Part shown: in pieces, positions 1 to 64,000 of the stretch | Position numbering within the stretch: the first letter of the stretch is position 1 | Layout of the letters: each line of letters begins with the position of its first letter | NCBI RefSeq assembly: GCF_003034845.1 | Contig: NZ_PZKC01000008.1 | Coordinates: forward strand, 109,467 to 173,466 | Direction of reading: 5' to 3' | Source: Pseudothauera lacus | GTDB taxonomy: Bacteria; Pseudomonadota; Gammaproteobacteria; Burkholderiales; Rhodocyclaceae | Length of the DNA stretch: 64,000 nt | Translations under genes and position numbers: made by a program | Notes under the pieces: model-generated | Database searches by the model: none | Told to the model about the DNA's origin: nothing | Seen by the model: only the letters and a program-made list of their open reading frames with translations

Positions 1-241
1 CGAAGTCGATGCCGATGCACTCGGCCTGCGGATAGCGCGCCGCCAGCGTGGCGAGGTCGCTGCCCGGGCCGCAGCCGAGGTCGACGATGCGCCGCGGCGT
101 GCAGCGGATGTAGTCGAGGCGTTCGTCCATGCGCCGCCCCAGTTCACGCGCCAGCACGTCGGCATGGGCATAGCCGCCGGCGGCGCGGGCAAAGCGCCGG
201 CGCAGCAGGGCGTGATCGAGGGCGTAGGCGGCGTCGCTCAC
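1..241 (-). CDS. bioC: Malonyl-ACP O-methyltransferase BioC, N-terminal part (3' end beyond the window)
   Basis: Eighty N-terminal codons are present; the gene runs off the left edge. Translation from the GTG at 241 begins [10 protein letters not shown] and reaches the class I methyltransferase motif VDLGCGPG near residue 52, followed by an acidic motif (GIDF) at the edge. The [17 protein letters not shown] stretch before motif I is typical of BioC, which methylates malonyl-ACP to prime pimelate synthesis for biotin. It lies 14 bp after the bioB stop on the same strand, which supports a biotin operon. Too little remains to exclude another SAM methyltransferase. Confidence 0.72.
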
Positions 242-255
242 TGCGCCGGCAGGGT

Positions 256-1242
256 TCAAACCGGGCGCAGGCCGAGGCGTTCGAACAGGCGCTCGTCGCG
301 GTCGCTGTCCGGGTTGTCGGTAGTCAGCAGGCGATCGCCGTAGAACATCGAGTTGGCGCCGGCGAGAAAGCACAGCGCCTGCATCTCGTCGCTCATCTGC
401 TGGCGTCCGGCGGACAGGCGCACGTAGCTGGTGGGCATGGTGATGCGGGCGGCCGCGATGGTGCGGACGAACTCGAAGGGGTCGATGGGGTCGGCGTCGG
501 CCAGCGGCGTACCGGGCACCGGCACGAGGTTGTTGATCGGCACCGACTCCGGCGGCGTGGCCATGTTGGCGAGCTGGGCAATCAGTGCGGCGCGGGCACG
601 GCGCGATTCGCCCATGCCGACGATGCCGCCGCTGCATACGTTGATGCCGGCGGCGCGCACCTGGTCGAGGGTGTCGAAGCGTTCCTGCTGGCTGTGCGTG
701 GTGATCACCTGACCGTAGAACTCGGGGGCGGTGTCGAGGTTGTGGTTGTAGTAGTCGAGGCCGGCATCGGCAAGTTTCCCGGCCTGGCCTTCGCGCAGCA
801 TGCCCAGGGTCACGCAGGTCTGCAGGCCGAGCTTCTTGACTTCGCGCACCATGTCGAGGACGGGTTCGAGGTCCTTGTCCTTGGGGCCGCGCCAGGCCGC
901 GCCCATGCAGAAGCGCGAGGCTCCCTTCGCCTTTGCGGCACGGGCGTTGTCCAGCACCTCATCGAGCGCCAGCAGGCGTTCGCGTTCCAGGCCGGTATCG
1001 TAGCGTGCTGCCTGCGAGCAGTAGCCGCAATCCTCCGAACAGCCCCCGGTCTTGATCGACAGCAGGGTCGAGCGCTGGATGGCATTGGCGTCGAAGTGCT
1101 GGCGGTGGACTTGCTGGGCGCGGAACACCAGATCCATGAAAGGCAGCTCGAAGAGCGCCAGGATGGCATCCACATCCCAGCGGGCGACGGCTGGTGAGGC
1201 AGCGTGGTGTGCGGTTGCGGCAGCGGCTGAAGACATTGTCAT
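256..1242 (-). CDS. bioB: Biotin synthase
   Basis: A 328-residue radical-SAM enzyme that inserts sulfur into dethiobiotin. The radical-SAM cysteine motif is [10 protein letters not shown] near residue 70, after the usual [18 protein letters not shown] lead-in. Further BioB signatures are FCMGAAWR, the YYNHNLDT motif, [12 protein letters not shown] and the C-terminal [12 protein letters not shown]. The reading frame stays open upstream, but the family start fits ATG 1242 (MTM) or ATG 1236. Divergent from comF with only 49 bp between the two starts, and followed by bioC. Confidence 0.95.
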
Positions 1243-1291
1243 GATCCGGTTTTCGGGCTGTAATGCGAAGACTGCGCATGTTCCGCCATCC

Positions 1292-1993
1292 ATGGAAAGC
1301 TTGTCAAACCTGCGCGCGCTGCTGGCGCGCACCACCGCGGCGCTGCTGCCGCAGGCCTGCTTCGTGTGCGGCGCTGACGCCGCTGGCGAGCCGCTCTGCG
1401 CGCGCTGCAGCGGGCAGTTGCCGTGGCAGCTTGCGCCGGCCTGCCCGCGCTGCGCGCTGCCCACCGCCGGTGGCCTGCTGTGCGGCCACTGTCAGCGCCG
1501 GGCGCCGGCTTTCGATGCCACGCGCGCGGTGTTCGACTACCGCTTTCCGGTCGACCGCATGGTGCAGGGCTTGAAGTATCATCGCCGCCTCGCCCTGGCC
1601 GGCTACTTTGCCCGTTGCCTGGCGGCCGCGCCGCCGCCTCCCGGCGCTGCGCTGGTGGTGCCGATGCCGCTGCACCGCGCGCGCCTGTGCGAACGCGGCT
1701 TCAATCAGGCGGTGGAAATCGCCCGGCCGCTGGCGCGGGCCTGGGGGCTGCCGCTGGCTCTCGACGTGGTCCGCCGCCAGCACGATACGCCGGCACAGGC
1801 CGGGCTGCCGCGCGCCGCACGGATGCGCAACATGCGCGGCGCGTTCACCGGCGAGGGTACGCTGGCAGGGCTGAGCGTGGTGGTGGTCGATGATGTGATG
1901 ACCACCGGTGCCAGTCTCGAAGCGCTCGCCCGCACCCTCAAGCGCATGGGGGCGCAGCGGGTGGAAAACCGTATCATCGCCCGAACCCCTTGA
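1292..1993 (+). CDS. comF: ComF family phosphoribosyltransferase-like protein
   Basis: A 233-residue ComF/GntX-type protein. The N-terminal third carries a four-cysteine zinc finger (CFVCGAD..CARC, then CPRCALP..CGHC). The C-terminal half is a PRTase fold with the PRPP-binding motif [13 protein letters not shown] near residue 195 and the ERGFNQA motif. ComF proteins are needed for DNA uptake during natural transformation in several bacteria and are otherwise of uncertain role. ATG 1292 was chosen because upstream in-frame sequence belongs to bioB antisense. trmL follows after 10 bp, probably in one transcript. Confidence 0.88.
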
Positions 1994-2003
1994 ACGAGCC
2001 ACC

Positions 2004-2477
2004 ATGTTCGACATCGTCCTCTACCAGCCCGAGATTCCGCCCAACACCGGCAACGTCATCCGCCTGTCGGCGAATTGCGGCGCGCGTCTGCATCTGGTCA
2101 GGCCGCTCGGCTTCGAGATCAGCGACCGCACGCTGGCGCGCGCCGGGCTGGATTACCATGACCTCGCCCATGTGGTGGTCCACGAGGACTGGAGCGCCTG
2201 CCTGGCGGCGCTCGCCGGGCGGCGCATCTTCGCCTTCAGTACGCGCGGGCGCCAGCGCTACGATGCGGTGCGCTACCGCGAAGGCGACGTGCTGCTGTTC
2301 GGGCGCGAGACCAGCGGCCTGCCCGACGAGCTGCTCGACGCCCTGCCGGCGGCGCAGCGCCTGCGTATCCCGATGCGCCCGGCCAATCGCAGCATCAACC
2401 TCTCCAATGCGGTGGCGGTGGCAGTGTTCGAGGCCTGGCGGCAGCACGACTTCGGCGGCGCGCAACTGCCGGACTGA
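2004..2477 (+). CDS. trmL: tRNA (cytidine(34)-2'-O)-methyltransferase
   Basis: A 157-residue minimal SPOUT methyltransferase of the TrmL type, predicted to methylate the wobble ribose of tRNA-Leu. It starts MFDIVLYQPEIPPNTGNVIR, the family N-terminus, and has the three SPOUT knot motifs: the N-terminal NTGN, LLFGRETSGLP and IPMRPANRSINLSNAVAV. Length matches the family. Immediately downstream of comF and convergent with gpsA (21 bp between stops). Confidence 0.93.
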   Translation: MFDIVLYQPEIPPNTGNVIRLSANCGARLHLVRPLGFEISDRTLARAGLDYHDLAHVVVHEDWSACLAALAGRRIFAFSTRGRQRYDAVRYREGDVLLFGRETSGLPDELLDALPAAQRLRIPMRPANRSINLSNAVAVAVFEAWRQHDFGGAQLPD

Positions 2478-2498
2478 CGCCCGGCGTTGCGGACTGCC

Positions 2499-3482
2499 TC
2501 ACTCGTGCTTGGGGTCGCGGGCGAGGAGCCGGTCTACCGCCTGCCCGGCGGACAGCCCCTGATGCAGCAGTGCATCGACCGCTTCGCAGAGCGGCATCTC
2601 GACACCATGGCGGGCGGCCAGCGCGGCGACTTCGCGTGCCGTCGACACGCCTTCGGCTACGTGGCCGAGTTCGCGCAGGATGTCGTCGAGGGTCTTGCCC
2701 TGGGCCAGCGCCAGGCCGACGCGGCGGTTGCGCGAGAGGTCGCCGGTGCAGGTGAGGATGAGATCGCCCATTCCGGCCAGGCCCATCAGCGTTTCCGGGC
2801 GTCCGCCGAGGGCCACGGCGAGGCGCGCGATTTCCGCCAGGCCGCGGGTGATCAGCGCGGCGCGGGCGTTGAGGCCGAAGCCGAGGCCGTCGGAAACGCC
2901 GGCGGCAATTGCCATGACGTTCTTGATCGCCCCGCCGATCTCGGCGCCGACGAGGTCGGTGTTGGCATACACGCGCAGCAGCGGCTGGTGCAGTTCGGGC
3001 AGCCAGCGATCGATAAAGGCGTCGTGGGTCGACGCGAGGGTGATCGCGGTGGGCTGGCCGCGCGCCACTTCGGCGGCGAAACTGGGGCCGGTGAGCACGC
3101 CGCAGGGGGCGTCGCTGCCGAGTTCCTCGGCGACGATTTCATGGGGCAGGCGGCCGCTGCCTGCTTCCAGCCCCTTGCACGCCCACACCAGCGGGGTGCC
3201 GGGCTGCAGGCGGCGCAGTTCGCGCACCGCGGCGCGCAGGCCGGACAGCGGGGTGACCACCAGGTGCAGGTCGGCGCCGCATGCAGCCTCGGCCAGCACG
3301 CTGGTGAGGGTGAGTGAGTCGGGCAGGCGGACGCCCGGAAGGTAGCGGGTGTTTTCGCGCTGCGCGCGCAAGTCGTCCACATGCGCGGGATTGCGCGCCC
3401 ACAGGCTGACCTGGTGGGGGCCGTCGAAGGCCAGCGCGAGGGCGGTGCCCCATGCCCCGGCACCGAGTACGGCGATGCGCAC
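2499..3482 (-). CDS. gpsA: Glycerol-3-phosphate dehydrogenase [NAD(P)+]
   Basis: A 327-residue cytosolic enzyme that reduces dihydroxyacetone phosphate to sn-glycerol-3-phosphate for phospholipid synthesis. The N-terminal nucleotide-binding motif is [12 protein letters not shown]; the substrate-domain motifs [12 protein letters not shown] and [13 protein letters not shown] are intact. The start is taken as GTG 3482 (MRIAVLGAG), which places the Rossmann motif at the usual position. It is the last gene of the rhodanese-grxC-secB-SH3-gpsA series. Confidence 0.95.
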
Positions 3483-3486
3483 CGGG

Positions 3487-3948
3487 CTACAGCCCCCAGA
3501 CTTCGGTGACGCGCAGGAAGCCGCTGGCGCCGTCGCGGTGGCGTACGCCGACCCAGCCGCCCGCGGTGGGCTGGGTGAGTTCCAGCACCACGTCACGGGT
3601 GGCGTGGAAGGCCGCTGCGCTGCCGGCGTCGGCACTCTGGAAGGCGGTGGCGCGTTCGGCGGTGACGATCACGGTGCGGCGCGCGGCCAGCTTGCTGGCC
3701 TCGATCCAGGCGATGGCGCCGGCGGGTTCGCGTACCTTGACCCAGCGCTCGAGCACCACCACCACCTCCACCGGCGTGTCGGCGGCGAGGATGAACTGGC
3801 GCTGGCCCTGCACCGAAGGGCTGTCGTAGAGCAGCGCCGCTGCCGCGGTGGAGCGGTATTCGATGCCCTGGGCGGCAGCCACCCCGCCGCCGCAGGCGAG
3901 CAGGGCGGCGCAGGTGGCCTGCAGGGCGCGGATGCGCAGGGCCGGCAT
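3487..3948 (-). CDS. Exported SH3-domain protein
   Basis: A 153-residue protein with a signal peptide ([26 protein letters not shown]; probable cleavage after AAA or AQ near residue 27). Two bacterial SH3-like repeats follow, at about 30-87 and 92-150, the second containing [18 protein letters not shown]. Such proteins are usually periplasmic and may bind peptidoglycan peptides; the precise role is unknown. The ATG shares one base with the secB stop (TAATG), so translation is probably coupled. gpsA follows after 4 bp. Confidence 0.75.
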
Positions 3949-4415
3949 TACTGCACCGGCACCTCGCCGCCGGCGGGGGCGCCGGCGCGCTGCTGTTGCT
4001 GCTGCATGTAGAGGGCCTCGAAGTTCACCGGGGCGAGCACCACGGGCTGGAAGCCGGCGCGGGTGACGGCGTCGGAGACCGCTTCGCGGGCGTAGGGGAA
4101 GAGGATGTTGGGGCAGCCGATCATCAGCACCGGTTCGAGCTCGCCTTCGGGGACGTTGCGGATCTGGAAGATGCCGGCCTGCTGCACCTCGATCAGGAAA
4201 ACGGTCTTGTCCTCGCCGATCTTGGCGCTGACGGTAACGGTGAGTACGACGTTGTAGATGCCCTCGTCGATGGGGTTGCCGTCGGTGCGCAGCTGCACGC
4301 TGATCTGCGGGTTCTCGCGTTCGAGGAAGATCTGCGGGGCGTTGGGGACTTCCAGCGAAATGTCCTTGACGTAGAGTTTCTCGATGGAGAAGACGGGTTG
4401 GGCGTTGTCGGTCAT
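3948..4415 (-). CDS. secB: Protein-export chaperone SecB
   Basis: A 155-residue tetrameric cytosolic chaperone that holds preproteins unfolded and hands them to SecA. Diagnostic sequence: FSIEKLYVKDISLEVPNAP, then the beta-sheet core ending in VLMIGCPNILFPYAREAVSD. The C-terminal tail is glutamine-rich (MQQQQQ) and lacks the cysteine-rich zinc motif of SecA, as expected. Start at ATG 4415 (MTDNAQPVF). grxC lies 49 bp upstream in the same direction, the usual proteobacterial grxC-secB-gpsA neighbourhood. Confidence 0.96.
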   Translation of the reverse strand: MTDNAQPVFSIEKLYVKDISLEVPNAPQIFLERENPQISVQLRTDGNPIDEGIYNVVLTVTVSAKIGEDKTVFLIEVQQAGIFQIRNVPEGELEPVLMIGCPNILFPYAREAVSDAVTRAGFQPVVLAPVNFEALYMQQQQQRAGAPAGGEVPVQ

Positions 4416-4464
4416 GAAAGCTGTTCCGTGGTCGGTATGGTCTGGGTTGGCGCGCTGGCGGGGT

Positions 4465-4737
4465 TCAGTCGGGCTCGCCCTGCAGCAGGGCGTCGAGGCG
4501 TCCGCTGCGGTCGAGCTCGAAGAGGTCGTCGCAGCCGCCGACATGATAGTCGCCTATGAAGATCTGCGGAACCGTGCGGCGGCCGGTGAGCTGCATCATC
4601 TCGTCGCGGCGCTCGGGGTCGAGGTCGATGCGGATCTTGTCGATCGTCGTCACCCCCTTGCGCTTCAGCAGGCCTTCGGCGCGCACGCAGTAGGGGCAGA
4701 CGGCGGAGGCGTACATGCGGATCGTCGGCTGGCTCAC
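4465..4737 (-). CDS. grxC: Glutaredoxin 3
   Basis: A 90-residue dithiol glutaredoxin with the CPYC active site at residues 14-17, the cis-proline motif TVPQIFIGD and the glutathione-binding GGCDDL. It reduces disulfides and glutathionylated proteins in the cytosol. It overlaps the rhodanese stop by 4 bp (ATGA type), which indicates an operon and coupled translation. Confidence 0.95.
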   Translation of the reverse strand: MSQPTIRMYASAVCPYCVRAEGLLKRKGVTTIDKIRIDLDPERRDEMMQLTGRRTVPQIFIGDYHVGGCDDLFELDRSGRLDALLQGEPD

Positions 4738-5180
4738 TTTTTCTTACCTTTTTCCTTGTCCTTGTTCTTGCTACCACGGCTCAGCGGCTGGCCGGCCTTT
4801 TCCCATTCGAAGATGCCGCCGCGCAGGTTGAAGAGCTTCTCGAAGCCGGCCTTCTTCAGCGTGGCGATGGCGTTGCCCGAGCGTGCGCCACTGGCGCAGC
4901 ACAGGATCAGCGGCAGGCCGCGCAGCTTCTCGAGTTCGTTCTTGCGCGACTCCAGTTCGCTGAAGGGGATGTGACGGGCGTTGGGGATGTGGCCCTGGGC
5001 GAATTCTGCCTGCTCGCGCACGTCGATGACCACCGCATCCTCGCGGTTGATCAGCATGGTCGCCTCGACCGCCGAGAGCAGGGTCTTGTCGGCCTTGGCG
5101 CGCACGGTGTCGATCAGGAGCCAGCCGCCGGTGACGGCGGCCAGCGTGGCCCAGTGCCAGTTCTGCTGCAGGAATTCCAC
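4734..5180 (-). CDS. Membrane-anchored rhodanese-like sulfurtransferase
   Basis: A 148-residue protein with one N-terminal membrane helix (about residues 10-26) and a single rhodanese domain (about 40-135). The active-site loop is CASGARS with the catalytic cysteine at residue 95; VIDVREQAEFAQGHIPNA is the standard CDC25-like lead-in. The tail is very lysine-rich. Single-domain rhodaneses carry persulfide sulfur. The gene sits 24 bp after an ArsR repressor that looks like a persulfide sensor, so sulfide or persulfide handling at the membrane is a reasonable inference. Confidence 0.88.
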   Translation of the reverse strand: MEFLQQNWHWATLAAVTGGWLLIDTVRAKADKTLLSAVEATMLINREDAVVIDVREQAEFAQGHIPNARHIPFSELESRKNELEKLRGLPLILCCASGARSGNAIATLKKAGFEKLFNLRGGIFEWEKAGQPLSRGSKNKDKEKGKKK

Positions 5181-5204
5181 TTGCTATAGACTCCGTTGAG
5201 GACT

Positions 5205-5528
5205 TCAGTCCGGTTGGTCGCTGCAGAACACTTCGCGCATCAGCGCGATGAGCTGCAGGGTGCGCTGGTCGCCGACGCGATAGAACACGCGGTTGGCGTC
5301 CTTGCGGGTGAACAGCACGCCCTTGTCGCGCAGGATGGCGAGGTGCTGCGAGATGTTGCTCTGCGAGGTGCCCACCGCGTCGACGATGTCCTGCACGCAG
5401 ACCTCGGTATCACCGAGCACGCAGAGGATCTTCAGACGCAGCGGATGGGCGATCGCCTTCAGCGCGCGGGCCGCGGTCTCGATATGCTCGTGCTTGTCGA
5501 TGAGCGAGAAGATGTCGTCTTTGTTCAC
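5205..5528 (-). CDS. ArsR-family repressor, BigR/SqrR/YgaV-like persulfide sensor
   Basis: A 107-residue winged-helix regulator (AHPLRLKILCVLGDTE, then the recognition helix SQSNISQHLAILRDKGV). Cysteines occur at residues 36, 44 and 102. The first and last sit where the redox pair of the persulfide sensors BigR, SqrR and YgaV is found (ILC..L and a C-terminal VFC), rather than as an arsenic site. The next gene encodes a membrane rhodanese, comparable to the ygaV-ygaP pair. The sensor assignment rests on cysteine placement and context only. A possible -10 (TATACT, reverse strand) is at 5556-5561. Confidence 0.78.
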   Translation of the reverse strand: MNKDDIFSLIDKHEHIETAARALKAIAHPLRLKILCVLGDTEVCVQDIVDAVGTSQSNISQHLAILRDKGVLFTRKDANRVFYRVGDQRTLQLIALMREVFCSDQPD

Positions 5529-5773
5529 GATGGTCCGCGGGAAGGCAAAGTGGCTAGTATAAAATATCGCGCCGGATTGATGCGTACTGCTTCGCCACCC
5601 TTCCCGGGCAGGGTGGGGTCTCCTGCCCCCCGTTTCGCCGGCTTTCTAGATTAGCGGATCTGATCCCACATGCAGATGACAGCCCTGTCGCACCACGCAG
5701 AGTCCACCGCGAGCATGGAATGCCGCCGTGGTGCGCGGGTCGATGTGTGCGCTGCCGCGGGGCGGCAAGGCGG

Positions 5774-7063
5774 ATGAGCGCGGGCCTGCGCATGTTCGGG
5801 CGGTTGCTGTGCGCCGCGCTGCTGTTTGCCGTGGCGGCGACAGCGGGGGCCGACCCGGTCCGTGAGGCCGCCGAGCGGCGCGCCGATCTCGATGCGCTGA
5901 AGGAGCGCATCCGCGCGCTTCAGCGCGACATCGAAGGAACGGAGAAATCCCACGGCAGCGCTGCCACTGCGCTGGTTGCCGCCGAGCGCGAGGTCTCGCG
6001 CCTGCAGCGCAGGCTGCGGCAGATGGCCGGCGAGCGTCTCGAGGTCGAGCGCACCATCGCCCGCCTGGGGCGCGAGCAGGCCGAGGTCGAGGCGCGCATC
6101 ACGGCGCGCAGCGACGAACTCGCCGAATGGCTGCGCCGCCATTACGTCTATGGCAGTGCCGACGGCGTCGCCCCCTTCCTGTCCTCGCGCGACCCCAATC
6201 AGATCGCCCGCGATGCCCATTATCTGGAACACCTGGGCCGCGCCCGTCTGGCGCTGATCGACAGCCTGCGCGGCGACCTGCGCCAGAAGGCCGAACTGCA
6301 GGCGGTGGCGCAGGCGCGCGCGAACCGGCTGGTGGAACTGGAGGCCGAACAGCGTGGCCGCGAGGCCGAGCTCGCCGCAATGCACGAGGCCCGCCGGGTC
6401 GCGGTCGCGGAGCTGAACGCGCAACTGCAGGAGCAGCGCCGTGAGTTTGCCTCCCTGCGCCAGGACGAGAATCGCCTCGGTCAGCTCATCGAGGGCCTTA
6501 CCCGCGCCGCGCGCGAGCAGCAGCGCGCCCGCGAGCAGGCTGCCGCGCGGGCGCAGCAGCAACAGCAACGCTCGGCGAGCGGCGCGGTGGCAACCCCGGG
6601 GCGTCCGGCGGAGCGGGTTGTCGGTCAGGCGCGCGAGGTTGCACGTGCCGGCAGCAGCGGGGTGCCGTTCGCGAGCTTGCGCGGCAAGCTGCTTTTTCCG
6701 GTGCGCGGCGAACTGCTGGGGCGCTTCGGTGCTCCAAGAGCCGAGGGGGGGACGACCTGGCGCGGCGTCTTCATCCGTGCCCGCAGCGGTGAGGACGTCC
6801 GTGCGGTGGCCGATGGCGAGGTGGTGTACTCGGACTGGTTACGCGGCTTCGGCAACCTGATCATCGTCGATCACGGCAGCGACTATCTCACCGTGTATGG
6901 CAATAATGACGCGCTGCTGCGCGAAGTCGGCGACCGCATTGCCGGCGGCGATGCGATCGCCAGCGTGGGGGCGAGCGGAGGCGGGACGGAAACCGGTTTA
7001 TACTTCGAGATCCGTCATCAGGGCCAGGCGCTCGATCCGATGAAATGGGTCCGGCCGAACTGA
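5774..7063 (+). CDS. envC: Murein hydrolase activator EnvC
   Basis: A 429-residue periplasmic protein: signal peptide (to about residue 26), a long coiled coil (about 30-260), a glutamine-rich linker and a C-terminal LytM domain (about 310-425). The zinc-site residues of active LytM enzymes are absent: the usual HRGxD is WRGVFIRA, and HYGHL is VYGNN. This matches EnvC, which activates AmiA/AmiB amidases at division rather than cutting peptidoglycan. ATG 5774 is preceded by AAGG at good spacing. The S41 protease gene follows after 39 bp, a common proteobacterial pairing. Confidence 0.88.
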   Translation: MSAGLRMFGRLLCAALLFAVAATAGADPVREAAERRADLDALKERIRALQRDIEGTEKSHGSAATALVAAEREVSRLQRRLRQMAGERLEVERTIARLGREQAEVEARITARSDELAEWLRRHYVYGSADGVAPFLSSRDPNQIARDAHYLEHLGRARLALIDSLRGDLRQKAELQAVAQARANRLVELEAEQRGREAELAAMHEARRVAVAELNAQLQEQRREFASLRQDENRLGQLIEGLTRAAREQQRAREQAAARAQQQQQRSASGAVATPGRPAERVVGQAREVARAGSSGVPFASLRGKLLFPVRGELLGRFGAPRAEGGTTWRGVFIRARSGEDVRAVADGEVVYSDWLRGFGNLIIVDHGSDYLTVYGNNDALLREVGDRIAGGDAIASVGASGGGTETGLYFEIRHQGQALDPMKWVRPN

Positions 7064-7102
7064 ACGGCGGACAACTGCGGCGCTGCCGCCGATGGAGTAC
7101 TC

Positions 7103-8452
7103 ATGCGAAGCAAGTTGCAAAATCTCGGGCTCGTATTCACCGGCGTGCTGGCCGGGATCCTGATCAGCCTCAACTTCTCGGCCAACGCCGACCGCAGCCC
7201 CGCACCGCTGCCGGTGGAGGAGTTGCGCGCCTTTGCCGATGTCTTCAATGCCATCAAGCAGGGCTATGTGGAGCCGGTGGAAGACAAGAAGCTGATCACC
7301 CACGCGATCAGCGGCATGCTTACCGGCCTCGATCCGCACTCGGCCTACCTCGACGCCGAGGCCTTCAACGAGCTGCAGGTCGGCACCCAGGGTGAGTTCG
7401 GCGGTCTCGGCATCGAGGTCGGCATGGAAGACGGCTTCGTCAAGGTGGTCTCGCCGATCGAGGACACCCCCGCCTTCCGCGCCGGCGTGCTCGCCGGCGA
7501 CCTCATCGTCAAGCTCGACGACACCCCGGTGAAGGGCATGAGCCTCAACGACGCCGTCAAGCGCATGCGCGGGCGTCCGGGCACCAACATCACGCTGACC
7601 ATCATGCGCAAGAGCGAGAGTGCGCCGGTGGTGGTCACCCTCACCCGCGAGGTCATCAGGGTGCGCAGCGTGCGCTCCAGCATGGTCGAACCCGGCTATG
7701 GCTACGTGCGCGTCGCCCAGTTCCAGGAGAACACCGCGGCCGCCCTGGTCGAGCACCTCGGAAAGCTCACTGCCGAAGGGCCGCTGAAGGGTCTCGTGCT
7801 CGATCTGCGCAATGACCCGGGCGGCCTGCTGCACGGCGCCGTCGGCGTCGCGGCGGCCTTCCTGCCCCCCGAGTCGCTGGTGGTGTCCACTGACGGTCGC
7901 GCCGAAGATGCCCGCCGTGAGTACCGCGCGGTACGCGAGGACTACCTGCGCGGCCGCCGCGACGACTTCCTCCGCAACCTGCCGCCGAGTGCCCGCGAAG
8001 TGCCGATGGTGGTGCTGGTCAATGGCGGTTCGGCCTCGGCCTCGGAGATCGTCGCCGGCGCCCTGCAGGACCACAAGCGCGCCGTGGTGATGGGCACCCA
8101 GACCTTCGGCAAGGGCTCCGTGCAGACCATCCTGCCGCTCAACAACAACACCGCCATCAAGCTCACCACCGCGCGTTACTACACGCCCAGCGGGCGCTCG
8201 ATCCAGGCCAAGGGCATCGAGCCCGACATCGTCGTCGAGGAGACCGCCAACGGTTCCTCGCGCCGTGTGCGCGAAGCCGACCTCCAGGGCCATCTGGGTG
8301 CCGAGGGCGGCGAGGAGCGTCCCTCCGGCGATTCCGGCGCTGAGGACGAGGCGCCGGCGATCCGTTTCGAGATGGGCGGCGAGGACGACTACCAGCTCGG
8401 TCAGGCGATCAACCTGCTGAAGGGCTTGCAGATCATTCAGGGCCAGCGCTGA
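7103..8452 (+). CDS. ctpA: Carboxy-terminal processing peptidase (S41 family)
   Basis: A 449-residue periplasmic serine protease: membrane-anchoring signal (residues 8-26), PDZ domain (about 95-175; FGGLGIEVG) and an S41 catalytic domain. The predicted catalytic pair is Ser312 within GGSASASE and Lys337 within TFGKGSVQ, with Gln341, aligning with Ser430/Lys455/Gln459 of E. coli Prc. Family members process periplasmic and cell-wall enzymes. It lies directly behind envC and probably shares its transcript. Confidence 0.92.
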   Translation: MRSKLQNLGLVFTGVLAGILISLNFSANADRSPAPLPVEELRAFADVFNAIKQGYVEPVEDKKLITHAISGMLTGLDPHSAYLDAEAFNELQVGTQGEFGGLGIEVGMEDGFVKVVSPIEDTPAFRAGVLAGDLIVKLDDTPVKGMSLNDAVKRMRGRPGTNITLTIMRKSESAPVVVTLTREVIRVRSVRSSMVEPGYGYVRVAQFQENTAAALVEHLGKLTAEGPLKGLVLDLRNDPGGLLHGAVGVAAAFLPPESLVVSTDGRAEDARREYRAVREDYLRGRRDDFLRNLPPSAREVPMVVLVNGGSASASEIVAGALQDHKRAVVMGTQTFGKGSVQTILPLNNNTAIKLTTARYYTPSGRSIQAKGIEPDIVVEETANGSSRRVREADLQGHLGAEGGEERPSGDSGAEDEAPAIRFEMGGEDDYQLGQAINLLKGLQIIQGQR

Positions 8453-8479
8453 GGGCGTCGGGGGCCCTGGGGGGGTGTG

Positions 8480-8929
8480 ATGCGACGAGAGACTGCGTAC
8501 AAGCTGGCCGGACGTCAGCACGAGCATCCGGTCAGCGGTTCGGGCATCGACAAGGAGCGCGAGCTGCGCTTCAAGAAGCTGCCCCCCGGGCAGGTCGAGC
8601 AGGCCTGGCGGTCGCTGCGCCTGCTGAAGGGGCTGCAGGTCGAACGCCGCGACAATCCGCTCGCCCTCACGGTGCGCTACTCGGTACTCGACTACAGCAT
8701 GGAGTCGATCGAGAACGCCCTCCGTGAGGCCGGCTTTGCCCTCGACAACACCCTCTACATGAAGCTGGTGCGCGCGCTGGTGTATTTCTGTGAGGAAACC
8801 CAGCGCCACAACCTCGAATCGCCCGAGCGCCTGATCAAGAAGTCCAACGAGGTCTATGTGCAGGCCTGGGATCAGCACGAGCACGGCGATCACGACGACA
8901 CCCCGCCGGAACTGCGCGAATACAAGTGA
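8480..8929 (+). CDS. Conserved hypothetical protein with HMA-like ferredoxin-fold region
   Basis: A 149-residue soluble protein that I do not recognise by name. Residues 40-85 (LKGLQVERRDNPLALTVRY...IENALREAGFALD) have the beta-alpha-beta pattern of heavy-metal-associated domains but no CxxC. The C-terminal part is helical and ends in a His/Asp-rich tail (DQHEHGDHDD). No signal peptide or membrane segment. The start is ATG 8480; a GTG at 8477 is possible. It lies between ctpA and the E1-like gene on the same strand. Confidence 0.7.
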   Translation: MRRETAYKLAGRQHEHPVSGSGIDKERELRFKKLPPGQVEQAWRSLRLLKGLQVERRDNPLALTVRYSVLDYSMESIENALREAGFALDNTLYMKLVRALVYFCEETQRHNLESPERLIKKSNEVYVQAWDQHEHGDHDDTPPELREYK

Positions 8930-8961
8930 GCGGCAGGCGCCGCCGCGGCGTATCGAGGAAC

Positions 8962-9711
8962 ATGAACGACGACCAGTTGCTGCGCTACAGCCGCCACATC
9001 CTGCTGCCCGAGATCGATGTCGACGGCCAGCAGGCCATCCTCGACGCGCGCGTGCTGGTGGTCGGCGCCGGCGGGCTGGGTTCGCCGGCGGCGATGTATC
9101 TGGCCGCCGCGGGAGTCGGTACGCTGGTGCTGGCCGACGGCGACAGCGTCGATCTGACCAATCTGCAGCGCCAGATCCTGCACAGTGAACAGGGTGTGGG
9201 GCGCCTGAAGGTCGATTCCGGGCGCGACACCCTGGCCCGCCTCAACCCCCACGTGCGGGTCGAGGCGCTGCCCTGCCGGCTGGAGGGCGACGCCCTTGCC
9301 GAGCAGGTTGCCGCCGCCGATGTGGTGCTCGACTGCTCGGACAACTTCGCCACCCGCCACGCCATCAACCGCGCCAGCGTGCGGGCGCGCACGCCGCTGG
9401 TGTCCGGTGCGGCGATCCGCTTCGATGGCCAGGTGGCGGTGTTCGATCCGCGCGCGGCGGCTGCGCCGTGCTACAACTGCCTGTTCCCGGAAGGGCTGGA
9501 AACCGAGGAGGTGCGCTGCGCGGTGATGGGTGTGTTCGCCCCCATCGTCGGCATCATCGGCGCCACCCAGGCCGCCGAGGCCCTGAAGCTGCTGGCCGGC
9601 TGCGGTACCTCGCTGGCAGGGCGCCTGCTGCTGCTCGACGGCCTGGCGATGGAGTGGCGCAGCGTCGGGCTCGGCCGCGATCCCGAGTGCGCGGTGTGCG
9701 CGGCGTCCTGA
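8962..9711 (+). CDS. moeB: E1-like adenylyltransferase (MoeB/ThiF family)
   Basis: A 249-residue enzyme that adenylates the C-terminal Gly-Gly of a sulfur-carrier protein (MoaD or ThiS). The N-terminus YSRHILLPEIDVDGQQ and the ATP motif VVGAGGLGSPAAMYLAAAGVG are diagnostic, as are the LQRQ and DCSDNFATR motifs. Zinc cysteines are present as CYNC and CAVC near the C-terminus. No rhodanese domain. MoeB and ThiF cannot be separated safely here; no moa or thi genes are adjacent, although mogA is in the window. ATG 8962 has GAGGA ahead of it. Confidence 0.88.
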   Translation: MNDDQLLRYSRHILLPEIDVDGQQAILDARVLVVGAGGLGSPAAMYLAAAGVGTLVLADGDSVDLTNLQRQILHSEQGVGRLKVDSGRDTLARLNPHVRVEALPCRLEGDALAEQVAAADVVLDCSDNFATRHAINRASVRARTPLVSGAAIRFDGQVAVFDPRAAAAPCYNCLFPEGLETEEVRCAVMGVFAPIVGIIGATQAAEALKLLAGCGTSLAGRLLLLDGLAMEWRSVGLGRDPECAVCAAS

Positions 9712-9712
9712 T

Positions 9713-10810
9713 TCAGGGTGGCAAGGGGCGCGCGCGCACGCGGTAGTCCGCGCCAAGCGCACGCAGGTCGATGATCTGCAGGCGCACCGCGCTGTCCAGC
9801 GTCTCGGCCGCGGGCAGGCGGAACAGGCCCTGGGCGACGTCGCCGACCAGCATCGGGGCGAAGTACATCAGCAGTTCATCCACACAGCCTTCGCGCAGCA
9901 GCGAACCGTTGAGGCCGCAGCCGGCTTCGGCGTGAACTTCGTTGACGCCGCGCCGCCCAAGTTCCGCCAGCAAGGCAGGCAGATCGACCTTGCCGCGGGC
10001 GTCGGGGAGGTGCACGATTTCCGCGCCGAGATCCTGCAGGCGGGCGATGCGCCCGCCGTCGCTGGAGGCGGTGGCGATCAGGCAGTCGCCGGCGGCGAGG
10101 ATGCGGGCCTGTGGCGAAACCTCCAGGCGGGCGTCCACCAGCACCTTGCGCGGCTGGCGCTGGCAGGGCACGTCGCGCACGCTGAGTTGGGGGTCGTCGG
10201 CGTGTACGGTGCCGATGCCGGTGAGGATGGCGCAGGCCCGGGCGCGCCAGCGGTGACCGTCGCGGCGCGCTTCGGGGCCGGTGATCCACTGGCTGACGCC
10301 GTTGTTCAGTGCGCTCTTGCCATCCAGCGTGGCGGCCGTCTTCAGGCGCAGCCACGGGCGGCCACGGCGCATGCGCGCGACGAAGCCGATATTGAGCTCT
10401 TGCGCCTGCGTCTCGAGCAGGCCGACGGCGGTGTCGATGCCGGCGGCGCGCAGGCGCGCCAGGCCGGCGCCGGCGACCAGCGGATTGGGGTCAGCCATGG
10501 CGGCGACCACCCGCCGCACACCGGCGGCGATCAGCGCATCCGCACAGGGTGGCGTGCGCCCGTGGTGTGAGCACGGCTCGAGGGTGACGTAGGCGGTGGC
10601 GCCACGTGCGCGTTCGCCGGCCATGCGCAGCGCGTGCACCTCGGCGTGCGGCTCGCCGGCACGGGCATGCCAGCCCTCGCCGACGGTGCTGCCATCGGCG
10701 GCGAGGATCACGCAGCCGACGCGTGGATTGGGTGTGGTGGTCTCCAGCCCCAGTTCGGCCAGCGCCAGTGCGCGGGCCATGGCGGCATGGTCAGTTGCCG
10801 AAAAGGTCAT
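9713..10810 (-). CDS. ribD: Bifunctional riboflavin biosynthesis deaminase/reductase RibD
   Basis: A 365-residue fusion acting at the second and third steps of riboflavin synthesis. The N-terminal deaminase has the zinc site HAE (residues 55-57), Cys80 and Cys89 in [13 protein letters not shown]. The C-terminal reductase domain starts near residue 150 ([15 protein letters not shown]) and includes [15 protein letters not shown]. Its start overlaps the nrdR end by 20 bp, an arrangement common in proteobacteria (nrdR-ribD). It is convergent with moeB with a single base between stops. Confidence 0.95.
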
Positions 10811-11306
10811 GCTCGGGGTCGGGTTGCCCGGCGCCGCCCTTGCGCGCGCGTCGCGGCCGCGTCTGTACTTCGCGGATGACCTCGGAGAACTCGTCCACGT
10901 CGGCGAAGTTGCGATACACCGAGGCGAAGCGGATGTAGGCGACCTTGTCGAGCTTCTTGAGCTCCTTCATCACCAGTTCGCCGAGCTTCTCGCTGGGGAC
11001 TTCCTGCTCGCCCATCGACAGCAGGCGCGCCTCGATGCGGTCGACGGCGGCTTCGAGCGCTTCGACGGTGACCGGCCGCTTGCGCAGGGCGAGCTTCAGA
11101 CTGCCGGCGAGCTTGGCGTGATCGTACTCGGTGCGGTTGCCGTTGCGCTTGACGATGTGCGGCATCTTGAGGTCGATGCGCTCATAGGTGGTGAAGCGCT
11201 TGTCGCAGTTCACGCAGCGGCGGCGGCGGCGGACGACGTCGCCGTCCTCGTTCTCGCGGGTGTCGGTGACCTGGGTATTGGGGTCACCGCAGAAGGGGCA
11301 TTTCAT
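10791..11306 (-). CDS. nrdR: Transcriptional repressor NrdR
   Basis: A 171-residue repressor of ribonucleotide reductase genes. The zinc ribbon is built from Cys3, Cys6, Cys31 and Cys34 (MKCPFC..CVNC), followed by the ATP-cone domain ([15 protein letters not shown]) that senses dATP/ATP. The C-terminal extension after about residue 150 is basic and not conserved. Between glyA and ribD on the same strand; no nrd genes are in the window. Confidence 0.96.
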
Positions 11307-11357
11307 GGCCGGGGGGCGATGTGCCGCGGGGCGCCAGGCGGCGCCCCGCAGGCCGTC

Positions 11358-12608
<1,251 letters not shown>

Positions 12609-12641
12609 GAGACAGGCTCGATTGGGTTGGAGTAAAGGCGG

Positions 12642-12668
12642 ATATTACCATGCACCGAAAGGGCGCAA
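12642..12668 (-). promoter_or_regulatory. Candidate glyA promoter
   Basis: On the reverse strand TTGCGC (12668-12663) and TAATAT (12647-12642) are separated by 15 bp, 34 bp before the glyA start. The short spacer makes this tentative. It falls in the 103-bp gap between the phosphatase gene and glyA. Confidence 0.3.
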
Positions 12669-12711
12669 GGCGGCATCGTGCGCTGCGGCAAAAGCCGGCG
12701 GGCGGGCGCTC

Positions 12712-13356
12712 TCAGGCGTTGGCGAGTTCGTCGCGGGCGCCGTCGAGGTGGCGCTGCTCGGCCCACGCCTGCAGTCGCCAGCCCTGGCCGTCGTGCACGA
12801 TCCAGTTGAGCGCGGCATTGGGGATGACGAAGTCGCGCGGTGGCTGCAGCGCCTTGCCGGTCGCCAGGCGGTGCACGATGTCGAGTACGCCGCCGTGACA
12901 GACGATGAGCAGCTGGCCGCCGGCATGGCGGTGGGCGAGATCGGCGAGTACGGCGTCAATGCGCGCGGCGAAGGCGCTCAGGCTCTCGCCGCTCCCGGGA
13001 AAGGCGAAATCCGGCTCGCGCGCATGGAAGCGCGCATAGGCCTGGGGGTGGCGGGCTTCGGCCTCGGCGTAGGTGAGCCCCTGGAAGAGGCCGTAATGGC
13101 GCTCGCGCAGGCGTGCATCGGCGAACGGCGGTGGATGTCCGGCGGCGCAGATGGCGGCGGCGGTCTGGCGCGCGCGCAGCAGGTCGCTGGTATATACCGC
13201 GGCAAAGCGCTCGGCCGCCAGACTGGCGGCCGTGGCGCGGGCCTGGCGTTCGCCGACGGCGTTGAGGGGGATGTCGAGGTGGCCCTGCAGGCGGCGCTCG
13301 GCGTTCCAGTCGGTCTCACCATGGCGCACCAGGCAGAGCCTGGTGGCCGTCACCAT
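12712..13356 (-). CDS. Histidine phosphatase family protein (phosphoglycerate mutase-like)
   Basis: A 214-residue branch-1 histidine phosphatase. The phospho-histidine motif is LVRHGETDWN (His12); other family residues are Arg and Glu in SDLLRARQTA and LRERHYGLFQG, and the second catalytic histidine in CHGGVLD. This group includes PhoE/GpmB-like broad phosphatases and alpha-ribazole phosphatase CobC; nothing here decides the substrate. It overlaps the dctM stop by 7 bp, so it is probably cotranscribed with the TRAP genes. Confidence 0.85.
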   Translation of the reverse strand: MVTATRLCLVRHGETDWNAERRLQGHLDIPLNAVGERQARATAASLAAERFAAVYTSDLLRARQTAAAICAAGHPPPFADARLRERHYGLFQGLTYAEAEARHPQAYARFHAREPDFAFPGSGESLSAFAARIDAVLADLAHRHAGGQLLIVCHGGVLDIVHRLATGKALQPPRDFVIPNAALNWIVHDGQGWRLQAWAEQRHLDGARDELANA

Positions 13357-15041
13357 CCGCCGGTCCCACCGCCGTTGCTGTCATCACCCCAGCCGCCGCC
13401 GGTGGGCGGGGCCTGGATCTGGATGGTGTCCAGATCGAACTCGACCTTTGCGTCTAGACCACCGGTGACCAGCTGCGGGAAGGCGATCAGCAGGGCGATC
13501 ATGATCACCTGGATGCATACGAAAGCCACCGAGCCGCGGTAGATCTGCGTGGTGCGGATGCCTTCGATGCGCTTGCCGGTGACGCGGTCGAGGTAGGCGC
13601 CGACCGGGGCCACGCTGCGCAGGTAGAAGAGCGCGAAGCCGAAGGGCGGCGTCAGGAACGAGGTCTGCAGGTTGAGCGCGATCAGCACCCCGAACCAGAT
13701 CAGGTCGATGCCCATCTTGTCGGCCACCGGGGCGAGCAGCGGAATGAGGATGAAGGCGATCTCGAAGAAGTCGAGGAAGAAGCCGAGGAAGAAGATCATC
13801 GCGTTCACGAAGATCAGGAAGCCGACCTGGCCGCCGGGCAGCTTGTCGAACAGGTGCTCGACCCATTCCTTGCCGTCGATGGCGGTGAAGGTGAAGCTGA
13901 ACACCGTTGCGCCGATGAGGATGAAGAGCACGAACACCGACAGCCGGGTGGTCGATTCGAGCGCCTCGCGCAACTTGTCGAAGTTCAGCCGGCCGCGGGA
14001 GAGGGCCATGATGATGGCGCCCACCGCACCCATGGCGCCGCCTTCGGTGGGTGTGGCGATGCCGAGGAAGATGGTCCCCAGCACCAGGAAGATCAGCGCC
14101 AGCGGCGGAATCAGCACGAAGGTGACGCGCTCGGCGATCTGCGACAGCAGGCCGAGGCGCAGCAGCTTGTTGGCGCCGGCGAGGATCAGCGCCAGGGCGG
14201 TACCGAAGCTCATCGCCACGACGATGGTTTCGTCCAGGCGGGCGTTGCTCGGGTGGCCGCTGTACATGCTGAGCAGTTCGTCGTAGTGCAGGCCGAAGGC
14301 CGCGCTGAGGCCGCCGACCACGGCAAGCAGCACGATCAGCGAACGTAGCCCGGAGGAGCCGTCGGGCTGGCGGTACTTGAGCGCTTCGGGCGGCAGCGCA
14401 GGCACCAGCTTGGGTTTGAAGATCGCCAGGCCGATGATGAACAGCGCATACATGCCGACCAGGATGAAGGCCGGGATGAAGGCGCCCTTGTACATGTCGC
14501 CGACGCTGCGACCGAGCTGGTCGGCCATCACGATCAGCACCAGCGAGGGCGGGATGGCCTGTGCCAGCGTACCGGAGGCGGTGATCGCGCCGCAGGCGAT
14601 GGGGCGGCTGTAGCCGTAGCGCAGCATGATGGGCAGCGAGATCAGGCCCATCGAGATCACCGAGGCCGCGACCACGCCGGTGGTGGCGGCGAGCAGGGCA
14701 CCGACGAAGATCACCGCCAGCGCGAGGCCGCCGCGCACCGGGCCGAATACCTGGCCGGCGGTGTCGAGGAGATCTTCGGCCATGCCGCTGCGTTCGAGGA
14801 TCAGCCCCATCAAGGTGAAAAAGGGAATGGCGAGCAGGATGTCGTTCTGCATGATGCCGAACACCCGCAGCGGCAGGGCCTGGAACAGGGTGCCCGGCAA
14901 CAGGCCCAGTTCCATGCCGATGAAGCCGAAGAGCAGGCCGCAGGCGGCCAGCGAGAAAGCCACCGGGAAGCCGGAAAGCAGGAAGAAGACCACGGCGCCG
15001 AACATGATCGGCGCAAGATTGGCGGCGACGAACTCGATCAT
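13350..15041 (-). CDS. dctM: TRAP transporter large permease DctM (long TakM-like form)
   Basis: A 563-residue inner-membrane protein with about a dozen hydrophobic segments, the large subunit that couples Na+ flux to uptake of the ligand captured by DctP. It is over 100 residues longer than classical DctM; the extra region (about 200-290) lies mid-protein, as in 2-oxoacid/mannitol-type TRAP permeases. Motifs include VVAASVISMGLISLPIMLRYGY and LTPPFGFALFYLR. The C-terminal tail is glycine-rich (GGGWGDDSNGGGTGGW). It overlaps dctQ by 4 bp. Confidence 0.92.
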   Translation of the reverse strand: MIEFVAANLAPIMFGAVVFFLLSGFPVAFSLAACGLLFGFIGMELGLLPGTLFQALPLRVFGIMQNDILLAIPFFTLMGLILERSGMAEDLLDTAGQVFGPVRGGLALAVIFVGALLAATTGVVAASVISMGLISLPIMLRYGYSRPIACGAITASGTLAQAIPPSLVLIVMADQLGRSVGDMYKGAFIPAFILVGMYALFIIGLAIFKPKLVPALPPEALKYRQPDGSSGLRSLIVLLAVVGGLSAAFGLHYDELLSMYSGHPSNARLDETIVVAMSFGTALALILAGANKLLRLGLLSQIAERVTFVLIPPLALIFLVLGTIFLGIATPTEGGAMGAVGAIIMALSRGRLNFDKLREALESTTRLSVFVLFILIGATVFSFTFTAIDGKEWVEHLFDKLPGGQVGFLIFVNAMIFFLGFFLDFFEIAFILIPLLAPVADKMGIDLIWFGVLIALNLQTSFLTPPFGFALFYLRSVAPVGAYLDRVTGKRIEGIRTTQIYRGSVAFVCIQVIMIALLIAFPQLVTGGLDAKVEFDLDTIQIQAPPTGGGWGDDSNGGGTGGW

Positions 15042-15637
15042 TTGTTCACCTCGCCGCTGGCGGGCTGTGCGGAGTGGGCGTGCCCGGTGTCGAGGGGGTC
15101 GTGGGCGTCGGTCTCATGCAGGGTGGGGTCGGGGCCGGCACCGCTGAGGAAGGCGGCGCGCTTGATGACCTCGGAGACGCCCTGCAGCGCCAGCAAAGCG
15201 AAACCGGCCGGCACCAGGGCATACAGCGGCCAGCGGATGAGGCCGCCGGCATTGGACGACACCTCGCCGCTGGTGTAGGCGGCCATCAGCACCGGCCACG
15301 CGAAGCTGGAGATCAGGTAGCACATCGGCAGCAGGAAGAAGAGGATGCCGCCGATGTCAATGTACATGCGGGTGCGCTTGCTGAGCTTGTTGGCCAGCAC
15401 GTCGATGCGCACATGGGCGTTCTGCAGGAAAGCGTGGCCGGCGCCGAGCATGAACACGGCGGCGAACAGGTACCACTGAATTTCCAGGAAGGCGTTGGAA
15501 CCCACGCTGAAGGCCTTGCGGGCGACCGCATTGGCGGCGCTGATCAAGGTGGCGGCCAGGATCAGCCAGATGATTGCACGCCCGACGTAGCGGGTCAGGG
15601 CATCGATCATCGATGAAATGTTGAGCAGCATTCCCAT
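15038..15637 (-). CDS. dctQ: TRAP transporter small permease DctQ
   Basis: A 199-residue four-helix membrane protein: hydrophobic segments near residues 17-37, 57-78, 94-118 and 140-160, with the DctQ hallmark FLEIQWYLFAAVFMLGAG and HVRIDVL. The C-terminal tail is His/Asp-rich and hydrophilic (about 175-199). ATG 15637 was used; ATG 15631 (third residue) is equally possible because the ribosome-binding site is weak. It is separated from dctP by 118 bp containing a terminator-like hairpin. Confidence 0.9.
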   Translation of the reverse strand: MGMLLNISSMIDALTRYVGRAIIWLILAATLISAANAVARKAFSVGSNAFLEIQWYLFAAVFMLGAGHAFLQNAHVRIDVLANKLSKRTRMYIDIGGILFFLLPMCYLISSFAWPVLMAAYTSGEVSSNAGGLIRWPLYALVPAGFALLALQGVSEVIKRAAFLSGAGPDPTLHETDAHDPLDTGHAHSAQPASGEVNK

Positions 15638-15714
15638 GGCGGACAGGATCTTGCAGTGAGGGCACCTGGGTAGGGTGCGGATGCCGTGCCTGTATCGACG
15701 GTTCGGACGGGCAC

Positions 15715-15744
15715 AAAAAAGCCTGCCGCGGTTGCGGCAGGCTT
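15715..15744 (-). terminator. Rho-independent terminator between dctP and dctQ
   Basis: Reverse strand: AAGCCTGCCGC, a four-base loop, GCGGCAGGCTT, then TTTTTT. A perfect GC-rich stem followed by a U-run 12 bp after the dctP stop. It probably lets the binding-protein mRNA accumulate over the permease mRNA through partial readthrough. Confidence 0.85.
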
Positions 15745-15755
15745 GGTGGGGCAGA

Positions 15756-16907
15756 TTACAGACGCTGTGCGGCCATGTACTGGTCGTAGCTGCCGTCGGC
15801 GAGCGGAATCCACTGGTACTGCTCGCGCATGAAGGCCTCGTAGTCAGAGAAGACCTTGCGCCAGTTGGCGTTGGTCTCGTTGAGCTCTGCATACACCTCG
15901 TTGCGTGCCTGCATCGCGGCGTCCATCACCTCGCGCGGGAAGCGGTTGAGCTTGGCGCCCTCGGCAATGAGTTGCTTGAGTGCGATCGGGTTGCGGGCGT
16001 CGTACATGGCCTGCATGTTGGTGTGGGCGAAGGAGGCCGCGGCGGTGACGATGGCCTTGTATTCCGCCGGCAGGTCGTTCCAGGCCTTGTCGTTGACGTA
16101 CAGCGACACCTGGGCGCCGCCTTCCCACCAGCCCGGGTAGTAGTAGAAGGGCGCGACCTTGTGGAAGCCGAGCTTGAGGTCGTCGTAGGGGCCGACCCAC
16201 TCGGTGGCGTCGATGGTGCCGCGTTCGAGGGCCTGATAGATCTCGCCGCCGGGGATGTTCTGCGGAACGCCGCCGAGCTTGGCGATGACGCGTCCGGCGA
16301 AGCCGCCGAGGCGCATCTTGAGGCCGTTGAGGTCGGCCGGGGTGCGGATTTCCTTGCGGTACCAGCCGCCCATCTGCGCGCCGGTGTTGCCCATCGGGAA
16401 GTTGACGATGTTGTAGCCGGCGAAGAATTCGCGCAGCAGGCTCATGCCCTTGCCGTCATACATCCACGCGGTCAGCGAGCGCGAGTTCATGCCGAAGGGA
16501 ATGGCGGTGTCGATGGCGAAGGTCTCGTCCTTGCCGAAATAGTAGTAGCCGCAGGTGTGGCCGCATTCCACCGTGCCCTGCTGCACCGCATCGACCACGC
16601 CGAAGGCCGGGACCAGTTCGCCGGGAGCGTGCACGGAGATCTGGAACTTGCCGTCGGTCATGTCCGAAACCATCTTGGCGAACACTTCGGCGCCGCCATG
16701 GATGGTGTCGAGGGACTTCGGGAAGCTGGAGGTCAGGCGCCAGCGGATCTCACGGCCGCCGGTCTGTACCGCGGGGGCGGCCGGAGCGCTGGCAGCGGGT
16801 GCTGCGGGGGCTGCGGCTTCTTCCTTCTTGCCGCAGGCGGCGAGGCCGACGGCAGCGCCGGCGGCCAGGCCAGCACCGGCTTTCTTCAGAAATGAACGAC
16901 GTTCCAC
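15756..16907 (-). CDS. dctP: TRAP transporter substrate-binding lipoprotein DctP (TakP-like)
   Basis: A 383-residue periplasmic binding protein. The N-terminus has a Tat-type RRSFLKKAG motif and a lipobox LAAC (about residue 25), then an Ala/Pro-rich linker. The mature domain begins RWRLTSSFPKSLDT, a signature of the 2-oxoacid/lactate-binding TakP branch, and contains ALERGTIDATEWVGPYDD. The ligand is inferred to be a 2-oxo or hydroxy acid and is not proven. The start is GTG 16907 with AAGGAGA upstream. First gene of the dctP-dctQ-dctM-phosphatase series. Confidence 0.92.
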   Translation of the reverse strand: MERRSFLKKAGAGLAAGAAVGLAACGKKEEAAAPAAPAASAPAAPAVQTGGREIRWRLTSSFPKSLDTIHGGAEVFAKMVSDMTDGKFQISVHAPGELVPAFGVVDAVQQGTVECGHTCGYYYFGKDETFAIDTAIPFGMNSRSLTAWMYDGKGMSLLREFFAGYNIVNFPMGNTGAQMGGWYRKEIRTPADLNGLKMRLGGFAGRVIAKLGGVPQNIPGGEIYQALERGTIDATEWVGPYDDLKLGFHKVAPFYYYPGWWEGGAQVSLYVNDKAWNDLPAEYKAIVTAAASFAHTNMQAMYDARNPIALKQLIAEGAKLNRFPREVMDAAMQARNEVYAELNETNANWRKVFSDYEAFMREQYQWIPLADGSYDQYMAAQRL

Positions 16908-16949
16908 GATCTCTCCTTTCCTTCTGGTGGTTATTGCGAAGCGGAACCG

Positions 16950-16955
16950 ATTATA
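16950..16955 (-). promoter_or_regulatory. dctP promoter -10 element
   Basis: A perfect TATAAT on the reverse strand, 42 bp before the dctP GTG, in the 106-bp gap after pmbA. No convincing -35 element is visible at 16-18 bp, so an activator may be needed. Confidence 0.5.
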
Positions 16956-17013
16956 GGGCCTCGTCTCCGTCCGAAAACCGCGGAAAACCCTAACCGGCGG
17001 AGCCGTGGCGGGC

Positions 17014-18360
17014 TCAGCGCCCGGCGATCTTCATGCGCTCGATGAGCAGCGAGCCGCAGTGCTTGGCGCCGCGCGGCAGGGCATCGTTGCCGACGGCGAC
17101 GATGCTGCGGAACATCTCGCGCAGGTTGCCGGCGATGGTGATCTCTTCCACCGGATGCTTGATGCGGCCCTTCTCCACCCAGAAACCGGCCGCGCCGCGC
17201 GAATAGTCGCCGGTGACGTAGTTGACGCCGTGGCCGAGCAGCTCGGTGACGATCAGCCCGCGCTCCATCTTCTTCACCAGGCCCTCGAAGTCCAGTTCGC
17301 CGCCGGCCACCCGCAGGTTGTGCGAGCCGCCGGCGTTGGCGGTGGTCTGCATGCCGAGCTTGCGCGCGCTGTAGGCGGAAAGGAAATAGCCCTGCAACAC
17401 GCCGTCGACGACCACCTCGCGGTCACGCGTGGCGACGCCGTCGCTGTCGAACGGCGTGCTGCCGAAGGCGCCGCGCTGGTGGGGGCGTTCGGCGATGTTG
17501 ATGAGTGGCGAAAATACCTGCTCGCCGAGGCTGTCGAGCAGGAAGGAGGACTTGCGGTAGAGCGCGCCGCCGCTCACCGCATGCACGAAGTTGCCGAGCA
17601 GGCCCACCGCCAGCGGCGCCTCGAACAGCACCGGCACCTCGCAGGTGCGGATCTTCTTCGCCCCCAGGCGGGCCAGCGCGCGCTCGGCAGCGCGGCGGCC
17701 GACCTCCTCGGCGCCCATCAGCTCGGCGGCGTTGCGCCGGCTGTCGTACCAGTATTCGCGCTGCATGGCGTCGCCCTCGCCGGCGATCACCGAGCACGAC
17801 AGGCCGTGGCGGGTGGAGGCGAAGCCACCCATGAAACCGAGGCTGTTGGCAGAGACGAAATGCGAGCGCTGCGCCGACACCGAGGCGCCTTCCGAATTGG
17901 TGATGCGGCTGCTGTGGGCAAAGGCCGCCTCCTCGCAGCGGTGGGCGGTGGCGATGGCCTCATCGACGCCCAGCACCCAGGGGTGGTCGAGGCCGAGATC
18001 GGGGCAGTCCTTCGCCATCAGGGCGGCGTCGGCGAGGCCGGCGCAGGGGTCGGGGGCGGTGAAGCGGGCGATCGACACGGCGGCCTCGACGGTGGCCTTG
18101 AGGGCCTTGCGGGAAAAGTCGGAGGTCGAGGCGTGACCGCGCTGCTGGCCGAGATAGACGGTGACGCCGATGCCCTTGTCGCGGTTGTATTCGATGGTGT
18201 CGACCTCGCCCTTGCGTACCGTGACGGTCTGGCCGACGCCTTCGGAGACGTCGGTCTCGCAGGCCGAGGCGCCGCGCTTGCGGGCGAACTTGAGCACGTC
18301 GGCGGCAATTTCCTGCAACTGCGCGGGGGTGAAGGCGAAACCTTGGGCGGACATGGGCAT
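17014..18360 (-). CDS. pmbA: Metalloprotease PmbA/TldE
   Basis: A 448-residue member of the TldD/PmbA family, the non-catalytic partner in the TldD-TldE protease that processes peptides such as microcin B17 and degrades CcdA. Typical stretches are GASACETDVSEG, RNAAELMGAEEVGRRAAERAL, FPLINIAERPHQRG-like sequence and the C-terminal IAGNLREMFRSIVAVGND. It lacks the HExxxH of TldD, as PmbA should. ATG 18360 or ATG 18354 (third codon). Divergent from darP (57 bp between starts). Confidence 0.93.
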   Translation of the reverse strand: MPMSAQGFAFTPAQLQEIAADVLKFARKRGASACETDVSEGVGQTVTVRKGEVDTIEYNRDKGIGVTVYLGQQRGHASTSDFSRKALKATVEAAVSIARFTAPDPCAGLADAALMAKDCPDLGLDHPWVLGVDEAIATAHRCEEAAFAHSSRITNSEGASVSAQRSHFVSANSLGFMGGFASTRHGLSCSVIAGEGDAMQREYWYDSRRNAAELMGAEEVGRRAAERALARLGAKKIRTCEVPVLFEAPLAVGLLGNFVHAVSGGALYRKSSFLLDSLGEQVFSPLINIAERPHQRGAFGSTPFDSDGVATRDREVVVDGVLQGYFLSAYSARKLGMQTTANAGGSHNLRVAGGELDFEGLVKKMERGLIVTELLGHGVNYVTGDYSRGAAGFWVEKGRIKHPVEEITIAGNLREMFRSIVAVGNDALPRGAKHCGSLLIERMKIAGR

Positions 18361-18380
18361 GGGACCGGAAACACAAAGGC

Positions 18381-18386
18381 TATAAT
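18381..18386 (+). promoter_or_regulatory. darP/mogA promoter -10 element
   Basis: A perfect TATAAT, 32 bp before the darP ATG, in the 57-bp divergent gap with pmbA. No good -35 is visible, so this rests on the -10 and its position only. Confidence 0.4.
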
Positions 18387-18417
18387 CTTACCCCGATCCC
18401 ACCCTGGCCCGATTTCC

Positions 18418-18972
18418 ATGACGTACCCGCACCACGACGACGACTTCGACCCGGACGCTCCGCCGAGCAAGAGCCAGCGCAAGCGCGACATGCACGCCCT
18501 GCAGGATCTGGGTGCCCAACTGGTCGATCTGTCGGTCGAGCGCCTGCGCAAGGTGCCCATGCCCGAAGACCTCTTCGAGGCCGTGCGGGCCGCCCAGCGC
18601 ATCACCGCGCACGGTGCGCGGCGCCGCCAGATGCAGTACATCGGCAAGCTGATGCGCAACATCGATCCCGAGCCCATCCAGGCCCAGCTCGACGTCTTCA
18701 ACGGCGTCTCGCGCGTCGAGATCGCCCGCCAGCACCGGCTCGAAAAGCTGCGCAACGACCTGCTCGAAGACGAAAAGGTGCTCGGCGACATCGCCGGGCG
18801 CTGGCCGCAGGCCGACCTCCAGCACCTGCGCAACCTGCGCCGCAACGCCCTCAAGGAACGCGAGCAGGAAAAGCCGCCGCGTGCCTACCGCGAACTGTTC
18901 CGCATCCTGCGTGAACTGGAAGAGGGCGGCGCGGCCCCGCAGGATGAGGGCGCAGGCGAGGGCGAGGCATGA
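18418..18972 (+). CDS. darP: Ribosome-associated protein DarP (YjgA, DUF615)
   Basis: A 184-residue basic helical protein. DarP family sequence is clear: PPSKSQRKRDMHALQDLG near the N-terminus, then RRRQMQYIGKLMRNID and LRRNALKEREQEKPPRAYRELF. DarP binds the 50S subunit and aids its maturation. The start at ATG 18418 follows a candidate -10. It overlaps mogA by 4 bp (ATGA). In proteobacteria it is usually divergent from pmbA, as here. Confidence 0.92.
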   Translation: MTYPHHDDDFDPDAPPSKSQRKRDMHALQDLGAQLVDLSVERLRKVPMPEDLFEAVRAAQRITAHGARRRQMQYIGKLMRNIDPEPIQAQLDVFNGVSRVEIARQHRLEKLRNDLLEDEKVLGDIAGRWPQADLQHLRNLRRNALKEREQEKPPRAYRELFRILRELEEGGAAPQDEGAGEGEA

Positions 18973-19559
18973 GCCAGTCGATCCGCATCGGCCTGCTGTC
19001 GATCAGCGACCGCGCCTCCGATGGCCGCTATGAAGACCAGGGCATCCCCGCCCTGCGCGAATGGCTGGGCCGCGCCCTGGTCTCCCCCTGGGAGGCCGTG
19101 CCGCGGCTGATCCCCGACGAGCGCGCGACCATCGAGCGTACGCTGATCGAGCTCGCCGACAACGAAGGCTGCAAGCTCATCCTCACCACCGGCGGCACCG
19201 GCCCGTCGCCGCGCGACGTCACCCCGGAAGCCACCCTGGCGGTGGGCGACAAGGAAATGCCCGGCTTCGGCGAGGAAATGCGCCGCATCAGCCTCAACTT
19301 CGTCCCCACCGCCATCCTCTCGCGCCAGGTCGCGGTGATCCGCGGGCAGACGCTGATCGTCAACCTGCCCGGCCAGCCCAAGTCGATCCGCGAAACGCTC
19401 GAAGGCGTGCGTGCCGCCGACGGCAGCGTGGCCCATGTCGGCATCTTCGCCGCCATACCCTACTGCGTCGATCTCATCGGCGGGCCGTGGATGGACACCG
19501 ACGAGGCGGTGATCAAGGCCTTCCGGCCGAAAAGCGCCGTGCGTCCGCAGGGCGCCTGA
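18969..19559 (+). CDS. mogA: Molybdopterin adenylyltransferase
   Basis: A 196-residue MogA: it adenylates molybdopterin before molybdate insertion. Diagnostic stretches are IGLLSISDRASDGRYEDQG, the LTTGGTGPSPRDVTPEAT motif that binds the pterin, and NLPGQPKSIRE. It is translationally coupled to darP. The methionine sulfoxide reductase MsrP encoded nearby is a molybdoenzyme that would use the product. Confidence 0.93.
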   Translation: MSQSIRIGLLSISDRASDGRYEDQGIPALREWLGRALVSPWEAVPRLIPDERATIERTLIELADNEGCKLILTTGGTGPSPRDVTPEATLAVGDKEMPGFGEEMRRISLNFVPTAILSRQVAVIRGQTLIVNLPGQPKSIRETLEGVRAADGSVAHVGIFAAIPYCVDLIGGPWMDTDEAVIKAFRPKSAVRPQGA

Positions 19560-19598
19560 AGCCCGTCGTCGGCGCGTTGCGCACGCCGCAGAAGGGGC

Positions 19599-20279
19599 TC
19601 ATTTCGGCACGATGCGGATGACCTTGCCTTTGAAGCGTCCGGGCGCTGGCGGGGCCGCGGCGGCCAGTTGCCGGCGGCGCTCCTGCTCGCGCCACCATGC
19701 GCGCACACCGAGCAGCGCAGCCAGCACCAGGGCATAGAGCAGCGGCTTCAGCAGGTCTGCCTTCACCAGCCACCAGTAATGCACCACGCCGAGGATGGCG
19801 ACGCCGTACACCGAGCGGTGCAAGGCCTGCCAGCGTCGCCCGCCCAGCCAGCGCACCGCAGCGGTGCTGGAGGTGAGGGCAAGCGGCAGCATCAGCGCGA
19901 AGGCGGCGAAGCCGACGGTGATGTAGGGGCGGTCGAGGATGTCGGCGGCAATTGCCGTCCAGTCCAGCCACAGGTCCAGCCATGCCCAGGTCAGCAGATG
20001 CCCGCAGGCCCACGCAAAGGTGATCAGACCCAGCATGCGGCGCAGGCGCAGCAGCCAGTGGAGGCCGCTGAGGCGGCGCAGCGGGGTCACTGCGAGGGTC
20101 AGCAGCAGCATGCGCAGCGTCCATTCGCCGGTCGCATGCTGCACCGCCTCGATGGGGTTGGCGCCGAGGGTGCCGTGCATCCAGCCCGCGGCCAGATGCC
20201 CCGCGGGGACGAGGCAGAGCAGAAGGAGCAGCGCCTTGATGGCGAGCAGTTGCAGAGGAGTGGGGGCGCGCAGCGACAT
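19599..20279 (-). CDS. msrQ: Heme-binding membrane subunit MsrQ
   Basis: A 226-residue inner-membrane protein with about six hydrophobic helices of the ferric-reductase-like fold. Conserved histidines sit in MLGLITFAWACGHLL, WQALHRSVYG and LGVVHYWW. MsrQ carries electrons from the respiratory chain to MsrP. Its start directly abuts the msrP stop. The basic C-terminal tail (KGKVIRIVPK) is unusual but not informative. Confidence 0.92.
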   Translation of the reverse strand: MSLRAPTPLQLLAIKALLLLLCLVPAGHLAAGWMHGTLGANPIEAVQHATGEWTLRMLLLTLAVTPLRRLSGLHWLLRLRRMLGLITFAWACGHLLTWAWLDLWLDWTAIAADILDRPYITVGFAAFALMLPLALTSSTAAVRWLGGRRWQALHRSVYGVAILGVVHYWWLVKADLLKPLLYALVLAALLGVRAWWREQERRRQLAAAAPPAPGRFKGKVIRIVPK

Positions 20280-21221
20280 TCAGTAATTCTTCTGCAGATC
20301 CATGCCCAGGTAAAGCCCGGCGACCTCGTCGGCGTAGCCGTTGAACATCAGCGTCGGGCGGCGGCGGGTTTCGCCGATGCGCCGCTCGCTGGCCTGGCTC
20401 CAGCGCGGATGGCGGACTTGCGGATTGACGTTGGAGTAGAAACCGTACTCCTGCGGTGCCGACTTGTTCCACGCGGTGGCCGGCTGGCGCTCGCTGAGGC
20501 GGATGGTGACGATCGACTTGGCGCTCTTGAAGCCGTATTTCCACGGCACCACGACACGTACCGGCGCGCCGTTCTGGTGCGGCAGTACCTCGCCGTACAT
20601 GCCGAAGGTGAGCAGGGTGAGCGGATGCAGGGCCTCGTCGAGGCGCAACCCTTCGGTGTAGGGCCAGTCCAGCACCGGGCGGCGGGTCATGATCGCGGGG
20701 TCGTAGTGGGTGACGAACTCGACGTACCTGGCGCTGCCCTGCGGTTCCACCGCCTTCAGCAGGCTGGCCAGCGGATAGCCGAGCCACGGGATCACCATCG
20801 ACCAGGCTTCCACGCAGCGCAAGCGGTAGACGCGTTCTTCCAGCGCGGCGAGCTTGAGGAGGTCGTCGATGTCGAATTCGCGCGGCTTGTTGACCAGCCC
20901 TTCCACACGCACCCGCCACGGGCGCAGCGCCATCTGTGGGGCGTTGCGCAGCGGCGCATCCTTGCTGGTGCCGAACTCGTAGAAGTTGTTGTAGCTGATC
21001 GCCGAAGCCCAGTCGGTGTGGGCTTCAGTGCTGTTGTAGGGGCTGGATCGCACCGCGGCGGGCAGGGTGCCGGCGCGCGCGCTGGTCGGCAGTCCGTGCC
21101 ACAGCGCTGCGCCGGCGGCCAGCCCCAGGCCCGCCTGGCGGATGAAGGCGCGGCGGCCTTCAAACAGCGCTTGCGGGGTAATTTCGGAGGGCGCGATATC
21201 GTCTGGCAGGCGGATCAGCAT
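20280..21221 (-). CDS. msrP: Periplasmic methionine sulfoxide reductase catalytic subunit MsrP
   Basis: A 313-residue molybdopterin protein that repairs oxidised methionines in periplasmic proteins. A Tat signal is visible ([19 protein letters not shown], about residues 28-46). The molybdenum-ligand cysteine lies in [15 protein letters not shown], followed by [14 protein letters not shown] and the C-terminal [10 protein letters not shown]. First gene of msrPQ, divergent from aroG. Confidence 0.95.
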
Positions 21222-21353
21222 GGCGTGGGCAAACTTGGTAATCGATGCGGATGGGACACCATGCGCGCCTTGCCGTTCAGTTGCAATCGAGCCGCGCTAT
21301 GGCGCGCATAGTGCAAGGCAAATGGCGGTGCGCGCTGAATTGTGACGCTGGCC

Positions 21354-21362
21354 TGCTAGAAT
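21354..21362 (+). promoter_or_regulatory. aroG extended -10 promoter
   Basis: TGC-TAGAAT (extended -10) 37 bp before the aroG ATG, in the 177-bp divergent region with msrP. The predicted leader is about 30 nt. No clear -35. Confidence 0.45.
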
Positions 21363-21398
21363 CGCCCGTTCTCCAATGAAGCCAAGCAGAGTACCGCC

Positions 21399-22484
21399 AT
21401 GTCCGCCTCGGTCAAGATCCACATCGACGACGTCCGCATCCAGGAAATCAAGGAACTGGTGCCGCCCTCCCACGTGCTGCGCGAGTTTCCCGCCACGCAG
21501 ACCGCCGCCGAGGTCGCCTTCGAGGCCCGTCAGGGCATCCACCGCATCCTTTTCGGGGCCGACGACCGTCTGCTGGTGGTGATCGGGCCGTGCTCGATCC
21601 ACGATCCTGCAGCCGCGCTGGAATACGCCGACCGTCTGAAGAAGGAAGCCGACCGCCTCAAGGAAGACCTGCTGGTGGTGATGCGGGTGTATTTCGAGAA
21701 GCCGCGTACCACGGTGGGCTGGAAGGGGCTGATCAACGACCCCTACCTCGACAACAGCTTCCGCATCAACGAAGGTGTGCGCCTGGCGCGCAAACTGCTG
21801 TGGGAGATCAACGAACGCGGCCTGCCGGCGGGTACCGAGTTCCTCGACATGATCACCCCGCAGTACATCGCCGACCTCATCGCCTGGGGCGCCATCGGCG
21901 CGCGTACCACCGAGAGCCAGGTGCACCGCGAACTGGCCTCCGGCCTGTCCTGCCCGGTGGGCTTCAAGAACGGCACCGACGGCAATGTCAGGATCGCCAT
22001 CGACGCCATCAAGGCCGCGCAGGCACCGCATCACTTCCTCTCGGTGACCAAGGCCGGCCATTCGGCCATCGTGTCGACGCGCGGCAACGAGGACTGCCAC
22101 GTCATCCTGCGCGGCGGCAAGGGCCCCAACTATGACGCCGCCAGCGTCGATGCGGCCTGCAAGGAACTGGCTGCCGCAGGGGTGGCCGGCAAGGTGATGA
22201 TCGATTTCTCCCACGCCAACTCCAGCAAGCAGCATCGCCGCCAGATCGACGTGGGGCGTGACGTGGCCGGCCAGATGGCCGCCGGCGACGAGCGCATCAT
22301 CGGCGTGATGGTCGAATCCCACCTCAAGGAAGGCCGCCAGGACCTCGTTCCGGGCAAGGACCTGGAGTACGGCAAGAGCATCACCGATGCCTGCATCGGC
22401 TGGGAAGACAGCGTCGAGGTGCTCGACATCCTCGCCGAAGCCGTGCGCGCGCGCCGTGTGCGGCGCGCCGCCGAGCTGGAGTAA
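21399..22484 (+). CDS. aroG: 3-deoxy-7-phosphoheptulonate (DAHP) synthase, class I
   Basis: A 361-residue enzyme condensing PEP and erythrose 4-phosphate, the first step of the shikimate pathway. Class I AroF/G/H landmarks are VVIGPCSIHDP, MRVYFEKPRTTVGWKGL, GARTTESQVHRELAS, the metal-binding MIDFSHANSSKQ and the C-terminal SITDACIGWED. Which amino acid inhibits it cannot be decided from sequence here. A strong hairpin follows. Confidence 0.96.
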   Translation: MSASVKIHIDDVRIQEIKELVPPSHVLREFPATQTAAEVAFEARQGIHRILFGADDRLLVVIGPCSIHDPAAALEYADRLKKEADRLKEDLLVVMRVYFEKPRTTVGWKGLINDPYLDNSFRINEGVRLARKLLWEINERGLPAGTEFLDMITPQYIADLIAWGAIGARTTESQVHRELASGLSCPVGFKNGTDGNVRIAIDAIKAAQAPHHFLSVTKAGHSAIVSTRGNEDCHVILRGGKGPNYDAASVDAACKELAAAGVAGKVMIDFSHANSSKQHRRQIDVGRDVAGQMAAGDERIIGVMVESHLKEGRQDLVPGKDLEYGKSITDACIGWEDSVEVLDILAEAVRARRVRRAAELE

Positions 22485-22512
22485 GCACTGGCGGAAAGCC
22501 ACGGCGGATCAA

Positions 22513-22540
22513 GCAAAGGGGCCGGAAACGGCCCCTTTGC
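22513..22540 (+). terminator. Hairpin downstream of aroG
   Basis: A perfect 11-bp stem, GCAAAGGGGCC / GGCCCCTTTGC, with a GGAAAC loop. No long U-run follows, but the A/T-rich base of the stem supports a terminator 28 bp after the aroG stop. Confidence 0.6.
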
Positions 22541-22612
22541 GCTACGGGCAGGCGAGCTGCCTGCCGGCAGCGCATACTGACGCTCTTCAAGCTCTCGCAT
22601 CCTTCAGCACAG

Positions 22613-23233
22613 ATGCCGGTACTGGAACTCGACGCCCTCGCCACCCGCCATGTCGGCCCCCTTGACCTGCGCATCGACGCCGGCGAGTGCGTGTGCCTGC
22701 AGGGTCCTTCGGGCAGCGGCAAGTCCTTGCTGCTGCGCGCGCTGGCGGATCTCGATCCGCACGCTGGCGAGGTCCGCCTCGATGGCGTGGCGTGCTCGGC
22801 GATGCCGGCGCCGCAGTGGCGCCGCCGGGTGGTGCTGGTGGCGGCCGAGAGTCAGTGGTGGCACGCCCGCGTCGGCGCCCACTTTCCCCCGGGCTTCGAC
22901 CCTGCGCAACTGTCCGCAGTCGATCTGCCGCCTGCCGCGCTCGACTGGGAGGTGGTGCGCTGTTCCACCGGCGAACGCCAGCGCCTCGCCCTGCTGCGGG
23001 CACTGGCGCTGCAGCCGGCAGCACTGCTGCTCGACGAACCCACCGGTAACCTCGATGCCGGCAGCTGTGCCGCCGTGGAGGCCTTGATCGCCGCTTACCG
23101 GCACGCACACGCCGCTGCGGTGCTGTGGGTGAGTCATGACGCGCGCCAGGCGGCGCGGGTGGCGCAGCGCTGCCTGACGCTGCACGACGGACGGTTCATG
23201 GCCGGTGTGCCGGCAGCCGAGGCGCCGGCATGA
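22613..23233 (+). CDS. fetA: ABC transporter ATP-binding protein, FetA (YbbL) type
   Basis: A 206-residue ATPase with Walker A GPSGSGKS (about residues 31-38), Walker B LLLDEPTGNLD and switch histidine WVSHD. The signature motif is degenerate: CSTGERQR in place of LSGGQ, as in YbbL/FetA relatives. It pairs with the downstream permease; E. coli FetAB exports iron and aids oxidative-stress resistance. It overlaps fetB by 4 bp. Confidence 0.83.
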   Translation: MPVLELDALATRHVGPLDLRIDAGECVCLQGPSGSGKSLLLRALADLDPHAGEVRLDGVACSAMPAPQWRRRVVLVAAESQWWHARVGAHFPPGFDPAQLSAVDLPPAALDWEVVRCSTGERQRLALLRALALQPAALLLDEPTGNLDAGSCAAVEALIAAYRHAHAAAVLWVSHDARQAARVAQRCLTLHDGRFMAGVPAAEAPA

Positions 23234-24030
23234 ATGCGGTGGTGCTGTCGCCCGTCGATCTGGCGATTGCCGCAGCGCTGATCGTGCTGCTGGCGGCGCT
23301 GTCCTTGCGCTTGCGTCTGGGCGTCGAGCGCCAGTTGCTGGTGTCGGCGGCGCGCACCACGGTGCAGTTGCTGCTGATCGCGCTGGTCCTCAAGGTGCTG
23401 TTCGAGCATGCACACCTGCATTGGGTGGCACTGATGGCCGCGGTGATGATCCTCGCCGCCGGGCGCGAGGTGAGCGCGCGCCAGAAGCACCGCCTGGCGG
23501 GCTGGTGGGGCTACGGCATCGGCACCGCATCGATGTTCCTGTCGTCCTTCACCGTCACCGTGCTGGCGCTGCTGGCGGTGATCGGCAATGACCCCTGGTA
23601 TGCGCCGCAGTACGCCATTCCGCTGCTTGGCATGGTGCTCGGCAACACCATGAACGGCATCGCCCTCGGGCTCGACCGCCTGACCCTCGATGCGGTGCAG
23701 CGCCGCGCGGTGATCGAAGCCCGCCTGGCACTGGGCGAGCGCTGGCAGCAGGCCATCGCGGAAAGCCGCCACGAGGCCATGCGCGTCGGGCTGATTCCCA
23801 TCATCAACGCCATGGCCGCAGCCGGCATCGTCAGTCTGCCGGGCATGATGACCGGCCAGATCCTCGCCGGTGCGCCGCCGCTGGAGGCCGCCAAGTACCA
23901 GATCCTGGTGATGTTCCTGATCGCCGGCGGCACCGGTCTGGGCACTCTGGTGGCAGTCAGCCTTGCCGCACGCCGCCTCTTCGACGAGCGCCATCGCCTG
24001 CGCCCGGAGCGCGTCGGCAGCCGGCCCTGA
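23230..24030 (+). CDS. fetB: ABC transporter permease, FetB (YbbM) family
   Basis: A 266-residue inner-membrane protein with about seven hydrophobic helices. UPF0014/FetB signatures are MVLGNTMNGIALGLDRL, the cytosolic coupling region ALGERWQQAIAESRHEAMRVGLIPIINAM and LPGMMTGQILAGAPPLEAAKYQI. Putative iron export with the preceding ATPase. The substrate is inferred from the E. coli homologue. Confidence 0.88.
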   Translation: MNAVVLSPVDLAIAAALIVLLAALSLRLRLGVERQLLVSAARTTVQLLLIALVLKVLFEHAHLHWVALMAAVMILAAGREVSARQKHRLAGWWGYGIGTASMFLSSFTVTVLALLAVIGNDPWYAPQYAIPLLGMVLGNTMNGIALGLDRLTLDAVQRRAVIEARLALGERWQQAIAESRHEAMRVGLIPIINAMAAAGIVSLPGMMTGQILAGAPPLEAAKYQILVMFLIAGGTGLGTLVAVSLAARRLFDERHRLRPERVGSRP

Positions 24031-24111
24031 GCGGCTCGACACGCTTCCCGCGCTGTGGTGAATGCGCTCATGAATTGCTGCCGGGTTTCAGGCCACCGTG
24101 CGCCAGTTCCT

Positions 24112-24140
24112 CTGGCATCGCGCGCCACGGCTGCTACCAT
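24112..24140 (+). promoter_or_regulatory. Candidate promoter of the PrsT-like gene
   Basis: CTGGCA (24112-24117), 17 bp, then TGC-TACCAT (-10 at 24135-24140), 38 bp before the ATG at 24178. Four of six matches in each hexamer, plus an extended -10. Confidence 0.33.
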
Positions 24141-24177
24141 AGCCGACTGTCATTCCGATGCGATCGCGGGAACCTTC

Positions 24178-26985
24178 ATGCGCCTTCTGGTGAAATCTCT
24201 ACTGGCTGCTGGCGTCCTTGCCGTTGCCGCAATGCCCGCGCTTGCCAGTGTGGCGCAGGCGTCGAGCTACTACGAGGACGCGCTGCAGCGCTACGAGCAG
24301 AAAGACCTCCCGGGCGCGATCATCCAGCTCAGGAATGCGCTCCAGGCTGACCGCAGCATGCTCGCCGCCCACGTCCTGATGGGCAAGGCCCTGCTCGGTT
24401 CCGGGGACCCGGCCGGTGCCGAACAGCGTTTCGACGAGGCGCTCAGGCTCGGCGTCAACCCGGCCGAAGTGATCACCCTGCTGGGGCAGGCCTACATCAT
24501 GCAGGGCAAGCATGAAACCCTGCTCCAGCGCGTGACGACCAGCGGATTGCCGCGTGCGCAGCAAGTCGGAGTGCTCGTCCTGCGTGCCAATGCCCAGGCC
24601 GAGAGGCAGAACATCCCCGCGGCGCTGGCCTCCCTGGACGAGGCCCGCGCGCTCGACCCGGACTCCGTCGCCGTCCGCCTTGCCCAGGCAACGCTGCGTC
24701 AGGCGCGCGGTGAGTCCGCGCTGGCCGCCAGGCTTGTGGACGAAGCCCTGCTGCTGGCGCCGGAAGACGCGACGGTGTGGAACATGCGCGGCTCGGTGCA
24801 GCAATCGACCGGCGACCTGCAAGGGGCAATGGCGTCCTATGCCAAGGCCCTGGCCCTCGCACCCGACTATCTCGAACCCCGCGTCACCCGCGCAGGGCTG
24901 CTGATCGATCTCGGCCGGGTCGACGAAGCCGAACGCGAGCTGGCCGAGATCGCCCGGCTCACGCAACTGGAGCCGCGTGTGTCGTACATGCGGGCGCTGA
25001 TCGCGACCCGGCGTGGCGACAGGATCGCCACCAAGGCCGCGCTCGAGGAGGCGATCCAGCTGCTCGACGCCCTGCCCGCGGCGGTCCTGGCGAACAACAA
25101 GCAGATGCTGCTGCTCAGCGCATTGGCCCACTACAACCTGGGCAACAGGGAAACCGCCTCGGACAGGCTGAATACCTATCTGCGGCGCTATCCGGGCGAT
25201 GCCGCGGGGGCCAAGCTGCTCGCCAGGCTCCACCTCGACATGGGGCGCCACGCCAGCGCTGCCGCCCTGCTGGAGCCACTGCGCCGCCGCTCGCCGGATG
25301 ATCCACGCGTGCTCTCGCTGCTGGCCGCGACCTACATGCAGCAAGGCAACTACAGCGCTGCCGTAGAACTGCTCGACCAGGCGGTGCGTACCTCCGACGG
25401 TGCCGCCGACATCCTGGCCGAGCTCGGCATCGGCCTGGCAGCCAGCGGCCGGATCGACGAGGCGGTCGCGCAGTTGCGCCAGGCCTGGGAGCAGGACCGC
25501 AAGCAGACGCGCACCGGGATGGTCCTGGCGACGCTCTATCTGCGCGCCGGCCAGTCGGCGCAGGCGCTCGAACTCCTCGATGTGGTGGCCAGAAACGAAC
25601 CGTCGAACCTCTCCGTGCTCAACATGCTGGGAGTCGCGCGGGTGGCAGCCGGCGATCCCGCCGGGGGGCGCAGGGCCTACGAACAGGTGCTGGCACAAAG
25701 CCCCGCCAATCAGGTGGCGATCCTCAACCTGAGCGCGCTCGACATGTCCGAAGGCAAGCCCGATGCGGCGCGGCAGCGCTTGCTCGAGCTGCTCAGGCGG
25801 GACGAAGGGCATGTGCAGGCGATGATGGAAATGGCCACGCTTGAGGAAAGGGTGAATCGACCCGCCGAGGCCGTCCGCTGGCTCGACAAGGCTCGCGGGA
25901 ACCCGGATGCGGCAGTGAGCGCGGGACTGCGGCTCGCCGAGCTGCACCTGCGTACCGGGGCGGGCGACAAGGCGCTCACCGTTGCCCGCGAGGTGCTGCT
26001 GCGCGCGCCGCAGAATCTTGCCGCGCTGGGGCTCGTCGTGCGTGCGCAGCTGAGCATGGGCGATCGCGATGGCGCCCGGCAGACCCTTGCCGACATGGCA
26101 CGTCGTGCCGCAGATGACCCGGCCGCCAACTTCGAGCTCGCCCGCCTGCAACTGGCGGCGGGCAATGCCGCGGACGCGCTTGTCAGCCTCGACAAGGTGC
26201 TTGCCGTCCAGCCGGATTTCGTCCCGGCGCTGATCCTCAGTGCCGAGGTCGAAATCCGGCGGCGCGAATTCGGCGCGGCCGAGCAGCGCATCAGGCGGCT
26301 CGCCGAGGCGCCCCGCGGCGTCGCATTGCGCCTTCAGGGCGACCTGGCGATGGCGCGCGGACAGCATGCGGCGGCGGTGACGGCGTACGGCAATGCGCTC
26401 GCCAGGGACGACAGCGCCGATGTCGCCGTGCGTCTGTTCCGGGCCCACGCGGCGGCCGGCGGCCTGGCCAGGGGGGCGGAGTTTCTCCGGGCCTGGCTGA
26501 AGAATCATCCCGACAACACCGTGGTGCTGCGCAGCATGGGCGATGCCGAACTGCAGCTGGGCAACCTCGCCGCCGCCCGCGCGGCCTACGAGAGAATCCT
26601 TGCGCTGCGCCCGGACGAGGCCATGGTGTGGAACAACCTCGCGCATGTGGCTGCAGCGCAGAACGACGATGCGGCGACTGCTTTCGCCGAACGCGCGCAC
26701 GCCTTGCGTCCCGCGGATGCGGCGGTGATCGATACCTACGGCTGGCTGTTGTTCCGCCAGGGTCAGGTCGAGCGCGGGCTGGCCCTGCTGCGCGAGGCCC
26801 GCCTGCGCAATGCCGCCGATCCGGAGATCCGCTATCACCTCGCGGCAGCGCTGGCCAGGAGCGGGCGCACTGCGGAGGCGCGTGAAGAGCTCGCACAGGC
26901 ATTCAGGATGAACGCGACCTTTCCTGATATCGAAGCCGCACGCGCGCTGCAGGCCGAACTGGAGAAGCAGGCGGCGGGGCGCTGA
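24178..26985 (+). CDS. prsT: PEP-CTERM system TPR-repeat protein PrsT
   Basis: A 935-residue exported protein made almost wholly of tetratricopeptide repeats (about residue 30 to the end). TPR signatures recur, e.g. YYEDALQRYEQKDLPGAIIQ, DLQGAMASYAKALALAP and RAAYERILALRPDEAMVWNNLA. Length and order match PrsT, which accompanies exosortase/PEP-CTERM sorting genes. PrsT is usually annotated as a lipoprotein, but this N-terminus (MRLLVKSLLAAGVLAVAAMPALA) has no lipobox cysteine, so it looks SPase I-cleaved. A PEP-CTERM protein lies downstream. The exosortase itself is not in the window. Confidence 0.85.
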   Translation: MRLLVKSLLAAGVLAVAAMPALASVAQASSYYEDALQRYEQKDLPGAIIQLRNALQADRSMLAAHVLMGKALLGSGDPAGAEQRFDEALRLGVNPAEVITLLGQAYIMQGKHETLLQRVTTSGLPRAQQVGVLVLRANAQAERQNIPAALASLDEARALDPDSVAVRLAQATLRQARGESALAARLVDEALLLAPEDATVWNMRGSVQQSTGDLQGAMASYAKALALAPDYLEPRVTRAGLLIDLGRVDEAERELAEIARLTQLEPRVSYMRALIATRRGDRIATKAALEEAIQLLDALPAAVLANNKQMLLLSALAHYNLGNRETASDRLNTYLRRYPGDAAGAKLLARLHLDMGRHASAAALLEPLRRRSPDDPRVLSLLAATYMQQGNYSAAVELLDQAVRTSDGAADILAELGIGLAASGRIDEAVAQLRQAWEQDRKQTRTGMVLATLYLRAGQSAQALELLDVVARNEPSNLSVLNMLGVARVAAGDPAGGRRAYEQVLAQSPANQVAILNLSALDMSEGKPDAARQRLLELLRRDEGHVQAMMEMATLEERVNRPAEAVRWLDKARGNPDAAVSAGLRLAELHLRTGAGDKALTVAREVLLRAPQNLAALGLVVRAQLSMGDRDGARQTLADMARRAADDPAANFELARLQLAAGNAADALVSLDKVLAVQPDFVPALILSAEVEIRRREFGAAEQRIRRLAEAPRGVALRLQGDLAMARGQHAAAVTAYGNALARDDSADVAVRLFRAHAAAGGLARGAEFLRAWLKNHPDNTVVLRSMGDAELQLGNLAAARAAYERILALRPDEAMVWNNLAHVAAAQNDDAATAFAERAHALRPADAAVIDTYGWLLFRQGQVERGLALLREARLRNAADPEIRYHLAAALARSGRTAEAREELAQAFRMNATFPDIEAARALQAELEKQAAGR

Positions 26986-27108
26986 ACGGCTGCCGGACCG
27001 CCGCGGCCCATGCGGATGTGCTTGTTTTCGCGCTGTCCTGCTGTCGGATAAGCTTACACATGGCATGGATACTGGCGGCTTCGGGCCTATTTATCAGCGG
27101 CTTACATT

Positions 27109-27125
27109 TTGGTGCAGTTTTTGCT
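27109..27125 (+). promoter_or_regulatory. Candidate sigma-54 (RpoN) promoter of the PEP-CTERM gene
   Basis: TTGGTGCAGTTTTTGCT has the invariant GG (27111-27112) and GC (27123-27124) exactly ten bases apart, with TTGC at -12. It sits about 95 bp before the PEP-CTERM ATG, within the 234-bp gap after prsT. PEP-CTERM systems are often associated with the PrsK/PrsR sensor-kinase and sigma-54 activator pair, so RpoN control is plausible. No activator-binding repeats were identified. Confidence 0.6.
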
Positions 27126-27219
27126 TGTTAATGGCAAAGATCTTTTTCGGTCTGCAATCCCGGCCGGCCTGCCAGGCAACTGACCCGGGGCAGCAGCACC
27201 GCATCCTTGGAGTGACGGA

Positions 27220-27915
27220 ATGAATCTGAAGGCGTTGCGCAAGTTCGCTGCTGCGGGCTTGCTTGCGGTGACCGGGGCCAGTTGGGCAACGATAGACCTG
27301 CCCGAACACACCGAACCGGCCTGGCAGGACATCGCCAGCATCACCTGGAGTACCGACGGCGGCAGCAGCTGGGGCAACTCGACCCTGCTGGTCGGGCAAT
27401 CGGTCGAGTTCAAGTTCACCATGCACAAGACGTATGACGGCCGGCACTACGCCGACTTCATCAAGGCATGGATCGATCTGGACGGCAACGGCGAGTTCGC
27501 CGACTCGGAGACGCTGCTCTTCGGTCATAACATCGTACACAGTGGCGCGGTCGCCAATGACGGCTGGGGTTCGGTGGTCAACCAGTCGTTCGATTTCATC
27601 AGCGGCCCGATCACCCTGAGCTCGGCGATGCTTGGCGACCATTTCCTGCTCGCCCGGGTGACCTGCTCGGAGTCCTTGCTGACCACTGCAGGCATCACCG
27701 GCGACTGGTCCAGACAGTGGCTTCCTGCCTACGTCGACGACGACAACGCCTGGTACAACGAGAACTTCTCGCCGACTGCCTACTACTGGCAGGGGCAGGC
27801 CCAGCTGGTGAAGCTGACCGTCAACAACCAGGTCCCCGAGCCCGGCACGCTGGCGCTGTTCGCCGCGGCGATGGTCGGCATGGGTCTGGGCAGGAAGCGC
27901 GCGCTGCGCGTCTAG
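27220..27915 (+). CDS. PEP-CTERM sorting-domain protein
   Basis: A 231-residue secreted protein: signal peptide (about residues 1-23, cleavage after SWA), a central extracellular domain with a GEVED-like segment (AWIDLDGNGEFADSET), and a C-terminal sorting signal: VPEPGTLALF (about 205-214), a hydrophobic helix and a basic end (GRKRALRV). The signal should be recognised by an exosortase of the XrtA/EpsH type for sorting to the surface or into floc matrix. The stop codon TAG lies within the end of a MITE-like element. Confidence 0.88.
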   Translation: MNLKALRKFAAAGLLAVTGASWATIDLPEHTEPAWQDIASITWSTDGGSSWGNSTLLVGQSVEFKFTMHKTYDGRHYADFIKAWIDLDGNGEFADSETLLFGHNIVHSGAVANDGWGSVVNQSFDFISGPITLSSAMLGDHFLLARVTCSESLLTTAGITGDWSRQWLPAYVDDDNAWYNENFSPTAYYWQGQAQLVKLTVNNQVPEPGTLALFAAAMVGMGLGRKRALRV

Positions 27916-28095
27916 CCCGCATTTCTCACCCCGTCCCTGCTGCGGGTGCCGATACGCTCGCCGTGGCACGCCGTACTCGCTCGCGCCGCCTCGACGTCGT
28001 GTCAGCTACGCCTTCGGCGCCGCTCGCTCCGTGCGGCGCACCACTGCGGCGCCTCGACCCCCTCGTGACGTGCAAGTGTGAGAAATACGGGCTAG
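27912..28095. mobile_element. MITE-like 184-bp element with terminal inverted repeats
   Basis: The 18-bp ends CTAGCCCGCATTTCTCAC (27912-27929) and GTGAGAAATACGGGCTAG (28078-28095) are inverted repeats with one mismatch. CTAG at both outer edges could be a 4-bp target duplication or part of the repeat. The interior is very GC-rich with further short palindromes and carries no convincing gene. The element begins exactly at the PEP-CTERM stop codon. No transposase is near, so it would have to be mobilised in trans. Confidence 0.6.
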
Positions 28096-28139
28096 GCCGC
28101 AGCAGTCCCGCGGCGCGAGGGAGCAGTAAGCGCGGGAAG

Positions 28140-28169
28140 AAAAACGCCGGGTGCAGACCCGGCGTTTTT
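28140..28169. terminator. Bidirectional Rho-independent terminator
   Basis: AAAAA-CGCCGGGT-GCAG-ACCCGGCG-TTTTT: a perfect 8-bp GC stem flanked by A- and T-runs, so it can stop transcription from the PEP-CTERM side (+) and from the aldehyde dehydrogenase (-). Confidence 0.88.
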
Positions 28170-28205
28170 CTTTATGGCTCCCATCCTGCATCCGCCCGGG
28201 GGTGT

Positions 28206-29648
28206 TTACCCCTGGCGCAGCTGCAGGGCCTTGTATTCGAGGAATTCCTCCAGGCCGTAGTGGCCGCCTTCGCGCCCGAGTCCGGACTGGCGCATGCCGC
28301 CGAAGGGCGCGAGGGGGTTGTAGGGGCCGCCGTTGATGTCGATCTGGCCGCTGCGAATGCGCCGCGCCACGGCAATGGCATGCTCGTCGCTGCCCGCCCA
28401 GACGGCGCCGCCGAGGCCATACAGGGAGTCGTTGGCGATGCGCACGGCGTCGTCCTCGCCGTTGTGAGGGAGGATCACCAGCACCGGGCCGAAGACCTCT
28501 TCCTGGGCGATGGCGGCGTCTGAGTGCTCGCACACCAGCACCGTAGGGGCGACGAAGTAGCCCTCTGCGCATTCTTCCGGCAGGCCTGCCGGAGCCTCCA
28601 CGCCGCCACAGACCAGGCGCGCGCCTTCGGCCAGCGCGCGGCGGATGTGGTTACGCACACGGCCGCGCTGCGCGGCGCTGACCAGCGGGCCGAGCTTGCT
28701 GCCTGCGGCCAGCGCGGGGCCGACGTTCATGCCTGCCATCGCTGCGGCCGCCAGCGTCGCGGCTTCGTCGACACGTGCGCGTGGCACCACCAGACGGGTG
28801 TGCGCCGAACATGTCTGCCCGGAGTTGAGCAGGCAGCTCGACACCGTGGCACGTACCGCGGCAGCCAGATCGGCGTCGGCGAGCACGACGGCGGCGGATT
28901 TGCCACCCAGTTCCAGTGCCACGCGCTTGACCGTGCCCGCGGCCACCTCCGCCACCCGGCGTCCGGCGGCGGTGGAGCCGGTGAACGACACCATGTCCAC
29001 GCGCGCGTCGCGCGCCAGCACCTCGCCGACCTCGGGGCCGTAGCCGCAGACGAGGTTGAACACGCCCGGCGGCAGCCCTGCGGCGTCGATGATCTCGGCG
29101 AGCAGGAAGGCGTTGATGGGCGCCACTTCGGAAGGCTTGAGCACCACCGTGCAGCCGGCGAGCAGCGCCGGAGCGACCTTCAGGGTGATCTGGTTGAGGG
29201 GGAAGTTCCACGGGGTGATCGCCCCCACCACACCGGCCGCCTCGCGTACCACCAGCGAATTGCCGACGCGACTCTCCCACGGGAAGCTCTCCGCCATGCC
29301 GGCATAGTGGCGCCAGTGCCACAGCGGGCCGCCGACCTGCACGCGCGTGGCCATGCGCAGCGGCATGCCGACCTCGTGGGCGATGGCGTCGGCGAGTTCC
29401 GCGCTGCGCGCCTCGAAACCCGCGGCAATGCGCCCGATGGCCGCGGCGCGCGCGCTCACCGGGGTGCGCGACCACTCCGCGAAGGCCGCACGGGCGGCAG
29501 CGATGGCGGCCTCGGCATCGGCGGCGCAGCCCGCCGGGATGCTCGCCCACGGCTGGCCGGTGCTGGAGTCGGTGACCTCGATGCGGTCTTCGCCGCGGGC
29601 GGCGACCCACTGGCCGCCGATGTAGAAATGTTCCCTGGTGATGGGCAT
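28206..29648 (-). CDS. NAD(P)-dependent aldehyde dehydrogenase
   Basis: A 480-residue ALDH-superfamily enzyme oxidising an aldehyde to an acid. Catalytic cysteine in NSGQTCSA, general-base glutamate in LELGGKSA, and the cofactor-site sequences ITPWNFPLNQ, VLKPSEVAP and FTGSTAAGRRV are all intact. Sequence style resembles the broad aldehyde/semialdehyde group; the substrate is not apparent. It stands alone between a terminator and a cytochrome gene on the same strand (48 bp apart). Confidence 0.9.
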   Translation of the reverse strand: MPITREHFYIGGQWVAARGEDRIEVTDSSTGQPWASIPAGCAADAEAAIAAARAAFAEWSRTPVSARAAAIGRIAAGFEARSAELADAIAHEVGMPLRMATRVQVGGPLWHWRHYAGMAESFPWESRVGNSLVVREAAGVVGAITPWNFPLNQITLKVAPALLAGCTVVLKPSEVAPINAFLLAEIIDAAGLPPGVFNLVCGYGPEVGEVLARDARVDMVSFTGSTAAGRRVAEVAAGTVKRVALELGGKSAAVVLADADLAAAVRATVSSCLLNSGQTCSAHTRLVVPRARVDEAATLAAAAMAGMNVGPALAAGSKLGPLVSAAQRGRVRNHIRRALAEGARLVCGGVEAPAGLPEECAEGYFVAPTVLVCEHSDAAIAQEEVFGPVLVILPHNGEDDAVRIANDSLYGLGGAVWAGSDEHAIAVARRIRSGQIDINGGPYNPLAPFGGMRQSGLGREGGHYGLEEFLEYKALQLRQG

Positions 29649-29696
29649 CTGCCGTGCTCCTGTCGCGCCTGATGGATGGCTGCCGCCGGGGTTGGC

Positions 29697-30146
29697 CTAC
29701 TTGCGGAAATCCCGGTGGCAGTCGCGGCAGCTATCGTACACCGCCTGATAGGCCGGGCGGATGCGTCCTTCGTCGTGGCTGAGGGCGGCCTCGCGCAGTG
29801 CTGCGGAGGCGGCGATGAAGCGCTCGCGTTCGCGGGCGAAGTCGTCCTCACGGCTCCACACCGCGGATTTCGCCTTGCTCGGGCGGTAGTCGGTGCCGGG
29901 GCCGAAGTGCGCCCACGGGGTGTCGCGCAGGTCGTCGAAGCGCTCTGCCATCGCGGCGAAGGGCTCGGCCTGGTAGACCTCGTCGCGCAGCATCACGCCC
30001 ATGGGCTCGAAGACCCGCAGCATGGCCTTGAAAGCGTCCTGGCGGGTCTTCACGGGCTGGCCGGGGCCGGTGTCCTCGATGGTGCCACTGCAGGCGGTGA
30101 GGCCGGCGATGAGCAGGAGCGGGGCGAGGGTGCGCAGACGAGGCAT
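29697..30146 (-). CDS. Lipoprotein cytochrome c (class II, c'-type)
   Basis: A 149-residue periplasmic protein. Lipoprotein signal with lipobox LTAC (Cys19), a helical body, and the heme motif CRDCH at residues 140-144, only five residues from the C-terminus, as in cytochromes c' and c556. These bind heme in a four-helix bundle and act in electron transfer or NO binding. ATG 30146 has AAGGAA ahead of it. Divergent from the PEP/pyruvate-binding protein gene. Confidence 0.85.
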   Translation of the reverse strand: MPRLRTLAPLLLIAGLTACSGTIEDTGPGQPVKTRQDAFKAMLRVFEPMGVMLRDEVYQAEPFAAMAERFDDLRDTPWAHFGPGTDYRPSKAKSAVWSREDDFARERERFIAASAALREAALSHDEGRIRPAYQAVYDSCRDCHRDFRK

Positions 30147-30251
30147 GCGGGGTTTCCTTGGTGGTTGGCAGGCGCCCATATGGTGCGCCGCGCGGGCGAA
30201 AAAGTTCCCCTGGCGGTATACGGCGGTGCGCCGGGGCAGTAAGTTTACGCC

Positions 30252-32876
30252 ATGAACGACGCCAAGCCCGCGCCCTTTGCTCCCACTACCGGCCTGCCCG
30301 GGCTCGACGCCGTGTTCAGCGGCGTCGCCCGCGGTGACAACATCGTCTGGCAGGTCGAGACCATCGACGACTACCACGCCCTGGTGGAACCCTACGCCGC
30401 CGCCGCGCATGCCCAGGGGCGCCGGCTGATCTACTTCCGCTTCGCCGCACATGCCGCCTTGCTTGGCGATGCGGCCGGCGCCGAGGTCCATCGCCCGCGC
30501 CCGCAGGACGGCTTCGATGCCTTCGTCGACCAGGTCCACACGGTGATCGAGGCCGTCGGTGTGGAGGCCATGTACGTCTTCGACTGCCTCTCCGAGCTCG
30601 CCGAGGCATGGCAGTCCGACCGCATGATGGGCAACTTCTTCCGCCTCACCTGCCCGCGCCTCTTTGATCTCGACACGGTCACCTACTTCGCGGTGCTGCG
30701 CAACATCCATTCGCGCCCCGCGCTCGACCTGATCACCGCTACCACGCAGTTTCTCCTCGACGTCTTCCGCTGCCGCGGGCGGCTCTACATCCGTCCGCTG
30801 AAAGTGCAGCACCGCTCGGCGGCGGCGATGAACCTGATCCATGCCTGGGAGGCCGGCGACTGCTTCCGCGCGGTCAATGACAGCGGCACGGTAGCGGAGA
30901 TCCTTGCCGCCTCGGCCTGGCCGGGACTGGAAGACCGCCCCGCGGGGGGCTACTGGGAGCGTCATTTCGCCCATGCGCGCGCGCTGCAGGCGCGCCGCCG
31001 GCGCGGTGGCGGGGATGCCGCGGAAGAGGCGGCGTGCTTCGCGCGTCTGAGCCGGATGGTGTTCCCCGACGATCCGGCGATGGCGCGGCTGATCGATCAC
31101 TATCTCGATCTCGACGACCTGCTGGCGGTGCGCGAACGCATGATCGGCATCGGCGCCATCGGCGGCAAGGCGCTCGGCATGCTGCTCGCACGCGCCATCC
31201 TGCGCCGCGACGCGCCTGCGCTCAGCGCGCGCCTGGAGGCGCACGATTCCTTCTACGTCGGCACCGAGGTCTTCGACAGCTTTCTGGTGCGCAACCGCGT
31301 GTGGTGGCTGCGCCGCCGCCAGCGCATGGCGGCGACCTTTCTGGAGGGGCTCGACGAGGCCCGCGCGCGCATCCTCGGCGGCGATTTCCCCGACCATACG
31401 CTGCGCCAGTTCGAGGGCATGCTCGACTACTTCGGCGAGTGGCCGTTCATCGTGCGTTCCAGCTCGCGCCTGGAAGACCGCTACGGCAATGCCTTTGCCG
31501 GCCAGTACGAGAGCGTCTTCTGCATCAACCGCGGCCCGCGTGCGCAGCGCCTGGGCGAACTCCTCGACGCCGTCCGCCTGGTGTATGCCAGCACCCTCGC
31601 CGAGCCGGCCCTGCGCTACCGCCAGCGCCGCGGCCTGCTCGACGAGGAGGAGCACATGGCGCTGCTCATCATGCGTGTCTCGGGTACCGCGGGAGCGCGC
31701 TACTTCCACCCCCACGCCGCCGGCGTGGGCCTGTCGGTGAATCCCTATCCGTGGAATCCGCGCATCGACATGCGCGCCGGCGTGGTGCGTCTGGTGGCCG
31801 GGCTGGGCACCCGTGCGGTGGACCGCGCCGATGACGACTACACCCGCCTGATTGCCCTCAATGCCCCCGAACTGCGCCCGGAAACCAGCTTTGGCGCCAT
31901 TGCCCGCCATGCCCAGCGCCGCATGGATGCGCTCGACCTGCAACAGGGCGGCCTGGTCAGCGGCCCCTTCGCCACCATCGCCGCCGAACAGGAGGATTTC
32001 CCCTTTGCGCTGTTCACCACCCGCGAAGCACCGGAGCGTCCGCCCTTTCTGACCTTCGACGGGCTGATCGGCGACACCGCTTTTGTCGAAGACCTGCGCA
32101 CGGTGCTGGGCTGCCTGCACGCGGCCTATGCCCATGCGGTGGAGATCGAGTTCGCGCTCAACGTCCGCCCACCCGCGGGCGCGCAAACGGGGCAGGGTGA
32201 GGCCGCGGCGTGCTATCGCCTCAACCTGCTGCAGTGCCGGCCATTGCAGGTGCGCAGTCTCGACGGCAGCGGCGGCGAGGCGCCGCCTGCCGATGCCCCG
32301 CGCGTGCTGAGCGCCCAGGGGGCGGTGATTGGGCCCTCGCGGGTGATCCGCCCGCGGCGTCTGGTGTGGGTGCACGGCGCCGCCTTTGCCGCCCTGCGGC
32401 AGGCCGAGCGCGTTGCCGTGGCCCGTCTGGTGGGGCGCCTGAATCAGCTCAGCGCCGGTTGTGAACTGCTCCTCGCCGGCCCCGGACGCTGGGGTTCGCG
32501 CGATCCCTTTCTTGGCGTACCGGTGGTGTTCGCGGAGATCAACCACGTTGCCGCGCTGTGCGAGATCGTCGCCATGCACGAGAACCTCGTCCCCGACGTC
32601 TCGCTCGGCACCCATTTCATCAACGAGCTGATCGAGGCCGATCTGCTCTACTTCGCGCTCTTTCCGCAACGCCCCGGCAATGCGGTGGATGAGGCCTGGC
32701 TGGCGGCCCGGCCCAATGCGCTGTCGCAGTTGCTGCCCGAGGAGGCGCGCTGGGCGGAGGTGGTGCAGGTGATCGAACTGCCGGCCGGCACCCTGGCCCT
32801 GCATGCCGACGCCGAGGCGCAGCGCGTGGAGGTGGTCGGCGCCCCGCCGGCGGCGGGGCAGGGGCTCAGTCGCTGA
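30252..32876 (+). CDS. PEP/pyruvate-binding domain protein with degenerate KaiC-like N-terminus
   Basis: An 874-residue cytosolic protein. The N-terminal region (1 to about 230) opens like a RecA/KaiC domain (TTGLPGLDAVFSGVARGDN) but has no Walker A, the expected site reading VWQVETIDDYH. A PPDK N-terminal ATP-grasp-like domain follows (about 290-560): GIGAIGGKALGM and IVRSSSRLEDRYGNAFAG. The phosphohistidine and PEP-binding domains of PEP synthase are missing. The C-terminal part has LLAGPGRWGSRDPFLGVPV near residue 745, seen in other PPDK-N proteins of unknown role. So it is not a normal PEP synthase. It overlaps the convergent yfiB by 11 bp. Confidence 0.75.
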   Translation: MNDAKPAPFAPTTGLPGLDAVFSGVARGDNIVWQVETIDDYHALVEPYAAAAHAQGRRLIYFRFAAHAALLGDAAGAEVHRPRPQDGFDAFVDQVHTVIEAVGVEAMYVFDCLSELAEAWQSDRMMGNFFRLTCPRLFDLDTVTYFAVLRNIHSRPALDLITATTQFLLDVFRCRGRLYIRPLKVQHRSAAAMNLIHAWEAGDCFRAVNDSGTVAEILAASAWPGLEDRPAGGYWERHFAHARALQARRRRGGGDAAEEAACFARLSRMVFPDDPAMARLIDHYLDLDDLLAVRERMIGIGAIGGKALGMLLARAILRRDAPALSARLEAHDSFYVGTEVFDSFLVRNRVWWLRRRQRMAATFLEGLDEARARILGGDFPDHTLRQFEGMLDYFGEWPFIVRSSSRLEDRYGNAFAGQYESVFCINRGPRAQRLGELLDAVRLVYASTLAEPALRYRQRRGLLDEEEHMALLIMRVSGTAGARYFHPHAAGVGLSVNPYPWNPRIDMRAGVVRLVAGLGTRAVDRADDDYTRLIALNAPELRPETSFGAIARHAQRRMDALDLQQGGLVSGPFATIAAEQEDFPFALFTTREAPERPPFLTFDGLIGDTAFVEDLRTVLGCLHAAYAHAVEIEFALNVRPPAGAQTGQGEAAACYRLNLLQCRPLQVRSLDGSGGEAPPADAPRVLSAQGAVIGPSRVIRPRRLVWVHGAAFAALRQAERVAVARLVGRLNQLSAGCELLLAGPGRWGSRDPFLGVPVVFAEINHVAALCEIVAMHENLVPDVSLGTHFINELIEADLLYFALFPQRPGNAVDEAWLAARPNALSQLLPEEARWAEVVQVIELPAGTLALHADAEAQRVEVVGAPPAAGQGLSR

Positions 32877-33375
32877 GCACGACGATGACCACGCGGCGGT
32901 TCTGCTGACGTCCGCCGGGGGTGTCGTTGGCAGCCACCGGCAGGGTGCTGCCGAGGCCGCGGGTGTGCACGCGTGTGGCGGGCACGCCGGCTTCGATCAA
33001 CGCCGCGGCGACGGCATCGGCGCGGCGCTGCGAGAGGCTGAGGTTGTGTGCGGCGCTGCCGGTGTTGTCGGTGTGGCCGTCGATGCGGATGCGCGGGATG
33101 TCGAGGGTGGCGAGCAGGTGGCCGATGCGTGCCACCGCATCGCGTGCGCCGGCGGCAAGGGCGGCCTCGTCGCTGCCGAACAGCAGGCGGTCGGAGGCGG
33201 TGAACTCCAGGCCTTCGGCTGAATCCTGAAAGCCCTCCAGGCGCAGGCCTTCGATCTGTGCCGAGGTCAGGCCCTGGGGCGCCGGCGCGACGCTCTGGCA
33301 GGCGGCGGCGAGCAGGCACAGCAGGGTGAGAAGGAGGCCTTGCAGCAGGGGCAACGGGCGGGTGGTGGCAGTCAT
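32866..33375 (-). CDS. yfiB: OmpA-family outer-membrane lipoprotein YfiB
   Basis: A 169-residue lipoprotein: signal and lipobox LAAAC (about residue 26), linker, and an OmpA-like peptidoglycan-binding domain (about 55-167; IRIDGHTDNTGS, LSQRRADAVAAAL, QQNRRVVIVV). In the YfiBNR system YfiB sequesters YfiR and so releases the cyclase YfiN. It is third in the yfiR-yfiN-yfiB order, overlapping yfiN by 4 bp. Confidence 0.85.
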   Translation of the reverse strand: MTATTRPLPLLQGLLLTLLCLLAAACQSVAPAPQGLTSAQIEGLRLEGFQDSAEGLEFTASDRLLFGSDEAALAAGARDAVARIGHLLATLDIPRIRIDGHTDNTGSAAHNLSLSQRRADAVAAALIEAGVPATRVHTRGLGSTLPVAANDTPGGRQQNRRVVIVVLSD

Positions 33376-34643
33376 GGTGCGTGGGCTCCGGCCGGTGATG
33401 GAAGAGGGACGGGGAGGGGGTCGGGGGCGCAGCAGAAGGTATTGCGGCCGCGGCGCTTGGCGCCGTACATGGCCATGTCGGCGGCGCGCAGCAGCGCCCC
33501 GGTGTCGCTGGCGTGCTGGGGGGCGAAGGCGATGCCGATGCTCAGCGAGCAGCGGATGCGATGGCCGTTGGGCAGGGCTATCGGCCGCTCCATCGCCGCG
33601 ACCATGGCCGCGGCAGCGCGGCTGGCCTGCTCGGGGTCGTCGAGCGGGGTCATCAGCACGGCGAATTCGTCACCGCCCAGTCGCGCCACCAGATCGCTGC
33701 TGCGCACCTGTCCGCGCAGGCGGCGGGCGATGACGCACAGCACCTCGTCGCCGGCTTCATGGCCGAGCTGGTCGTTGATGGCCTTGAAGCCGTCGCCGTC
33801 GATGAACAGCACCGCCAGGCAGGCGCCCAGCGGCAGCGGGCGGTGCAGGGCCTCGTCGAGGGTGTCCTCGAAGCACTTGCGGTTGGCCAGTCCGGTGAGC
33901 GGGTCGTGCCTGGCCTGGTGCGCCAGCGAGGCGTTCTCGCTGTCGAGCTGGGCCTGCCAGCGTGCCAGCTCTTCGAGCAGGGCGTTGAAATCGCTGCCGA
34001 GTTGCTGCACTTCGGCGATCTCCGCCACCTCCACGCGACGATGGAAGGCGCGCTCCTGGCGGGTGGCGGAGATCGCCGCGGCCAGCCGGCGCAGCGGATC
34101 GACGATCTCGGTGCTGGCGCGTTGCGACAGGCGCAGCGCCACCAGCGCGGTGAGTGCGAGGCAGAGCAGGGCGCAGGCCACGCTGATGCCGATGAACACC
34201 AGCAGGTCGCGCCCGGAGCCATAAACGCGCACGCTGCCGATGCGCCTGCCCTCGAACACCACCTCGGCCAGCATCGGTTGGGGCAGCGCAAGTGCGGCGA
34301 GGCGGTTCTCGACTGCACCGAGGCGGCCGGCGGGTGCCGTCCACGCGGCAAAGGGGCTGCCATCGCCGTGGCGCACTTCCAGGCGGGCGATGGGCTCGCT
34401 GGAGCCGATCAGGGCGAGCGGTTCGGCGGCGGCGTCGGGGTCGCCAAAGACCAGCGCGGCTTCGACCGCATGGGCGATGGTGTGGGCGCTGAGGCGGAGG
34501 TTGTCGTCGATGTAGTTGCGCAGGCTGGCAAAGCCCACCAGCAGGATCGACAGACCGGCCAGCAGCACGGCGAGCAGCGCCACGCGCAGGTGGGCGCGGC
34601 GCAGCAGCGTGGCGAGGTCGGCGCGCGGCGCGGTGGCGCTCAT
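33372..34643 (-). CDS. yfiN: Membrane diguanylate cyclase YfiN (TpbB-like)
   Basis: A 423-residue cyclase making c-di-GMP. Two membrane helices (about 21-39 and 148-170) bracket a periplasmic domain of about 105 residues; a HAMP-like linker leads to a GGDEF domain. The active site is GGDEF at 323-327, and the allosteric I-site RSSD lies exactly five residues ahead, so product inhibition is expected. Flanked by yfiR and yfiB with 4-bp overlaps on both sides. Confidence 0.9.
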   Translation of the reverse strand: MSATAPRADLATLLRRAHLRVALLAVLLAGLSILLVGFASLRNYIDDNLRLSAHTIAHAVEAALVFGDPDAAAEPLALIGSSEPIARLEVRHGDGSPFAAWTAPAGRLGAVENRLAALALPQPMLAEVVFEGRRIGSVRVYGSGRDLLVFIGISVACALLCLALTALVALRLSQRASTEIVDPLRRLAAAISATRQERAFHRRVEVAEIAEVQQLGSDFNALLEELARWQAQLDSENASLAHQARHDPLTGLANRKCFEDTLDEALHRPLPLGACLAVLFIDGDGFKAINDQLGHEAGDEVLCVIARRLRGQVRSSDLVARLGGDEFAVLMTPLDDPEQASRAAAAMVAAMERPIALPNGHRIRCSLSIGIAFAPQHASDTGALLRAADMAMYGAKRRGRNTFCCAPDPLPVPLPSPAGAHAP

Positions 34644-35188
34644 CGCCCGTCCTCCAGGCTGCGGGTGATCTGCAGGACGCGCGGATTGACGCGTACCGCG
34701 CCGCGCGAGATGGCGTCCAGGTTGAGCAGCAGCGTCGGGGTGCCCGGAACCGGGGGCACGCGCAGGCAGAACTGGCTGCCCTCGGCGCACTCGCCATCCA
34801 CCGTGCTGATGGTCAGCACGGGCTGGCCGGCGGCGGCAGCGTAGAGGGAGCGACGCGCCTGTGGCGCGGTGCCGCGCCCGAGGTAGATGATGTCGCACGC
34901 CGGGGGGATGGCGCCGTCGTCATCGAGATCGATGCGGCGCGCCTCCAGCGGGCGCTCGCCAACCGCTGCGGGTACGTTCAGGAGGGCGTCGAGCTCTGCC
35001 GCCTCGCCGGCGATGCACAGGCGGTAGCCCGGCAGCGGCTGCGGCCAGCGCGCGTAGGCAACGATGCCGAGGACGATGCGCGGCAGCTGCAGCGCACGCT
35101 CATCGACCGGCGCCGGCGCATCGGCCGCATTTGCAGCGGCCGCAGCGAGGGCGGCGAGGAGGACGGACGGGCGCAGGTGAGCGGGCAT
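34640..35188 (-). CDS. yfiR: Periplasmic YfiR family repressor of diguanylate cyclase
   Basis: A 182-residue exported protein: signal peptide to about residue 24 (AAAAANA), then a YfiR/DUF4154 domain (VDERALQLPRIVLGIVAYARWP, IIYLGRGTAPQARR, VLTISTVDGECAEGSQFCL). YfiR binds the periplasmic part of YfiN and holds it inactive; cysteines in GECAEGSQFC match the redox pair of the family. ATG 35188 chosen so the signal peptide is at the end. First gene of the module. Confidence 0.88.
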   Translation of the reverse strand: MPAHLRPSVLLAALAAAAANAADAPAPVDERALQLPRIVLGIVAYARWPQPLPGYRLCIAGEAAELDALLNVPAAVGERPLEARRIDLDDDGAIPPACDIIYLGRGTAPQARRSLYAAAAGQPVLTISTVDGECAEGSQFCLRVPPVPGTPTLLLNLDAISRGAVRVNPRVLQITRSLEDGR

Positions 35189-35285
35189 GATGGCGGGCGC
35201 CGGCCGGCAAGTGACCGGCGCATGCTTGTCACTATGCCGCAGGGAAGGTGCCGGTGCGCCGTCGGCCACACCATTTAACTTATTG

Positions 35286-35394
35286 ACCCGGCAATGAATT
35301 AGTCACCACTGTTCGCCTGTCGAAGGGCACTTGATGGCAGTGCCTTCGAGCGGGCTTCGACAGGCTCAGCCCGAACGGTATTTGATTGCCGGGT
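35286..35394 (+). repeat. Dispersed repeat, copy 1 (109 bp)
   Basis: Begins ACCCGGCAATGAATTAGTCACC and ends CGGTATTTGATTGCCGGGT; the outer 10 bp are inverted repeats. The inside contains the widespread palindromic CTTCGACAGGCTCAGCCCGAACG module. Inverted and longer relatives are at 40471-40571 and 59994-60275. Located between yfiR and a terminator. Confidence 0.85.
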
Positions 35395-35397
35395 AAA

Positions 35398-35428
35398 CAA
35401 AAAAGACCCGGTCGCGAGCGACCGGGTC
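35398..35428 (-). terminator. Rho-independent terminator of the TAXI-TRAP operon
   Basis: Reverse strand: GACCCGGTCGC, TC loop, GCGACCGGGTC, then TTTTTTG. A perfect 11-bp stem plus U-run, about 50 bp after the binding-protein stop. Confidence 0.92.
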
Positions 35429-35477
35429 AGCGGGCAGGCGGCCACGGGGGTAGCCGCCATGGGAAGCCAGTGGGGGC

Positions 35478-36485
35478 TTACTTCTGGGCGTCGGTGAGGG
35501 TCTTGCCCTTCTCGGCCCAGAACTTCTGCGCACCCTTGTGCACCGGGGTGACGATGCCGTTGAGGGCGTTTTCGATGGTCATCGCCTCGGCGGCCTTGGC
35601 CACGGAGCGCATGAAGCTCATGCCCTCGTCGGAATAGACGTTGGTCATGAACTTGTGCATGTCGTCCTCCTTGACGTGGCGACCGGCAACCCACAGGGCG
35701 CCGTCTTCGATGGTGACCACGTCGTAGTCGACACCCGGATAGGTGCCGGCCGGGATGGTGACCTTGGCGTAGTAGGGGTGGTCCGTGGCCAGGGTGCCCT
35801 TCTGGGAGGCCTCATAGACCTGCAGCAGGCGGACGCGGTTGCTGGAAGCGGCCTGGATCACCGAGGCGTTGGGGAAGCCGGCGAACACCCACAGCGCTTC
35901 GATCTGGCGGTCGCCCAGCGCCGAGGCGCCCTGCGAGTAGCCGATGAACTGCGGGCTGATCTTGTCCCACATGCCCAGGCTTTCGAAGAAGCGCTGGGCG
36001 GAGGCGGCAGCACCCGAGCCGGCCGGGCCGACGGCAACCTTCTTGCCGGCGAGTTGGGCGACGTCGGTGATGCCCGAACCTTCCAGCACGATCAGGTGGG
36101 CCGGGGCGCCGAACATGTAGGCCACGGCGTGTACGTTGCGGTAGCGGTTGCTGTCGTTGGTCAGGCGGCCGTTCATGCCCAGAAAGAGGTCGCCGGAATA
36201 GACGATGCCGAAGTCGGCGTCGCGGGAGTTCACCCGACGCAGGTTCTCCACCGAGCCGGCGGAGGCCATGTTGGAGACTTCGACGCCCTGGATGGAGCGC
36301 GACAGCAGAGTGGCGATGCCGTTGGAGAAGAACTGGAAGGTGCCGCCGTCGGGACCGCCGGAGAAGGCCAGACGCTGGGTCTGGGCTTCGGCCGCCGGGG
36401 AGGCGCCGAGGGTCACCGCCATCAGCGCGGCAGCGGCAAAGCTGCTCACGGTGGCGGGCAGCTTGAAGAGTCGGGTCAGGGTCAT
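35478..36485 (-). CDS. TAXI-family TRAP transporter substrate-binding protein
   Basis: A 335-residue periplasmic binding protein with a signal peptide (cleavage near AEA|QT, residue 35). TAXI family sequence: FSGGPDGGTFQFFSNGIATLL, ASAGSVENLRRVNSRDADFGIVYSGD and KKVAVGPAGSGAAASA. Ligands of this class include glutamate/glutamine-like compounds, but none is indicated here. Last gene of the permease-uspA-TAXI series, with a hairpin between it and uspA. Confidence 0.92.
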   Translation of the reverse strand: MTLTRLFKLPATVSSFAAAALMAVTLGASPAAEAQTQRLAFSGGPDGGTFQFFSNGIATLLSRSIQGVEVSNMASAGSVENLRRVNSRDADFGIVYSGDLFLGMNGRLTNDSNRYRNVHAVAYMFGAPAHLIVLEGSGITDVAQLAGKKVAVGPAGSGAAASAQRFFESLGMWDKISPQFIGYSQGASALGDRQIEALWVFAGFPNASVIQAASSNRVRLLQVYEASQKGTLATDHPYYAKVTIPAGTYPGVDYDVVTIEDGALWVAGRHVKEDDMHKFMTNVYSDEGMSFMRSVAKAAEAMTIENALNGIVTPVHKGAQKFWAEKGKTLTDAQK

Positions 36486-36522
36486 CTTAGAGTCTCCTCT
36501 TGGTGGAAAGAACTGGCGATGC

Positions 36523-36542
36523 GCGGGGCCTGCCGGCCCCGC
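36523..36542 (-). terminator. Intercistronic hairpin between uspA and the TAXI gene
   Basis: GCGGGGCC-TGCC-GGCCCCGC, a perfect 8-bp stem without a U-run, 13 bp past the uspA stop. It may attenuate or stabilise processed mRNA rather than terminate fully. Confidence 0.45.
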
Positions 36543-36555
36543 ATGTGCCGTGCGC

Positions 36556-36993
36556 TCACTCGCGCACAGTCAGCACGGGAATCGGCGAGCTGCGCACCAC
36601 CTTCTCGGCGGTGGAGCCCACCAGCATCTTTTCCAGGCCGGTACGGCCGTGGGTGCCCATGATGATGAGGTCGGCGTTGACCTTGCGGGCCTGGTTGATC
36701 ACTTCCTCGTGGGCGACACCGATGACGATGTCGGTGGTGGTCTGCAGCCCGGTGAAGTTGGCGTCGCAGAAACGGTGCATATCCTCCACCGCATGGCGCT
36801 CGACCTCGCGCACCAGGGTGTCGACGACATCTACCGGCAGGCGGCGGCGCTGCTTGTCGACGAGCTCGGTGATGATGTGCAGCACATGCAGGCGGGCGCC
36901 GGCCAGGGCAGTCAGGGTGCGCGCCAGATCGCAGGCGCGCACCGAGCCTTCGGAAAAATCGGTGGCGAACAGGATGGTCTTGATTTCGGCCAT
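36556..36993 (-). CDS. Universal stress protein UspA family, TRAP-associated
   Basis: A 145-residue Usp domain protein. The start MAEIKTILFATDFSEGS and the ATP-binding motif GTHGRTGLEKMLVGSTAEKVV show a nucleotide-binding UspA fold. It sits between TRAP permease and binding-protein genes, 21 bp after the permease stop. A UspA protein (TeaD) regulates the ectoine TRAP transporter TeaABC of Halomonas, so a regulatory role for this transporter is a fair inference. Confidence 0.88.
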   Translation of the reverse strand: MAEIKTILFATDFSEGSVRACDLARTLTALAGARLHVLHIITELVDKQRRRLPVDVVDTLVREVERHAVEDMHRFCDANFTGLQTTTDIVIGVAHEEVINQARKVNADLIIMGTHGRTGLEKMLVGSTAEKVVRSSPIPVLTVRE

Positions 36994-37014
36994 GTGGGTA
37001 ATCCTTGTCAGGGG

Positions 37015-39207
37015 TCAGGCGGCGGCAGCGGCCGGCGTTTGCTTGGCGTCGCGCTGCATCCACCATACCAGGGCGACGATCGCCAGACCGATGCCGTCGG
37101 TCAGGAAGGTCGGCCAGTACAGCAGGAAGGTGGCCACGCCCAGCAGGAGCCATTCATGCACCTTGGTGTTACGGCGCAGGTAGCCCATCGCCAGCGCACC
37201 GAAGGCGATGGTACCGAGGATGGCGGAGAAGTAGGCGGTGCCGATCTCGAAGGCGCTGCCGTCGAGCAGGATCGCCGGGATATAGGCGAACAGCAGCGGG
37301 GTGACGAAGAGCATCTTCGAGAAGCGCATCGAGGTCCACCCGGTCTTCCACGGGTCGGAACCCGCGATCGCCGCGCCGGCAAAGGCCGCCAGACACACCG
37401 GCGGAGTGATGTTGGAGCTTTGTGCCAGCCAGTACACCACCATGTGACCGGCGATGATCGGCAGGCCGAGCGCACCCAGTGCCGGTACTGCGAGCACCGC
37501 CAGGATCAGGTAGGCGGCGGTCACCGGCACGCCCAGGCCGAGGATCAGCGAGGCGATGGCGATCAGACCGATGGCGATCAGCATGCTGTCGCCGGCCAGC
37601 GAGATCACCAGATCGGCAAACTTCAGGCCCATGCCGGTGAGCGAGATGGTGCCGACGATGACGCCGATCACGCCCATCGTGGCGCCGATCACCAGGGTGT
37701 TCTTGGCGCCGATCTGGATGGCTTCCCAGATCTCCTTCGGGCCCATGCGGGTTTCCTTGTTCACCCAGCTCAGCGCGATGCACGACACGGTGGCCCAGAA
37801 CGCGGCGTTGCCCGGCGAGCGGCCCATCATCATCAGCACGGTGATGATCACCAGCGGCAGCGAGAAGTACCAGCCGGTCTTCAGCACATGGCGCCAGTCC
37901 GGCAGGGCTTCGCCCGGCATGCCGATGAGGCCGCGCTTCTTGGCCTCGAAGTGCACCATGAAGAACACCGAGAGGAAGTAGAGCAGCGCCGGGCCGACCG
38001 CCAGCAGCATGATGGTGGCGTAGGAAAGGCCGGTCAGCTCGGCCATCAGGAAGCCGCCCGCGCCCATGATCGGGGGCAGGAAGGCGCCGCCGATGGACGC
38101 CGCCGGCTCGATGGCGCCGGCGACGTGCGGCTTGAAGCCCGCGCGCTTCATCATCGGGATGGTGAAGGCGCCCGAGGACACAGTGTTGGCGATCGCACTG
38201 CCCGACACCGAGCCGAACAGGGCGGAGGAGATCACCGCCACCTTGGCCGGGCCGCCGGCGGACCTGCCGGCCACGGCCAGCGGCAGGTCGATGAAGAAGC
38301 GGCCGGCGCCGGACTTCATCAGGAAGGCGCCGAAGAAGATGAACAGGATCACATAGGTGGCCAGCACGCTGGCCATGATGCCGAACACGCCATTGGTGGT
38401 GATGAACAGAGCGGTGGCCAGGCGTTCGAAGGAGAAGCCGCGGTGCGCGATGATCTCCGGCAGGTGCGGGCCGAAGAGGCCGAAGGCGAGCATCAGGATG
38501 CCGATGATGGTCAGCGACCAGCCCAGCACGCGGCGGCAGATCTCCAGCGACAGCACCAGGCCGATGATGGAGACCAGCTTGTCGAGGTCGTTCTCGGCGC
38601 CGGCACGGTAGTTGAGCAGTTCGAACTGGCTGATCCAGTACAGCACCATCAGCGCGATGCCCGCGGCCATCAGCACGTCGCTGGCGGTGGGGGCGTTGTG
38701 GAAGCGGCGCGCCAGCCACTGGTCGAGCGGCAGCATTACGGCGGCGAAGGGCACGATCAGCATCAGTGTCCAGCGCAGGTTGCCGAAGTCATTCGCCAGT
38801 GCCTCACTGAGGCCGTCGTACTCCCAGGTCTCGCGGAAAATGTTGATCTGGCCGTAGAACTCGGCGGGCGAGTCGAAGAGCAGGAAACTGCTCACCCCTA
38901 CCGAGAGCAGCGCGGCGCTGAGAATGGACATGCCACCCACGGCCACGCGGCCGCCGGCGGGGTAGAGCAGGAACACCAGCACGAAGGTGATCAGCACGTA
39001 GATGCCCAGGTGGTACTGGGTGCCAAGGGCCTGGAAGCCGGCGCCGTAGAAGTACAGCAGCACCATCAGCGCGGCGAGCCCGGAGGTCAGCCAGAGCCAG
39101 GGGCCGGCAACGCGGCGCTCGCTCTTCTGATCCTTCTCCATCAGCTCCTGGACCTTCTTGCGGTCCTCCGCGCTCAAGTCGTCGAGTGACTGATCGGAAT
39201 CGGCCAT
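37015..39207 (-). CDS. TRAP transporter fused permease (4TM/12TM)
   Basis: A 730-residue membrane protein fusing the small (about first 220 residues) and large TRAP subunits, as is usual for TAXI systems. The N-terminal 30 residues are charged and cytosolic. Motifs include GIMASVLATYVILFIFFGAFL, GSVSGSAIANTVSSGAFTIP, AASIGGAFLPPIMGAGGFLMAE and LAQSSNITPPVCLAAFAGAAIAG-like sequence. Start ATG 39207 with GGAGGA upstream. First gene of the leftward operon; divergent from dinB. Confidence 0.94.
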   Translation of the reverse strand: MADSDQSLDDLSAEDRKKVQELMEKDQKSERRVAGPWLWLTSGLAALMVLLYFYGAGFQALGTQYHLGIYVLITFVLVFLLYPAGGRVAVGGMSILSAALLSVGVSSFLLFDSPAEFYGQINIFRETWEYDGLSEALANDFGNLRWTLMLIVPFAAVMLPLDQWLARRFHNAPTASDVLMAAGIALMVLYWISQFELLNYRAGAENDLDKLVSIIGLVLSLEICRRVLGWSLTIIGILMLAFGLFGPHLPEIIAHRGFSFERLATALFITTNGVFGIMASVLATYVILFIFFGAFLMKSGAGRFFIDLPLAVAGRSAGGPAKVAVISSALFGSVSGSAIANTVSSGAFTIPMMKRAGFKPHVAGAIEPAASIGGAFLPPIMGAGGFLMAELTGLSYATIMLLAVGPALLYFLSVFFMVHFEAKKRGLIGMPGEALPDWRHVLKTGWYFSLPLVIITVLMMMGRSPGNAAFWATVSCIALSWVNKETRMGPKEIWEAIQIGAKNTLVIGATMGVIGVIVGTISLTGMGLKFADLVISLAGDSMLIAIGLIAIASLILGLGVPVTAAYLILAVLAVPALGALGLPIIAGHMVVYWLAQSSNITPPVCLAAFAGAAIAGSDPWKTGWTSMRFSKMLFVTPLLFAYIPAILLDGSAFEIGTAYFSAILGTIAFGALAMGYLRRNTKVHEWLLLGVATFLLYWPTFLTDGIGLAIVALVWWMQRDAKQTPAAAAA

Positions 39208-39310
39208 TGCTCCTCCTGGTGAATTGTCTGATCATTCCGGCGCGTTGTGCGCCGGGAGGGGCTTCTGCCCGCAGCGTACGGGCGGAACCTTAATTATTCG
39301 AGCTTAGGCA

Positions 39311-40432
39311 GTGCGCCTGCGGGCGGCAATTGTGGATACTCCCTACGACGCGGACGGCCTGCGTGCGCCGCCACGCAAGATCATCCATTGTGACTGTGAC
39401 TGCTTCTATGCGGCCGTCGAGATGCGCGATGCGCCAGCCCTTGCCGGCCGCCCGCTGGCCGTCGGCGGGCGCCCCGCCGGCCGCGGGGTGATCGCCACCT
39501 GCAACTACGAGGCGCGCGCCTTCGGCGTGCGCTCGGCGATGTCCACCGCACGGGCCTTGCGCCTGTGTCCCGACCTGGTGCTGCTGCCGCCCGATTTCGA
39601 GCGCTATCGCGCCGCCTCGCGGCAGATCCTCGATATCTATCGTGACTATACGCCACTGGTCGAACCGCTGTCGCTCGACGAGGCCTATCTCGATGTCAGC
39701 GGCGTCGGGCGTTGCCGCGGCAGCGCCACGTTGATGGCGCAGGAGATCCGCGCACGCATCAGCGCGGAAGTGGGCATCACCGCCTCGGCGGGCATCGCGC
39801 CGAACAAGTTCATCGCCAAGGTGGCCAGCGACTGGAACAAGCCGGACGGGCAGTTCGTGGTGCGCCCGCAGGAGGTCGATGCCTTTGTTGCCGCGCTGCC
39901 GGTGGACCGTATCTTCGGCGTCGGCAAGGTCACCGCGCAGCGCCTGCACCGGCTCGGCGCGCGCACCTGCGGCGACCTGCGGGCCTGGGCGCAGGCCGAT
40001 CTGGTCGCCGAGTTCGGGCGTTTCGGCGCCGCCCTCTACCGCCTCTGCCGCGGCATCGACGAGCGCCCGGTCAATCCTGCGCGGGTGCGCAAGTCGCTGT
40101 CGGTGGAGACCACCTTCAGCACCGATCTGGCCGGCCTCGACGATTGCCTCGCCGCGCTGCCGGCGCTGGTGGCCGACTTCCAGCGCCGCTTCGCCCGCCT
40201 CGACGCTCCCGCGCCGGTGGCCAAGGCTTTCGTCAAGGTCAAGTTCGCCGATTTCACCCAGACCACCCTGGAGCGCTCGGTGACCGCGCCCGACCCCGCG
40301 CTGTGGCCAGTGCTGCTCGCCGAGGCCCACGCCCGTGGCGCGCGGGCGGTGCGCCTGCTGGGTATCGGCGTGCGCTTTGCCGAGGGGCAGCTTGAAGAAG
40401 GCCAGCTCGCACTGTTTGCGGGGGATGGGTAG
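39311..40432 (+). CDS. dinB: DNA polymerase IV
   Basis: A 373-residue Y-family translesion polymerase. Catalytic carboxylates lie in CDCDCFYAAVE and LSLDEAYLDV; GITASAGIAPNKFIAKVASD and the helix-hairpin-helix VDRIFGVGKVTAQRL follow. The last residues GQLALFAG provide a beta-clamp-binding motif. The start is GTG 39311 with AGG upstream; GTG 39332 is an alternative. No LexA box was found in the 103-bp gap upstream. Confidence 0.95.
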   Translation: MRLRAAIVDTPYDADGLRAPPRKIIHCDCDCFYAAVEMRDAPALAGRPLAVGGRPAGRGVIATCNYEARAFGVRSAMSTARALRLCPDLVLLPPDFERYRAASRQILDIYRDYTPLVEPLSLDEAYLDVSGVGRCRGSATLMAQEIRARISAEVGITASAGIAPNKFIAKVASDWNKPDGQFVVRPQEVDAFVAALPVDRIFGVGKVTAQRLHRLGARTCGDLRAWAQADLVAEFGRFGAALYRLCRGIDERPVNPARVRKSLSVETTFSTDLAGLDDCLAALPALVADFQRRFARLDAPAPVAKAFVKVKFADFTQTTLERSVTAPDPALWPVLLAEAHARGARAVRLLGIGVRFAEGQLEEGQLALFAGDG

Positions 40433-40470
40433 GGATGGAGGCGCTCCCAGCAGATGTGCTCAGATTACTA

Positions 40471-40571
40471 ACCTGGCAATCAAATACCGTTCGGACCTGT
40501 CGAAGCCCGGTCGGCGCCAACGCCCTTCGACGAGCTCAGGGCGAACGGGAGTGACTATTTCATTGCCGGGT
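40471..40571 (-). repeat. Dispersed repeat, copy 2 (101 bp, inverted)
   Basis: The reverse complement reads ACCCGGCAATGAAATAGTCACTCCCGTTCG at one end and ends GGTATTTGATTGCCAGGT, matching copies 1 and 3 in opposite orientation. One end has a single change (ACCTGG for ACCCGG). It lies after dinB. Confidence 0.85.
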
Positions 40572-40827
40572 TGACAGCGCTGCGCCACAGAACCACTTCA
40601 GCTTGCCCGCCGGGCCTTCGAGCCGGGCTTCTCCAGCCAGTCGCAGTTCTCCGGATACTTCCGCGAACGCATCGGCATGCCGCCATCGCAGCTTTGAGCA
40701 AAGCCGGTCGCAGCCACTGCGTACCTCCGCGTGAGTGGCTTCTGATCCGGATGCCCGGGCGGGGTTTGACCGCAACGGCGCAACTCGGGATACTCCGGTC
40801 CATCGCCCTCCACCTCCGGAACCCATC
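40572..40827. other. Gene-free stretch between the repeat and the DUF1538 operon
   Basis: No supported gene. Short open frames exist on both strands but have no recognisable content. The only feature I can support is the promoter at 40766-40794 for the rightward operon. Confidence 0.5.
40766..40794 (+). promoter_or_regulatory. Sigma-70-type promoter of the DUF1538-PII-CBS operon
   Basis: TTGACC (40766-40771), exactly 17 bp, GATACT (40789-40794). Five of six and four of six consensus matches. The expected transcript start near 40801 leaves a 27-nt leader to the TTG at 40828 and would exclude the upstream GTG at 40735. Confidence 0.55.
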
Positions 40828-42348
40828 TTGAGCCAGCTCGGCGAGTTCTACCGTATCCTGCTGCACTCCTTCCGCAACCTGCTGCCCATCATCGTGGTGG
40901 TGGCCTTCTTTCAGCTTGCGGTGATGCAGCAGCTGCCCGACGGGCTGCTGTCGATGAGCTTCGGCCTGCTGGTGGTGGTCCTTGGCGTGGCGCTGTTCCT
41001 GCAGGGGCTGGAGCTGGGCATCTTCCCGATCGGCAAGAACCTCTCCAACGAGTTCGCCAAACGCGGCTCGCTGGTGCTGCTGATGAGCTTCGGCTTCTGT
41101 CTGGGGTTTTCCGCGGTGGTGGCCGAACCGGCCTTGATCGCGGTCGCCAGCCAGGCGGAGATGATCAGCGGCGGGCGCATCGACGGCTTCACGCTGCGCA
41201 TCCTGGTGGCGCTGTCGGTCGGCGTGGTGGTCGCGCTCGGCGTGGTGCGCACCATCCTCGGTCATTCCCTGCACTGGTACATGATAGGCGGCTACCTGCT
41301 GGTGGTGACGGTGACCTTCTTCGCCCCCGCAGAGATCGTCGGCCTGGCCTATGACTCCGGCGGGGTGACCACCAACATCGTCACCGTGCCGCTGATCGCC
41401 GCGCTCGGCATCGGCCTGGCAAGCTCGATCCGCGGGCGCAACGCGCTCGCCCACGGCTTCGGCCTGGTGGCGCTGGCGGTGATGGTACCGATGATCTCGG
41501 TGCAGCTCTACGGCGTCGTGGTGTACAGCTTTGGCAGTGTGGAGGAGGTGCTGCCGCTGGCCGCGGCAGCCGCAGTGGCCGTGCCCGCGCAGGAGAGTGC
41601 GCCGGCAGCAGGGGCACTGGATCTTCTGCTGGGGATGATCGGCGACCTGCTGCGCATGTTCCGCGACGTCGCCCCCATCATCGCGGTGATCCTGTTCTTC
41701 CAGTACATGGTGATCCGCAAGCACATCGCCCACATTCACAAGGTGATGGGCGGCTTCGTGCTGGTCATCGTCGGCCTCTACGCCTTCGTGGTCGGGCTCA
41801 AGCTCGGCCTGTTCCCCATCGGGCGCAGCATGGCCGAGCAGCTCATCGGTCTGGAGTCGGTGCTGTGGGTGTATCTGTTCGCCTTCTCCATCGGTTTTGC
41901 CACCACCATGGCCGAACCTGCACTGATCGCCATAGGCCAGAAGGCCGAGGAGGCCGGCAAGGGCCGGCTGGACGGCAACCGCATCCGCATCCTGGTGGCG
42001 ATCGGCGTCGCCGTGGGGATCACCATCGGCGTGCACCGCATCATCGCCGGTGGCTCCATCCACTACTACATCATGGGCGGCTACGCGCTGGTGATCCTGC
42101 TCACCTGGCTGGCGCCCAAGTACATCGTGCCGCTGGCCTTCGATCTGGGCGGGGTGACCACCTCGGAGGTCACCGTGCCGCTGGTCACCGCGCTGGGCAT
42201 CGGCCTGGCCACCCACATCCCCGGGCGCAGCGTGCTCATCGACGGCTTCGGGCTGATCGCCTTCGCGTCGATCTTCCCCATCGTCACGGTCATGCTGTAT
42301 GCCATCTTCGTCGAACGGGCCACGCGGGCCCAGGGAGCAACGCCATGA
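40828..42348 (+). CDS. DUF1538 integral membrane protein (two tandem repeats)
   Basis: A 506-residue inner-membrane protein composed of two DUF1538 repeats, about 1-235 and 265-500. Matching pairs include FRNLLPIIVV with FRDVAPIIAV, LGIFPIGKNL with LGLFPIGRSM, VVAEPALIAVASQAE with TMAEPALIAIGQKAE, and SGGVTTNIVTVPLIAALGIG with LGGVTTSEVTVPLVTALGIG. Each repeat has about six helices, so it looks like an internally duplicated transporter. The substrate is unknown. TTG 40828 is preferred over GTG 40735 because a promoter lies between them. It overlaps the PII-like gene by 4 bp. Confidence 0.82.
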   Translation: MSQLGEFYRILLHSFRNLLPIIVVVAFFQLAVMQQLPDGLLSMSFGLLVVVLGVALFLQGLELGIFPIGKNLSNEFAKRGSLVLLMSFGFCLGFSAVVAEPALIAVASQAEMISGGRIDGFTLRILVALSVGVVVALGVVRTILGHSLHWYMIGGYLLVVTVTFFAPAEIVGLAYDSGGVTTNIVTVPLIAALGIGLASSIRGRNALAHGFGLVALAVMVPMISVQLYGVVVYSFGSVEEVLPLAAAAAVAVPAQESAPAAGALDLLLGMIGDLLRMFRDVAPIIAVILFFQYMVIRKHIAHIHKVMGGFVLVIVGLYAFVVGLKLGLFPIGRSMAEQLIGLESVLWVYLFAFSIGFATTMAEPALIAIGQKAEEAGKGRLDGNRIRILVAIGVAVGITIGVHRIIAGGSIHYYIMGGYALVILLTWLAPKYIVPLAFDLGGVTTSEVTVPLVTALGIGLATHIPGRSVLIDGFGLIAFASIFPIVTVMLYAIFVERATRAQGATP

Positions 42349-42692
42349 AATTTGCTGTGCTGGTGGCCATCCTGGCCGATGATCTGGAGGAAAAGGCGCT
42401 GGAGATCGCCCGCGAGGCGGGTGCGGCCGGGGTCACCATCCTCGACGCGCGCGGCATCGGCGCGCAGGAGAAGAAGACTTTCTTCGGGCTGACCTACGAG
42501 GGCAGCCAGTCGGTGCTGGTCTTCGTGCTGGAGAAGAAGCTCTCGCTGACGGTGCTCAAGAAACTCACCGAGCAGCTCAATCTGCGCACCGAAAGCAAGG
42601 GCGTGGTGTTCACCCTGCCGCTGGAGCACATCGCCGGCATCGACACTTCGCAGATCCAGCGCTTCGAACAGCGCATCAAGGACGACATCTAG
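42345..42692 (+). CDS. PII-like signalling protein
   Basis: A 115-residue small protein with the ferredoxin-like PII pattern: strand (KFAVLVAILADDLEEKALEIAREAG), GVTILDARGIG, a short T-loop region (AQEKKTFFGLTYEGSQ) and VLVFVLEKKLSLTVLKKL. The tyrosine of classical GlnB uridylylation is not at the usual place. It is translated by ATGA overlap with the DUF1538 gene, resembling transporter-PII pairs such as AmtB-GlnK and SbtA-SbtB. Probably a ligand-sensing regulator of the transporter; the ligand is unknown. Confidence 0.75.
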   Translation: MKFAVLVAILADDLEEKALEIAREAGAAGVTILDARGIGAQEKKTFFGLTYEGSQSVLVFVLEKKLSLTVLKKLTEQLNLRTESKGVVFTLPLEHIAGIDTSQIQRFEQRIKDDI

Positions 42693-42703
42693 GAGGAACG
42701 GGC

Positions 42704-43111
42704 ATGCTGCTGGTCAAGGACATCATGGTGCGCGAGGTGGTCACCGTCTCGCCGTTTGCAACCATCCGTGAGGCGATGCAGGTCATGAAGCAGCGCGGGG
42801 TGAAGTCGCTGGTGGTGGACAAGCGCCACGAGCACGACGCCTTCGGCATCATCACCTACACCAACATCCTCAAGACCATCGTTGCCGAAGAGGGCGACAT
42901 CGATCTGATCAACGTCTACGACATCTGCGCCAAGCCGGCGATCGCCATCTCGCGCGAGGTGGAGATCAAGCATGCCGCGCGCATGATGGTGAATCTCGGC
43001 ATCCGCCGCCTGCTGGTTACTGCCACCAACGAACTGGCCGGCATCATCACCATGGACGACATCGTCGGCGCCATCCTCAGCATGGCCGACGGCGAGAACG
43101 TGATCGCCTGA
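42704..43111 (+). CDS. CBS-domain pair protein
   Basis: A 135-residue protein consisting of two CBS domains (about 8-65 and 72-130): VKDIMVREVVTVSPFATIREA with GIITYTNIL, and ISREVEIKHAARMMVNLGIRRLLV with GIITMDDIVGAIL. CBS pairs bind adenine nucleotides. Eleven bp after the PII-like gene; together the two would give two nucleotide or energy sensors for one transporter. Confidence 0.88.
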   Translation: MLLVKDIMVREVVTVSPFATIREAMQVMKQRGVKSLVVDKRHEHDAFGIITYTNILKTIVAEEGDIDLINVYDICAKPAIAISREVEIKHAARMMVNLGIRRLLVTATNELAGIITMDDIVGAILSMADGENVIA

Positions 43112-43114
43112 GCC

Positions 43115-43134
43115 GCGCCCCGCATGCGGGGCGC
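43115..43134. terminator. Palindromic hairpin between CBS and adenosyltransferase genes
   Basis: GCGCCCCGCATGCGGGGCGC, a perfect 20-bp palindrome three bases after the CBS stop and 20 bp from the convergent pduO stop. No U-run; likely a bidirectional transcription barrier. Confidence 0.5.
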
Positions 43135-43154
43135 AGCCCCCGCACAAGGGTGGC

Positions 43155-43706
43155 TCAGGCGTTCTTGCCCTTCTGCCACAGCACGTCGCCGCGCCCGCCG
43201 GCGCGGTTGAGCGCGCGCCCGAGGACGAAGAGCAGGTCCGAGAGGCGGTTCAGGTACTGGCGCGGGCCGTCGTTCACCGCCTCTTCCTGGGCCAGCCCCA
43301 CCAGCATGCGCTCGGCGCGCCGGCACACCGTGCGCGCCATGTGGGCGAGCGCCGCGGCGCGCGTGCCGCCGGGCAGGATGAAGTCCTTGAGCGGCTCCAG
43401 GTGCTCGTTCATGCGATCCAGCTCGTTCTCCAGGCGGGTCACCTGGCGTTCGCTGATCATGCTCATGCCGGGAATGCACACTTCGCCGCCGAGGTCGAAG
43501 AGGTCGTTCTGCACGTCGGTGAGCAGGGCGCGGATCTCATCCGGCAGATCCTCGGTGAGCAGCAGGCCGATCACCGCATTGAGTTCATCCACCTCGCCCA
43601 GGCTGTGAATGCGCAGGCTGTTCTTGGACACCCGGTTGCCGTTGCCCAGGCCGGTGGTGCCGGCGTCGCCGGTGCGGGTGTAGATCTTGGAGAGGCGGTT
43701 GCCCAT
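43155..43706 (-). CDS. Cob(I)yrinic acid a,c-diamide adenosyltransferase, PduO type
   Basis: A 183-residue PduO-type ATP:corrinoid adenosyltransferase producing adenosylcobalamin. N-terminal ATP site [15 protein letters not shown], then the helical body with [33 protein letters not shown] and [17 protein letters not shown], which line the active site. Single gene convergent with the CBS gene. A palindrome overlaps its likely promoter. Confidence 0.95.
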
Positions 43707-43730
43707 GGTTGTCCCCGTGTGTTGTTGTAG

Positions 43731-43751
43731 TTGACGCGAACGTCAATTATA
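43731..43751 (-). promoter_or_regulatory. Adenosyltransferase promoter with overlapping palindrome
   Basis: Reverse strand TATAAT (43751-43746) lies 40 bp before the gene start. Immediately after it is TTGACG-CGAA-CGTCAA (43746-43731 on that strand), a perfect 6+6 inverted repeat at the expected transcription start. It could be an operator. The half-site spacing (6 between TTGAC and GTCAA) does not fit FNR. No cobalamin riboswitch is present in this short leader. Confidence 0.5.
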
Positions 43752-43806
43752 GGCGCCGCGCGGGCAAATTGACTTCCGCCAGCGTGCGGCATACGATGCG
43801 ATACGT

Positions 43807-43819
43807 CATGTATTACATG
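43807..43819. promoter_or_regulatory. Candidate operator of the toxin-antitoxin pair
   Basis: CATGTA-T-TACATG, a perfect palindrome 11 bp before the antitoxin start. Ribbon-helix-helix antitoxins commonly autorepress at such sites. Confidence 0.45.
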
Positions 43820-43830
43820 GAATCGCCGGC

Positions 43831-44094
43831 ATGACCCTGTCGATCCGTCTCGACCCCGAACTCGAGTCCGAACTGGCGCGCGCCGCCGAGCAGACCGGGC
43901 GCAGCAAGAGCGAGCTGGTGAAGGCCAGCCTGCGGGAGTATCTCGCCCGCGTGGCGCCGCGCAAGACGCCGTACGAGCTGGGCAAGGACCTTTTCGGCGA
44001 CCCGACGGCGGCAGGGGCAGCACTCGATCTGACCAGCAAGGAACGTGTCCGAAGTACCATCGTGGAGCGGCTGCGTGCTGAAAACGATCGCTGA
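43831..44094 (+). CDS. Ribbon-helix-helix antitoxin (VapB-like)
   Basis: An 87-residue protein starting MTLSIRLDPELESELARAAE with helix TGRSKSELVKASLREYL, the classic CopG/MetJ-type ribbon-helix-helix DNA-binding fold. The C-terminal part (about 50-87) is probably the toxin-binding segment. It overlaps the PIN toxin by 20 bp. Expected to neutralise the toxin and repress the pair at the palindrome upstream. Confidence 0.85.
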   Translation: MTLSIRLDPELESELARAAEQTGRSKSELVKASLREYLARVAPRKTPYELGKDLFGDPTAAGAALDLTSKERVRSTIVERLRAENDR

Positions 44095-44491
44095 CTCCGG
44101 GCCGTTGATCGCCCTGTTCGAGCCGGCTGAACGCAATCATGTACGGGTGCGCAGCTTCATCGAGGGCTACGATGGCATCCTGCTGACCACCTGGCCGGTG
44201 CTGACCGAGGTGGGGCACATGCTGGGCCATTCGGTCGATCGTCAGCTCGCCTTCCTGCAATGGGTGGAACGCGGCGGTGTCGAGGTCACTGCGCCGGGTG
44301 CCGGTGCGGTCTCGCTGATCCGCCAGTTCTCCGAGAAGTACCGCGACCTGCCGATGGACGTTGCCGACGGCTCGCTGATCGTGCTTGCGCTGGAATCCGG
44401 CGTGCGCGACATCCTTACCTTCGACCGGGATTTCGACGTCTATCGTCTGCCCGATCGTTCCCGCTTCAACAACATCCTGGCCTCCAGTTGA
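44075..44491 (+). CDS. PIN-domain toxin (VapC-like ribonuclease)
   Basis: A 138-residue PIN-domain protein with the four acidic residues in place: Asp in [11 protein letters not shown], Glu in LTEVGHML, Asp in [12 protein letters not shown] and Asp in [15 protein letters not shown] toxins cleave specific RNAs, often tRNAs. GTG 44075 is the likely start (an ATG at 44045 would lie inside the antitoxin). The stop is one base from the alaS ATG, so alaS is probably read from the same transcript. Confidence 0.85.
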
Positions 44492-44492
44492 C

Positions 44493-47110
<2,618 letters not shown>

Positions 47111-47114
<4 letters not shown>

Positions 47115-48532
47115 GCCTGACGCTGGCGCTGCTGTTCGCGGTGCTTGTCGCTCTCGTGCTGGGCGGCAGTACCGCGACCCAGTGCCGGCGCAACCGCGAC
47201 CTGCGCGCCGAACTCGACAGCCGTCGTCAGGACGAGGCGCTGATGCGCTCGACCATGGAAAACATGGCCGAGGCGGTGATCATGGTCGATGCCGAACAGC
47301 GTCTGACCAGCTTCAACCAGCGCTTCGTCGACATCACCGGTTTCGATCCGCGCTTTCTCGGTGCCCGTCCGCCGTTCGAGGACGTGCTGCGCCACTGGGT
47401 GGGCGAGAACCACCTGTCCCGCCACATGCTCGACCGCGCCATGCTGCGTGCGCGCTCGCGTGAACCCTTCCGCCACACCTTCTCCCATCGCGGGCGCGAC
47501 TACGAAGGCAAGCACGTGCCGCTGGCCGGCGGCGGCTTCGTCCGTACCATCTCCGACGTCACCGAACAGCACCGCGCCGCCGAGGTCCTGCGCGACAGCG
47601 AAGCCCGCCTGCGGCAGGTCCTCGAGCTCGCGCCGGTGGCCATCCTCGCCTCCGCGCTGGAAGACGGCCGCGTGCTGTTTGCCAACCAGAAGGCGGTGGC
47701 GCTCTCCGGGGTGGAGGCGGGGGCCTTGCTTGGGCGCTGCGTGGAAGATTTCTACCGTCGCCCCGAAGACCGCCTGCAACTGCAGGAGGCGCTTGCCCGC
47801 GACGGCGCCGTGAACGACTACGAACTGCAGCTCTGGCGTGCCAGCGGCGAACCCATCTGGGCCCTGGTATCGGCCATGCGCGGGGAGTTCGGCGGTCGCG
47901 AGGCGGTGATCGTGGCGATCAGCGACATCACCGCCCGCCGCCAGGCCCAGCAGGAGCTCGAGCTCGCCCGCCAGGAACTGCTCGAAGCGAACCGCCTGAT
48001 GCAGCGTGCCAACGCCGAACTCGCCGAGGCCGCGTCAACCGACCGCCTTACCGGGCTGGCCAATCGCCGGCGCATGGAGCAGACCGCCGAGGTCGAACTC
48101 TCGCGTGCGCGCCGCCATCACTATCCGCTCAGCGTGGTGCTCTTCGACGTGGACTGGTTCAAGGCGGTCAATGACCGCCACGGCCACGAAGCCGGCGACG
48201 ACGTCCTGCGCGAGGTGGCCAGCCGCCTGCAGGGAGAGGTGCGCAAGTCCGATCTGCTGGCGCGCTGGGGCGGTGAGGAGTTCCTCCTCCTTGCCCCGTC
48301 CACCGCCCTTGCCGAAGCCCTCGCGCTGGCCGAGAAGATGCGCCAACTCATCGCCCAGCAGCCCTTTGGCCGCGCCGGCGCGCTGAGCGCCAGTTTTGGC
48401 GTTGCCCAGTTCGATGGCAGCGAGGGCTTCTCCGCCCTCGTCGCGCGTGCCGACCGAGCCCTCTACCGCGCCAAGGACGGCGGCCGCAACCGCGTCGAGT
48501 GGGCCGGCGAGGATGAGCGCAGCGGCGCCTGA
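47111..48532 (+). CDS. PAS-domain diguanylate cyclase
   Basis: A 473-residue membrane-linked cyclase: one N-terminal helix (about 3-20), a PAS-7-type sensor (about 45-150; [17 protein letters not shown]), a second PAS (about 165-285), a short coiled coil and a GGDEF domain (about 310-470). The active site reads GGEEF, with an I-site RKSD five residues before it, so active and product-inhibited. GTG start overlaps the alaS stop (GTGA), implying cotranscription. The PAS ligand is unknown. Confidence 0.9.
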
Positions 48533-48552
48533 GCGCTGCGCGGCGAGCCCGT

Positions 48553-49416
48553 TCAGGCCGCTTCGCGGTTGCGCTGCTCGTCGAGCCAGTAGAGCAGGTC
48601 GTCGGTGATGTCGTCGAGTTCGCTGAGGCCGAGGCCCAGGAAGGCCGCTGCCGGTTCGCGCGCCTTGTCCCATTCGGCGTCCTGCACGGTGCGCAGGTGG
48701 GCGCCGACGACGTGGTCGGCGATGGCATTGAGGGCCACCAGGGTGCGCGACTCCTCGGCGATGTCGCTGGGGGTGGTGAGCACGGAGTAATCGTGATGGC
48801 TGAGGATGCCGTGGCAGACCACGTCATTGAGCCCCCATGAGCGCGCCAGGATGAAGCCGATCACCGCATGGTTGGTGTTGAGGGCTTCGTCCTCGATGTC
48901 GGTGAACCAGCGCTCGCCGCTCTGGTTGGCCATGCGCAGCACCTGCTTGTACTCGGGAAAGCGCTGCACCAGGAGCGGAATGCCGCAGTCGTGGAAAAGG
49001 CCGAAGGTGTAGGCGGTATCCGCACGGGTGCCGCCCAGCGTGCGCGCCAGCCAGGCGCCGGCGGCCGCGGCGTAGCGCGAGTTGTCCCAGAAGCGCTCCA
49101 GCGAGGCGTCGCGGGTGCCCACCGCGCTGCGCAGCAGGGCCTCCATGACCAGGTTGGTGAGGGTGCCGAAGCCGAGCATGCGGATGGCGTCGTCCACCGA
49201 AGCGATGCGCCGTCCCGCGCCGACCAGGGGCGAATTCGCCGCGCGCACCACCACCGCGGCAAGGCCGACGTCCTGGCCGATCAGCTCCGCCACGCGCCTG
49301 CCGCTGTTGAGCGGATTGTTGAGCTCCTTCATGACCTCGGTGAGGATCACCGGACAGGAGGGAATCTGCACTCCTTGCAGGGAGGCTTCGAGGCTGGCTT
49401 GGTCGGGGATGCGCAT
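48553..49416 (-). CDS. HDOD-domain protein
   Basis: A 287-residue protein with an HDOD domain, a degenerate HD phosphohydrolase relative used in signalling (about 20-215): CPVILTEVMKELNN, AANSPLVGAGRRIASVDDAIRMLG and TFGLFHDCGIPLL. The catalytic HD pair is not conserved as in true phosphodiesterases. Next to c-di-GMP and NosL genes but separated from both (20 and 60 bp), so its partner is unclear. Confidence 0.85.
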   Translation of the reverse strand: MRIPDQASLEASLQGVQIPSCPVILTEVMKELNNPLNSGRRVAELIGQDVGLAAVVVRAANSPLVGAGRRIASVDDAIRMLGFGTLTNLVMEALLRSAVGTRDASLERFWDNSRYAAAAGAWLARTLGGTRADTAYTFGLFHDCGIPLLVQRFPEYKQVLRMANQSGERWFTDIEDEALNTNHAVIGFILARSWGLNDVVCHGILSHHDYSVLTTPSDIAEESRTLVALNAIADHVVGAHLRTVQDAEWDKAREPAAAFLGLGLSELDDITDDLLYWLDEQRNREAA

Positions 49417-49476
49417 GGGCTGGGCGGATCAGGGCTGGATGCGGAATCGCTAATACCCCGAGAGCTTAACATGCCC

Positions 49477-49974
49477 TCAGTCGAACGCGCCGCGGTCGAG
49501 TTTCACGGCCCAGTCCACATTGATCTCGTCGAAGCGCAGGATGCGGCGCCCGCCGTGGTCGGCCATGAACTCCTCGGCGTCCTCCTTGCTGAGGAAGGGA
49601 ATGAAATCGTGGGCCATCGGACCCAGCACGTCCGAGCCGATCACGTACCAGGCGGTCGTCGCGTCGATGCGCTGCAGGTCGTAGTACTCGGTGACGCCGA
49701 TGGTGCGCACGTTCTCGCGCCGATGCCCGGGGGCGTAGCGGTCGAGCTGGTGGATGAACTTGAACATGTCCTTGGCACCGTCGAAGTGGTGCACGTGGCC
49801 GTCATCGAAGACCACCGTGGCGATCCACTCCGGATACTTGGAGACGACCATGCCGCACACCGGGCAGAGGTCGCGCGGTCCCGGCTTGGGCGTGTCGACG
49901 GGCTGTGCCGCCACCACCCCCGGCCACAGGCCGAGGGTGGTGCACAGCGCCAGGCTGGCAACGAATGCGCGCAT
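49477..49974 (-). CDS. nosL: NosL-family copper-binding protein (Sec-exported)
   Basis: A 165-residue periplasmic protein: Sec signal peptide (cleavage near AAQ, residue 23) and a NosL domain with CPVCGMVVSKYPEW (Cys37, Cys40, Met42), FDDGHVHHFDGAKDMFKF and the C-terminal EDAEEFMADHGGRRILRFDEI. NosL proteins bind Cu(I) and help fill the CuZ site of nitrous oxide reductase. Last gene of an eight-gene operon, one base after a second NosL-like gene. nosZ is not in the window. Confidence 0.88.
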   Translation of the reverse strand: MRAFVASLALCTTLGLWPGVVAAQPVDTPKPGPRDLCPVCGMVVSKYPEWIATVVFDDGHVHHFDGAKDMFKFIHQLDRYAPGHRRENVRTIGVTEYYDLQRIDATTAWYVIGSDVLGPMAHDFIPFLSKEDAEEFMADHGGRRILRFDEINVDWAVKLDRGAFD

Positions 49975-49975
49975 C

Positions 49976-50578
49976 TCAGCCGCGCCCTTCCATCGCACGA
50001 CGGCGCCGTTCGGCGCGGCGGGCACGGATGCGTTCGACGTCCTTGGCCATGTCGAGGTAGGTCGCTTCCAGCGCACCCTGGAAGTTGCTTGGCGTGCCGC
50101 CGTGGGCAGCCTGGATTCTCGCCAGGCCGTCCTGGGTGGCAAAGGAGTGCTTGCTGCGCGCGGTCATCGCGTGCGGCAGGTCGGCGCCGATGAGATAGTG
50201 CAGCGTGTCGACCTCGAGCAGCGGGCGCGGCTCGGCTGCGGCAGCGTAATCCGGCCCCCAGATCGCCTTCGGCGAGCGGTCGATGTTGAGCGACAGGCTG
50301 ATCGCCAGACAGTGGATGGAGCACACGCCGTCGGCCAGGTCGTCGGAGTAGTGCACCAGCATGCGGGTACGATGGTGCTCGCGGCGGTCCATGCCGCAGT
50401 AGGGGCACTTGGGGTACTTGTCCAGTTCGCCGACCAGCGGCTGCGGGTCCGGCGCGGTCTTGGGGATGAACTGGTTGGGAGTGCCGTCGCCCTCGCAGCC
50501 TGCCGCTGCGGCGGGGCTGGCAACGACGGCGGCGGCGCTGCCGAGCAGCGAGAGTTTGAGCAGTTCACGACGATCCAT
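49976..50578 (-). CDS. NosL-like protein with Tat-type signal
   Basis: A 200-residue exported protein. The N-terminus DRRELLKLSLLG resembles a Tat signal, with cleavage near residue 26. The NosL-like domain has CPYCGM (Cys58, Cys61, Met63) and a second pair in GVCSIHCL (Cys86, Cys90), then HSFATQDGLARIQAAHGG. The C-terminus is an Arg-rich helix (RIRARRAERRRR). Two cysteine pairs suggest a soft metal such as Cu(I). Tat export would imply folding or metal loading in the cytosol; this is inference. 45 bp after the TauE/SafE-like gene. Confidence 0.8.
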   Translation of the reverse strand: MDRRELLKLSLLGSAAAVVASPAAAAGCEGDGTPNQFIPKTAPDPQPLVGELDKYPKCPYCGMDRREHHRTRMLVHYSDDLADGVCSIHCLAISLSLNIDRSPKAIWGPDYAAAAEPRPLLEVDTLHYLIGADLPHAMTARSKHSFATQDGLARIQAAHGGTPSNFQGALEATYLDMAKDVERIRARRAERRRRAMEGRG

Positions 50579-50623
50579 GGGGTTTCTCCTTCTTGTGACG
50601 CGTTGAAAAATTCTGCGCCCGGG

Positions 50624-51319
50624 TCACAGCACCAGCCGGGCCATGACCAGGTAGTAGCGGATGCCTTGCCAGAGCGTGGCCGCGCCCATCAGCACGATGG
50701 TCAGTGCGGCGGCCTTCAGCAGCCAGCTGCGCGCGCCGATGCCGAGGCGGCCGAACAGCCACGAGGCGGCGAGCATCGACGGCAGGGTGCCGAAGCCGAA
50801 CGCCAGCATCAGGGCCATGCCATGCACCGGGGTAGGGCTGGCGCTGGCCTGGAAGGCCATCGCCATGGTCAGCGAGCACGGCATCAAGGCATTGATGGCG
50901 CCGCCGATACCGGCTCCGGCGAGCGGACCGTGCCGCCCGGCCTCGCCGAACTGGCGGCGCAACCACGCCACCGGCGCGAAGCTGAGGCGGTTGCGGAACG
51001 GGAGGCGGCCGATGAGGTCGAGCCCGAGCCCGATGATGATGATGCCGGCGACGATCTGCAGGGCGCCCTGGGCAAGGCCGAAGCGGCCGCTGGAGATCAG
51101 TACCGCGCCGAGCAGGGCGGCGAGAAAGCCGATCACCGCGTACACCGCGATGCGCGCGAAGTGGTAGATCAGGTAGGGCGCGGCGCCGCGAGCCTGCAGG
51201 CGCATGAAAAAGGCCGACACCAGGCCGCCACACATGCCCAGGCAGTGGGCGCTGCCGAGCAGGCCGGCGGCGACGGCGCCGACGTAGATTGCCGGGGCGT
51301 GGCCCGCGAGCGCGCTCAT
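50624..51319 (-). CDS. TauE/SafE-like (UreH/DsbD-type) membrane protein
   Basis: A 231-residue inner-membrane protein with about six helices. The signature GLLGSAHCLGMCGGLVSAF in the first helix and INALMPCSLTMAMAF in the second half form the paired Cys/Pro-Cys motifs of the UreH/SafE branch, used in metal or thiol transport and cytochrome oxidase assembly. It overlaps the TlpA gene by 4 bp. Its cysteines and the thioredoxin neighbour suggest electron transfer across the membrane or copper transport. Confidence 0.82.
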   Translation of the reverse strand: MSALAGHAPAIYVGAVAAGLLGSAHCLGMCGGLVSAFFMRLQARGAAPYLIYHFARIAVYAVIGFLAALLGAVLISSGRFGLAQGALQIVAGIIIIGLGLDLIGRLPFRNRLSFAPVAWLRRQFGEAGRHGPLAGAGIGGAINALMPCSLTMAMAFQASASPTPVHGMALMLAFGFGTLPSMLAASWLFGRLGIGARSWLLKAAALTIVLMGAATLWQGIRYYLVMARLVL

Positions 51320-51822
51320 CGGCGGGCCTCCAGCAACTTGTCGAGCTGCGCGCGGAATACCTCCGGGGTGGTTTCGCCAAGCAGCTTGCTGCGCACCACG
51401 CCCTCGCCGTCGATGAAGAAGGTCGTCGGCAGTCCGATGACGCCATAGCTGCGGGCGATGGCCGAACCCTCGTCGAGCAGCACCGGGTAGCTGATCTCGA
51501 GCTTGCGCACGAAGGCCTCGACGGTGGCTGGCGACTGTCCGGCGTTGATTGCGAGGAATTCCACTCCGTGTTCGCGCAGGGCCTGGTAGACCGGTTCCAT
51601 GTCGCGCATCTCGGGTTCGCAGAAGCGGCACCAGTCGGCCCAGAAACGCAACACCACGATGCGTCCGGCGGTGTCGGCGGGGAAGCGCAGCGCCTCGCCG
51701 TCGAGCACAGGCGTCTCAAAGGCCGGCGCCTGCGCACCGATGTTGATGTTGTCGGGTTCGCCGCCGCAGGCGGTGACGATCAACGCGAGGGCGAGCACGC
51801 GGCAGGCACGCAGCAGCGACAT
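51316..51822 (-). CDS. TlpA/ResA-like thioredoxin lipoprotein
   Basis: A 168-residue lipoprotein: lipobox VTAC (Cys19), then a thioredoxin fold (about 28-168) with active site WCRFC (Cys65, Cys68), FLAINAGQSPATVEAF and the cis-proline motif GLPTTFFIDGEG. TlpA-type proteins reduce periplasmic disulfides, e.g. in copper chaperones and Cu sites. It shares one base with the stop of the upstream membrane gene and overlaps the downstream one, so it is tightly coupled. Confidence 0.9.
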   Translation of the reverse strand: MSLLRACRVLALALIVTACGGEPDNINIGAQAPAFETPVLDGEALRFPADTAGRIVVLRFWADWCRFCEPEMRDMEPVYQALREHGVEFLAINAGQSPATVEAFVRKLEISYPVLLDEGSAIARSYGVIGLPTTFFIDGEGVVRSKLLGETTPEVFRAQLDKLLEARR

Positions 51823-52826
51823 CAGGACTCCAGCAGGATGAGGTTGGACGACTGGATCATCAGGGTCGCCAGCGCGAGGAAAAGCGCGAAGCCGGCCGCC
51901 GCCCAGCCCGCAAGACGGGCGCACAGGGCGGGCATCACGGTGCGCAGCCCCGGTCGGGCGGAAAAGGGCGCGAGCACGCCGACGCCCAGGCCGCATGCGC
52001 TGGCGGCAAACAGCGGCAGATACAGGGCGTAGCCGTAATAGCCGTGCTCGGCCTGCAGGATGCAGAACGGGCAGTGATGGTGAGGGTGTTCGTAGATGTA
52101 CAGGGAGACGAAGGCGATGATGCCGACGATGGCGGCCACGAAGGCCAGTGCGCTGCTCGCCCCGGCCAGCCACGCGCCGCGCCGGCGCAGGCGGTAGTGC
52201 AGGTTGGCTGCGCAGGCGAGCAGCACGCTGAAGTAGAAGGCGAGCATGGCCGGCCGTGGGGGCAGGGCGGCGAGCGTGCCGCTGACGCTGGGCGAGTCGG
52301 CCGAAAACAGGCTGCCGCAGCACGAGGTGATCACGTCGGCGCGCAGATTGCCGAAATACAGCCCCTGCAGGGCGAGCACCGTGCCGGTGAGCGGCAGCAG
52401 GACCACCAGCAGCGCGGCGAACTTGAGGCGGACCAGCGGATAGTCGCGTGCCTGGCGGTCGGCGTGATCGAGCAGCAGCCACGACGAGGCGGCGAAGAAC
52501 AATGCGATCTGCGCCAGCAGCGCCGGAAACCCCCAGGCGTTGGCCTGCAGTGTGCCGACCGCGCACATCGCGCCGACGAACTGCACCGCCATGCGGTCGG
52601 CGTTGTAGACGAAGAGCAGCAGCGCCGCGATCTGGCTGACCAGCACGAAGCGCACCAGCACCGACATCAGGTAGGTGCGACGTTCGAGCGCCAGCTGGAG
52701 GCGGCTGCCACTTTGCGGCTGCCAGTGGCGCACCAGCTGCCAGCTCGCCGGCGAGCTCAGCGCCAGGGCGGCGAAGCCCAGGGCGGCGCAAAGCAGCAGG
52801 GCGATGATGGCGGGCTGGAGGATCAT
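51822..52826 (-). CDS. Multi-pass membrane protein with HHHCPFC motif
   Basis: A 334-residue protein with about eight hydrophobic segments that I cannot assign to a named family. Two soluble-facing motifs stand out: SCCGS at 168-172, after YFGNLRADVIT, and HPHHHCPFCILQ at about 247-258, following a helix. Histidines plus CxxC suggest metal or heme binding, or thiol exchange with the adjacent TlpA. It lies between the ABC ATPase (13 bp away) and the TlpA gene (1-bp overlap). Confidence 0.75.
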   Translation of the reverse strand: MILQPAIIALLLCAALGFAALALSSPASWQLVRHWQPQSGSRLQLALERRTYLMSVLVRFVLVSQIAALLLFVYNADRMAVQFVGAMCAVGTLQANAWGFPALLAQIALFFAASSWLLLDHADRQARDYPLVRLKFAALLVVLLPLTGTVLALQGLYFGNLRADVITSCCGSLFSADSPSVSGTLAALPPRPAMLAFYFSVLLACAANLHYRLRRRGAWLAGASSALAFVAAIVGIIAFVSLYIYEHPHHHCPFCILQAEHGYYGYALYLPLFAASACGLGVGVLAPFSARPGLRTVMPALCARLAGWAAAGFALFLALATLMIQSSNLILLES

Positions 52827-52839
52827 CGGCCGTGTTCCG

Positions 52840-53529
52840 TCATTGCGCGTCGACCACGCGCCCGTCGCGCAGGGTGACGATGCGGTGCATCAGGCCGGAG
52901 TCGAGCACGAGCGGGTCATGGCTGGTGAGCACGATGGTCTTGCCGTCGGCGTGGAGCTCGGCCATCAGTTGCAGGAATTCCTCGGCCAGGCGGGTGTCGA
53001 GGTTGGCCGTGGGCTCGTCGGCAATGAGGATGTCGGGGTCGTTGATCAGCGCGCGGGCGATCGCCACGCGCTGCTGCTCGCCTCCGGACAGCCACTCCAC
53101 CGGCGCGTCGGCGCGGTGGGCAAGGCGGAAGCGCTCGAGCAGGGCCTGTGCGCGCGCGCTCAGCACCGCGTGGGGCTGGCCGAGCGGAAAGGCCGGCAGC
53201 ATCACGTTGTCGCGTGCGCTGAGGCCGCGGATGAGGTTGAACTGCTGGAAGACGAAACCGAAGCGCTGGCGGCGCAGTTCGGTGAGGAAGCGCTCGGGCA
53301 GGGCGGAGACGTCTTCGTCGCCGATGCGCACCCGCCCGCTGGTGGGGCGTGCCAGGCAGCCGAGCAGGGTGAGCAGGGTGGTCTTGCCCGAGCCACTGGG
53401 GCCGCGCAGGGCGCTGATGCGCCCATGCTCCAGTGCCAGGCTGATGCCGTCGATGGCGGTGAAGGCGTTGGGCTGGCCGTCGTTGTAGGTCTTGCAGACC
53501 TCGCGCAGCTCGATCAGGGGTTGGCTCAT
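52840..53529 (-). CDS. ABC transporter ATP-binding protein (MacB/LolD type)
   Basis: A 229-residue ATPase with Walker A GPSGSGKTT (about 43-51), Q-loop FVFQQFNLI, signature WLSGGEQQRVAIARAL, Walker B ILIADEPTANLD and switch LTSHD. This branch (LolD, MacB, FtsE) partners with FtsX-type permeases, and one is encoded just upstream with a 4-bp overlap. Confidence 0.93.
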   Translation of the reverse strand: MSQPLIELREVCKTYNDGQPNAFTAIDGISLALEHGRISALRGPSGSGKTTLLTLLGCLARPTSGRVRIGDEDVSALPERFLTELRRQRFGFVFQQFNLIRGLSARDNVMLPAFPLGQPHAVLSARAQALLERFRLAHRADAPVEWLSGGEQQRVAIARALINDPDILIADEPTANLDTRLAEEFLQLMAELHADGKTIVLTSHDPLVLDSGLMHRIVTLRDGRVVDAQ

Positions 53530-54659
53530 GATCGCATCACCGCGTCCGGGTCGGTGGTGGCGGCCCGCCAGCACGGCACCAGCACCGCGACGGTGTAGGG
53601 CAGCACGGTGAGCAGGGCGAGGGTGAGTACCTGCAGGGGGTCGATCTCGGGCGGCAGCGCAAAGCGCGGGTAAAGCACGGCCCAGCCCTGCAGCACGGGG
53701 CGGAAGAGGGCGCCGTGGAGGTGAAACACGTGCACATGGGCGAGCACGTAGCCACTCAGAAAGGCGGTCCCGGAGAGCAGCGCGCCCTCCCAGAACTTCA
53801 TCCGCAGCACGTCGCCGGTCTCCCAGCCGATGGCCTTCAGGATGCCGATTTCGCGCCGTTCTTCGGCCGCCAGGCCGGAGGCCTTGTCCCAGGCCAGCAG
53901 GGCGAAGGCGAGCAGCGCGCCGCTGAGGATGGCCAGCACGATGCCCTGGCGCCAGTCGAACAGCGCGGCATAGGTGCGCAGCACTTCGTCGCGCAGGATC
54001 AGGCGCGCATCCGGCAGGGCCTCGGACAGACGCGTGGCAACGTTGCGGACCTCGCGCGGATTGCGCACGGCGATGGCGATGTCGGTGTACTGGCCTTCGG
54101 GGTAATTGAAAAAGCCGCGGAAGTCGTCCTCGCCGAGCAGGACCAGGTCGGCGCTCATCAGCTCGCTGTGCGCGTCGAGAATACCGGCCACGGTAAAGGT
54201 GTGTACCGCGCCGTCGTAGGCCCGCCAGGCAATCAGGTTGCCCGGGGCGACCCCGCGCGCGCGCGCCATCGCCGGGCCGATGAGAATGTGGCCGGGCGGC
54301 GGTGCGTCGGCGGTGGCCATGAAGGTGTAGTTGGCCTGTACCACCGGGTCGTAGAAGTAGCCCCACAGCCGCGGCGTCATCTCGCGCACCCCGCGCTGGC
54401 GCGGGATGCGTTCGAGGTAGTCGGCGGGGATCAGCGCGTGGCGCCCGGCCACCAGATGCTGGAGGACGACCTCGGGGCTGTGGGCGAGCACCCGTGCGGC
54501 CTCCTGACGCAGCGCATGGGTGAACAGCATCACCGAGGCGAGCACGAACACCACGGCCGTGTAGGTCAGCAGCAGCCCCAGGCTGCGCGCGCGACGGCGG
54601 CCGAGCGCGGCCACCGTGTATTCAATCAGCAGTCGCTGACGGTTGAGCCAGGTGCGCAT
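53526..54659 (-). CDS. FtsX-type ABC transporter permease
   Basis: A 377-residue protein with the MacB/FtsX layout: one N-terminal helix (about 25-47), a large periplasmic domain (about 50-240; LVAGRHALIPADYLERIPRQRG), then three C-terminal helices (about 243-265, 297-320, 345-370) with the ERREIGILKAIGWETGDVL coupling segment. These are mechanotransmission transporters, often acting on lipoproteins or periplasmic partners rather than importing solutes. Its start overlaps the small upstream gene by 38 bp. Confidence 0.9.
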   Translation of the reverse strand: MRTWLNRQRLLIEYTVAALGRRRARSLGLLLTYTAVVFVLASVMLFTHALRQEAARVLAHSPEVVLQHLVAGRHALIPADYLERIPRQRGVREMTPRLWGYFYDPVVQANYTFMATADAPPPGHILIGPAMARARGVAPGNLIAWRAYDGAVHTFTVAGILDAHSELMSADLVLLGEDDFRGFFNYPEGQYTDIAIAVRNPREVRNVATRLSEALPDARLILRDEVLRTYAALFDWRQGIVLAILSGALLAFALLAWDKASGLAAEERREIGILKAIGWETGDVLRMKFWEGALLSGTAFLSGYVLAHVHVFHLHGALFRPVLQGWAVLYPRFALPPEIDPLQVLTLALLTVLPYTVAVLVPCWRAATTDPDAVMRS

Positions 54660-54975
54660 GTCGCGGAGGCGGCAGCAGCGAGCCGCCAGGGAAGAGGTCG
54701 AAGGCCAGGGGGTGATCCTGGAAGTGCGCGTGCAGGTCGGCCTGCGAGGGGTGGCGCAGGTAGCGCGCCTCGGTCATCAGGACCGGGTCGGTGAGGCCCA
54801 GGCGGGCGGTCAGGGCGATGCTGGCCTGGGTGTGCGGGGCGCGCTCCGCGCGCAGGCGCGCGGCGTCGACGAAGGTCGCCGCGAAGGCGGCGATGAGGGC
54901 GGCGAAGACGCCCAGTACGTAGGTGGACGCCGGGCGTGGGCGGGAGGGGAGGGGCCGGAATGGTGCGGGGCGCAT
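54622..54975 (-). CDS. Small membrane-anchored protein, first gene of the NosL-ABC operon
   Basis: A 117-residue protein with a proline-rich cytosolic start, one helix (about 20-38), and a periplasmic part containing LMTEARYLRHPSQADLHAHFQDHPLAFDLFPGG split by normal loops. Not recognised. It overlaps the permease start by 38 bp, which supports coupled translation. The frame is credible because it sits behind a promoter and FNR-like site and has a clear membrane segment. Confidence 0.6.
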   Translation of the reverse strand: MRPAPFRPLPSRPRPASTYVLGVFAALIAAFAATFVDAARLRAERAPHTQASIALTARLGLTDPVLMTEARYLRHPSQADLHAHFQDHPLAFDLFPGGSLLPPPRHAHLAQPSATAD

Positions 54976-54982
54976 GCCCCCG

Positions 54983-55012
54983 AATCTAGCGGCGTAGCGA
55001 ACGAATGCTCAA
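54983..55012 (-). promoter_or_regulatory. Candidate promoter of the NosL-ABC operon
   Basis: Reverse strand TTGAGC (55012-55007), 18 bp, TAGATT (54988-54983), leading to a transcript start close to the ATG at 54975. Each box matches four of six consensus positions. Confidence 0.35.
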
Positions 55013-55017
55013 TGTCA

Positions 55018-55031
55018 TTGATATTCGTCAA
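55018..55031. promoter_or_regulatory. FNR/Dnr-type binding site
   Basis: TTGATATTCGTCAA: nine of ten defined positions of TTGAT-N4-ATCAA; read on the operon strand, TTGAC-GAAT-ATCAA. Centre about 49 bp before the first gene of the NosL operon. It suggests anaerobic or nitric-oxide-linked control, consistent with NosL. Spacing to the candidate -10 is not textbook (-41.5). Confidence 0.5.
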
Positions 55032-55039
55032 TTTCCGCA

Positions 55040-55083
55040 CCGGATCGCACGATCCGGACGCCCCCGCCATGGCCGGCGGGGGC
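55040..55083 (-). terminator. Tandem hairpins after the phosphomannomutase gene
   Basis: Two perfect stems, GCCCCCGCC/GGCGGGGGC (55060-55083) and CCGGATCG/CGATCCGG (55040-55057), start 11 bp after the pgm stop. No U-run; probably insulate the NosL promoter from readthrough. Confidence 0.45.
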
Positions 55084-55094
55084 GGCTGCCGCAT

Positions 55095-56486
55095 TTACGC
55101 GAAGGGCAGCTCCACGCCCGGCCAGACGCCTTCGATGGCGCGGCGGAAGTCGGCCTGGATGCGTGCCAGCGCGCTGGCGTCGTCGGCCTCGAAGCGCAGC
55201 ACCACCACCGGAGTGGTGTTGGAGGGGCGGGCGAGGCCGAAGCCGTCGGCGTATTCGACGCGCACGCCGTCGATGGTGATGAGCTCCTGCGCGCCGTCGA
55301 AGCGGGCCTGTTCGCGCAGGCGGCGGACCAGCTCGAAGGGTTCGCCCTCGTTCATGCGGATGTTGAGCTCGGGGGTGCTGACGGCGTCCGGGAGGGCCTT
55401 CAGTACCGCGCTGGGGTCGGTATGGCGGGAGAGGATCTCCAGCAGGCGGGCGCCGGTGTACAGACCGTCGTCAAAGCCGAACCAGCGTTCCTTGAAGAAC
55501 ATGTGGCCGCTCATCTCGCCGGCCAGCGGAGCGCCGGTTTCCTTGAGCTTGGCCTTTACCAGCGCATGGCCGGTGTTCCACATCAGCGGCTTGCCACCGT
55601 GCTGGCGGATCCAGCCGGCAAGATTGCGGGTGCACTTGACGTCGTAGATGATCTCGCCGCCGGGCACGCGGCTCAGCACATCGGCGGCGAACAGCATCAG
55701 CTGGCGGTCAGGGTAGATGATCTCGCCGTCCTTGGTGACCACGCCGAGGCGGTCGCCGTCGCCGTCGAAGGCCAGGCCCAGCTCGGCATCGGTCTCGCGC
55801 AGCGCGCGGATGACGTCCTGGAGGTTCTCCGGGCGCGAGGGGTCGGGGTGGTGGTTGGGAAAGTTGCCATCGACCTCGCAGAACAGTTCGACGAGCTCGC
55901 AGCCGAGGGCGCGGAACAGTTGCGGGGCGATGCCGCCGGCAACGCCGTTGCCGCAGTCGATGACGATCTTCATCGGCCGTGCGAGCTTGACGTCGCCGCA
56001 CACGCGATCGAGGTAGGCGGCGCCGACGTCGGCCTGGCGCAGGCTGCCGGCGCCGTGGCAGAGGTCGCCGCTGGCGATGCGCTGGCGCAGGGCCTGGATC
56101 TGCTCGCCGTACAGGGTGTGGCCGCCGAGCACCATCTTGAGGCCGTTGTAGTCCGGCGGGTTGTGGCTGCCGGTGACGCTGACGCAGGAGGCCGTGCCCA
56201 GCTCGAAGGCGGCGAAGTAGGTCAGCGGCGTCGGCACGCAGCCGATATCCACCACGTCGACGCCGGCGGCACGGATGCCGTCGGCGAGGGCACCGGCCAG
56301 CGCCGGGCCGGAGAGGCGGCCGTCGCGGCCGATGGCGATTTCGCGCTGCCCGCGCGCGACCGCCTCGCTGCCGAGGGCGTGGCCGATGGCGCGTACGGCG
56401 TCCACGGTCAGCGTGCGGTCGACGATGCCGCGGATGTCGTAGGCCTTGAAGATCTCGGAAGCGGGGAGCGGGTAGCTGGCAGTCAT
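55095..56486 (-). CDS. algC: Phosphomannomutase/phosphoglucomutase (AlgC type)
   Basis: A 463-residue alpha-D-phosphohexomutase interconverting 1- and 6-phosphates of mannose or glucose for exopolysaccharide and LPS precursors. Starts with FKAYDIRGIVDRTLT; catalytic phosphoserine in VTGSHNPPDYNGLK; metal loop FDGDGDRLG; sugar loop GEMSGHMFFKERWFGFDDG; phosphate loop RPSNTTPVVVLRFEAD. Its product could feed the surface polysaccharide linked to PEP-CTERM proteins; that link is inference. Confidence 0.94.
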   Translation of the reverse strand: MTASYPLPASEIFKAYDIRGIVDRTLTVDAVRAIGHALGSEAVARGQREIAIGRDGRLSGPALAGALADGIRAAGVDVVDIGCVPTPLTYFAAFELGTASCVSVTGSHNPPDYNGLKMVLGGHTLYGEQIQALRQRIASGDLCHGAGSLRQADVGAAYLDRVCGDVKLARPMKIVIDCGNGVAGGIAPQLFRALGCELVELFCEVDGNFPNHHPDPSRPENLQDVIRALRETDAELGLAFDGDGDRLGVVTKDGEIIYPDRQLMLFAADVLSRVPGGEIIYDVKCTRNLAGWIRQHGGKPLMWNTGHALVKAKLKETGAPLAGEMSGHMFFKERWFGFDDGLYTGARLLEILSRHTDPSAVLKALPDAVSTPELNIRMNEGEPFELVRRLREQARFDGAQELITIDGVRVEYADGFGLARPSNTTPVVVLRFEADDASALARIQADFRRAIEGVWPGVELPFA

Positions 56487-56555
56487 GGCGGTGTCGGGGG
56501 TCAGGGAAGCAAAGGGGGGATTATCACAGAGCAGCGCCGCCGGCCAAAGACCGTT

Positions 56556-57545
56556 TCATGACGAATGTGTGGCGAAATGCGCGATCAGGCGCTGCGGCAG
56601 GGCATCCAGGGCGCCCGGGAAGGGGGCGGTGATGAAACCGACGTGGCCGCCCGTGGGCGGGCACTCGAAACGCACGCTGGCCGACAGTTGCGCCGCCGTA
56701 GGCAGCGCGGCGGGCGGCACGAAGGGGTCGTTGGCGGCGTTGAGGAGCAGCGTCGGCACGGCGATGGCGCGCAGCCAGGGCTTGCTGGAGGCACGCCGCC
56801 AGTAATCGTCGGCACCGGCAAAGCCATGCACCGGCGCGGTGTAGGCATCGTCGAAGGCGTACAGGCTGGTGGCGCTGCGGATGCGCCGGGGGTCGAGCGT
56901 GCCGGGGTGGGCGGCGGCCTTGGCGAGCGCCTTGCGGCGCAGGGTGGCGAGAAAGTGGGCGCTGTAGACGCGGTTGAAACCGCGGCCGAGGGCATGCCCG
57001 GAGATGCTCAGGTCGAGCGGCGGGCATACCGCGGCGGCGGCGGCGAGCACATCGCGGGCATCGTGTTCGCGTTCGCCCAGCCACTTCAGCAGGGCATTGC
57101 CGCCCAGCGAGACCCCGGCGGCAAACAGCGCACTGCCGCCGGCGCGGGCGTGCAGGCGGCGCAAAATCCAGTCGATCTCCGTGCTGTCGCCGGAATGGTA
57201 GGCACGCAGCAGGCGGTTGGGCGCGCCCGAGCAGCCGCGGAAATGCGGCACCACGGCACGCCAGCCGCGCGCCGCGGCAGCGTGCAGGAGGGCACGGGCG
57301 TAGTGCGAGCGGCTGCTGCCTTCGAGGCCGTGAAAAAGCACCACCAGCGGCGCCGCAGCGTCGCCGGCGGGGAGCCAGTCGAGGTCGATGAAGTCGCCGT
57401 CGGGGGTGTCCCAGCGTTCGCGGCGCAGGGCAGGCAGCGCAGGCTTGCGGGTCAGCGGCCAGAGGGTCTGCAGATGGCCGCCGGGCAGCCACCAGGGCGC
57501 AGTCAGCGGCGGCGCGGCGATTTCAGTGCACCACGCGCGGTGCAT
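56556..57545 (-). CDS. Alpha/beta hydrolase, YheT family
   Basis: A 329-residue serine hydrolase of the YheT/EMB8 type. N-terminal WWLPGGHLQTLWP is family-specific; nucleophile elbow GVSLGGN; FRGCSGAPNRLLRAYHSGD; C-terminal catalytic histidine in GGHVGFITA. Probably cytosolic esterase; physiological substrate unknown. Its start overlaps the SnoaL-like gene by 23 bp. Confidence 0.9.
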   Translation of the reverse strand: MHRAWCTEIAAPPLTAPWWLPGGHLQTLWPLTRKPALPALRRERWDTPDGDFIDLDWLPAGDAAAPLVVLFHGLEGSSRSHYARALLHAAAARGWRAVVPHFRGCSGAPNRLLRAYHSGDSTEIDWILRRLHARAGGSALFAAGVSLGGNALLKWLGEREHDARDVLAAAAAVCPPLDLSISGHALGRGFNRVYSAHFLATLRRKALAKAAAHPGTLDPRRIRSATSLYAFDDAYTAPVHGFAGADDYWRRASSKPWLRAIAVPTLLLNAANDPFVPPAALPTAAQLSASVRFECPPTGGHVGFITAPFPGALDALPQRLIAHFATHSS

Positions 57546-57954
57546 GCTGGCCGATCAGCTCGGTGAGATCCGGGATCGGCGAGGCATGGTGCATCACCAT
57601 GTGCCAGCCGCCAGCGCCGCGGGCATAGACATTGGTGGCGACGATGGGGGTGTGGATGCGGTCGTCGCCCTCGACGGCAACGTGTTCGAGCACGTTGTGC
57701 ACCGCCTGCAGCGTGTTGGCGCTGATCACCTGATGGGAGGTGCGCACGATCAGCCGCGTGCCGCTGGCAAAAAGCTGGCGCCAGGCCTCGCGGATCTCGG
57801 CGAGGCCGGTGAGGCGGGGGCCGCCGGGCTGCACGCAGACGGTATCGTCCTCGGCCGACCACACCGCCATCATGGCTTCGAGGTCGGCGCGCACGAGGGC
57901 GTCGTAGAACGCCGCCTCGGCATCGGCGGCGGTGGCGAACTGGGGCTTGCTCAA
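57523..57954 (-). CDS. SnoaL-like / DUF4440 nuclear-transport-factor-2 fold protein
   Basis: A 143-residue single-domain protein. ADAEAAFYDALVRADLEAMMAVWSAEDD is the usual helical start, and PRLTGLAEIREAWRQLF and YARGAGGWHMVMHHAS complete the cone-shaped fold. Such proteins range from isomerases to ligand binders; no catalytic assignment is possible. Cotranscription with yheT is indicated by the 23-bp overlap. Confidence 0.82.
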   Translation of the reverse strand: MSKPQFATAADAEAAFYDALVRADLEAMMAVWSAEDDTVCVQPGGPRLTGLAEIREAWRQLFASGTRLIVRTSHQVISANTLQAVHNVLEHVAVEGDDRIHTPIVATNVYARGAGGWHMVMHHASPIPDLTELIGQHAPRVVH

Positions 57955-58009
57955 GAACGCGGCTCCGGGGGCATTGGCGGCGCGGCCGCAGGCCGCAGCG
58001 CCGTGCCGG

Positions 58010-58210
58010 TCAGTGGTGGCCCTTGGGGCGTTCGCCGGTGAACACGTAGCGCGCGCTGCAGTACGGGCATACCGCCTCGCCGCTCTTCAGCACGTCGAGG
58101 AAGACCCGCGGATGGCGCGCCCACAGCGGCGCATCGGGCTGCGGGCAGTGCAGCGGCAGATCGGCCGCGCCGACCTGCACCACCTCATCCTTGTTGCTGT
58201 TCTCGGCCAT
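58010..58210 (-). CDS. CHCC-type zinc-finger protein
   Basis: A 66-residue protein with Cys22 in LPLHCPQPD, His33 in ARHPRVFLDV and the pair CPYC near residues 48-51, giving the Cys-His-Cys-Cys zinc site found in small mitochondrial complex I-associated and bacterial proteins. It ends YVFTGERPKGHH. It follows ilvE by 12 bp, a common betaproteobacterial pair. Confidence 0.85.
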   Translation of the reverse strand: MAENSNKDEVVQVGAADLPLHCPQPDAPLWARHPRVFLDVLKSGEAVCPYCSARYVFTGERPKGHH

Positions 58211-58222
58211 CGTGCGCTCCGC

Positions 58223-59143
58223 TCAGACGTGGGCCAGCCAGTGGGCGTACTCCGGGGCGCGGCCATTGACCACGTCGAAGAAGCGCGTCTGGATCTGGGT
58301 GGTGATCGGGCCGCGGCGACCTTCGCCGATGACGCGGTCGTCGAGCTCGCGGATCGGCGTCACTTCCGCCGCGGTGCCGGTGAAGAAGGCCTCGTCGGCA
58401 AGGTAGATGTCGTCGCGGGTGATGCGCTTGGCCTGCACCTCCATGCCGAACTCGCGGGCGATCTGGATCACCGAATCGCGGGTGATGCCGGTCAGCGCAG
58501 AGGCGATCTCGGGTTCGAAGATCCGCCCGTCCTTGATGATGAAGAGGTTCTCACCGGCGCCTTCGGCGACGAAACCCTGGTTGTCCAGCAGCAGGGCCTC
58601 GTCGTAGCCGTGCTTGGTGACTTCCAGGTTGGCGAGGATGGAGTTCGGGTAGGTGGCCGCCACCTTGGCACGCGGCATGGTGGAGTTCACATGGTGGCGG
58701 GTGTAGGACGAAGTCTTCACGCGGATGCCCTTCTCCAGCCCTTCCTCGCCCAGGTAGGCGCCCCACGGCCACGCCGCGATGGCCACATGCACGGTGGCGC
58801 CGCGGGTGGAAATGCCCATCTTCTCCGAGCCGTAGAAGGCGATCGGCCGCAGATAGCAGGATTCCAGCTTGTTGGCGCGCACCACTTCCTTCTGCGCCTC
58901 CATCAGCTCTTCCTTGCTGTAGGGGATGTCCATCATGTAGATCTTGCCGGAATTGATCAGGCGCTGGGTGTGCTCGGCCAGGCGGAAGATGGCGGTGCCG
59001 CTGACGGTGTTGTAGGCGCGCACACCCTCGAAGACGGCCAGACCGTAGTGCAGGGAATGGCTGAGCACGTGGGTGGTCGCTTCGCGCCACGGGACGAGCT
59101 TGCCGTCTTGCCAAATGAAACCGTCGCGGTCTGCCATCGACAT
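58223..59143 (-). CDS. ilvE: Branched-chain amino acid aminotransferase
   Basis: A 306-residue fold-IV PLP transaminase, last step of valine, leucine and isoleucine synthesis. HSLHYGLAVFEGVRAY, the PLP lysine region MPRAKVAATYPNSILA, GFVAEGAGENLFIIKDG and LTGITRDSVIQIARE are diagnostic. ATG 59143 has GGAG at nine bases. A weak -10 (TAGAAT, reverse strand, 59216-59211) lies upstream. Confidence 0.95.
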   Translation of the reverse strand: MSMADRDGFIWQDGKLVPWREATTHVLSHSLHYGLAVFEGVRAYNTVSGTAIFRLAEHTQRLINSGKIYMMDIPYSKEELMEAQKEVVRANKLESCYLRPIAFYGSEKMGISTRGATVHVAIAAWPWGAYLGEEGLEKGIRVKTSSYTRHHVNSTMPRAKVAATYPNSILANLEVTKHGYDEALLLDNQGFVAEGAGENLFIIKDGRIFEPEIASALTGITRDSVIQIAREFGMEVQAKRITRDDIYLADEAFFTGTAAEVTPIRELDDRVIGEGRRGPITTQIQTRFFDVVNGRAPEYAHWLAHV

Positions 59144-59417
59144 GATGTGAATCTCCAGCGGTGTGTGTAAGTGTGGGGCGCCCGACGCGGTCGGCAGGCG
59201 AAACCCGACAATTCTAGCGCAAAGCCCGCCACGCCGCAGGGGGCCGCGTGTCGCCCCAGGGGGCGTCACCACGGCCAGGGGTGTGATCGCCTTCCGCTGC
59301 GCGGGGCTGGCCCTGCGGCGGGCCTTGCGACTTCATCGCCCGTGACGCCAGAGCGCTCCAGTCTGGCTCCTTGCCTCGAGAAGCACCGATTGCATCCGTT
59401 CGCCTTGACTGATGCGC
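59144..59417. other. Gene-free region between ilvE and yefM
   Basis: No supported gene. It should hold the ilvE promoter (TAGAAT on the reverse strand at 59216-59211) and GC-rich sequence without clear structure. The adjoining stretch up to 59472 is the yefM promoter-operator. Confidence 0.5.
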
Positions 59418-59462
59418 TGGGCAACGCGCAGTCCCTGTTGTACAGTTACGCGTACATGTACG
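59418..59462 (+). promoter_or_regulatory. yefM-yoeB promoter and operator
   Basis: TGGGCA (59418-59423), 17 bp, TACAGT (59441-59446) form a plausible promoter. The -10 overlaps TGTACA (59439-59444), and the palindrome CGTACATGTACG lies at 59451-59462. TGTACA-core palindromes are the known binding sites of YefM, so autorepression is likely. Confidence 0.6.
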
Positions 59463-59472
59463 GAGGCTTGAA

Positions 59473-59724
59473 ATGGACGCATTGACCTACACCACTGTTC
59501 GCGCAAACCTTGCCAGCACCATGGACAGGGTTTGTAACGACCATGAAGCGCTGATCATCACCCGCAATGGCCAGCAATCCGTGGTGATGCTCTCGCTCGA
59601 AGATTACAAAGCGCTTGAGGAAACCGCCTATCTCCTGCGCACCCCGGCCAACGCCAGACGAATTCTCTCAGCCGCTGCACAACTGAATGCCGGCAAAGGC
59701 ACCGAGCGGGAACTGGAAGAATGA
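59473..59724 (+). CDS. yefM: Antitoxin YefM (Phd/YefM family)
   Basis: An 83-residue antitoxin: DNA-binding N-terminal half (LTYTTVRANLASTMDRVCND, VVMLSLEDYKALEETAYLL) and an acidic C-terminal tail that caps YoeB. Overlaps yoeB by 4 bp. Its A+T content is visibly higher than the neighbours, in keeping with acquisition. Confidence 0.93.
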   Translation: MDALTYTTVRANLASTMDRVCNDHEALIITRNGQQSVVMLSLEDYKALEETAYLLRTPANARRILSAAAQLNAGKGTERELEE

Positions 59725-59975
59725 AGCTGGTTTTTGCAGATGAGGCATGGGAGGATTGCCTGTACTGGCAAAAACAAGACAAGCGCATGGTCGAGCGGAT
59801 AAACAAGCTGATTCGTGAAACCCAGCGTGAACCCTTCGCCGGGGTAGGGAAGCCGGAGGCCTTGAAGCATGCGCTATCGGGGTTCTGGTCACGTCGCATA
59901 ACGGATGATCATCGCATGGTTTATCGCGTGGAAGGCGATGCACTTTTGATTGCCCAATTGCGGTTTCATTATTGA
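59721..59975 (+). CDS. yoeB: Toxin YoeB (mRNA interferase)
   Basis: An 84-residue RelE-fold endoribonuclease that cuts mRNA at the ribosome. Length equals E. coli YoeB, and the catalytic residues Glu46, Arg65, His83 and Tyr84 fall at the same positions (FAGVGKPEALKH; ITDDHRMVYRV; RFHY). Active site intact, so a working toxin is expected. A dispersed repeat starts 19 bp after it. Confidence 0.95.
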   Translation: MKLVFADEAWEDCLYWQKQDKRMVERINKLIRETQREPFAGVGKPEALKHALSGFWSRRITDDHRMVYRVEGDALLIAQLRFHY

Positions 59976-59993
59976 TGGAAATGCTGATTATTG

Positions 59994-60275
59994 ACCCGGC
60001 AATGAAATAGTCACTACCGTTCGCCCTGAGCTCGTCGAAGGGCGTTGGCGTCGACCGGGTTTCGACATGCTCTCAAGAAACAGCTTTCGATTGTCATTAC
60101 TCGGAAGGCCCCACTCCCGTTCGGGCTGAGCCTGTCGAAGCCCGTTCGAAGGCACTGCCATCAAGTGCCCTTCGACAGGCTCAGGGCGAGCGGAGTACCC
60201 GTTTCCTGCGTCTGCTTTGCCACGCCCGCGGCGGGGCTTGCTTCGCTCAGCCCGAGCGGTATTTGATTGCCGGGT
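59994..60275 (+). repeat. Dispersed repeat, copy 3 (282 bp, expanded)
   Basis: The ends match copy 1 (ACCCGGCAATGAAATAGTCAC ... GGTATTTGATTGCCGGGT) but the interior is about 170 bp longer and holds several CTTCGACAGGCTCAG-type palindromic modules in both orientations, as if smaller repeats had been inserted or duplicated. It fills the yoeB-to-lysE operon gap. Confidence 0.8.
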
Positions 60276-60283
60276 TAATAACT

Positions 60284-60460
60284 TCAGTCTTGCTGCTCAT
60301 CCAGCAGGTGGCCAAAGCGGTTGGCCAGGAAGTAGGGCAGGAAAGACAAAGGAACAAGCCACCAGAGCGATTTCCAGTACGCCAGGCCCCAGCACACCCA
60401 GGCAAGGAGGATGGTCGCCTGCCGAAGCAGGTGCGAGCGTGGGTATCTGTGGTCTGTCAT
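60284..60460 (-). CDS. Small membrane protein, 58 residues
   Basis: From ATG 60460: a basic start (MTDHRYPRSHLLRQ), two hydrophobic stretches (about 15-26 and 31-44; ATILLAWVCWGLAYWKSLWW) and an acidic end (LLDEEQ-like DEQQD). Unrecognised. Follows the 42-residue gene by 11 bp, so probably the last gene of the lysE transcript. Confidence 0.55.
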   Translation of the reverse strand: MTDHRYPRSHLLRQATILLAWVCWGLAYWKSLWWLVPLSFLPYFLANRFGHLLDEQQD

Positions 60461-60471
60461 GGGGAAGGGCA

Positions 60472-60600
60472 TCAACGCAGTGTGATCAGCACAAGCACCA
60501 CCATGGCGAGCAGCAGCGCTGGCAGGAGCCACAAAAGCTTGCGGGCAATGATCCGGTGTGCCAGTTGCTGGCTGGCCGGGTCGTGCATGCCAGCGCTCAT
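60472..60600 (-). CDS. Very small membrane protein, 42 residues
   Basis: ATG 60600 to TGA 60472. Reads MSAGMHDPASQQLAHR, then a basic patch and one hydrophobic helix (LLWLLPALLLAMVVLVLIT). The ATG overlaps the lysE stop by 4 bp (ATGA), a strong sign of real coupled translation despite the length. Function unknown; possibly a transporter accessory peptide. Confidence 0.55.
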   Translation of the reverse strand: MSAGMHDPASQQLAHRIIARKLLWLLPALLLAMVVLVLITLR

Positions 60601-61217
60601 CTGTTGCTGGTGGCGAGCTTGATGCCGAAGCCGATCAGCGCAAGGCCTGCAAGGCGGGTGGCGACCCTTCTGGCTGAGGGGAGGCCGCGGAGGGCCTTGG
60701 CGACACGGTTGCCGAGCAGAACCAGGAGGCCCTGATAGAGCAGGCAGAGCACGGTGACATGCACCATCATGACCCCGAGGGTCAGCGGCGACGCGTCCGG
60801 CGCGAGGAACAGCGGGAAGAAGGATACGAAGAACAGGATGACCTTCGGGTTGGTCAGGGCGACTGCGAACGCCTGGCGGAAGTACACCGCCGGCGAGCGC
60901 CTGGGTTCAATCGCGACGGCAGCGCCGTCGACCTGTGCGCGCAGCAACTGCACGCCCATCCACACCAGGTAGGCAGCACCGAACCACTGAAGCGCCTGGA
61001 AGATGGCCGGATTGGCATGCATGATCGCAGCCAGACCCGCCACGGCGGCAACCATGTAGACAAAGTCGCCCGCGACCGTCCCCAGAACGGCCGCAGCGCC
61101 CGCACGGATGCCATTGCGTGCGGTCGCGTTGAGGATCGCGATCGTGCCGGGTCCCGGTATCAGCTGGAACACAAGTATGGCAAGGACGAAGCTGGTGTAA
61201 TTCTGGATTTCGAACAT
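60597..61217 (-). CDS. LysE/RhtB family amino acid exporter
   Basis: A 206-residue inner-membrane protein with six helices. Hallmarks are the N-terminal LIPGPGTIAILNATARNG and the later ALTNPKVILFFVSFFPLFL. The family exports amino acids such as threonine, homoserine or lysine; the substrate is not decided. Two tiny membrane genes follow in tight coupling. Confidence 0.9.
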   Translation of the reverse strand: MFEIQNYTSFVLAILVFQLIPGPGTIAILNATARNGIRAGAAAVLGTVAGDFVYMVAAVAGLAAIMHANPAIFQALQWFGAAYLVWMGVQLLRAQVDGAAVAIEPRRSPAVYFRQAFAVALTNPKVILFFVSFFPLFLAPDASPLTLGVMMVHVTVLCLLYQGLLVLLGNRVAKALRGLPSARRVATRLAGLALIGFGIKLATSNR

Positions 61218-61290
61218 GCGGGCCTCGGGGGGCGGAGTGATGGTGTTTTGGTTAATCTATAGAAAACAATTACGTCATTCTTCTTAGGAG

Positions 61291-62859
61291 TCAATTTTCA
61301 CTGGAAACGGCACAGAAACTCTGCATGCACGTGGGTAAATCCATCGGTGGATGCGTGATGACGTGAATCCCCGCCAAGGCAAGCAGTTCCGTGAGTTTAT
61401 CTAGTTGCTCCGGATTGTCTCGCACGCACAGCATGTACAGGTTTTCAAAGGCAAAGCTGATAATCTGCAAGCCATGTGGCTTGAGATGATGATTCATCAA
61501 TTCCAAATATGGCGGTGGTTGCAAATCCCACCCTGCGTGTTGACTGGCTTTTTCCAACGCATCCAGCAATGGCTGCGGGTCGTATGCTAAAACCAAGCAC
61601 TTCAGTGGCATCAGCGCTGGCAAATCACCCCAGTAGTTTTTCCATTCTTGGTATTCCAGCAAGTCTTGCGCTTCTAAGCCGTCGCTAAGCCAATATAGCA
61701 CGGTGGTTTGACTGCCATATTCATCCGCAAAGGCGTTGGGGGGTGCAATGCTTAGCAGTTCATCTGCGTCAAAATCTGGTATGCATGCTTGAAGCTGTGC
61801 TACTAGTTCATCAATATAACATTCTGGTGCTGGCGTGTTTTCGTTTGCGTCATCATCAAATTCTGGATAGCTGCCGTGTTTGCCACCAGCCTGTTCAATC
61901 AATAAAGCGGTGGCATGGTTCTGGTAATGCTGGGCGAAATCCAATGCGGTTTTGCCCTCCCATTCGGCATTCACAGGCAATCCTAACTCAAGCAATCTAT
62001 ATGTCATTGCTTCGCATCCGCCTCGGACAGAGGCCATTAAAGCCGTGTAGCCTTCACTATCCTGGTGGTGCGCATCGGCTCCAGCCGCCAGCAATGCATG
62101 TGCATTGTTTTGCGCGCCATTTCGCAAAGCCGAGAACAGCGCACACCACCCAGAATCATCCGCCGTATTAGCATCTGCACCTTGCGCGAGTAAGAAATTC
62201 ACTATATTGGCATAGTCATCCGTCCATGCAGCCTCAAGCAAGGCCGAACTGCCATTCGCACTGCGGTGGTTCGCTTCAAATGGCAAGGTCACCAGCCATG
62301 TGGCCAACTGCGGGCACTCAAACAACAACGCTAGCATCAGTGCGTTATAACCCACACGGCTATCTGAATCAAACTCGTCCGCTTTTAGAGCATCAGTCAG
62401 TCGGTCAAACTTATGCAGTAGATGCACCGCTTGTCCGCCTAGTTTGCATAAAAAATCATTGGGGACGGTGGCGGTTAATGTTGCGCCACGCGCGTAAAGC
62501 TGTTGCATTAACGGCACATTATCTATGCGCGCCAATAGCAGCCAAGCCACGTCCAGCATGGCATCGTCAACGCTGTCGCCGTAAGTAAGCGCCAACTCTA
62601 CCAGTCTGGGCGATTCTGCACTGAACGCATAGGTCAGTAGCGTATAACCCCATGCGTCTTTGGCATGCACATCTGCCCCATGCTTCAGTAAACAATCCAC
62701 CGCTTCGTAATTGCGCGCAATGGCCGCATAATGTAGCAACGGCCATTGACAATCAGCATCCCACGCATTGACATCACCGCCTGCTTCAACAAGCTGCTTG
62801 AGCGCCGTCATGTCGCGGCCATCAATAGCGTTTTTTAATGCAGAAATCGAAATGTCCAT
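61291..62859 (-). CDS. Ankyrin-repeat protein with unassigned C-terminal domain
   Basis: A 522-residue soluble protein. Residues 1 to about 330 are ankyrin repeats (ALKQLVEAGGDVNAWDADCQ, AVDCLLKHGADVHAKDAWG, NIVNFLLAQGADANTADDSG, ALLAAGADAHHQDSEGYTAL). Residues about 350-522 form another domain (YIDELVAQLQACIPDFDADEL, CLVLAYDPQPLLDALEKASQ), perhaps DUF6630-like, but I am not sure. Codon use is markedly more A/T-rich than the core genes, pointing to transfer. Could be a terminal integron cassette, though no attC is seen after its stop. Confidence 0.78.
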   Translation of the reverse strand: MDISISALKNAIDGRDMTALKQLVEAGGDVNAWDADCQWPLLHYAAIARNYEAVDCLLKHGADVHAKDAWGYTLLTYAFSAESPRLVELALTYGDSVDDAMLDVAWLLLARIDNVPLMQQLYARGATLTATVPNDFLCKLGGQAVHLLHKFDRLTDALKADEFDSDSRVGYNALMLALLFECPQLATWLVTLPFEANHRSANGSSALLEAAWTDDYANIVNFLLAQGADANTADDSGWCALFSALRNGAQNNAHALLAAGADAHHQDSEGYTALMASVRGGCEAMTYRLLELGLPVNAEWEGKTALDFAQHYQNHATALLIEQAGGKHGSYPEFDDDANENTPAPECYIDELVAQLQACIPDFDADELLSIAPPNAFADEYGSQTTVLYWLSDGLEAQDLLEYQEWKNYWGDLPALMPLKCLVLAYDPQPLLDALEKASQHAGWDLQPPPYLELMNHHLKPHGLQIISFAFENLYMLCVRDNPEQLDKLTELLALAGIHVITHPPMDLPTCMQSFCAVSSEN

Positions 62860-62965
62860 CGTTTTCTATCTCAAAATTAACGGGTTGATGCAGAACGTAG
62901 AAGTGGCTCACGATGTGCGATCTTGTATTCGAGGTCTGCATCATCCGATATGGCGCAATCGCAAT

Positions 62966-63038
62966 ACCTAACGACTAAGCTCAAGCGCGGGCGAAAGGCG
63001 ACAGCCTTTTGACCGTCTCTTGGAGCGCTTGGTTATGT
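62966..63038 (-). repeat. Integron attC-like recombination site (attC1)
   Basis: Read on the reverse strand: ACATAAC (R'' side) ... GTTAGGT (R' core, matches GTTRRRY exactly). Between them GCTCCAAGAG and CTTGAGC-type L boxes pair with one unpaired extra base, and a central AAAAGGC/GCCTTT hairpin closes the 73-bp fold. It begins 6 bp after the DUF1963 stop, the usual cassette layout. Confidence 0.65.
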
Positions 63039-63044
63039 GCGGAC

Positions 63045-63728
63045 TTAGTAACATTGCCACTCGCACGCCCAATCTTCTTCTTTGCCTTTGGCAGTTCCTC
63101 GGCCAAAATAGCCAACCCCACCATCGCCCCAGCTCCAATTAGCCTTCGGTTCGGAGTCAACTTGAAATACGTACTCCGGAGCCGCCGGATGCTGATTCCA
63201 AGGAGCCCAGAATATCTCCGATTGGATCAGTGTCGGCCACCCGCCAAGCTTTAAGCCAGACACATTCGAAAACAAATCTTCATAGTTGTCTTGAACGCTC
63301 TCAGGGAGATCAAATGGTAGGTCTTCCCGGCACGGGAAGTCCTCTTCCACTACTCGAGGCCGCATCGGAAACGCCTTGACCATCGATTTCGTATCGGGCT
63401 GGCCAATAGGAACTAGCGCAGACAGCGATTGGTATGTCCTGAGGCACCAGTTTTGTCCGTTGGGCGCATTCGAGGGAAGTTCTTTTGGGCCGATGAACAG
63501 TGTGATGAACTCGATGTCTGTCAGCCGCGACGGGCGAAAAGGTAGGTTGGCTAGGTTGATCTGGCAAAGCGCTCGCATCGGAACGCCATCCATGGATGGC
63601 CACACTTCCCCCGGGGAGCAGACGTTTACTTTTCCGAACCAGCTTTCTAGTGGGTCATCGGATGCCTTGAACCCGCCGATCTCGAAGACGATGGCCGGCC
63701 GCTTCAGCTTCTCTCTAATCTCTTCCAT
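63045..63728 (-). CDS. DUF1963 (YwqG-like) protein, probable integron cassette gene
   Basis: A 227-residue soluble protein. Content typical of DUF1963/YwqG: a PAIVFEIGG start, LCQINLANLPF, LTDIEFITLFIG, KLGGWPTLIQ and a C-terminal WSWGDGGVGYFGRG followed by a Cys/Trp tail (DWACEWQCY). Function of the family is unknown. ATG 63728 lies 14 bp after an attC-like core end and the stop lies 6 bp before another, so the gene fits an integron cassette. Lower GC than the chromosome core. Confidence 0.75.
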   Translation of the reverse strand: MEEIREKLKRPAIVFEIGGFKASDDPLESWFGKVNVCSPGEVWPSMDGVPMRALCQINLANLPFRPSRLTDIEFITLFIGPKELPSNAPNGQNWCLRTYQSLSALVPIGQPDTKSMVKAFPMRPRVVEEDFPCREDLPFDLPESVQDNYEDLFSNVSGLKLGGWPTLIQSEIFWAPWNQHPAAPEYVFQVDSEPKANWSWGDGGVGYFGRGTAKGKEEDWACEWQCY

Positions 63729-63742
63729 AACGTTCCCGGAGC

Positions 63743-63880
63743 ACATAACGTTTGACGTGAGGGGCGACCGGAGCCGAAGGCGGAGGGAACCCAAAGCGCA
63801 GCTTTGGGACGTCCCTCTCGACGGAAGTGTTGAACCCAAAGCGCAGCTTTGGGACGTCCCTCTCGACGGAAGTGTTGAAC
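63743..63880 (-). repeat. Integron attC-like site with internal duplication (attC2)
   Basis: Reverse strand: GTTCAAC (matches RYYYAAC; copies at 63880-63874 and 63835-63829) ... GTTATGT (63749-63743). The L boxes GTCGAGAGGG and CCCCTCAC pair with an extra unpaired C. A perfect CCCAAAGC/GCTTTGGG hairpin sits inside. The R''-L'' half is present twice because of a 45-bp tandem duplication. Confidence 0.6.
63788..63877. repeat. Tandem duplication, 2 x 45 bp
   Basis: Unit AACCCAAAGCGCAGCTTTGG...GGAAGTGTTG repeated exactly at 63788-63832 and 63833-63877 with no mismatch. It lies inside the attC-like site. Confidence 0.95.
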
Positions 63881-64000
63881 GAAGCCGCTACGCGGAGAGG
63901 TCGCCCGCCGGGCACCCACGAACTATCCTGCATGACGACTCCATCACGGTGATGGCGTCGATTCTGCATGACTTCGTGAGGAGTGACCAGCATGCCATCG
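63881..64000. other. Right-edge sequence, probably the end of a further cassette
   Basis: No gene can be assigned. On the reverse strand one frame stays open from the edge to a TAG at 63890-63888, eight bases before the attC2 R'' box, as a cassette gene would; on the forward strand a frame with ILHDDSITVMASILHDF is also open to the edge. An imperfect palindrome of 12+12 bp (CGACTCCATCAC / GTGATGGCGTCG) lies at 63936-63960. Confidence 0.35.

Follow-up and report, generated by a model that had tools for sequence, protein, structure and literature searches.

Relation to described systems

LolCDE, MacB and HrtBA are type VII ABC transporters, and LolCDE, MacB and HrtB are not known to act as importers. 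An eight-gene operon of Pseudothauera lacus, which is best read as a variant of ABC-assisted copper maturation not described before, shares with this class the ATPase subfamily and a permease that adopts the same fold along most of its sequence; however, its permease and ATPase fall below the LolCE and LolD cut-offs, and its partners are copper and thiol proteins. In contrast to MacAB-TolC, the ATPase and the permease are two separate genes and are not fused (Table 1).

The operon resembles NosDFYL in combining NosL-type copper chaperones (both above the PF05573 cut-off) with an ABC ATPase and permease at the inner membrane, and in lying beside nos genes in some genomes. It differs from NosDFYL in having a LolC/MacB-type permease, whereas the host protein in the nosY position is of the ABC-2 type (PF12679); in lacking NosD (there is no PF05048 match among the eight proteins); in adding a TlpA-like protein, a DsbD_2 protein and a Cys/His protein with eight transmembrane helices (8-TM, with the motif HHHCPFC); and in occurring also in genomes without a nosZ match, the host nosZ itself being located on another contig. 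The copper supply of oxidases by CcoI/CopA2 and SenC is likewise similar, as relatives repeatedly have genes for a P1B ATPase and a Sco-type protein within their operons, but NosL proteins and an ABC machine are additional features of the P. lacus type of operon.

The Fet plan, in the part of PMC10783030 that sets it out, comprises an 8-TM Cys-containing protein, an FtsX permease, an ATPase and a TlpA-like thioredoxin. The operon is similar to FetMP-FetABCDEF (Campylobacter p19 iron uptake) in this overall plan, with an FtsX permease, an ATPase and a thioredoxin occurring together, and the first-pass annotation had drawn the comparison. It is retained as an analogy only, and membership of the p19/Fet iron system is not supported: the host genome gave no match to P19/FetP (PF10634), no FTR1 iron permease (FetM) is present among the eight operon proteins, and FetA, which has DUF2318, shows no detectable relation to the 8-TM protein (no Pfam match, and an hhalign probability of 0.3% to the FetA-position protein of locus L131). 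Moreover, Fet has two FtsX permeases, the operon FtsX protein is 20% identical to Fet FtsX, and the operon is partnered by copper proteins. That NosL-type proteins were recruited to a Fet/HrtBA-like system for iron or heme is very unlikely, given the absence of P19, the lack of a detectable relation to FetA, and recurring partners (Sco1, a copper P1B ATPase and NosL) that point to copper.

Organisation of the operon and its conserved proteins

Gene calls of the 64-kb window (the whole stretch of DNA analysed) place all eight genes on the minus strand at positions 49477-54975, confirming the initial description of eight leftward genes with overlaps or short gaps. In transcription order, the small protein and FtsX genes overlap by 38 nt and the FtsX and ATPase genes by 4 nt, the ATPase and 8-TM genes are separated by a 13 nt gap, the 8-TM and TlpA genes overlap by 1 nt and the TlpA and DsbD_2 genes by 4 nt, and gaps of 45 nt and 1 nt separate the DsbD_2 gene from the NosL2 gene and the NosL2 gene from the NosL1 gene, respectively. 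The P. lacus copy contains neither a Sco nor a P1B ATPase gene. The small anchored protein, the LolC/MacB-type permease, the ATPase and the 8-TM protein form the operon core (hereafter the quartet), and as this core recurs in many independent genomes, the arrangement goes beyond chance.

Table 1 Features of the P. lacus operon, with occurrence among related loci that have enough flanking DNA
Feature	Position	Strand	Evidence	Occurrence or location
Putative FNR/ANR-type box TTGACGAATATCAA	55018..55031	-		42 bp upstream of first start codon
Small protein, 117 aa, one membrane anchor	54622..54975	-	Anchor by inspection	70/71 loci with 3 kb upstream
FtsX/LolC/MacB-type ABC permease, 377 aa	53526..54659	-	PF02687 FtsX	
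ABC ATPase, FtsE/MacB/LolD type, 229 aa	52840..53529	-	PF00005 ABC_tran, 114.9 bits	71/71 loci
8-TM membrane protein, 334 aa	51822..52826	-	8 long helices in model, pLDDT 83.9	
TlpA/ResA-like thioredoxin lipoprotein, 168 aa	51316..51822	-	PF00578 AhpC-TSA, 98.6 bits	51/65 loci
DsbD_2-family membrane protein, 231 aa	50624..51319	-	PF13386, 130.2 bits (cut-off 24.9)	29/50 loci
NosL-type protein 2 (NosL2), 200 aa	49976..50578	-	PF05573, 34.6 bits (cut-off 24)	34/50 loci
NosL-type protein 1 (NosL1), 165 aa	49477..49974	-	PF05573, 111.4 bits (cut-off 24)	29/50 loci

The small protein contains the motif LTD..TEARY.RH..QADL....QDHP...FP.G.L, the residues of which are kept in at least 93% of 54 sequences, and matched no Pfam or NCBIfam family. 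The predicted permease model displays the LolC/LolE permease fold and matches LolCDE, MacB and HrtB across most of its length, with a score of 49.8 bits for the permease against the curated LolCE profile (cut-off 362.45). The ATPase scores 192.9 bits against FtsE and 182.4 bits against LolD (LolD cut-off 307.75), both below cut-off. The proposal that the ABC part provides mechanical energy rather than import is partly supported due to the resemblance of the permease model to these non-importers; the mechanism itself is what we infer from it.

The 8-TM protein has Met87-Cys88, Cys169-Cys170, His250-His251-Cys252 and Cys255 invariant in 16 sequences, and the count of Lys and Arg residues on each side of the membrane predicts that all of them are periplasmic. 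Scoring of 7997 candidates yielded 3704 homologues at E<=0.001, and the protein belongs to no Pfam family and to no NCBIfam family above cut-off. Foldseek gave no match to the model at E<=0.001, and comparison using VIA-align, with the DsbB/VKOR thiol oxidases in mind, returned mostly generic helical bundles; no structural match from either program revealed the chemistry of the protein.

The TlpA-like protein has a WCxxC motif and, by inspection, a lipobox cysteine (Cys19); W64, C65, C68 and C19 are kept in at least 93% of 40 sequences, and the score against the ResA profile is 116.3 bits, below the cut-off of 170. The following gene product, initially annotated as a TauE/SafE-like membrane protein, is a DsbD_2 protein (PF13386) with conserved residues H25 C26, G28 M29 C30 and M146 P147 C148. 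NosL2 has a twin-arginine-like N-terminus (TAT_signal 12.8 bits, below the cut-off of 22.7) and the motifs CxxCxM and CSxHC, with R3, R4, C58, C61, M63, C86, H89 and C90 kept in at least 93% of 41 sequences, and NosL1 has a signal peptide by inspection and a CPVCGM motif, with C37, C40, M42, H62 and H140 kept in at least 93% of 32 sequences.

A putative FNR-type box precedes the host operon

The box upstream of the first gene reads TTGAC-N4-ATCAA, compared with a TTGAT-N4-ATCAA-type consensus, and TTGAYNNNNRTCAA has a single exact occurrence in the window. The host genome, which encodes an FNR regulator, contains 26 sites of the box pattern and 4 of the reversed control pattern, and two further box sites are located upstream of the ccoN match. 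The putative box suggests expression of the operon when oxygen is lacking. It is rare among relatives and not a trait that they share: exact boxes were found upstream in 5/80 loci (the best 80 of 492), and boxes differing from the strict consensus at one position or none in 2/70 loci, compared with 1.4% of controls.

The gene order is kept outside the class

The operon is rare, being present in 7/398 genomes of the phylum and in 10/274 genomes of an even draw from the class (host included). Cultured environmental denitrifiers that carry it include Dechloromonas agitata, Thauera aminoaromatica and Azoarcus taiwanensis. Locus counts were taken from the best 80 of 492 stretches, with loci that have enough flank as denominators. 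The quartet is intact in 70 of the 71 closest relatives for which sufficient upstream DNA is available, and two loci from outside the class (L140 and L144) have all eight genes in the same order, so the gene order is not confined to close relatives, a restriction that would have counted against the first-pass annotation. Two other loci (L139 and L143) have the NosL genes ahead of the quartet on the same strand, and a locus from the host's own family (L142) has no NosL gene within its stretch. Among the nine class carriers other than the host, the small protein was not detected in two, and two (L097, the stretch of which ends near its permease, and L104) have only the permease, ATPase and 8-TM genes, without TlpA or NosL; the genome of L104 has nosZ although TlpA and NosL are missing from its locus.

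Neighbouring genes support a copper function

A Sco1/SenC-type gene lies upstream of the operon in 37 of the 66 relatives with enough flank (SCO1-SenC, 138.8 bits in one representative), and a gene for a copper-type P1B ATPase is present in the downstream flank of 27 of 50 (one representative scored 558.9 bits against copper ATPase TIGR01511, cut-off 397). In the host, a P1B ATPase gene adjoins ccoN on another contig. The addition of these genes in relatives strengthens the copper reading and, together with the few operons beside nos genes, supports the periplasmic copper/redox system that had been proposed for the locus. The P1B ATPase and the several Cys/His/Met proteins would also suit copper detoxification by export and sequestration of excess periplasmic copper, but this is highly improbable: the FNR-type box suggests expression at lack of oxygen and not at copper excess, and, as a weak argument, no known detoxification protein, such as a multicopper oxidase or a Cus efflux part, is present among the eight proteins or ten annotated neighbours.

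Genes of the nos cluster adjoin the operon in 4/80 loci (flank to approximately 10 kb, shorter in some loci). In L028, from Azoarcus taiwanensis, NosR, NosZ, NosD and NosF matches are directly upstream, in L039 a Sec-type NosZ and NosD are downstream, and in L023 and L080 NosD and NosF are nearby; nosZ is thus within only 2/80 relatives' loci (L028 and L039; flank of at most 10 kb, often less). On another contig of the host lie nosZ, nosD and NosL genes, a gene resembling nosR, and genes for an ATPase in the nosF position and a permease in the nosY position, and the NosDFY set, reported earlier as absent, is therefore missing at the operon locus and present elsewhere in the genome.

The operon is not restricted to genomes with nosZ

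In the 274-genome class draw, nosZ was found in 5/10 carriers (host included) and in 38/264 non-carriers (Fisher p 0.010). This enrichment, the NosZ of the host and the four loci that adjoin nos genes would be expected of a second, dedicated nitrous-oxide-reductase maturation set beside NosDFYL that is needed by NosZ alone. Such a set is nevertheless unlikely, as the five carriers without a nosZ match (G068, G134, G136, G163 and G247) are 94-100% complete and four of them keep NosL in the operon, and as the system is missing from 38 of the 43 nosZ genomes of the draw. A nosZ match is also missing in 20/50 carrier genomes of any completeness. A strict tie to nitrous oxide reductase is not supported, and the operon cannot be read simply as an accessory to NosZ. 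Near-complete genomes that lack a nosZ match retain NosL-type genes, which makes NosL alone a poor marker of N2O reduction in these groups.

For heme-copper oxidases, cbb3 ccoN is above cut-off in 9/10 carriers and 134/264 others (p 0.020), although the presence of ccoN says little due to its frequency (143/274 class genomes above cut-off). This difference, the Sco-type gene and the P1B ATPase that many relatives have upstream of and inside the operon, respectively, and the FNR-type boxes common to the operon and the cco cluster of the host are consistent with an assembly set for these oxidases, mainly cbb3, in which the association with nosZ would be incidental to denitrifying life. We consider an oxidase set quite unlikely: a review (PMC7558416), in the part that deals with NosL, links NosL to NosZ only, some loci directly adjoin nos genes, and the tenth carrier (G136) has no ccoN above cut-off. 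In favour of oxidases as one of several targets, each of the ten carriers has either ccoN above cut-off (nine) or, in G136, COX2-domain matches.

Proposed mechanism and significance

With a probability of roughly one half, the operon encodes an ATP-powered, thiol-reducing system that delivers Cu(I) at the periplasmic face of the inner membrane, likely to NosZ and/or heme-copper oxidases and probably at low oxygen. Copper would be brought to the periplasm by a P1B ATPase, encoded within the operon in many relatives and presumably supplied from another locus in the host, and carried as Cu(I) by NosL1, NosL2 and, in the many relatives that have the gene, Sco. DsbD_2 would pass electrons across the membrane to the TlpA lipoprotein, keeping Cys ligands reduced, and the invariant Cys/His site of the 8-TM protein, predicted to be periplasmic, may hold copper or exchange thiols. 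The permease, with the fold seen in its model, and the ATPase would convert ATP hydrolysis into a periplasmic movement that, with the small protein, releases copper or a partner without import. The target may depend on the host: NosZ in hosts whose operon lies beside nos genes, and a heme-copper oxidase in those that lack nosZ.

A broader proposal, which we regard as tentative and rather doubtful, is that the machine inserts copper for anaerobic and microaerobic respiration in general: mechanical, ATP-driven strokes of the LolC/MacB-type transporter would strip Cu(I) from the 8-TM receiver and pass it to NosL or Sco under TlpA reduction, for whichever respiratory copper enzyme the host has. 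If true, this would be the first LolC/MacB-class transporter in cuproenzyme assembly, and would give the NosL family a role apart from nitrous oxide reductase.

With this operon, an ABC machine that has yet to be characterised and a membrane family still lacking a name are linked to copper chaperones. Whether N2O or N2 is released by denitrifiers depends in part on the copper loading of nitrous oxide reductase and of low-oxygen oxidases, and nitrous oxide is a greenhouse gas that the candidate target enzyme destroys. Judged by record titles, Rhodocyclaceae, Gallionellaceae, Thauera and Dechloromonas, groups that are important in wastewater and sediments, are well represented among the best 80 of 492 loci.

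Organisation and gene content of the operon

The eight leftward genes reported in the first-pass annotation were confirmed at 49477-54975 of the window, in the order small anchored protein, FtsX permease, ATPase, eight-helix (8-TM) HHHCPFC protein, TlpA, DsbD_2, NosL2 and NosL1. Because adjacent genes overlap slightly (38, 4, 1 and 4 nt) or are separated by small gaps (13, 45 and 1 nt), they are likely a single transcription unit. The flanking genes, which we take to encode alanyl-tRNA synthetase and a GGDEF-type protein on one side and a phosphomannomutase-like protein on the other, look unrelated. A Pfam search of the eight proteins identified NosL (twice), a TlpA-type thioredoxin, ABC_tran, FtsX and DsbD_2 (PF13386), the last replacing an initial TauE/SafE-like assignment, and no family for the small protein or the HHHCPFC protein; no NCBIfam score exceeded its cut-off among the matches listed (25 of 196 for the ATPase).

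A structure model of the permease (pLDDT 80.2, pTM 0.65) matches LolE (E 1.1e-15, TM-score 0.55) and also MacB, the heme exporter HrtB and YbbP, with most of the length covered, a fold of the type VII transporter class. Such transporters work at the inner membrane's outer face, where they move or extract things. The model of the HHHCPFC protein shows eight long helices (pLDDT 83.9) and returned no fold relative when searched. Across 16 sequences its Lys/Arg residues are concentrated on one membrane side, and the invariant Met87-Cys88, Cys169-Cys170, His250-His251-Cys252 and Cys255 all lie opposite, so these residues are predicted to be periplasmic. The other periplasmic parts likewise have metal- or thiol-type residues, conserved in 93% or more of the aligned sequences: CPVCGM in NosL1, CxxCxM and CSxHC in NosL2 (with an Arg pair at its N-terminal start), WCxxC and the lipobox Cys in TlpA, HCxGMC and MPC in DsbD_2, and two His in the small protein.

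A conserved copper/thiol operon

A profile scan for the 8-TM protein, using one genome per species, found 492 stretches encoding a relative. In the best 80 of these 492, whose counts lean towards close kin because they are the nearest relatives, FtsX and the ATPase were each present in 71/71 loci with enough flank, the small protein in 70/71, TlpA in 51/65, NosL2 in 34/50, NosL1 and DsbD_2 in 29/50 each, and the complete eight-gene set in 19/45. Two kinds of partner gene, both absent from the window, recur in the relatives' loci: a Sco-type gene upstream of the operon (37/66; one representative identified as SCO1-SenC, 138.8 bits), and, between TlpA and DsbD_2, a P1B ATPase accompanied by two small genes (27/50; one representative matches the copper-ATPase model TIGR01511 at 558.9 bits against a cut-off of 397). 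A copper role is well supported by the operon's partners. A literature search found no description of the operon.

Even draws of 274 genomes from the class and 398 from the phylum contained 10 and 7 carriers of the 8-TM protein, respectively, host included. All nine other class carriers hold the permease, ATPase and 8-TM genes together, and the small protein, TlpA and a NosL were each detected in seven; two loci (L097, a stretch cut near the permease, and L104) show the three core genes only. The gene-order comparison proposed at first pass was run on the six other phylum loci, five of which (L139, L140, L141, L143, L144) lie outside the host's class. L140 and L144 hold all eight genes in an order identical to the host's, and L141 has the same order with the P1B ATPase set added. 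L142, from the host's own family, has the quartet (small protein, permease, ATPase and 8-TM protein), TlpA, the P1B ATPase set and DsbD_2 without NosL; L139 has a NosL pair ahead of the quartet and lacks TlpA and DsbD_2; and L143 has one NosL ahead of a quartet whose 8-TM protein is just 31% identical.

Several features were seen beside the operon in relatives. Two conserved proteins of ~120 and ~200 aa without a Pfam family adjoin the in-operon P1B ATPase in many loci (L066:11932-12294, L084:8423-9016 and relatives). Two tandem 385-aa ORFs, identical over the compared part, lie between the 8-TM gene and tlpA in one locus (L101:10225-12696), a pattern expected of a mobile element inserted in duplicate. 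A NosL2-like gene adjoins the large ORF of a TonB-receptor cluster in L050, L053, L059, L068, L076 and L077, the ORF being annotated in L053 only (heme-receptor type); several of these clusters hold small genes that we take to resemble an ECF sigma factor and FecR. In L021, L022, L032, L033 and L035, several of them with Gallionellaceae or Nitrosomonadales in the record title, the operon directly follows what are presumably molybdate-transporter-like (ModA-like) genes.

Association with nitrous oxide reductase and oxidases

The host genome (3.66 Mb, 41 contigs) carries a nitrous-oxide cluster on another contig. Its NosZ is of the TAT type (TIGR04244, 993.6 bits against a cut-off of 625) and its NosD scores 438 bits (cut-off 300); a NosR-like protein stays under its cut-off of 1000 at 602.5 bits. 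An ATPase occupies the NosF position and an ABC-2 permease (PF12679) the NosY position, and the cluster has two further NosL-domain genes. The reported absence of NosDFY therefore holds at the operon locus and not genome-wide. As two of the four NosL-domain matches in the genome belong to the nos cluster, the operon's NosL pair are extra copies. The genome encodes cbb3 ccoN; its sole COX2-domain match lies inside NosZ, NirK gave no match, and the Sco matches, one clear gene and two weak ones, all lie away from the operon.

Features of the host nos cluster (locus L006, host contig C1)
Feature	Position
nos cluster	2998-12790
Additional 214-aa ORF, after nosL	11506-12150
Second NosL, after nosL	12155-12790

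Nos genes were found near the operon in 4 of the best 80 of 492 loci: matches to NosR, NosZ, NosD and NosF directly upstream in Azoarcus taiwanensis, a Sec-type NosZ (917.7 bits, cut-off 625) and NosD downstream in L039, and NosD and NosF matches close by in L023 and L080 (Thauera). NosZ was encoded in 30 of 50 carrier genomes tested, picked from the 80 loci with mostly short contigs dropped. In the class draw (43/274 with nosZ), 5/10 carriers had nosZ versus 38/264 non-carriers (Fisher p 0.010), an association that is present and not strict. No nosZ match was found in carriers G068, G134, G136, G163 and G247 (94-100% complete), 4/5 of which retain NosL in the operon; the view in an excerpt of a published study (PMC6769254) that beta-proteobacterial NosL is clustered with N2O reductase therefore fails for these operons.

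The cbb3 ccoN scored above cut-off in 9/10 class carriers, the tenth having COX2-domain matches (enrichment p 0.020); because 143/274 class-draw genomes have ccoN above cut-off, this co-occurrence is compatible with, and not proof of, an oxidase target. We infer a route in which copper from a P1B ATPase or other source would pass to Sco/NosL and, upon ATP-driven release, may reach NosZ and/or heme-copper oxidases as the operon's targets.

Comparison with the Fet system

According to an excerpt of one paper, Campylobacter FetABCDEF supports iron uptake and consists of two permeases with an ATPase, a pair of thioredoxins and a DUF2318 protein of the 8-TM type (PMC10783030). A Fet-type locus of this layout (L131, one thioredoxin seen) shares 41% identity with the operon in the ATPase, 30% in the thioredoxin and 20% in the permeases; pairwise comparison of its 8-TM protein with the HHHCPFC protein detected no relation, and P19 gave no match in the host genome. 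The p19/Fet parallel drawn earlier extends to the general plan but not to membership, and by analogy lends support to an ABC machine working together with thiol chemistry at the periplasmic face as an idea for this operon.

Candidate regulatory site

TTGACGAATATCAA, located 42 bp ahead of the operon's first start codon, is the sole exact FNR-type palindrome in the 64-kb window; an FNR-type box at this position is not generally common to relatives, which counts against it as a regulatory box. The host genome holds 26 exact FNR-type palindromes versus 4 for the reversed control, two other boxes are found upstream of the ccoN match, and the gene for an FNR regulator is ~11 kb from that match. Besides several FNR-type boxes, the host cbb3 cluster (L138, host contig C23:58000-77000) contains genes for FNR, a P1B ATPase and a DsbD_2 paralogue, and a gene that we take to be hemN-like.
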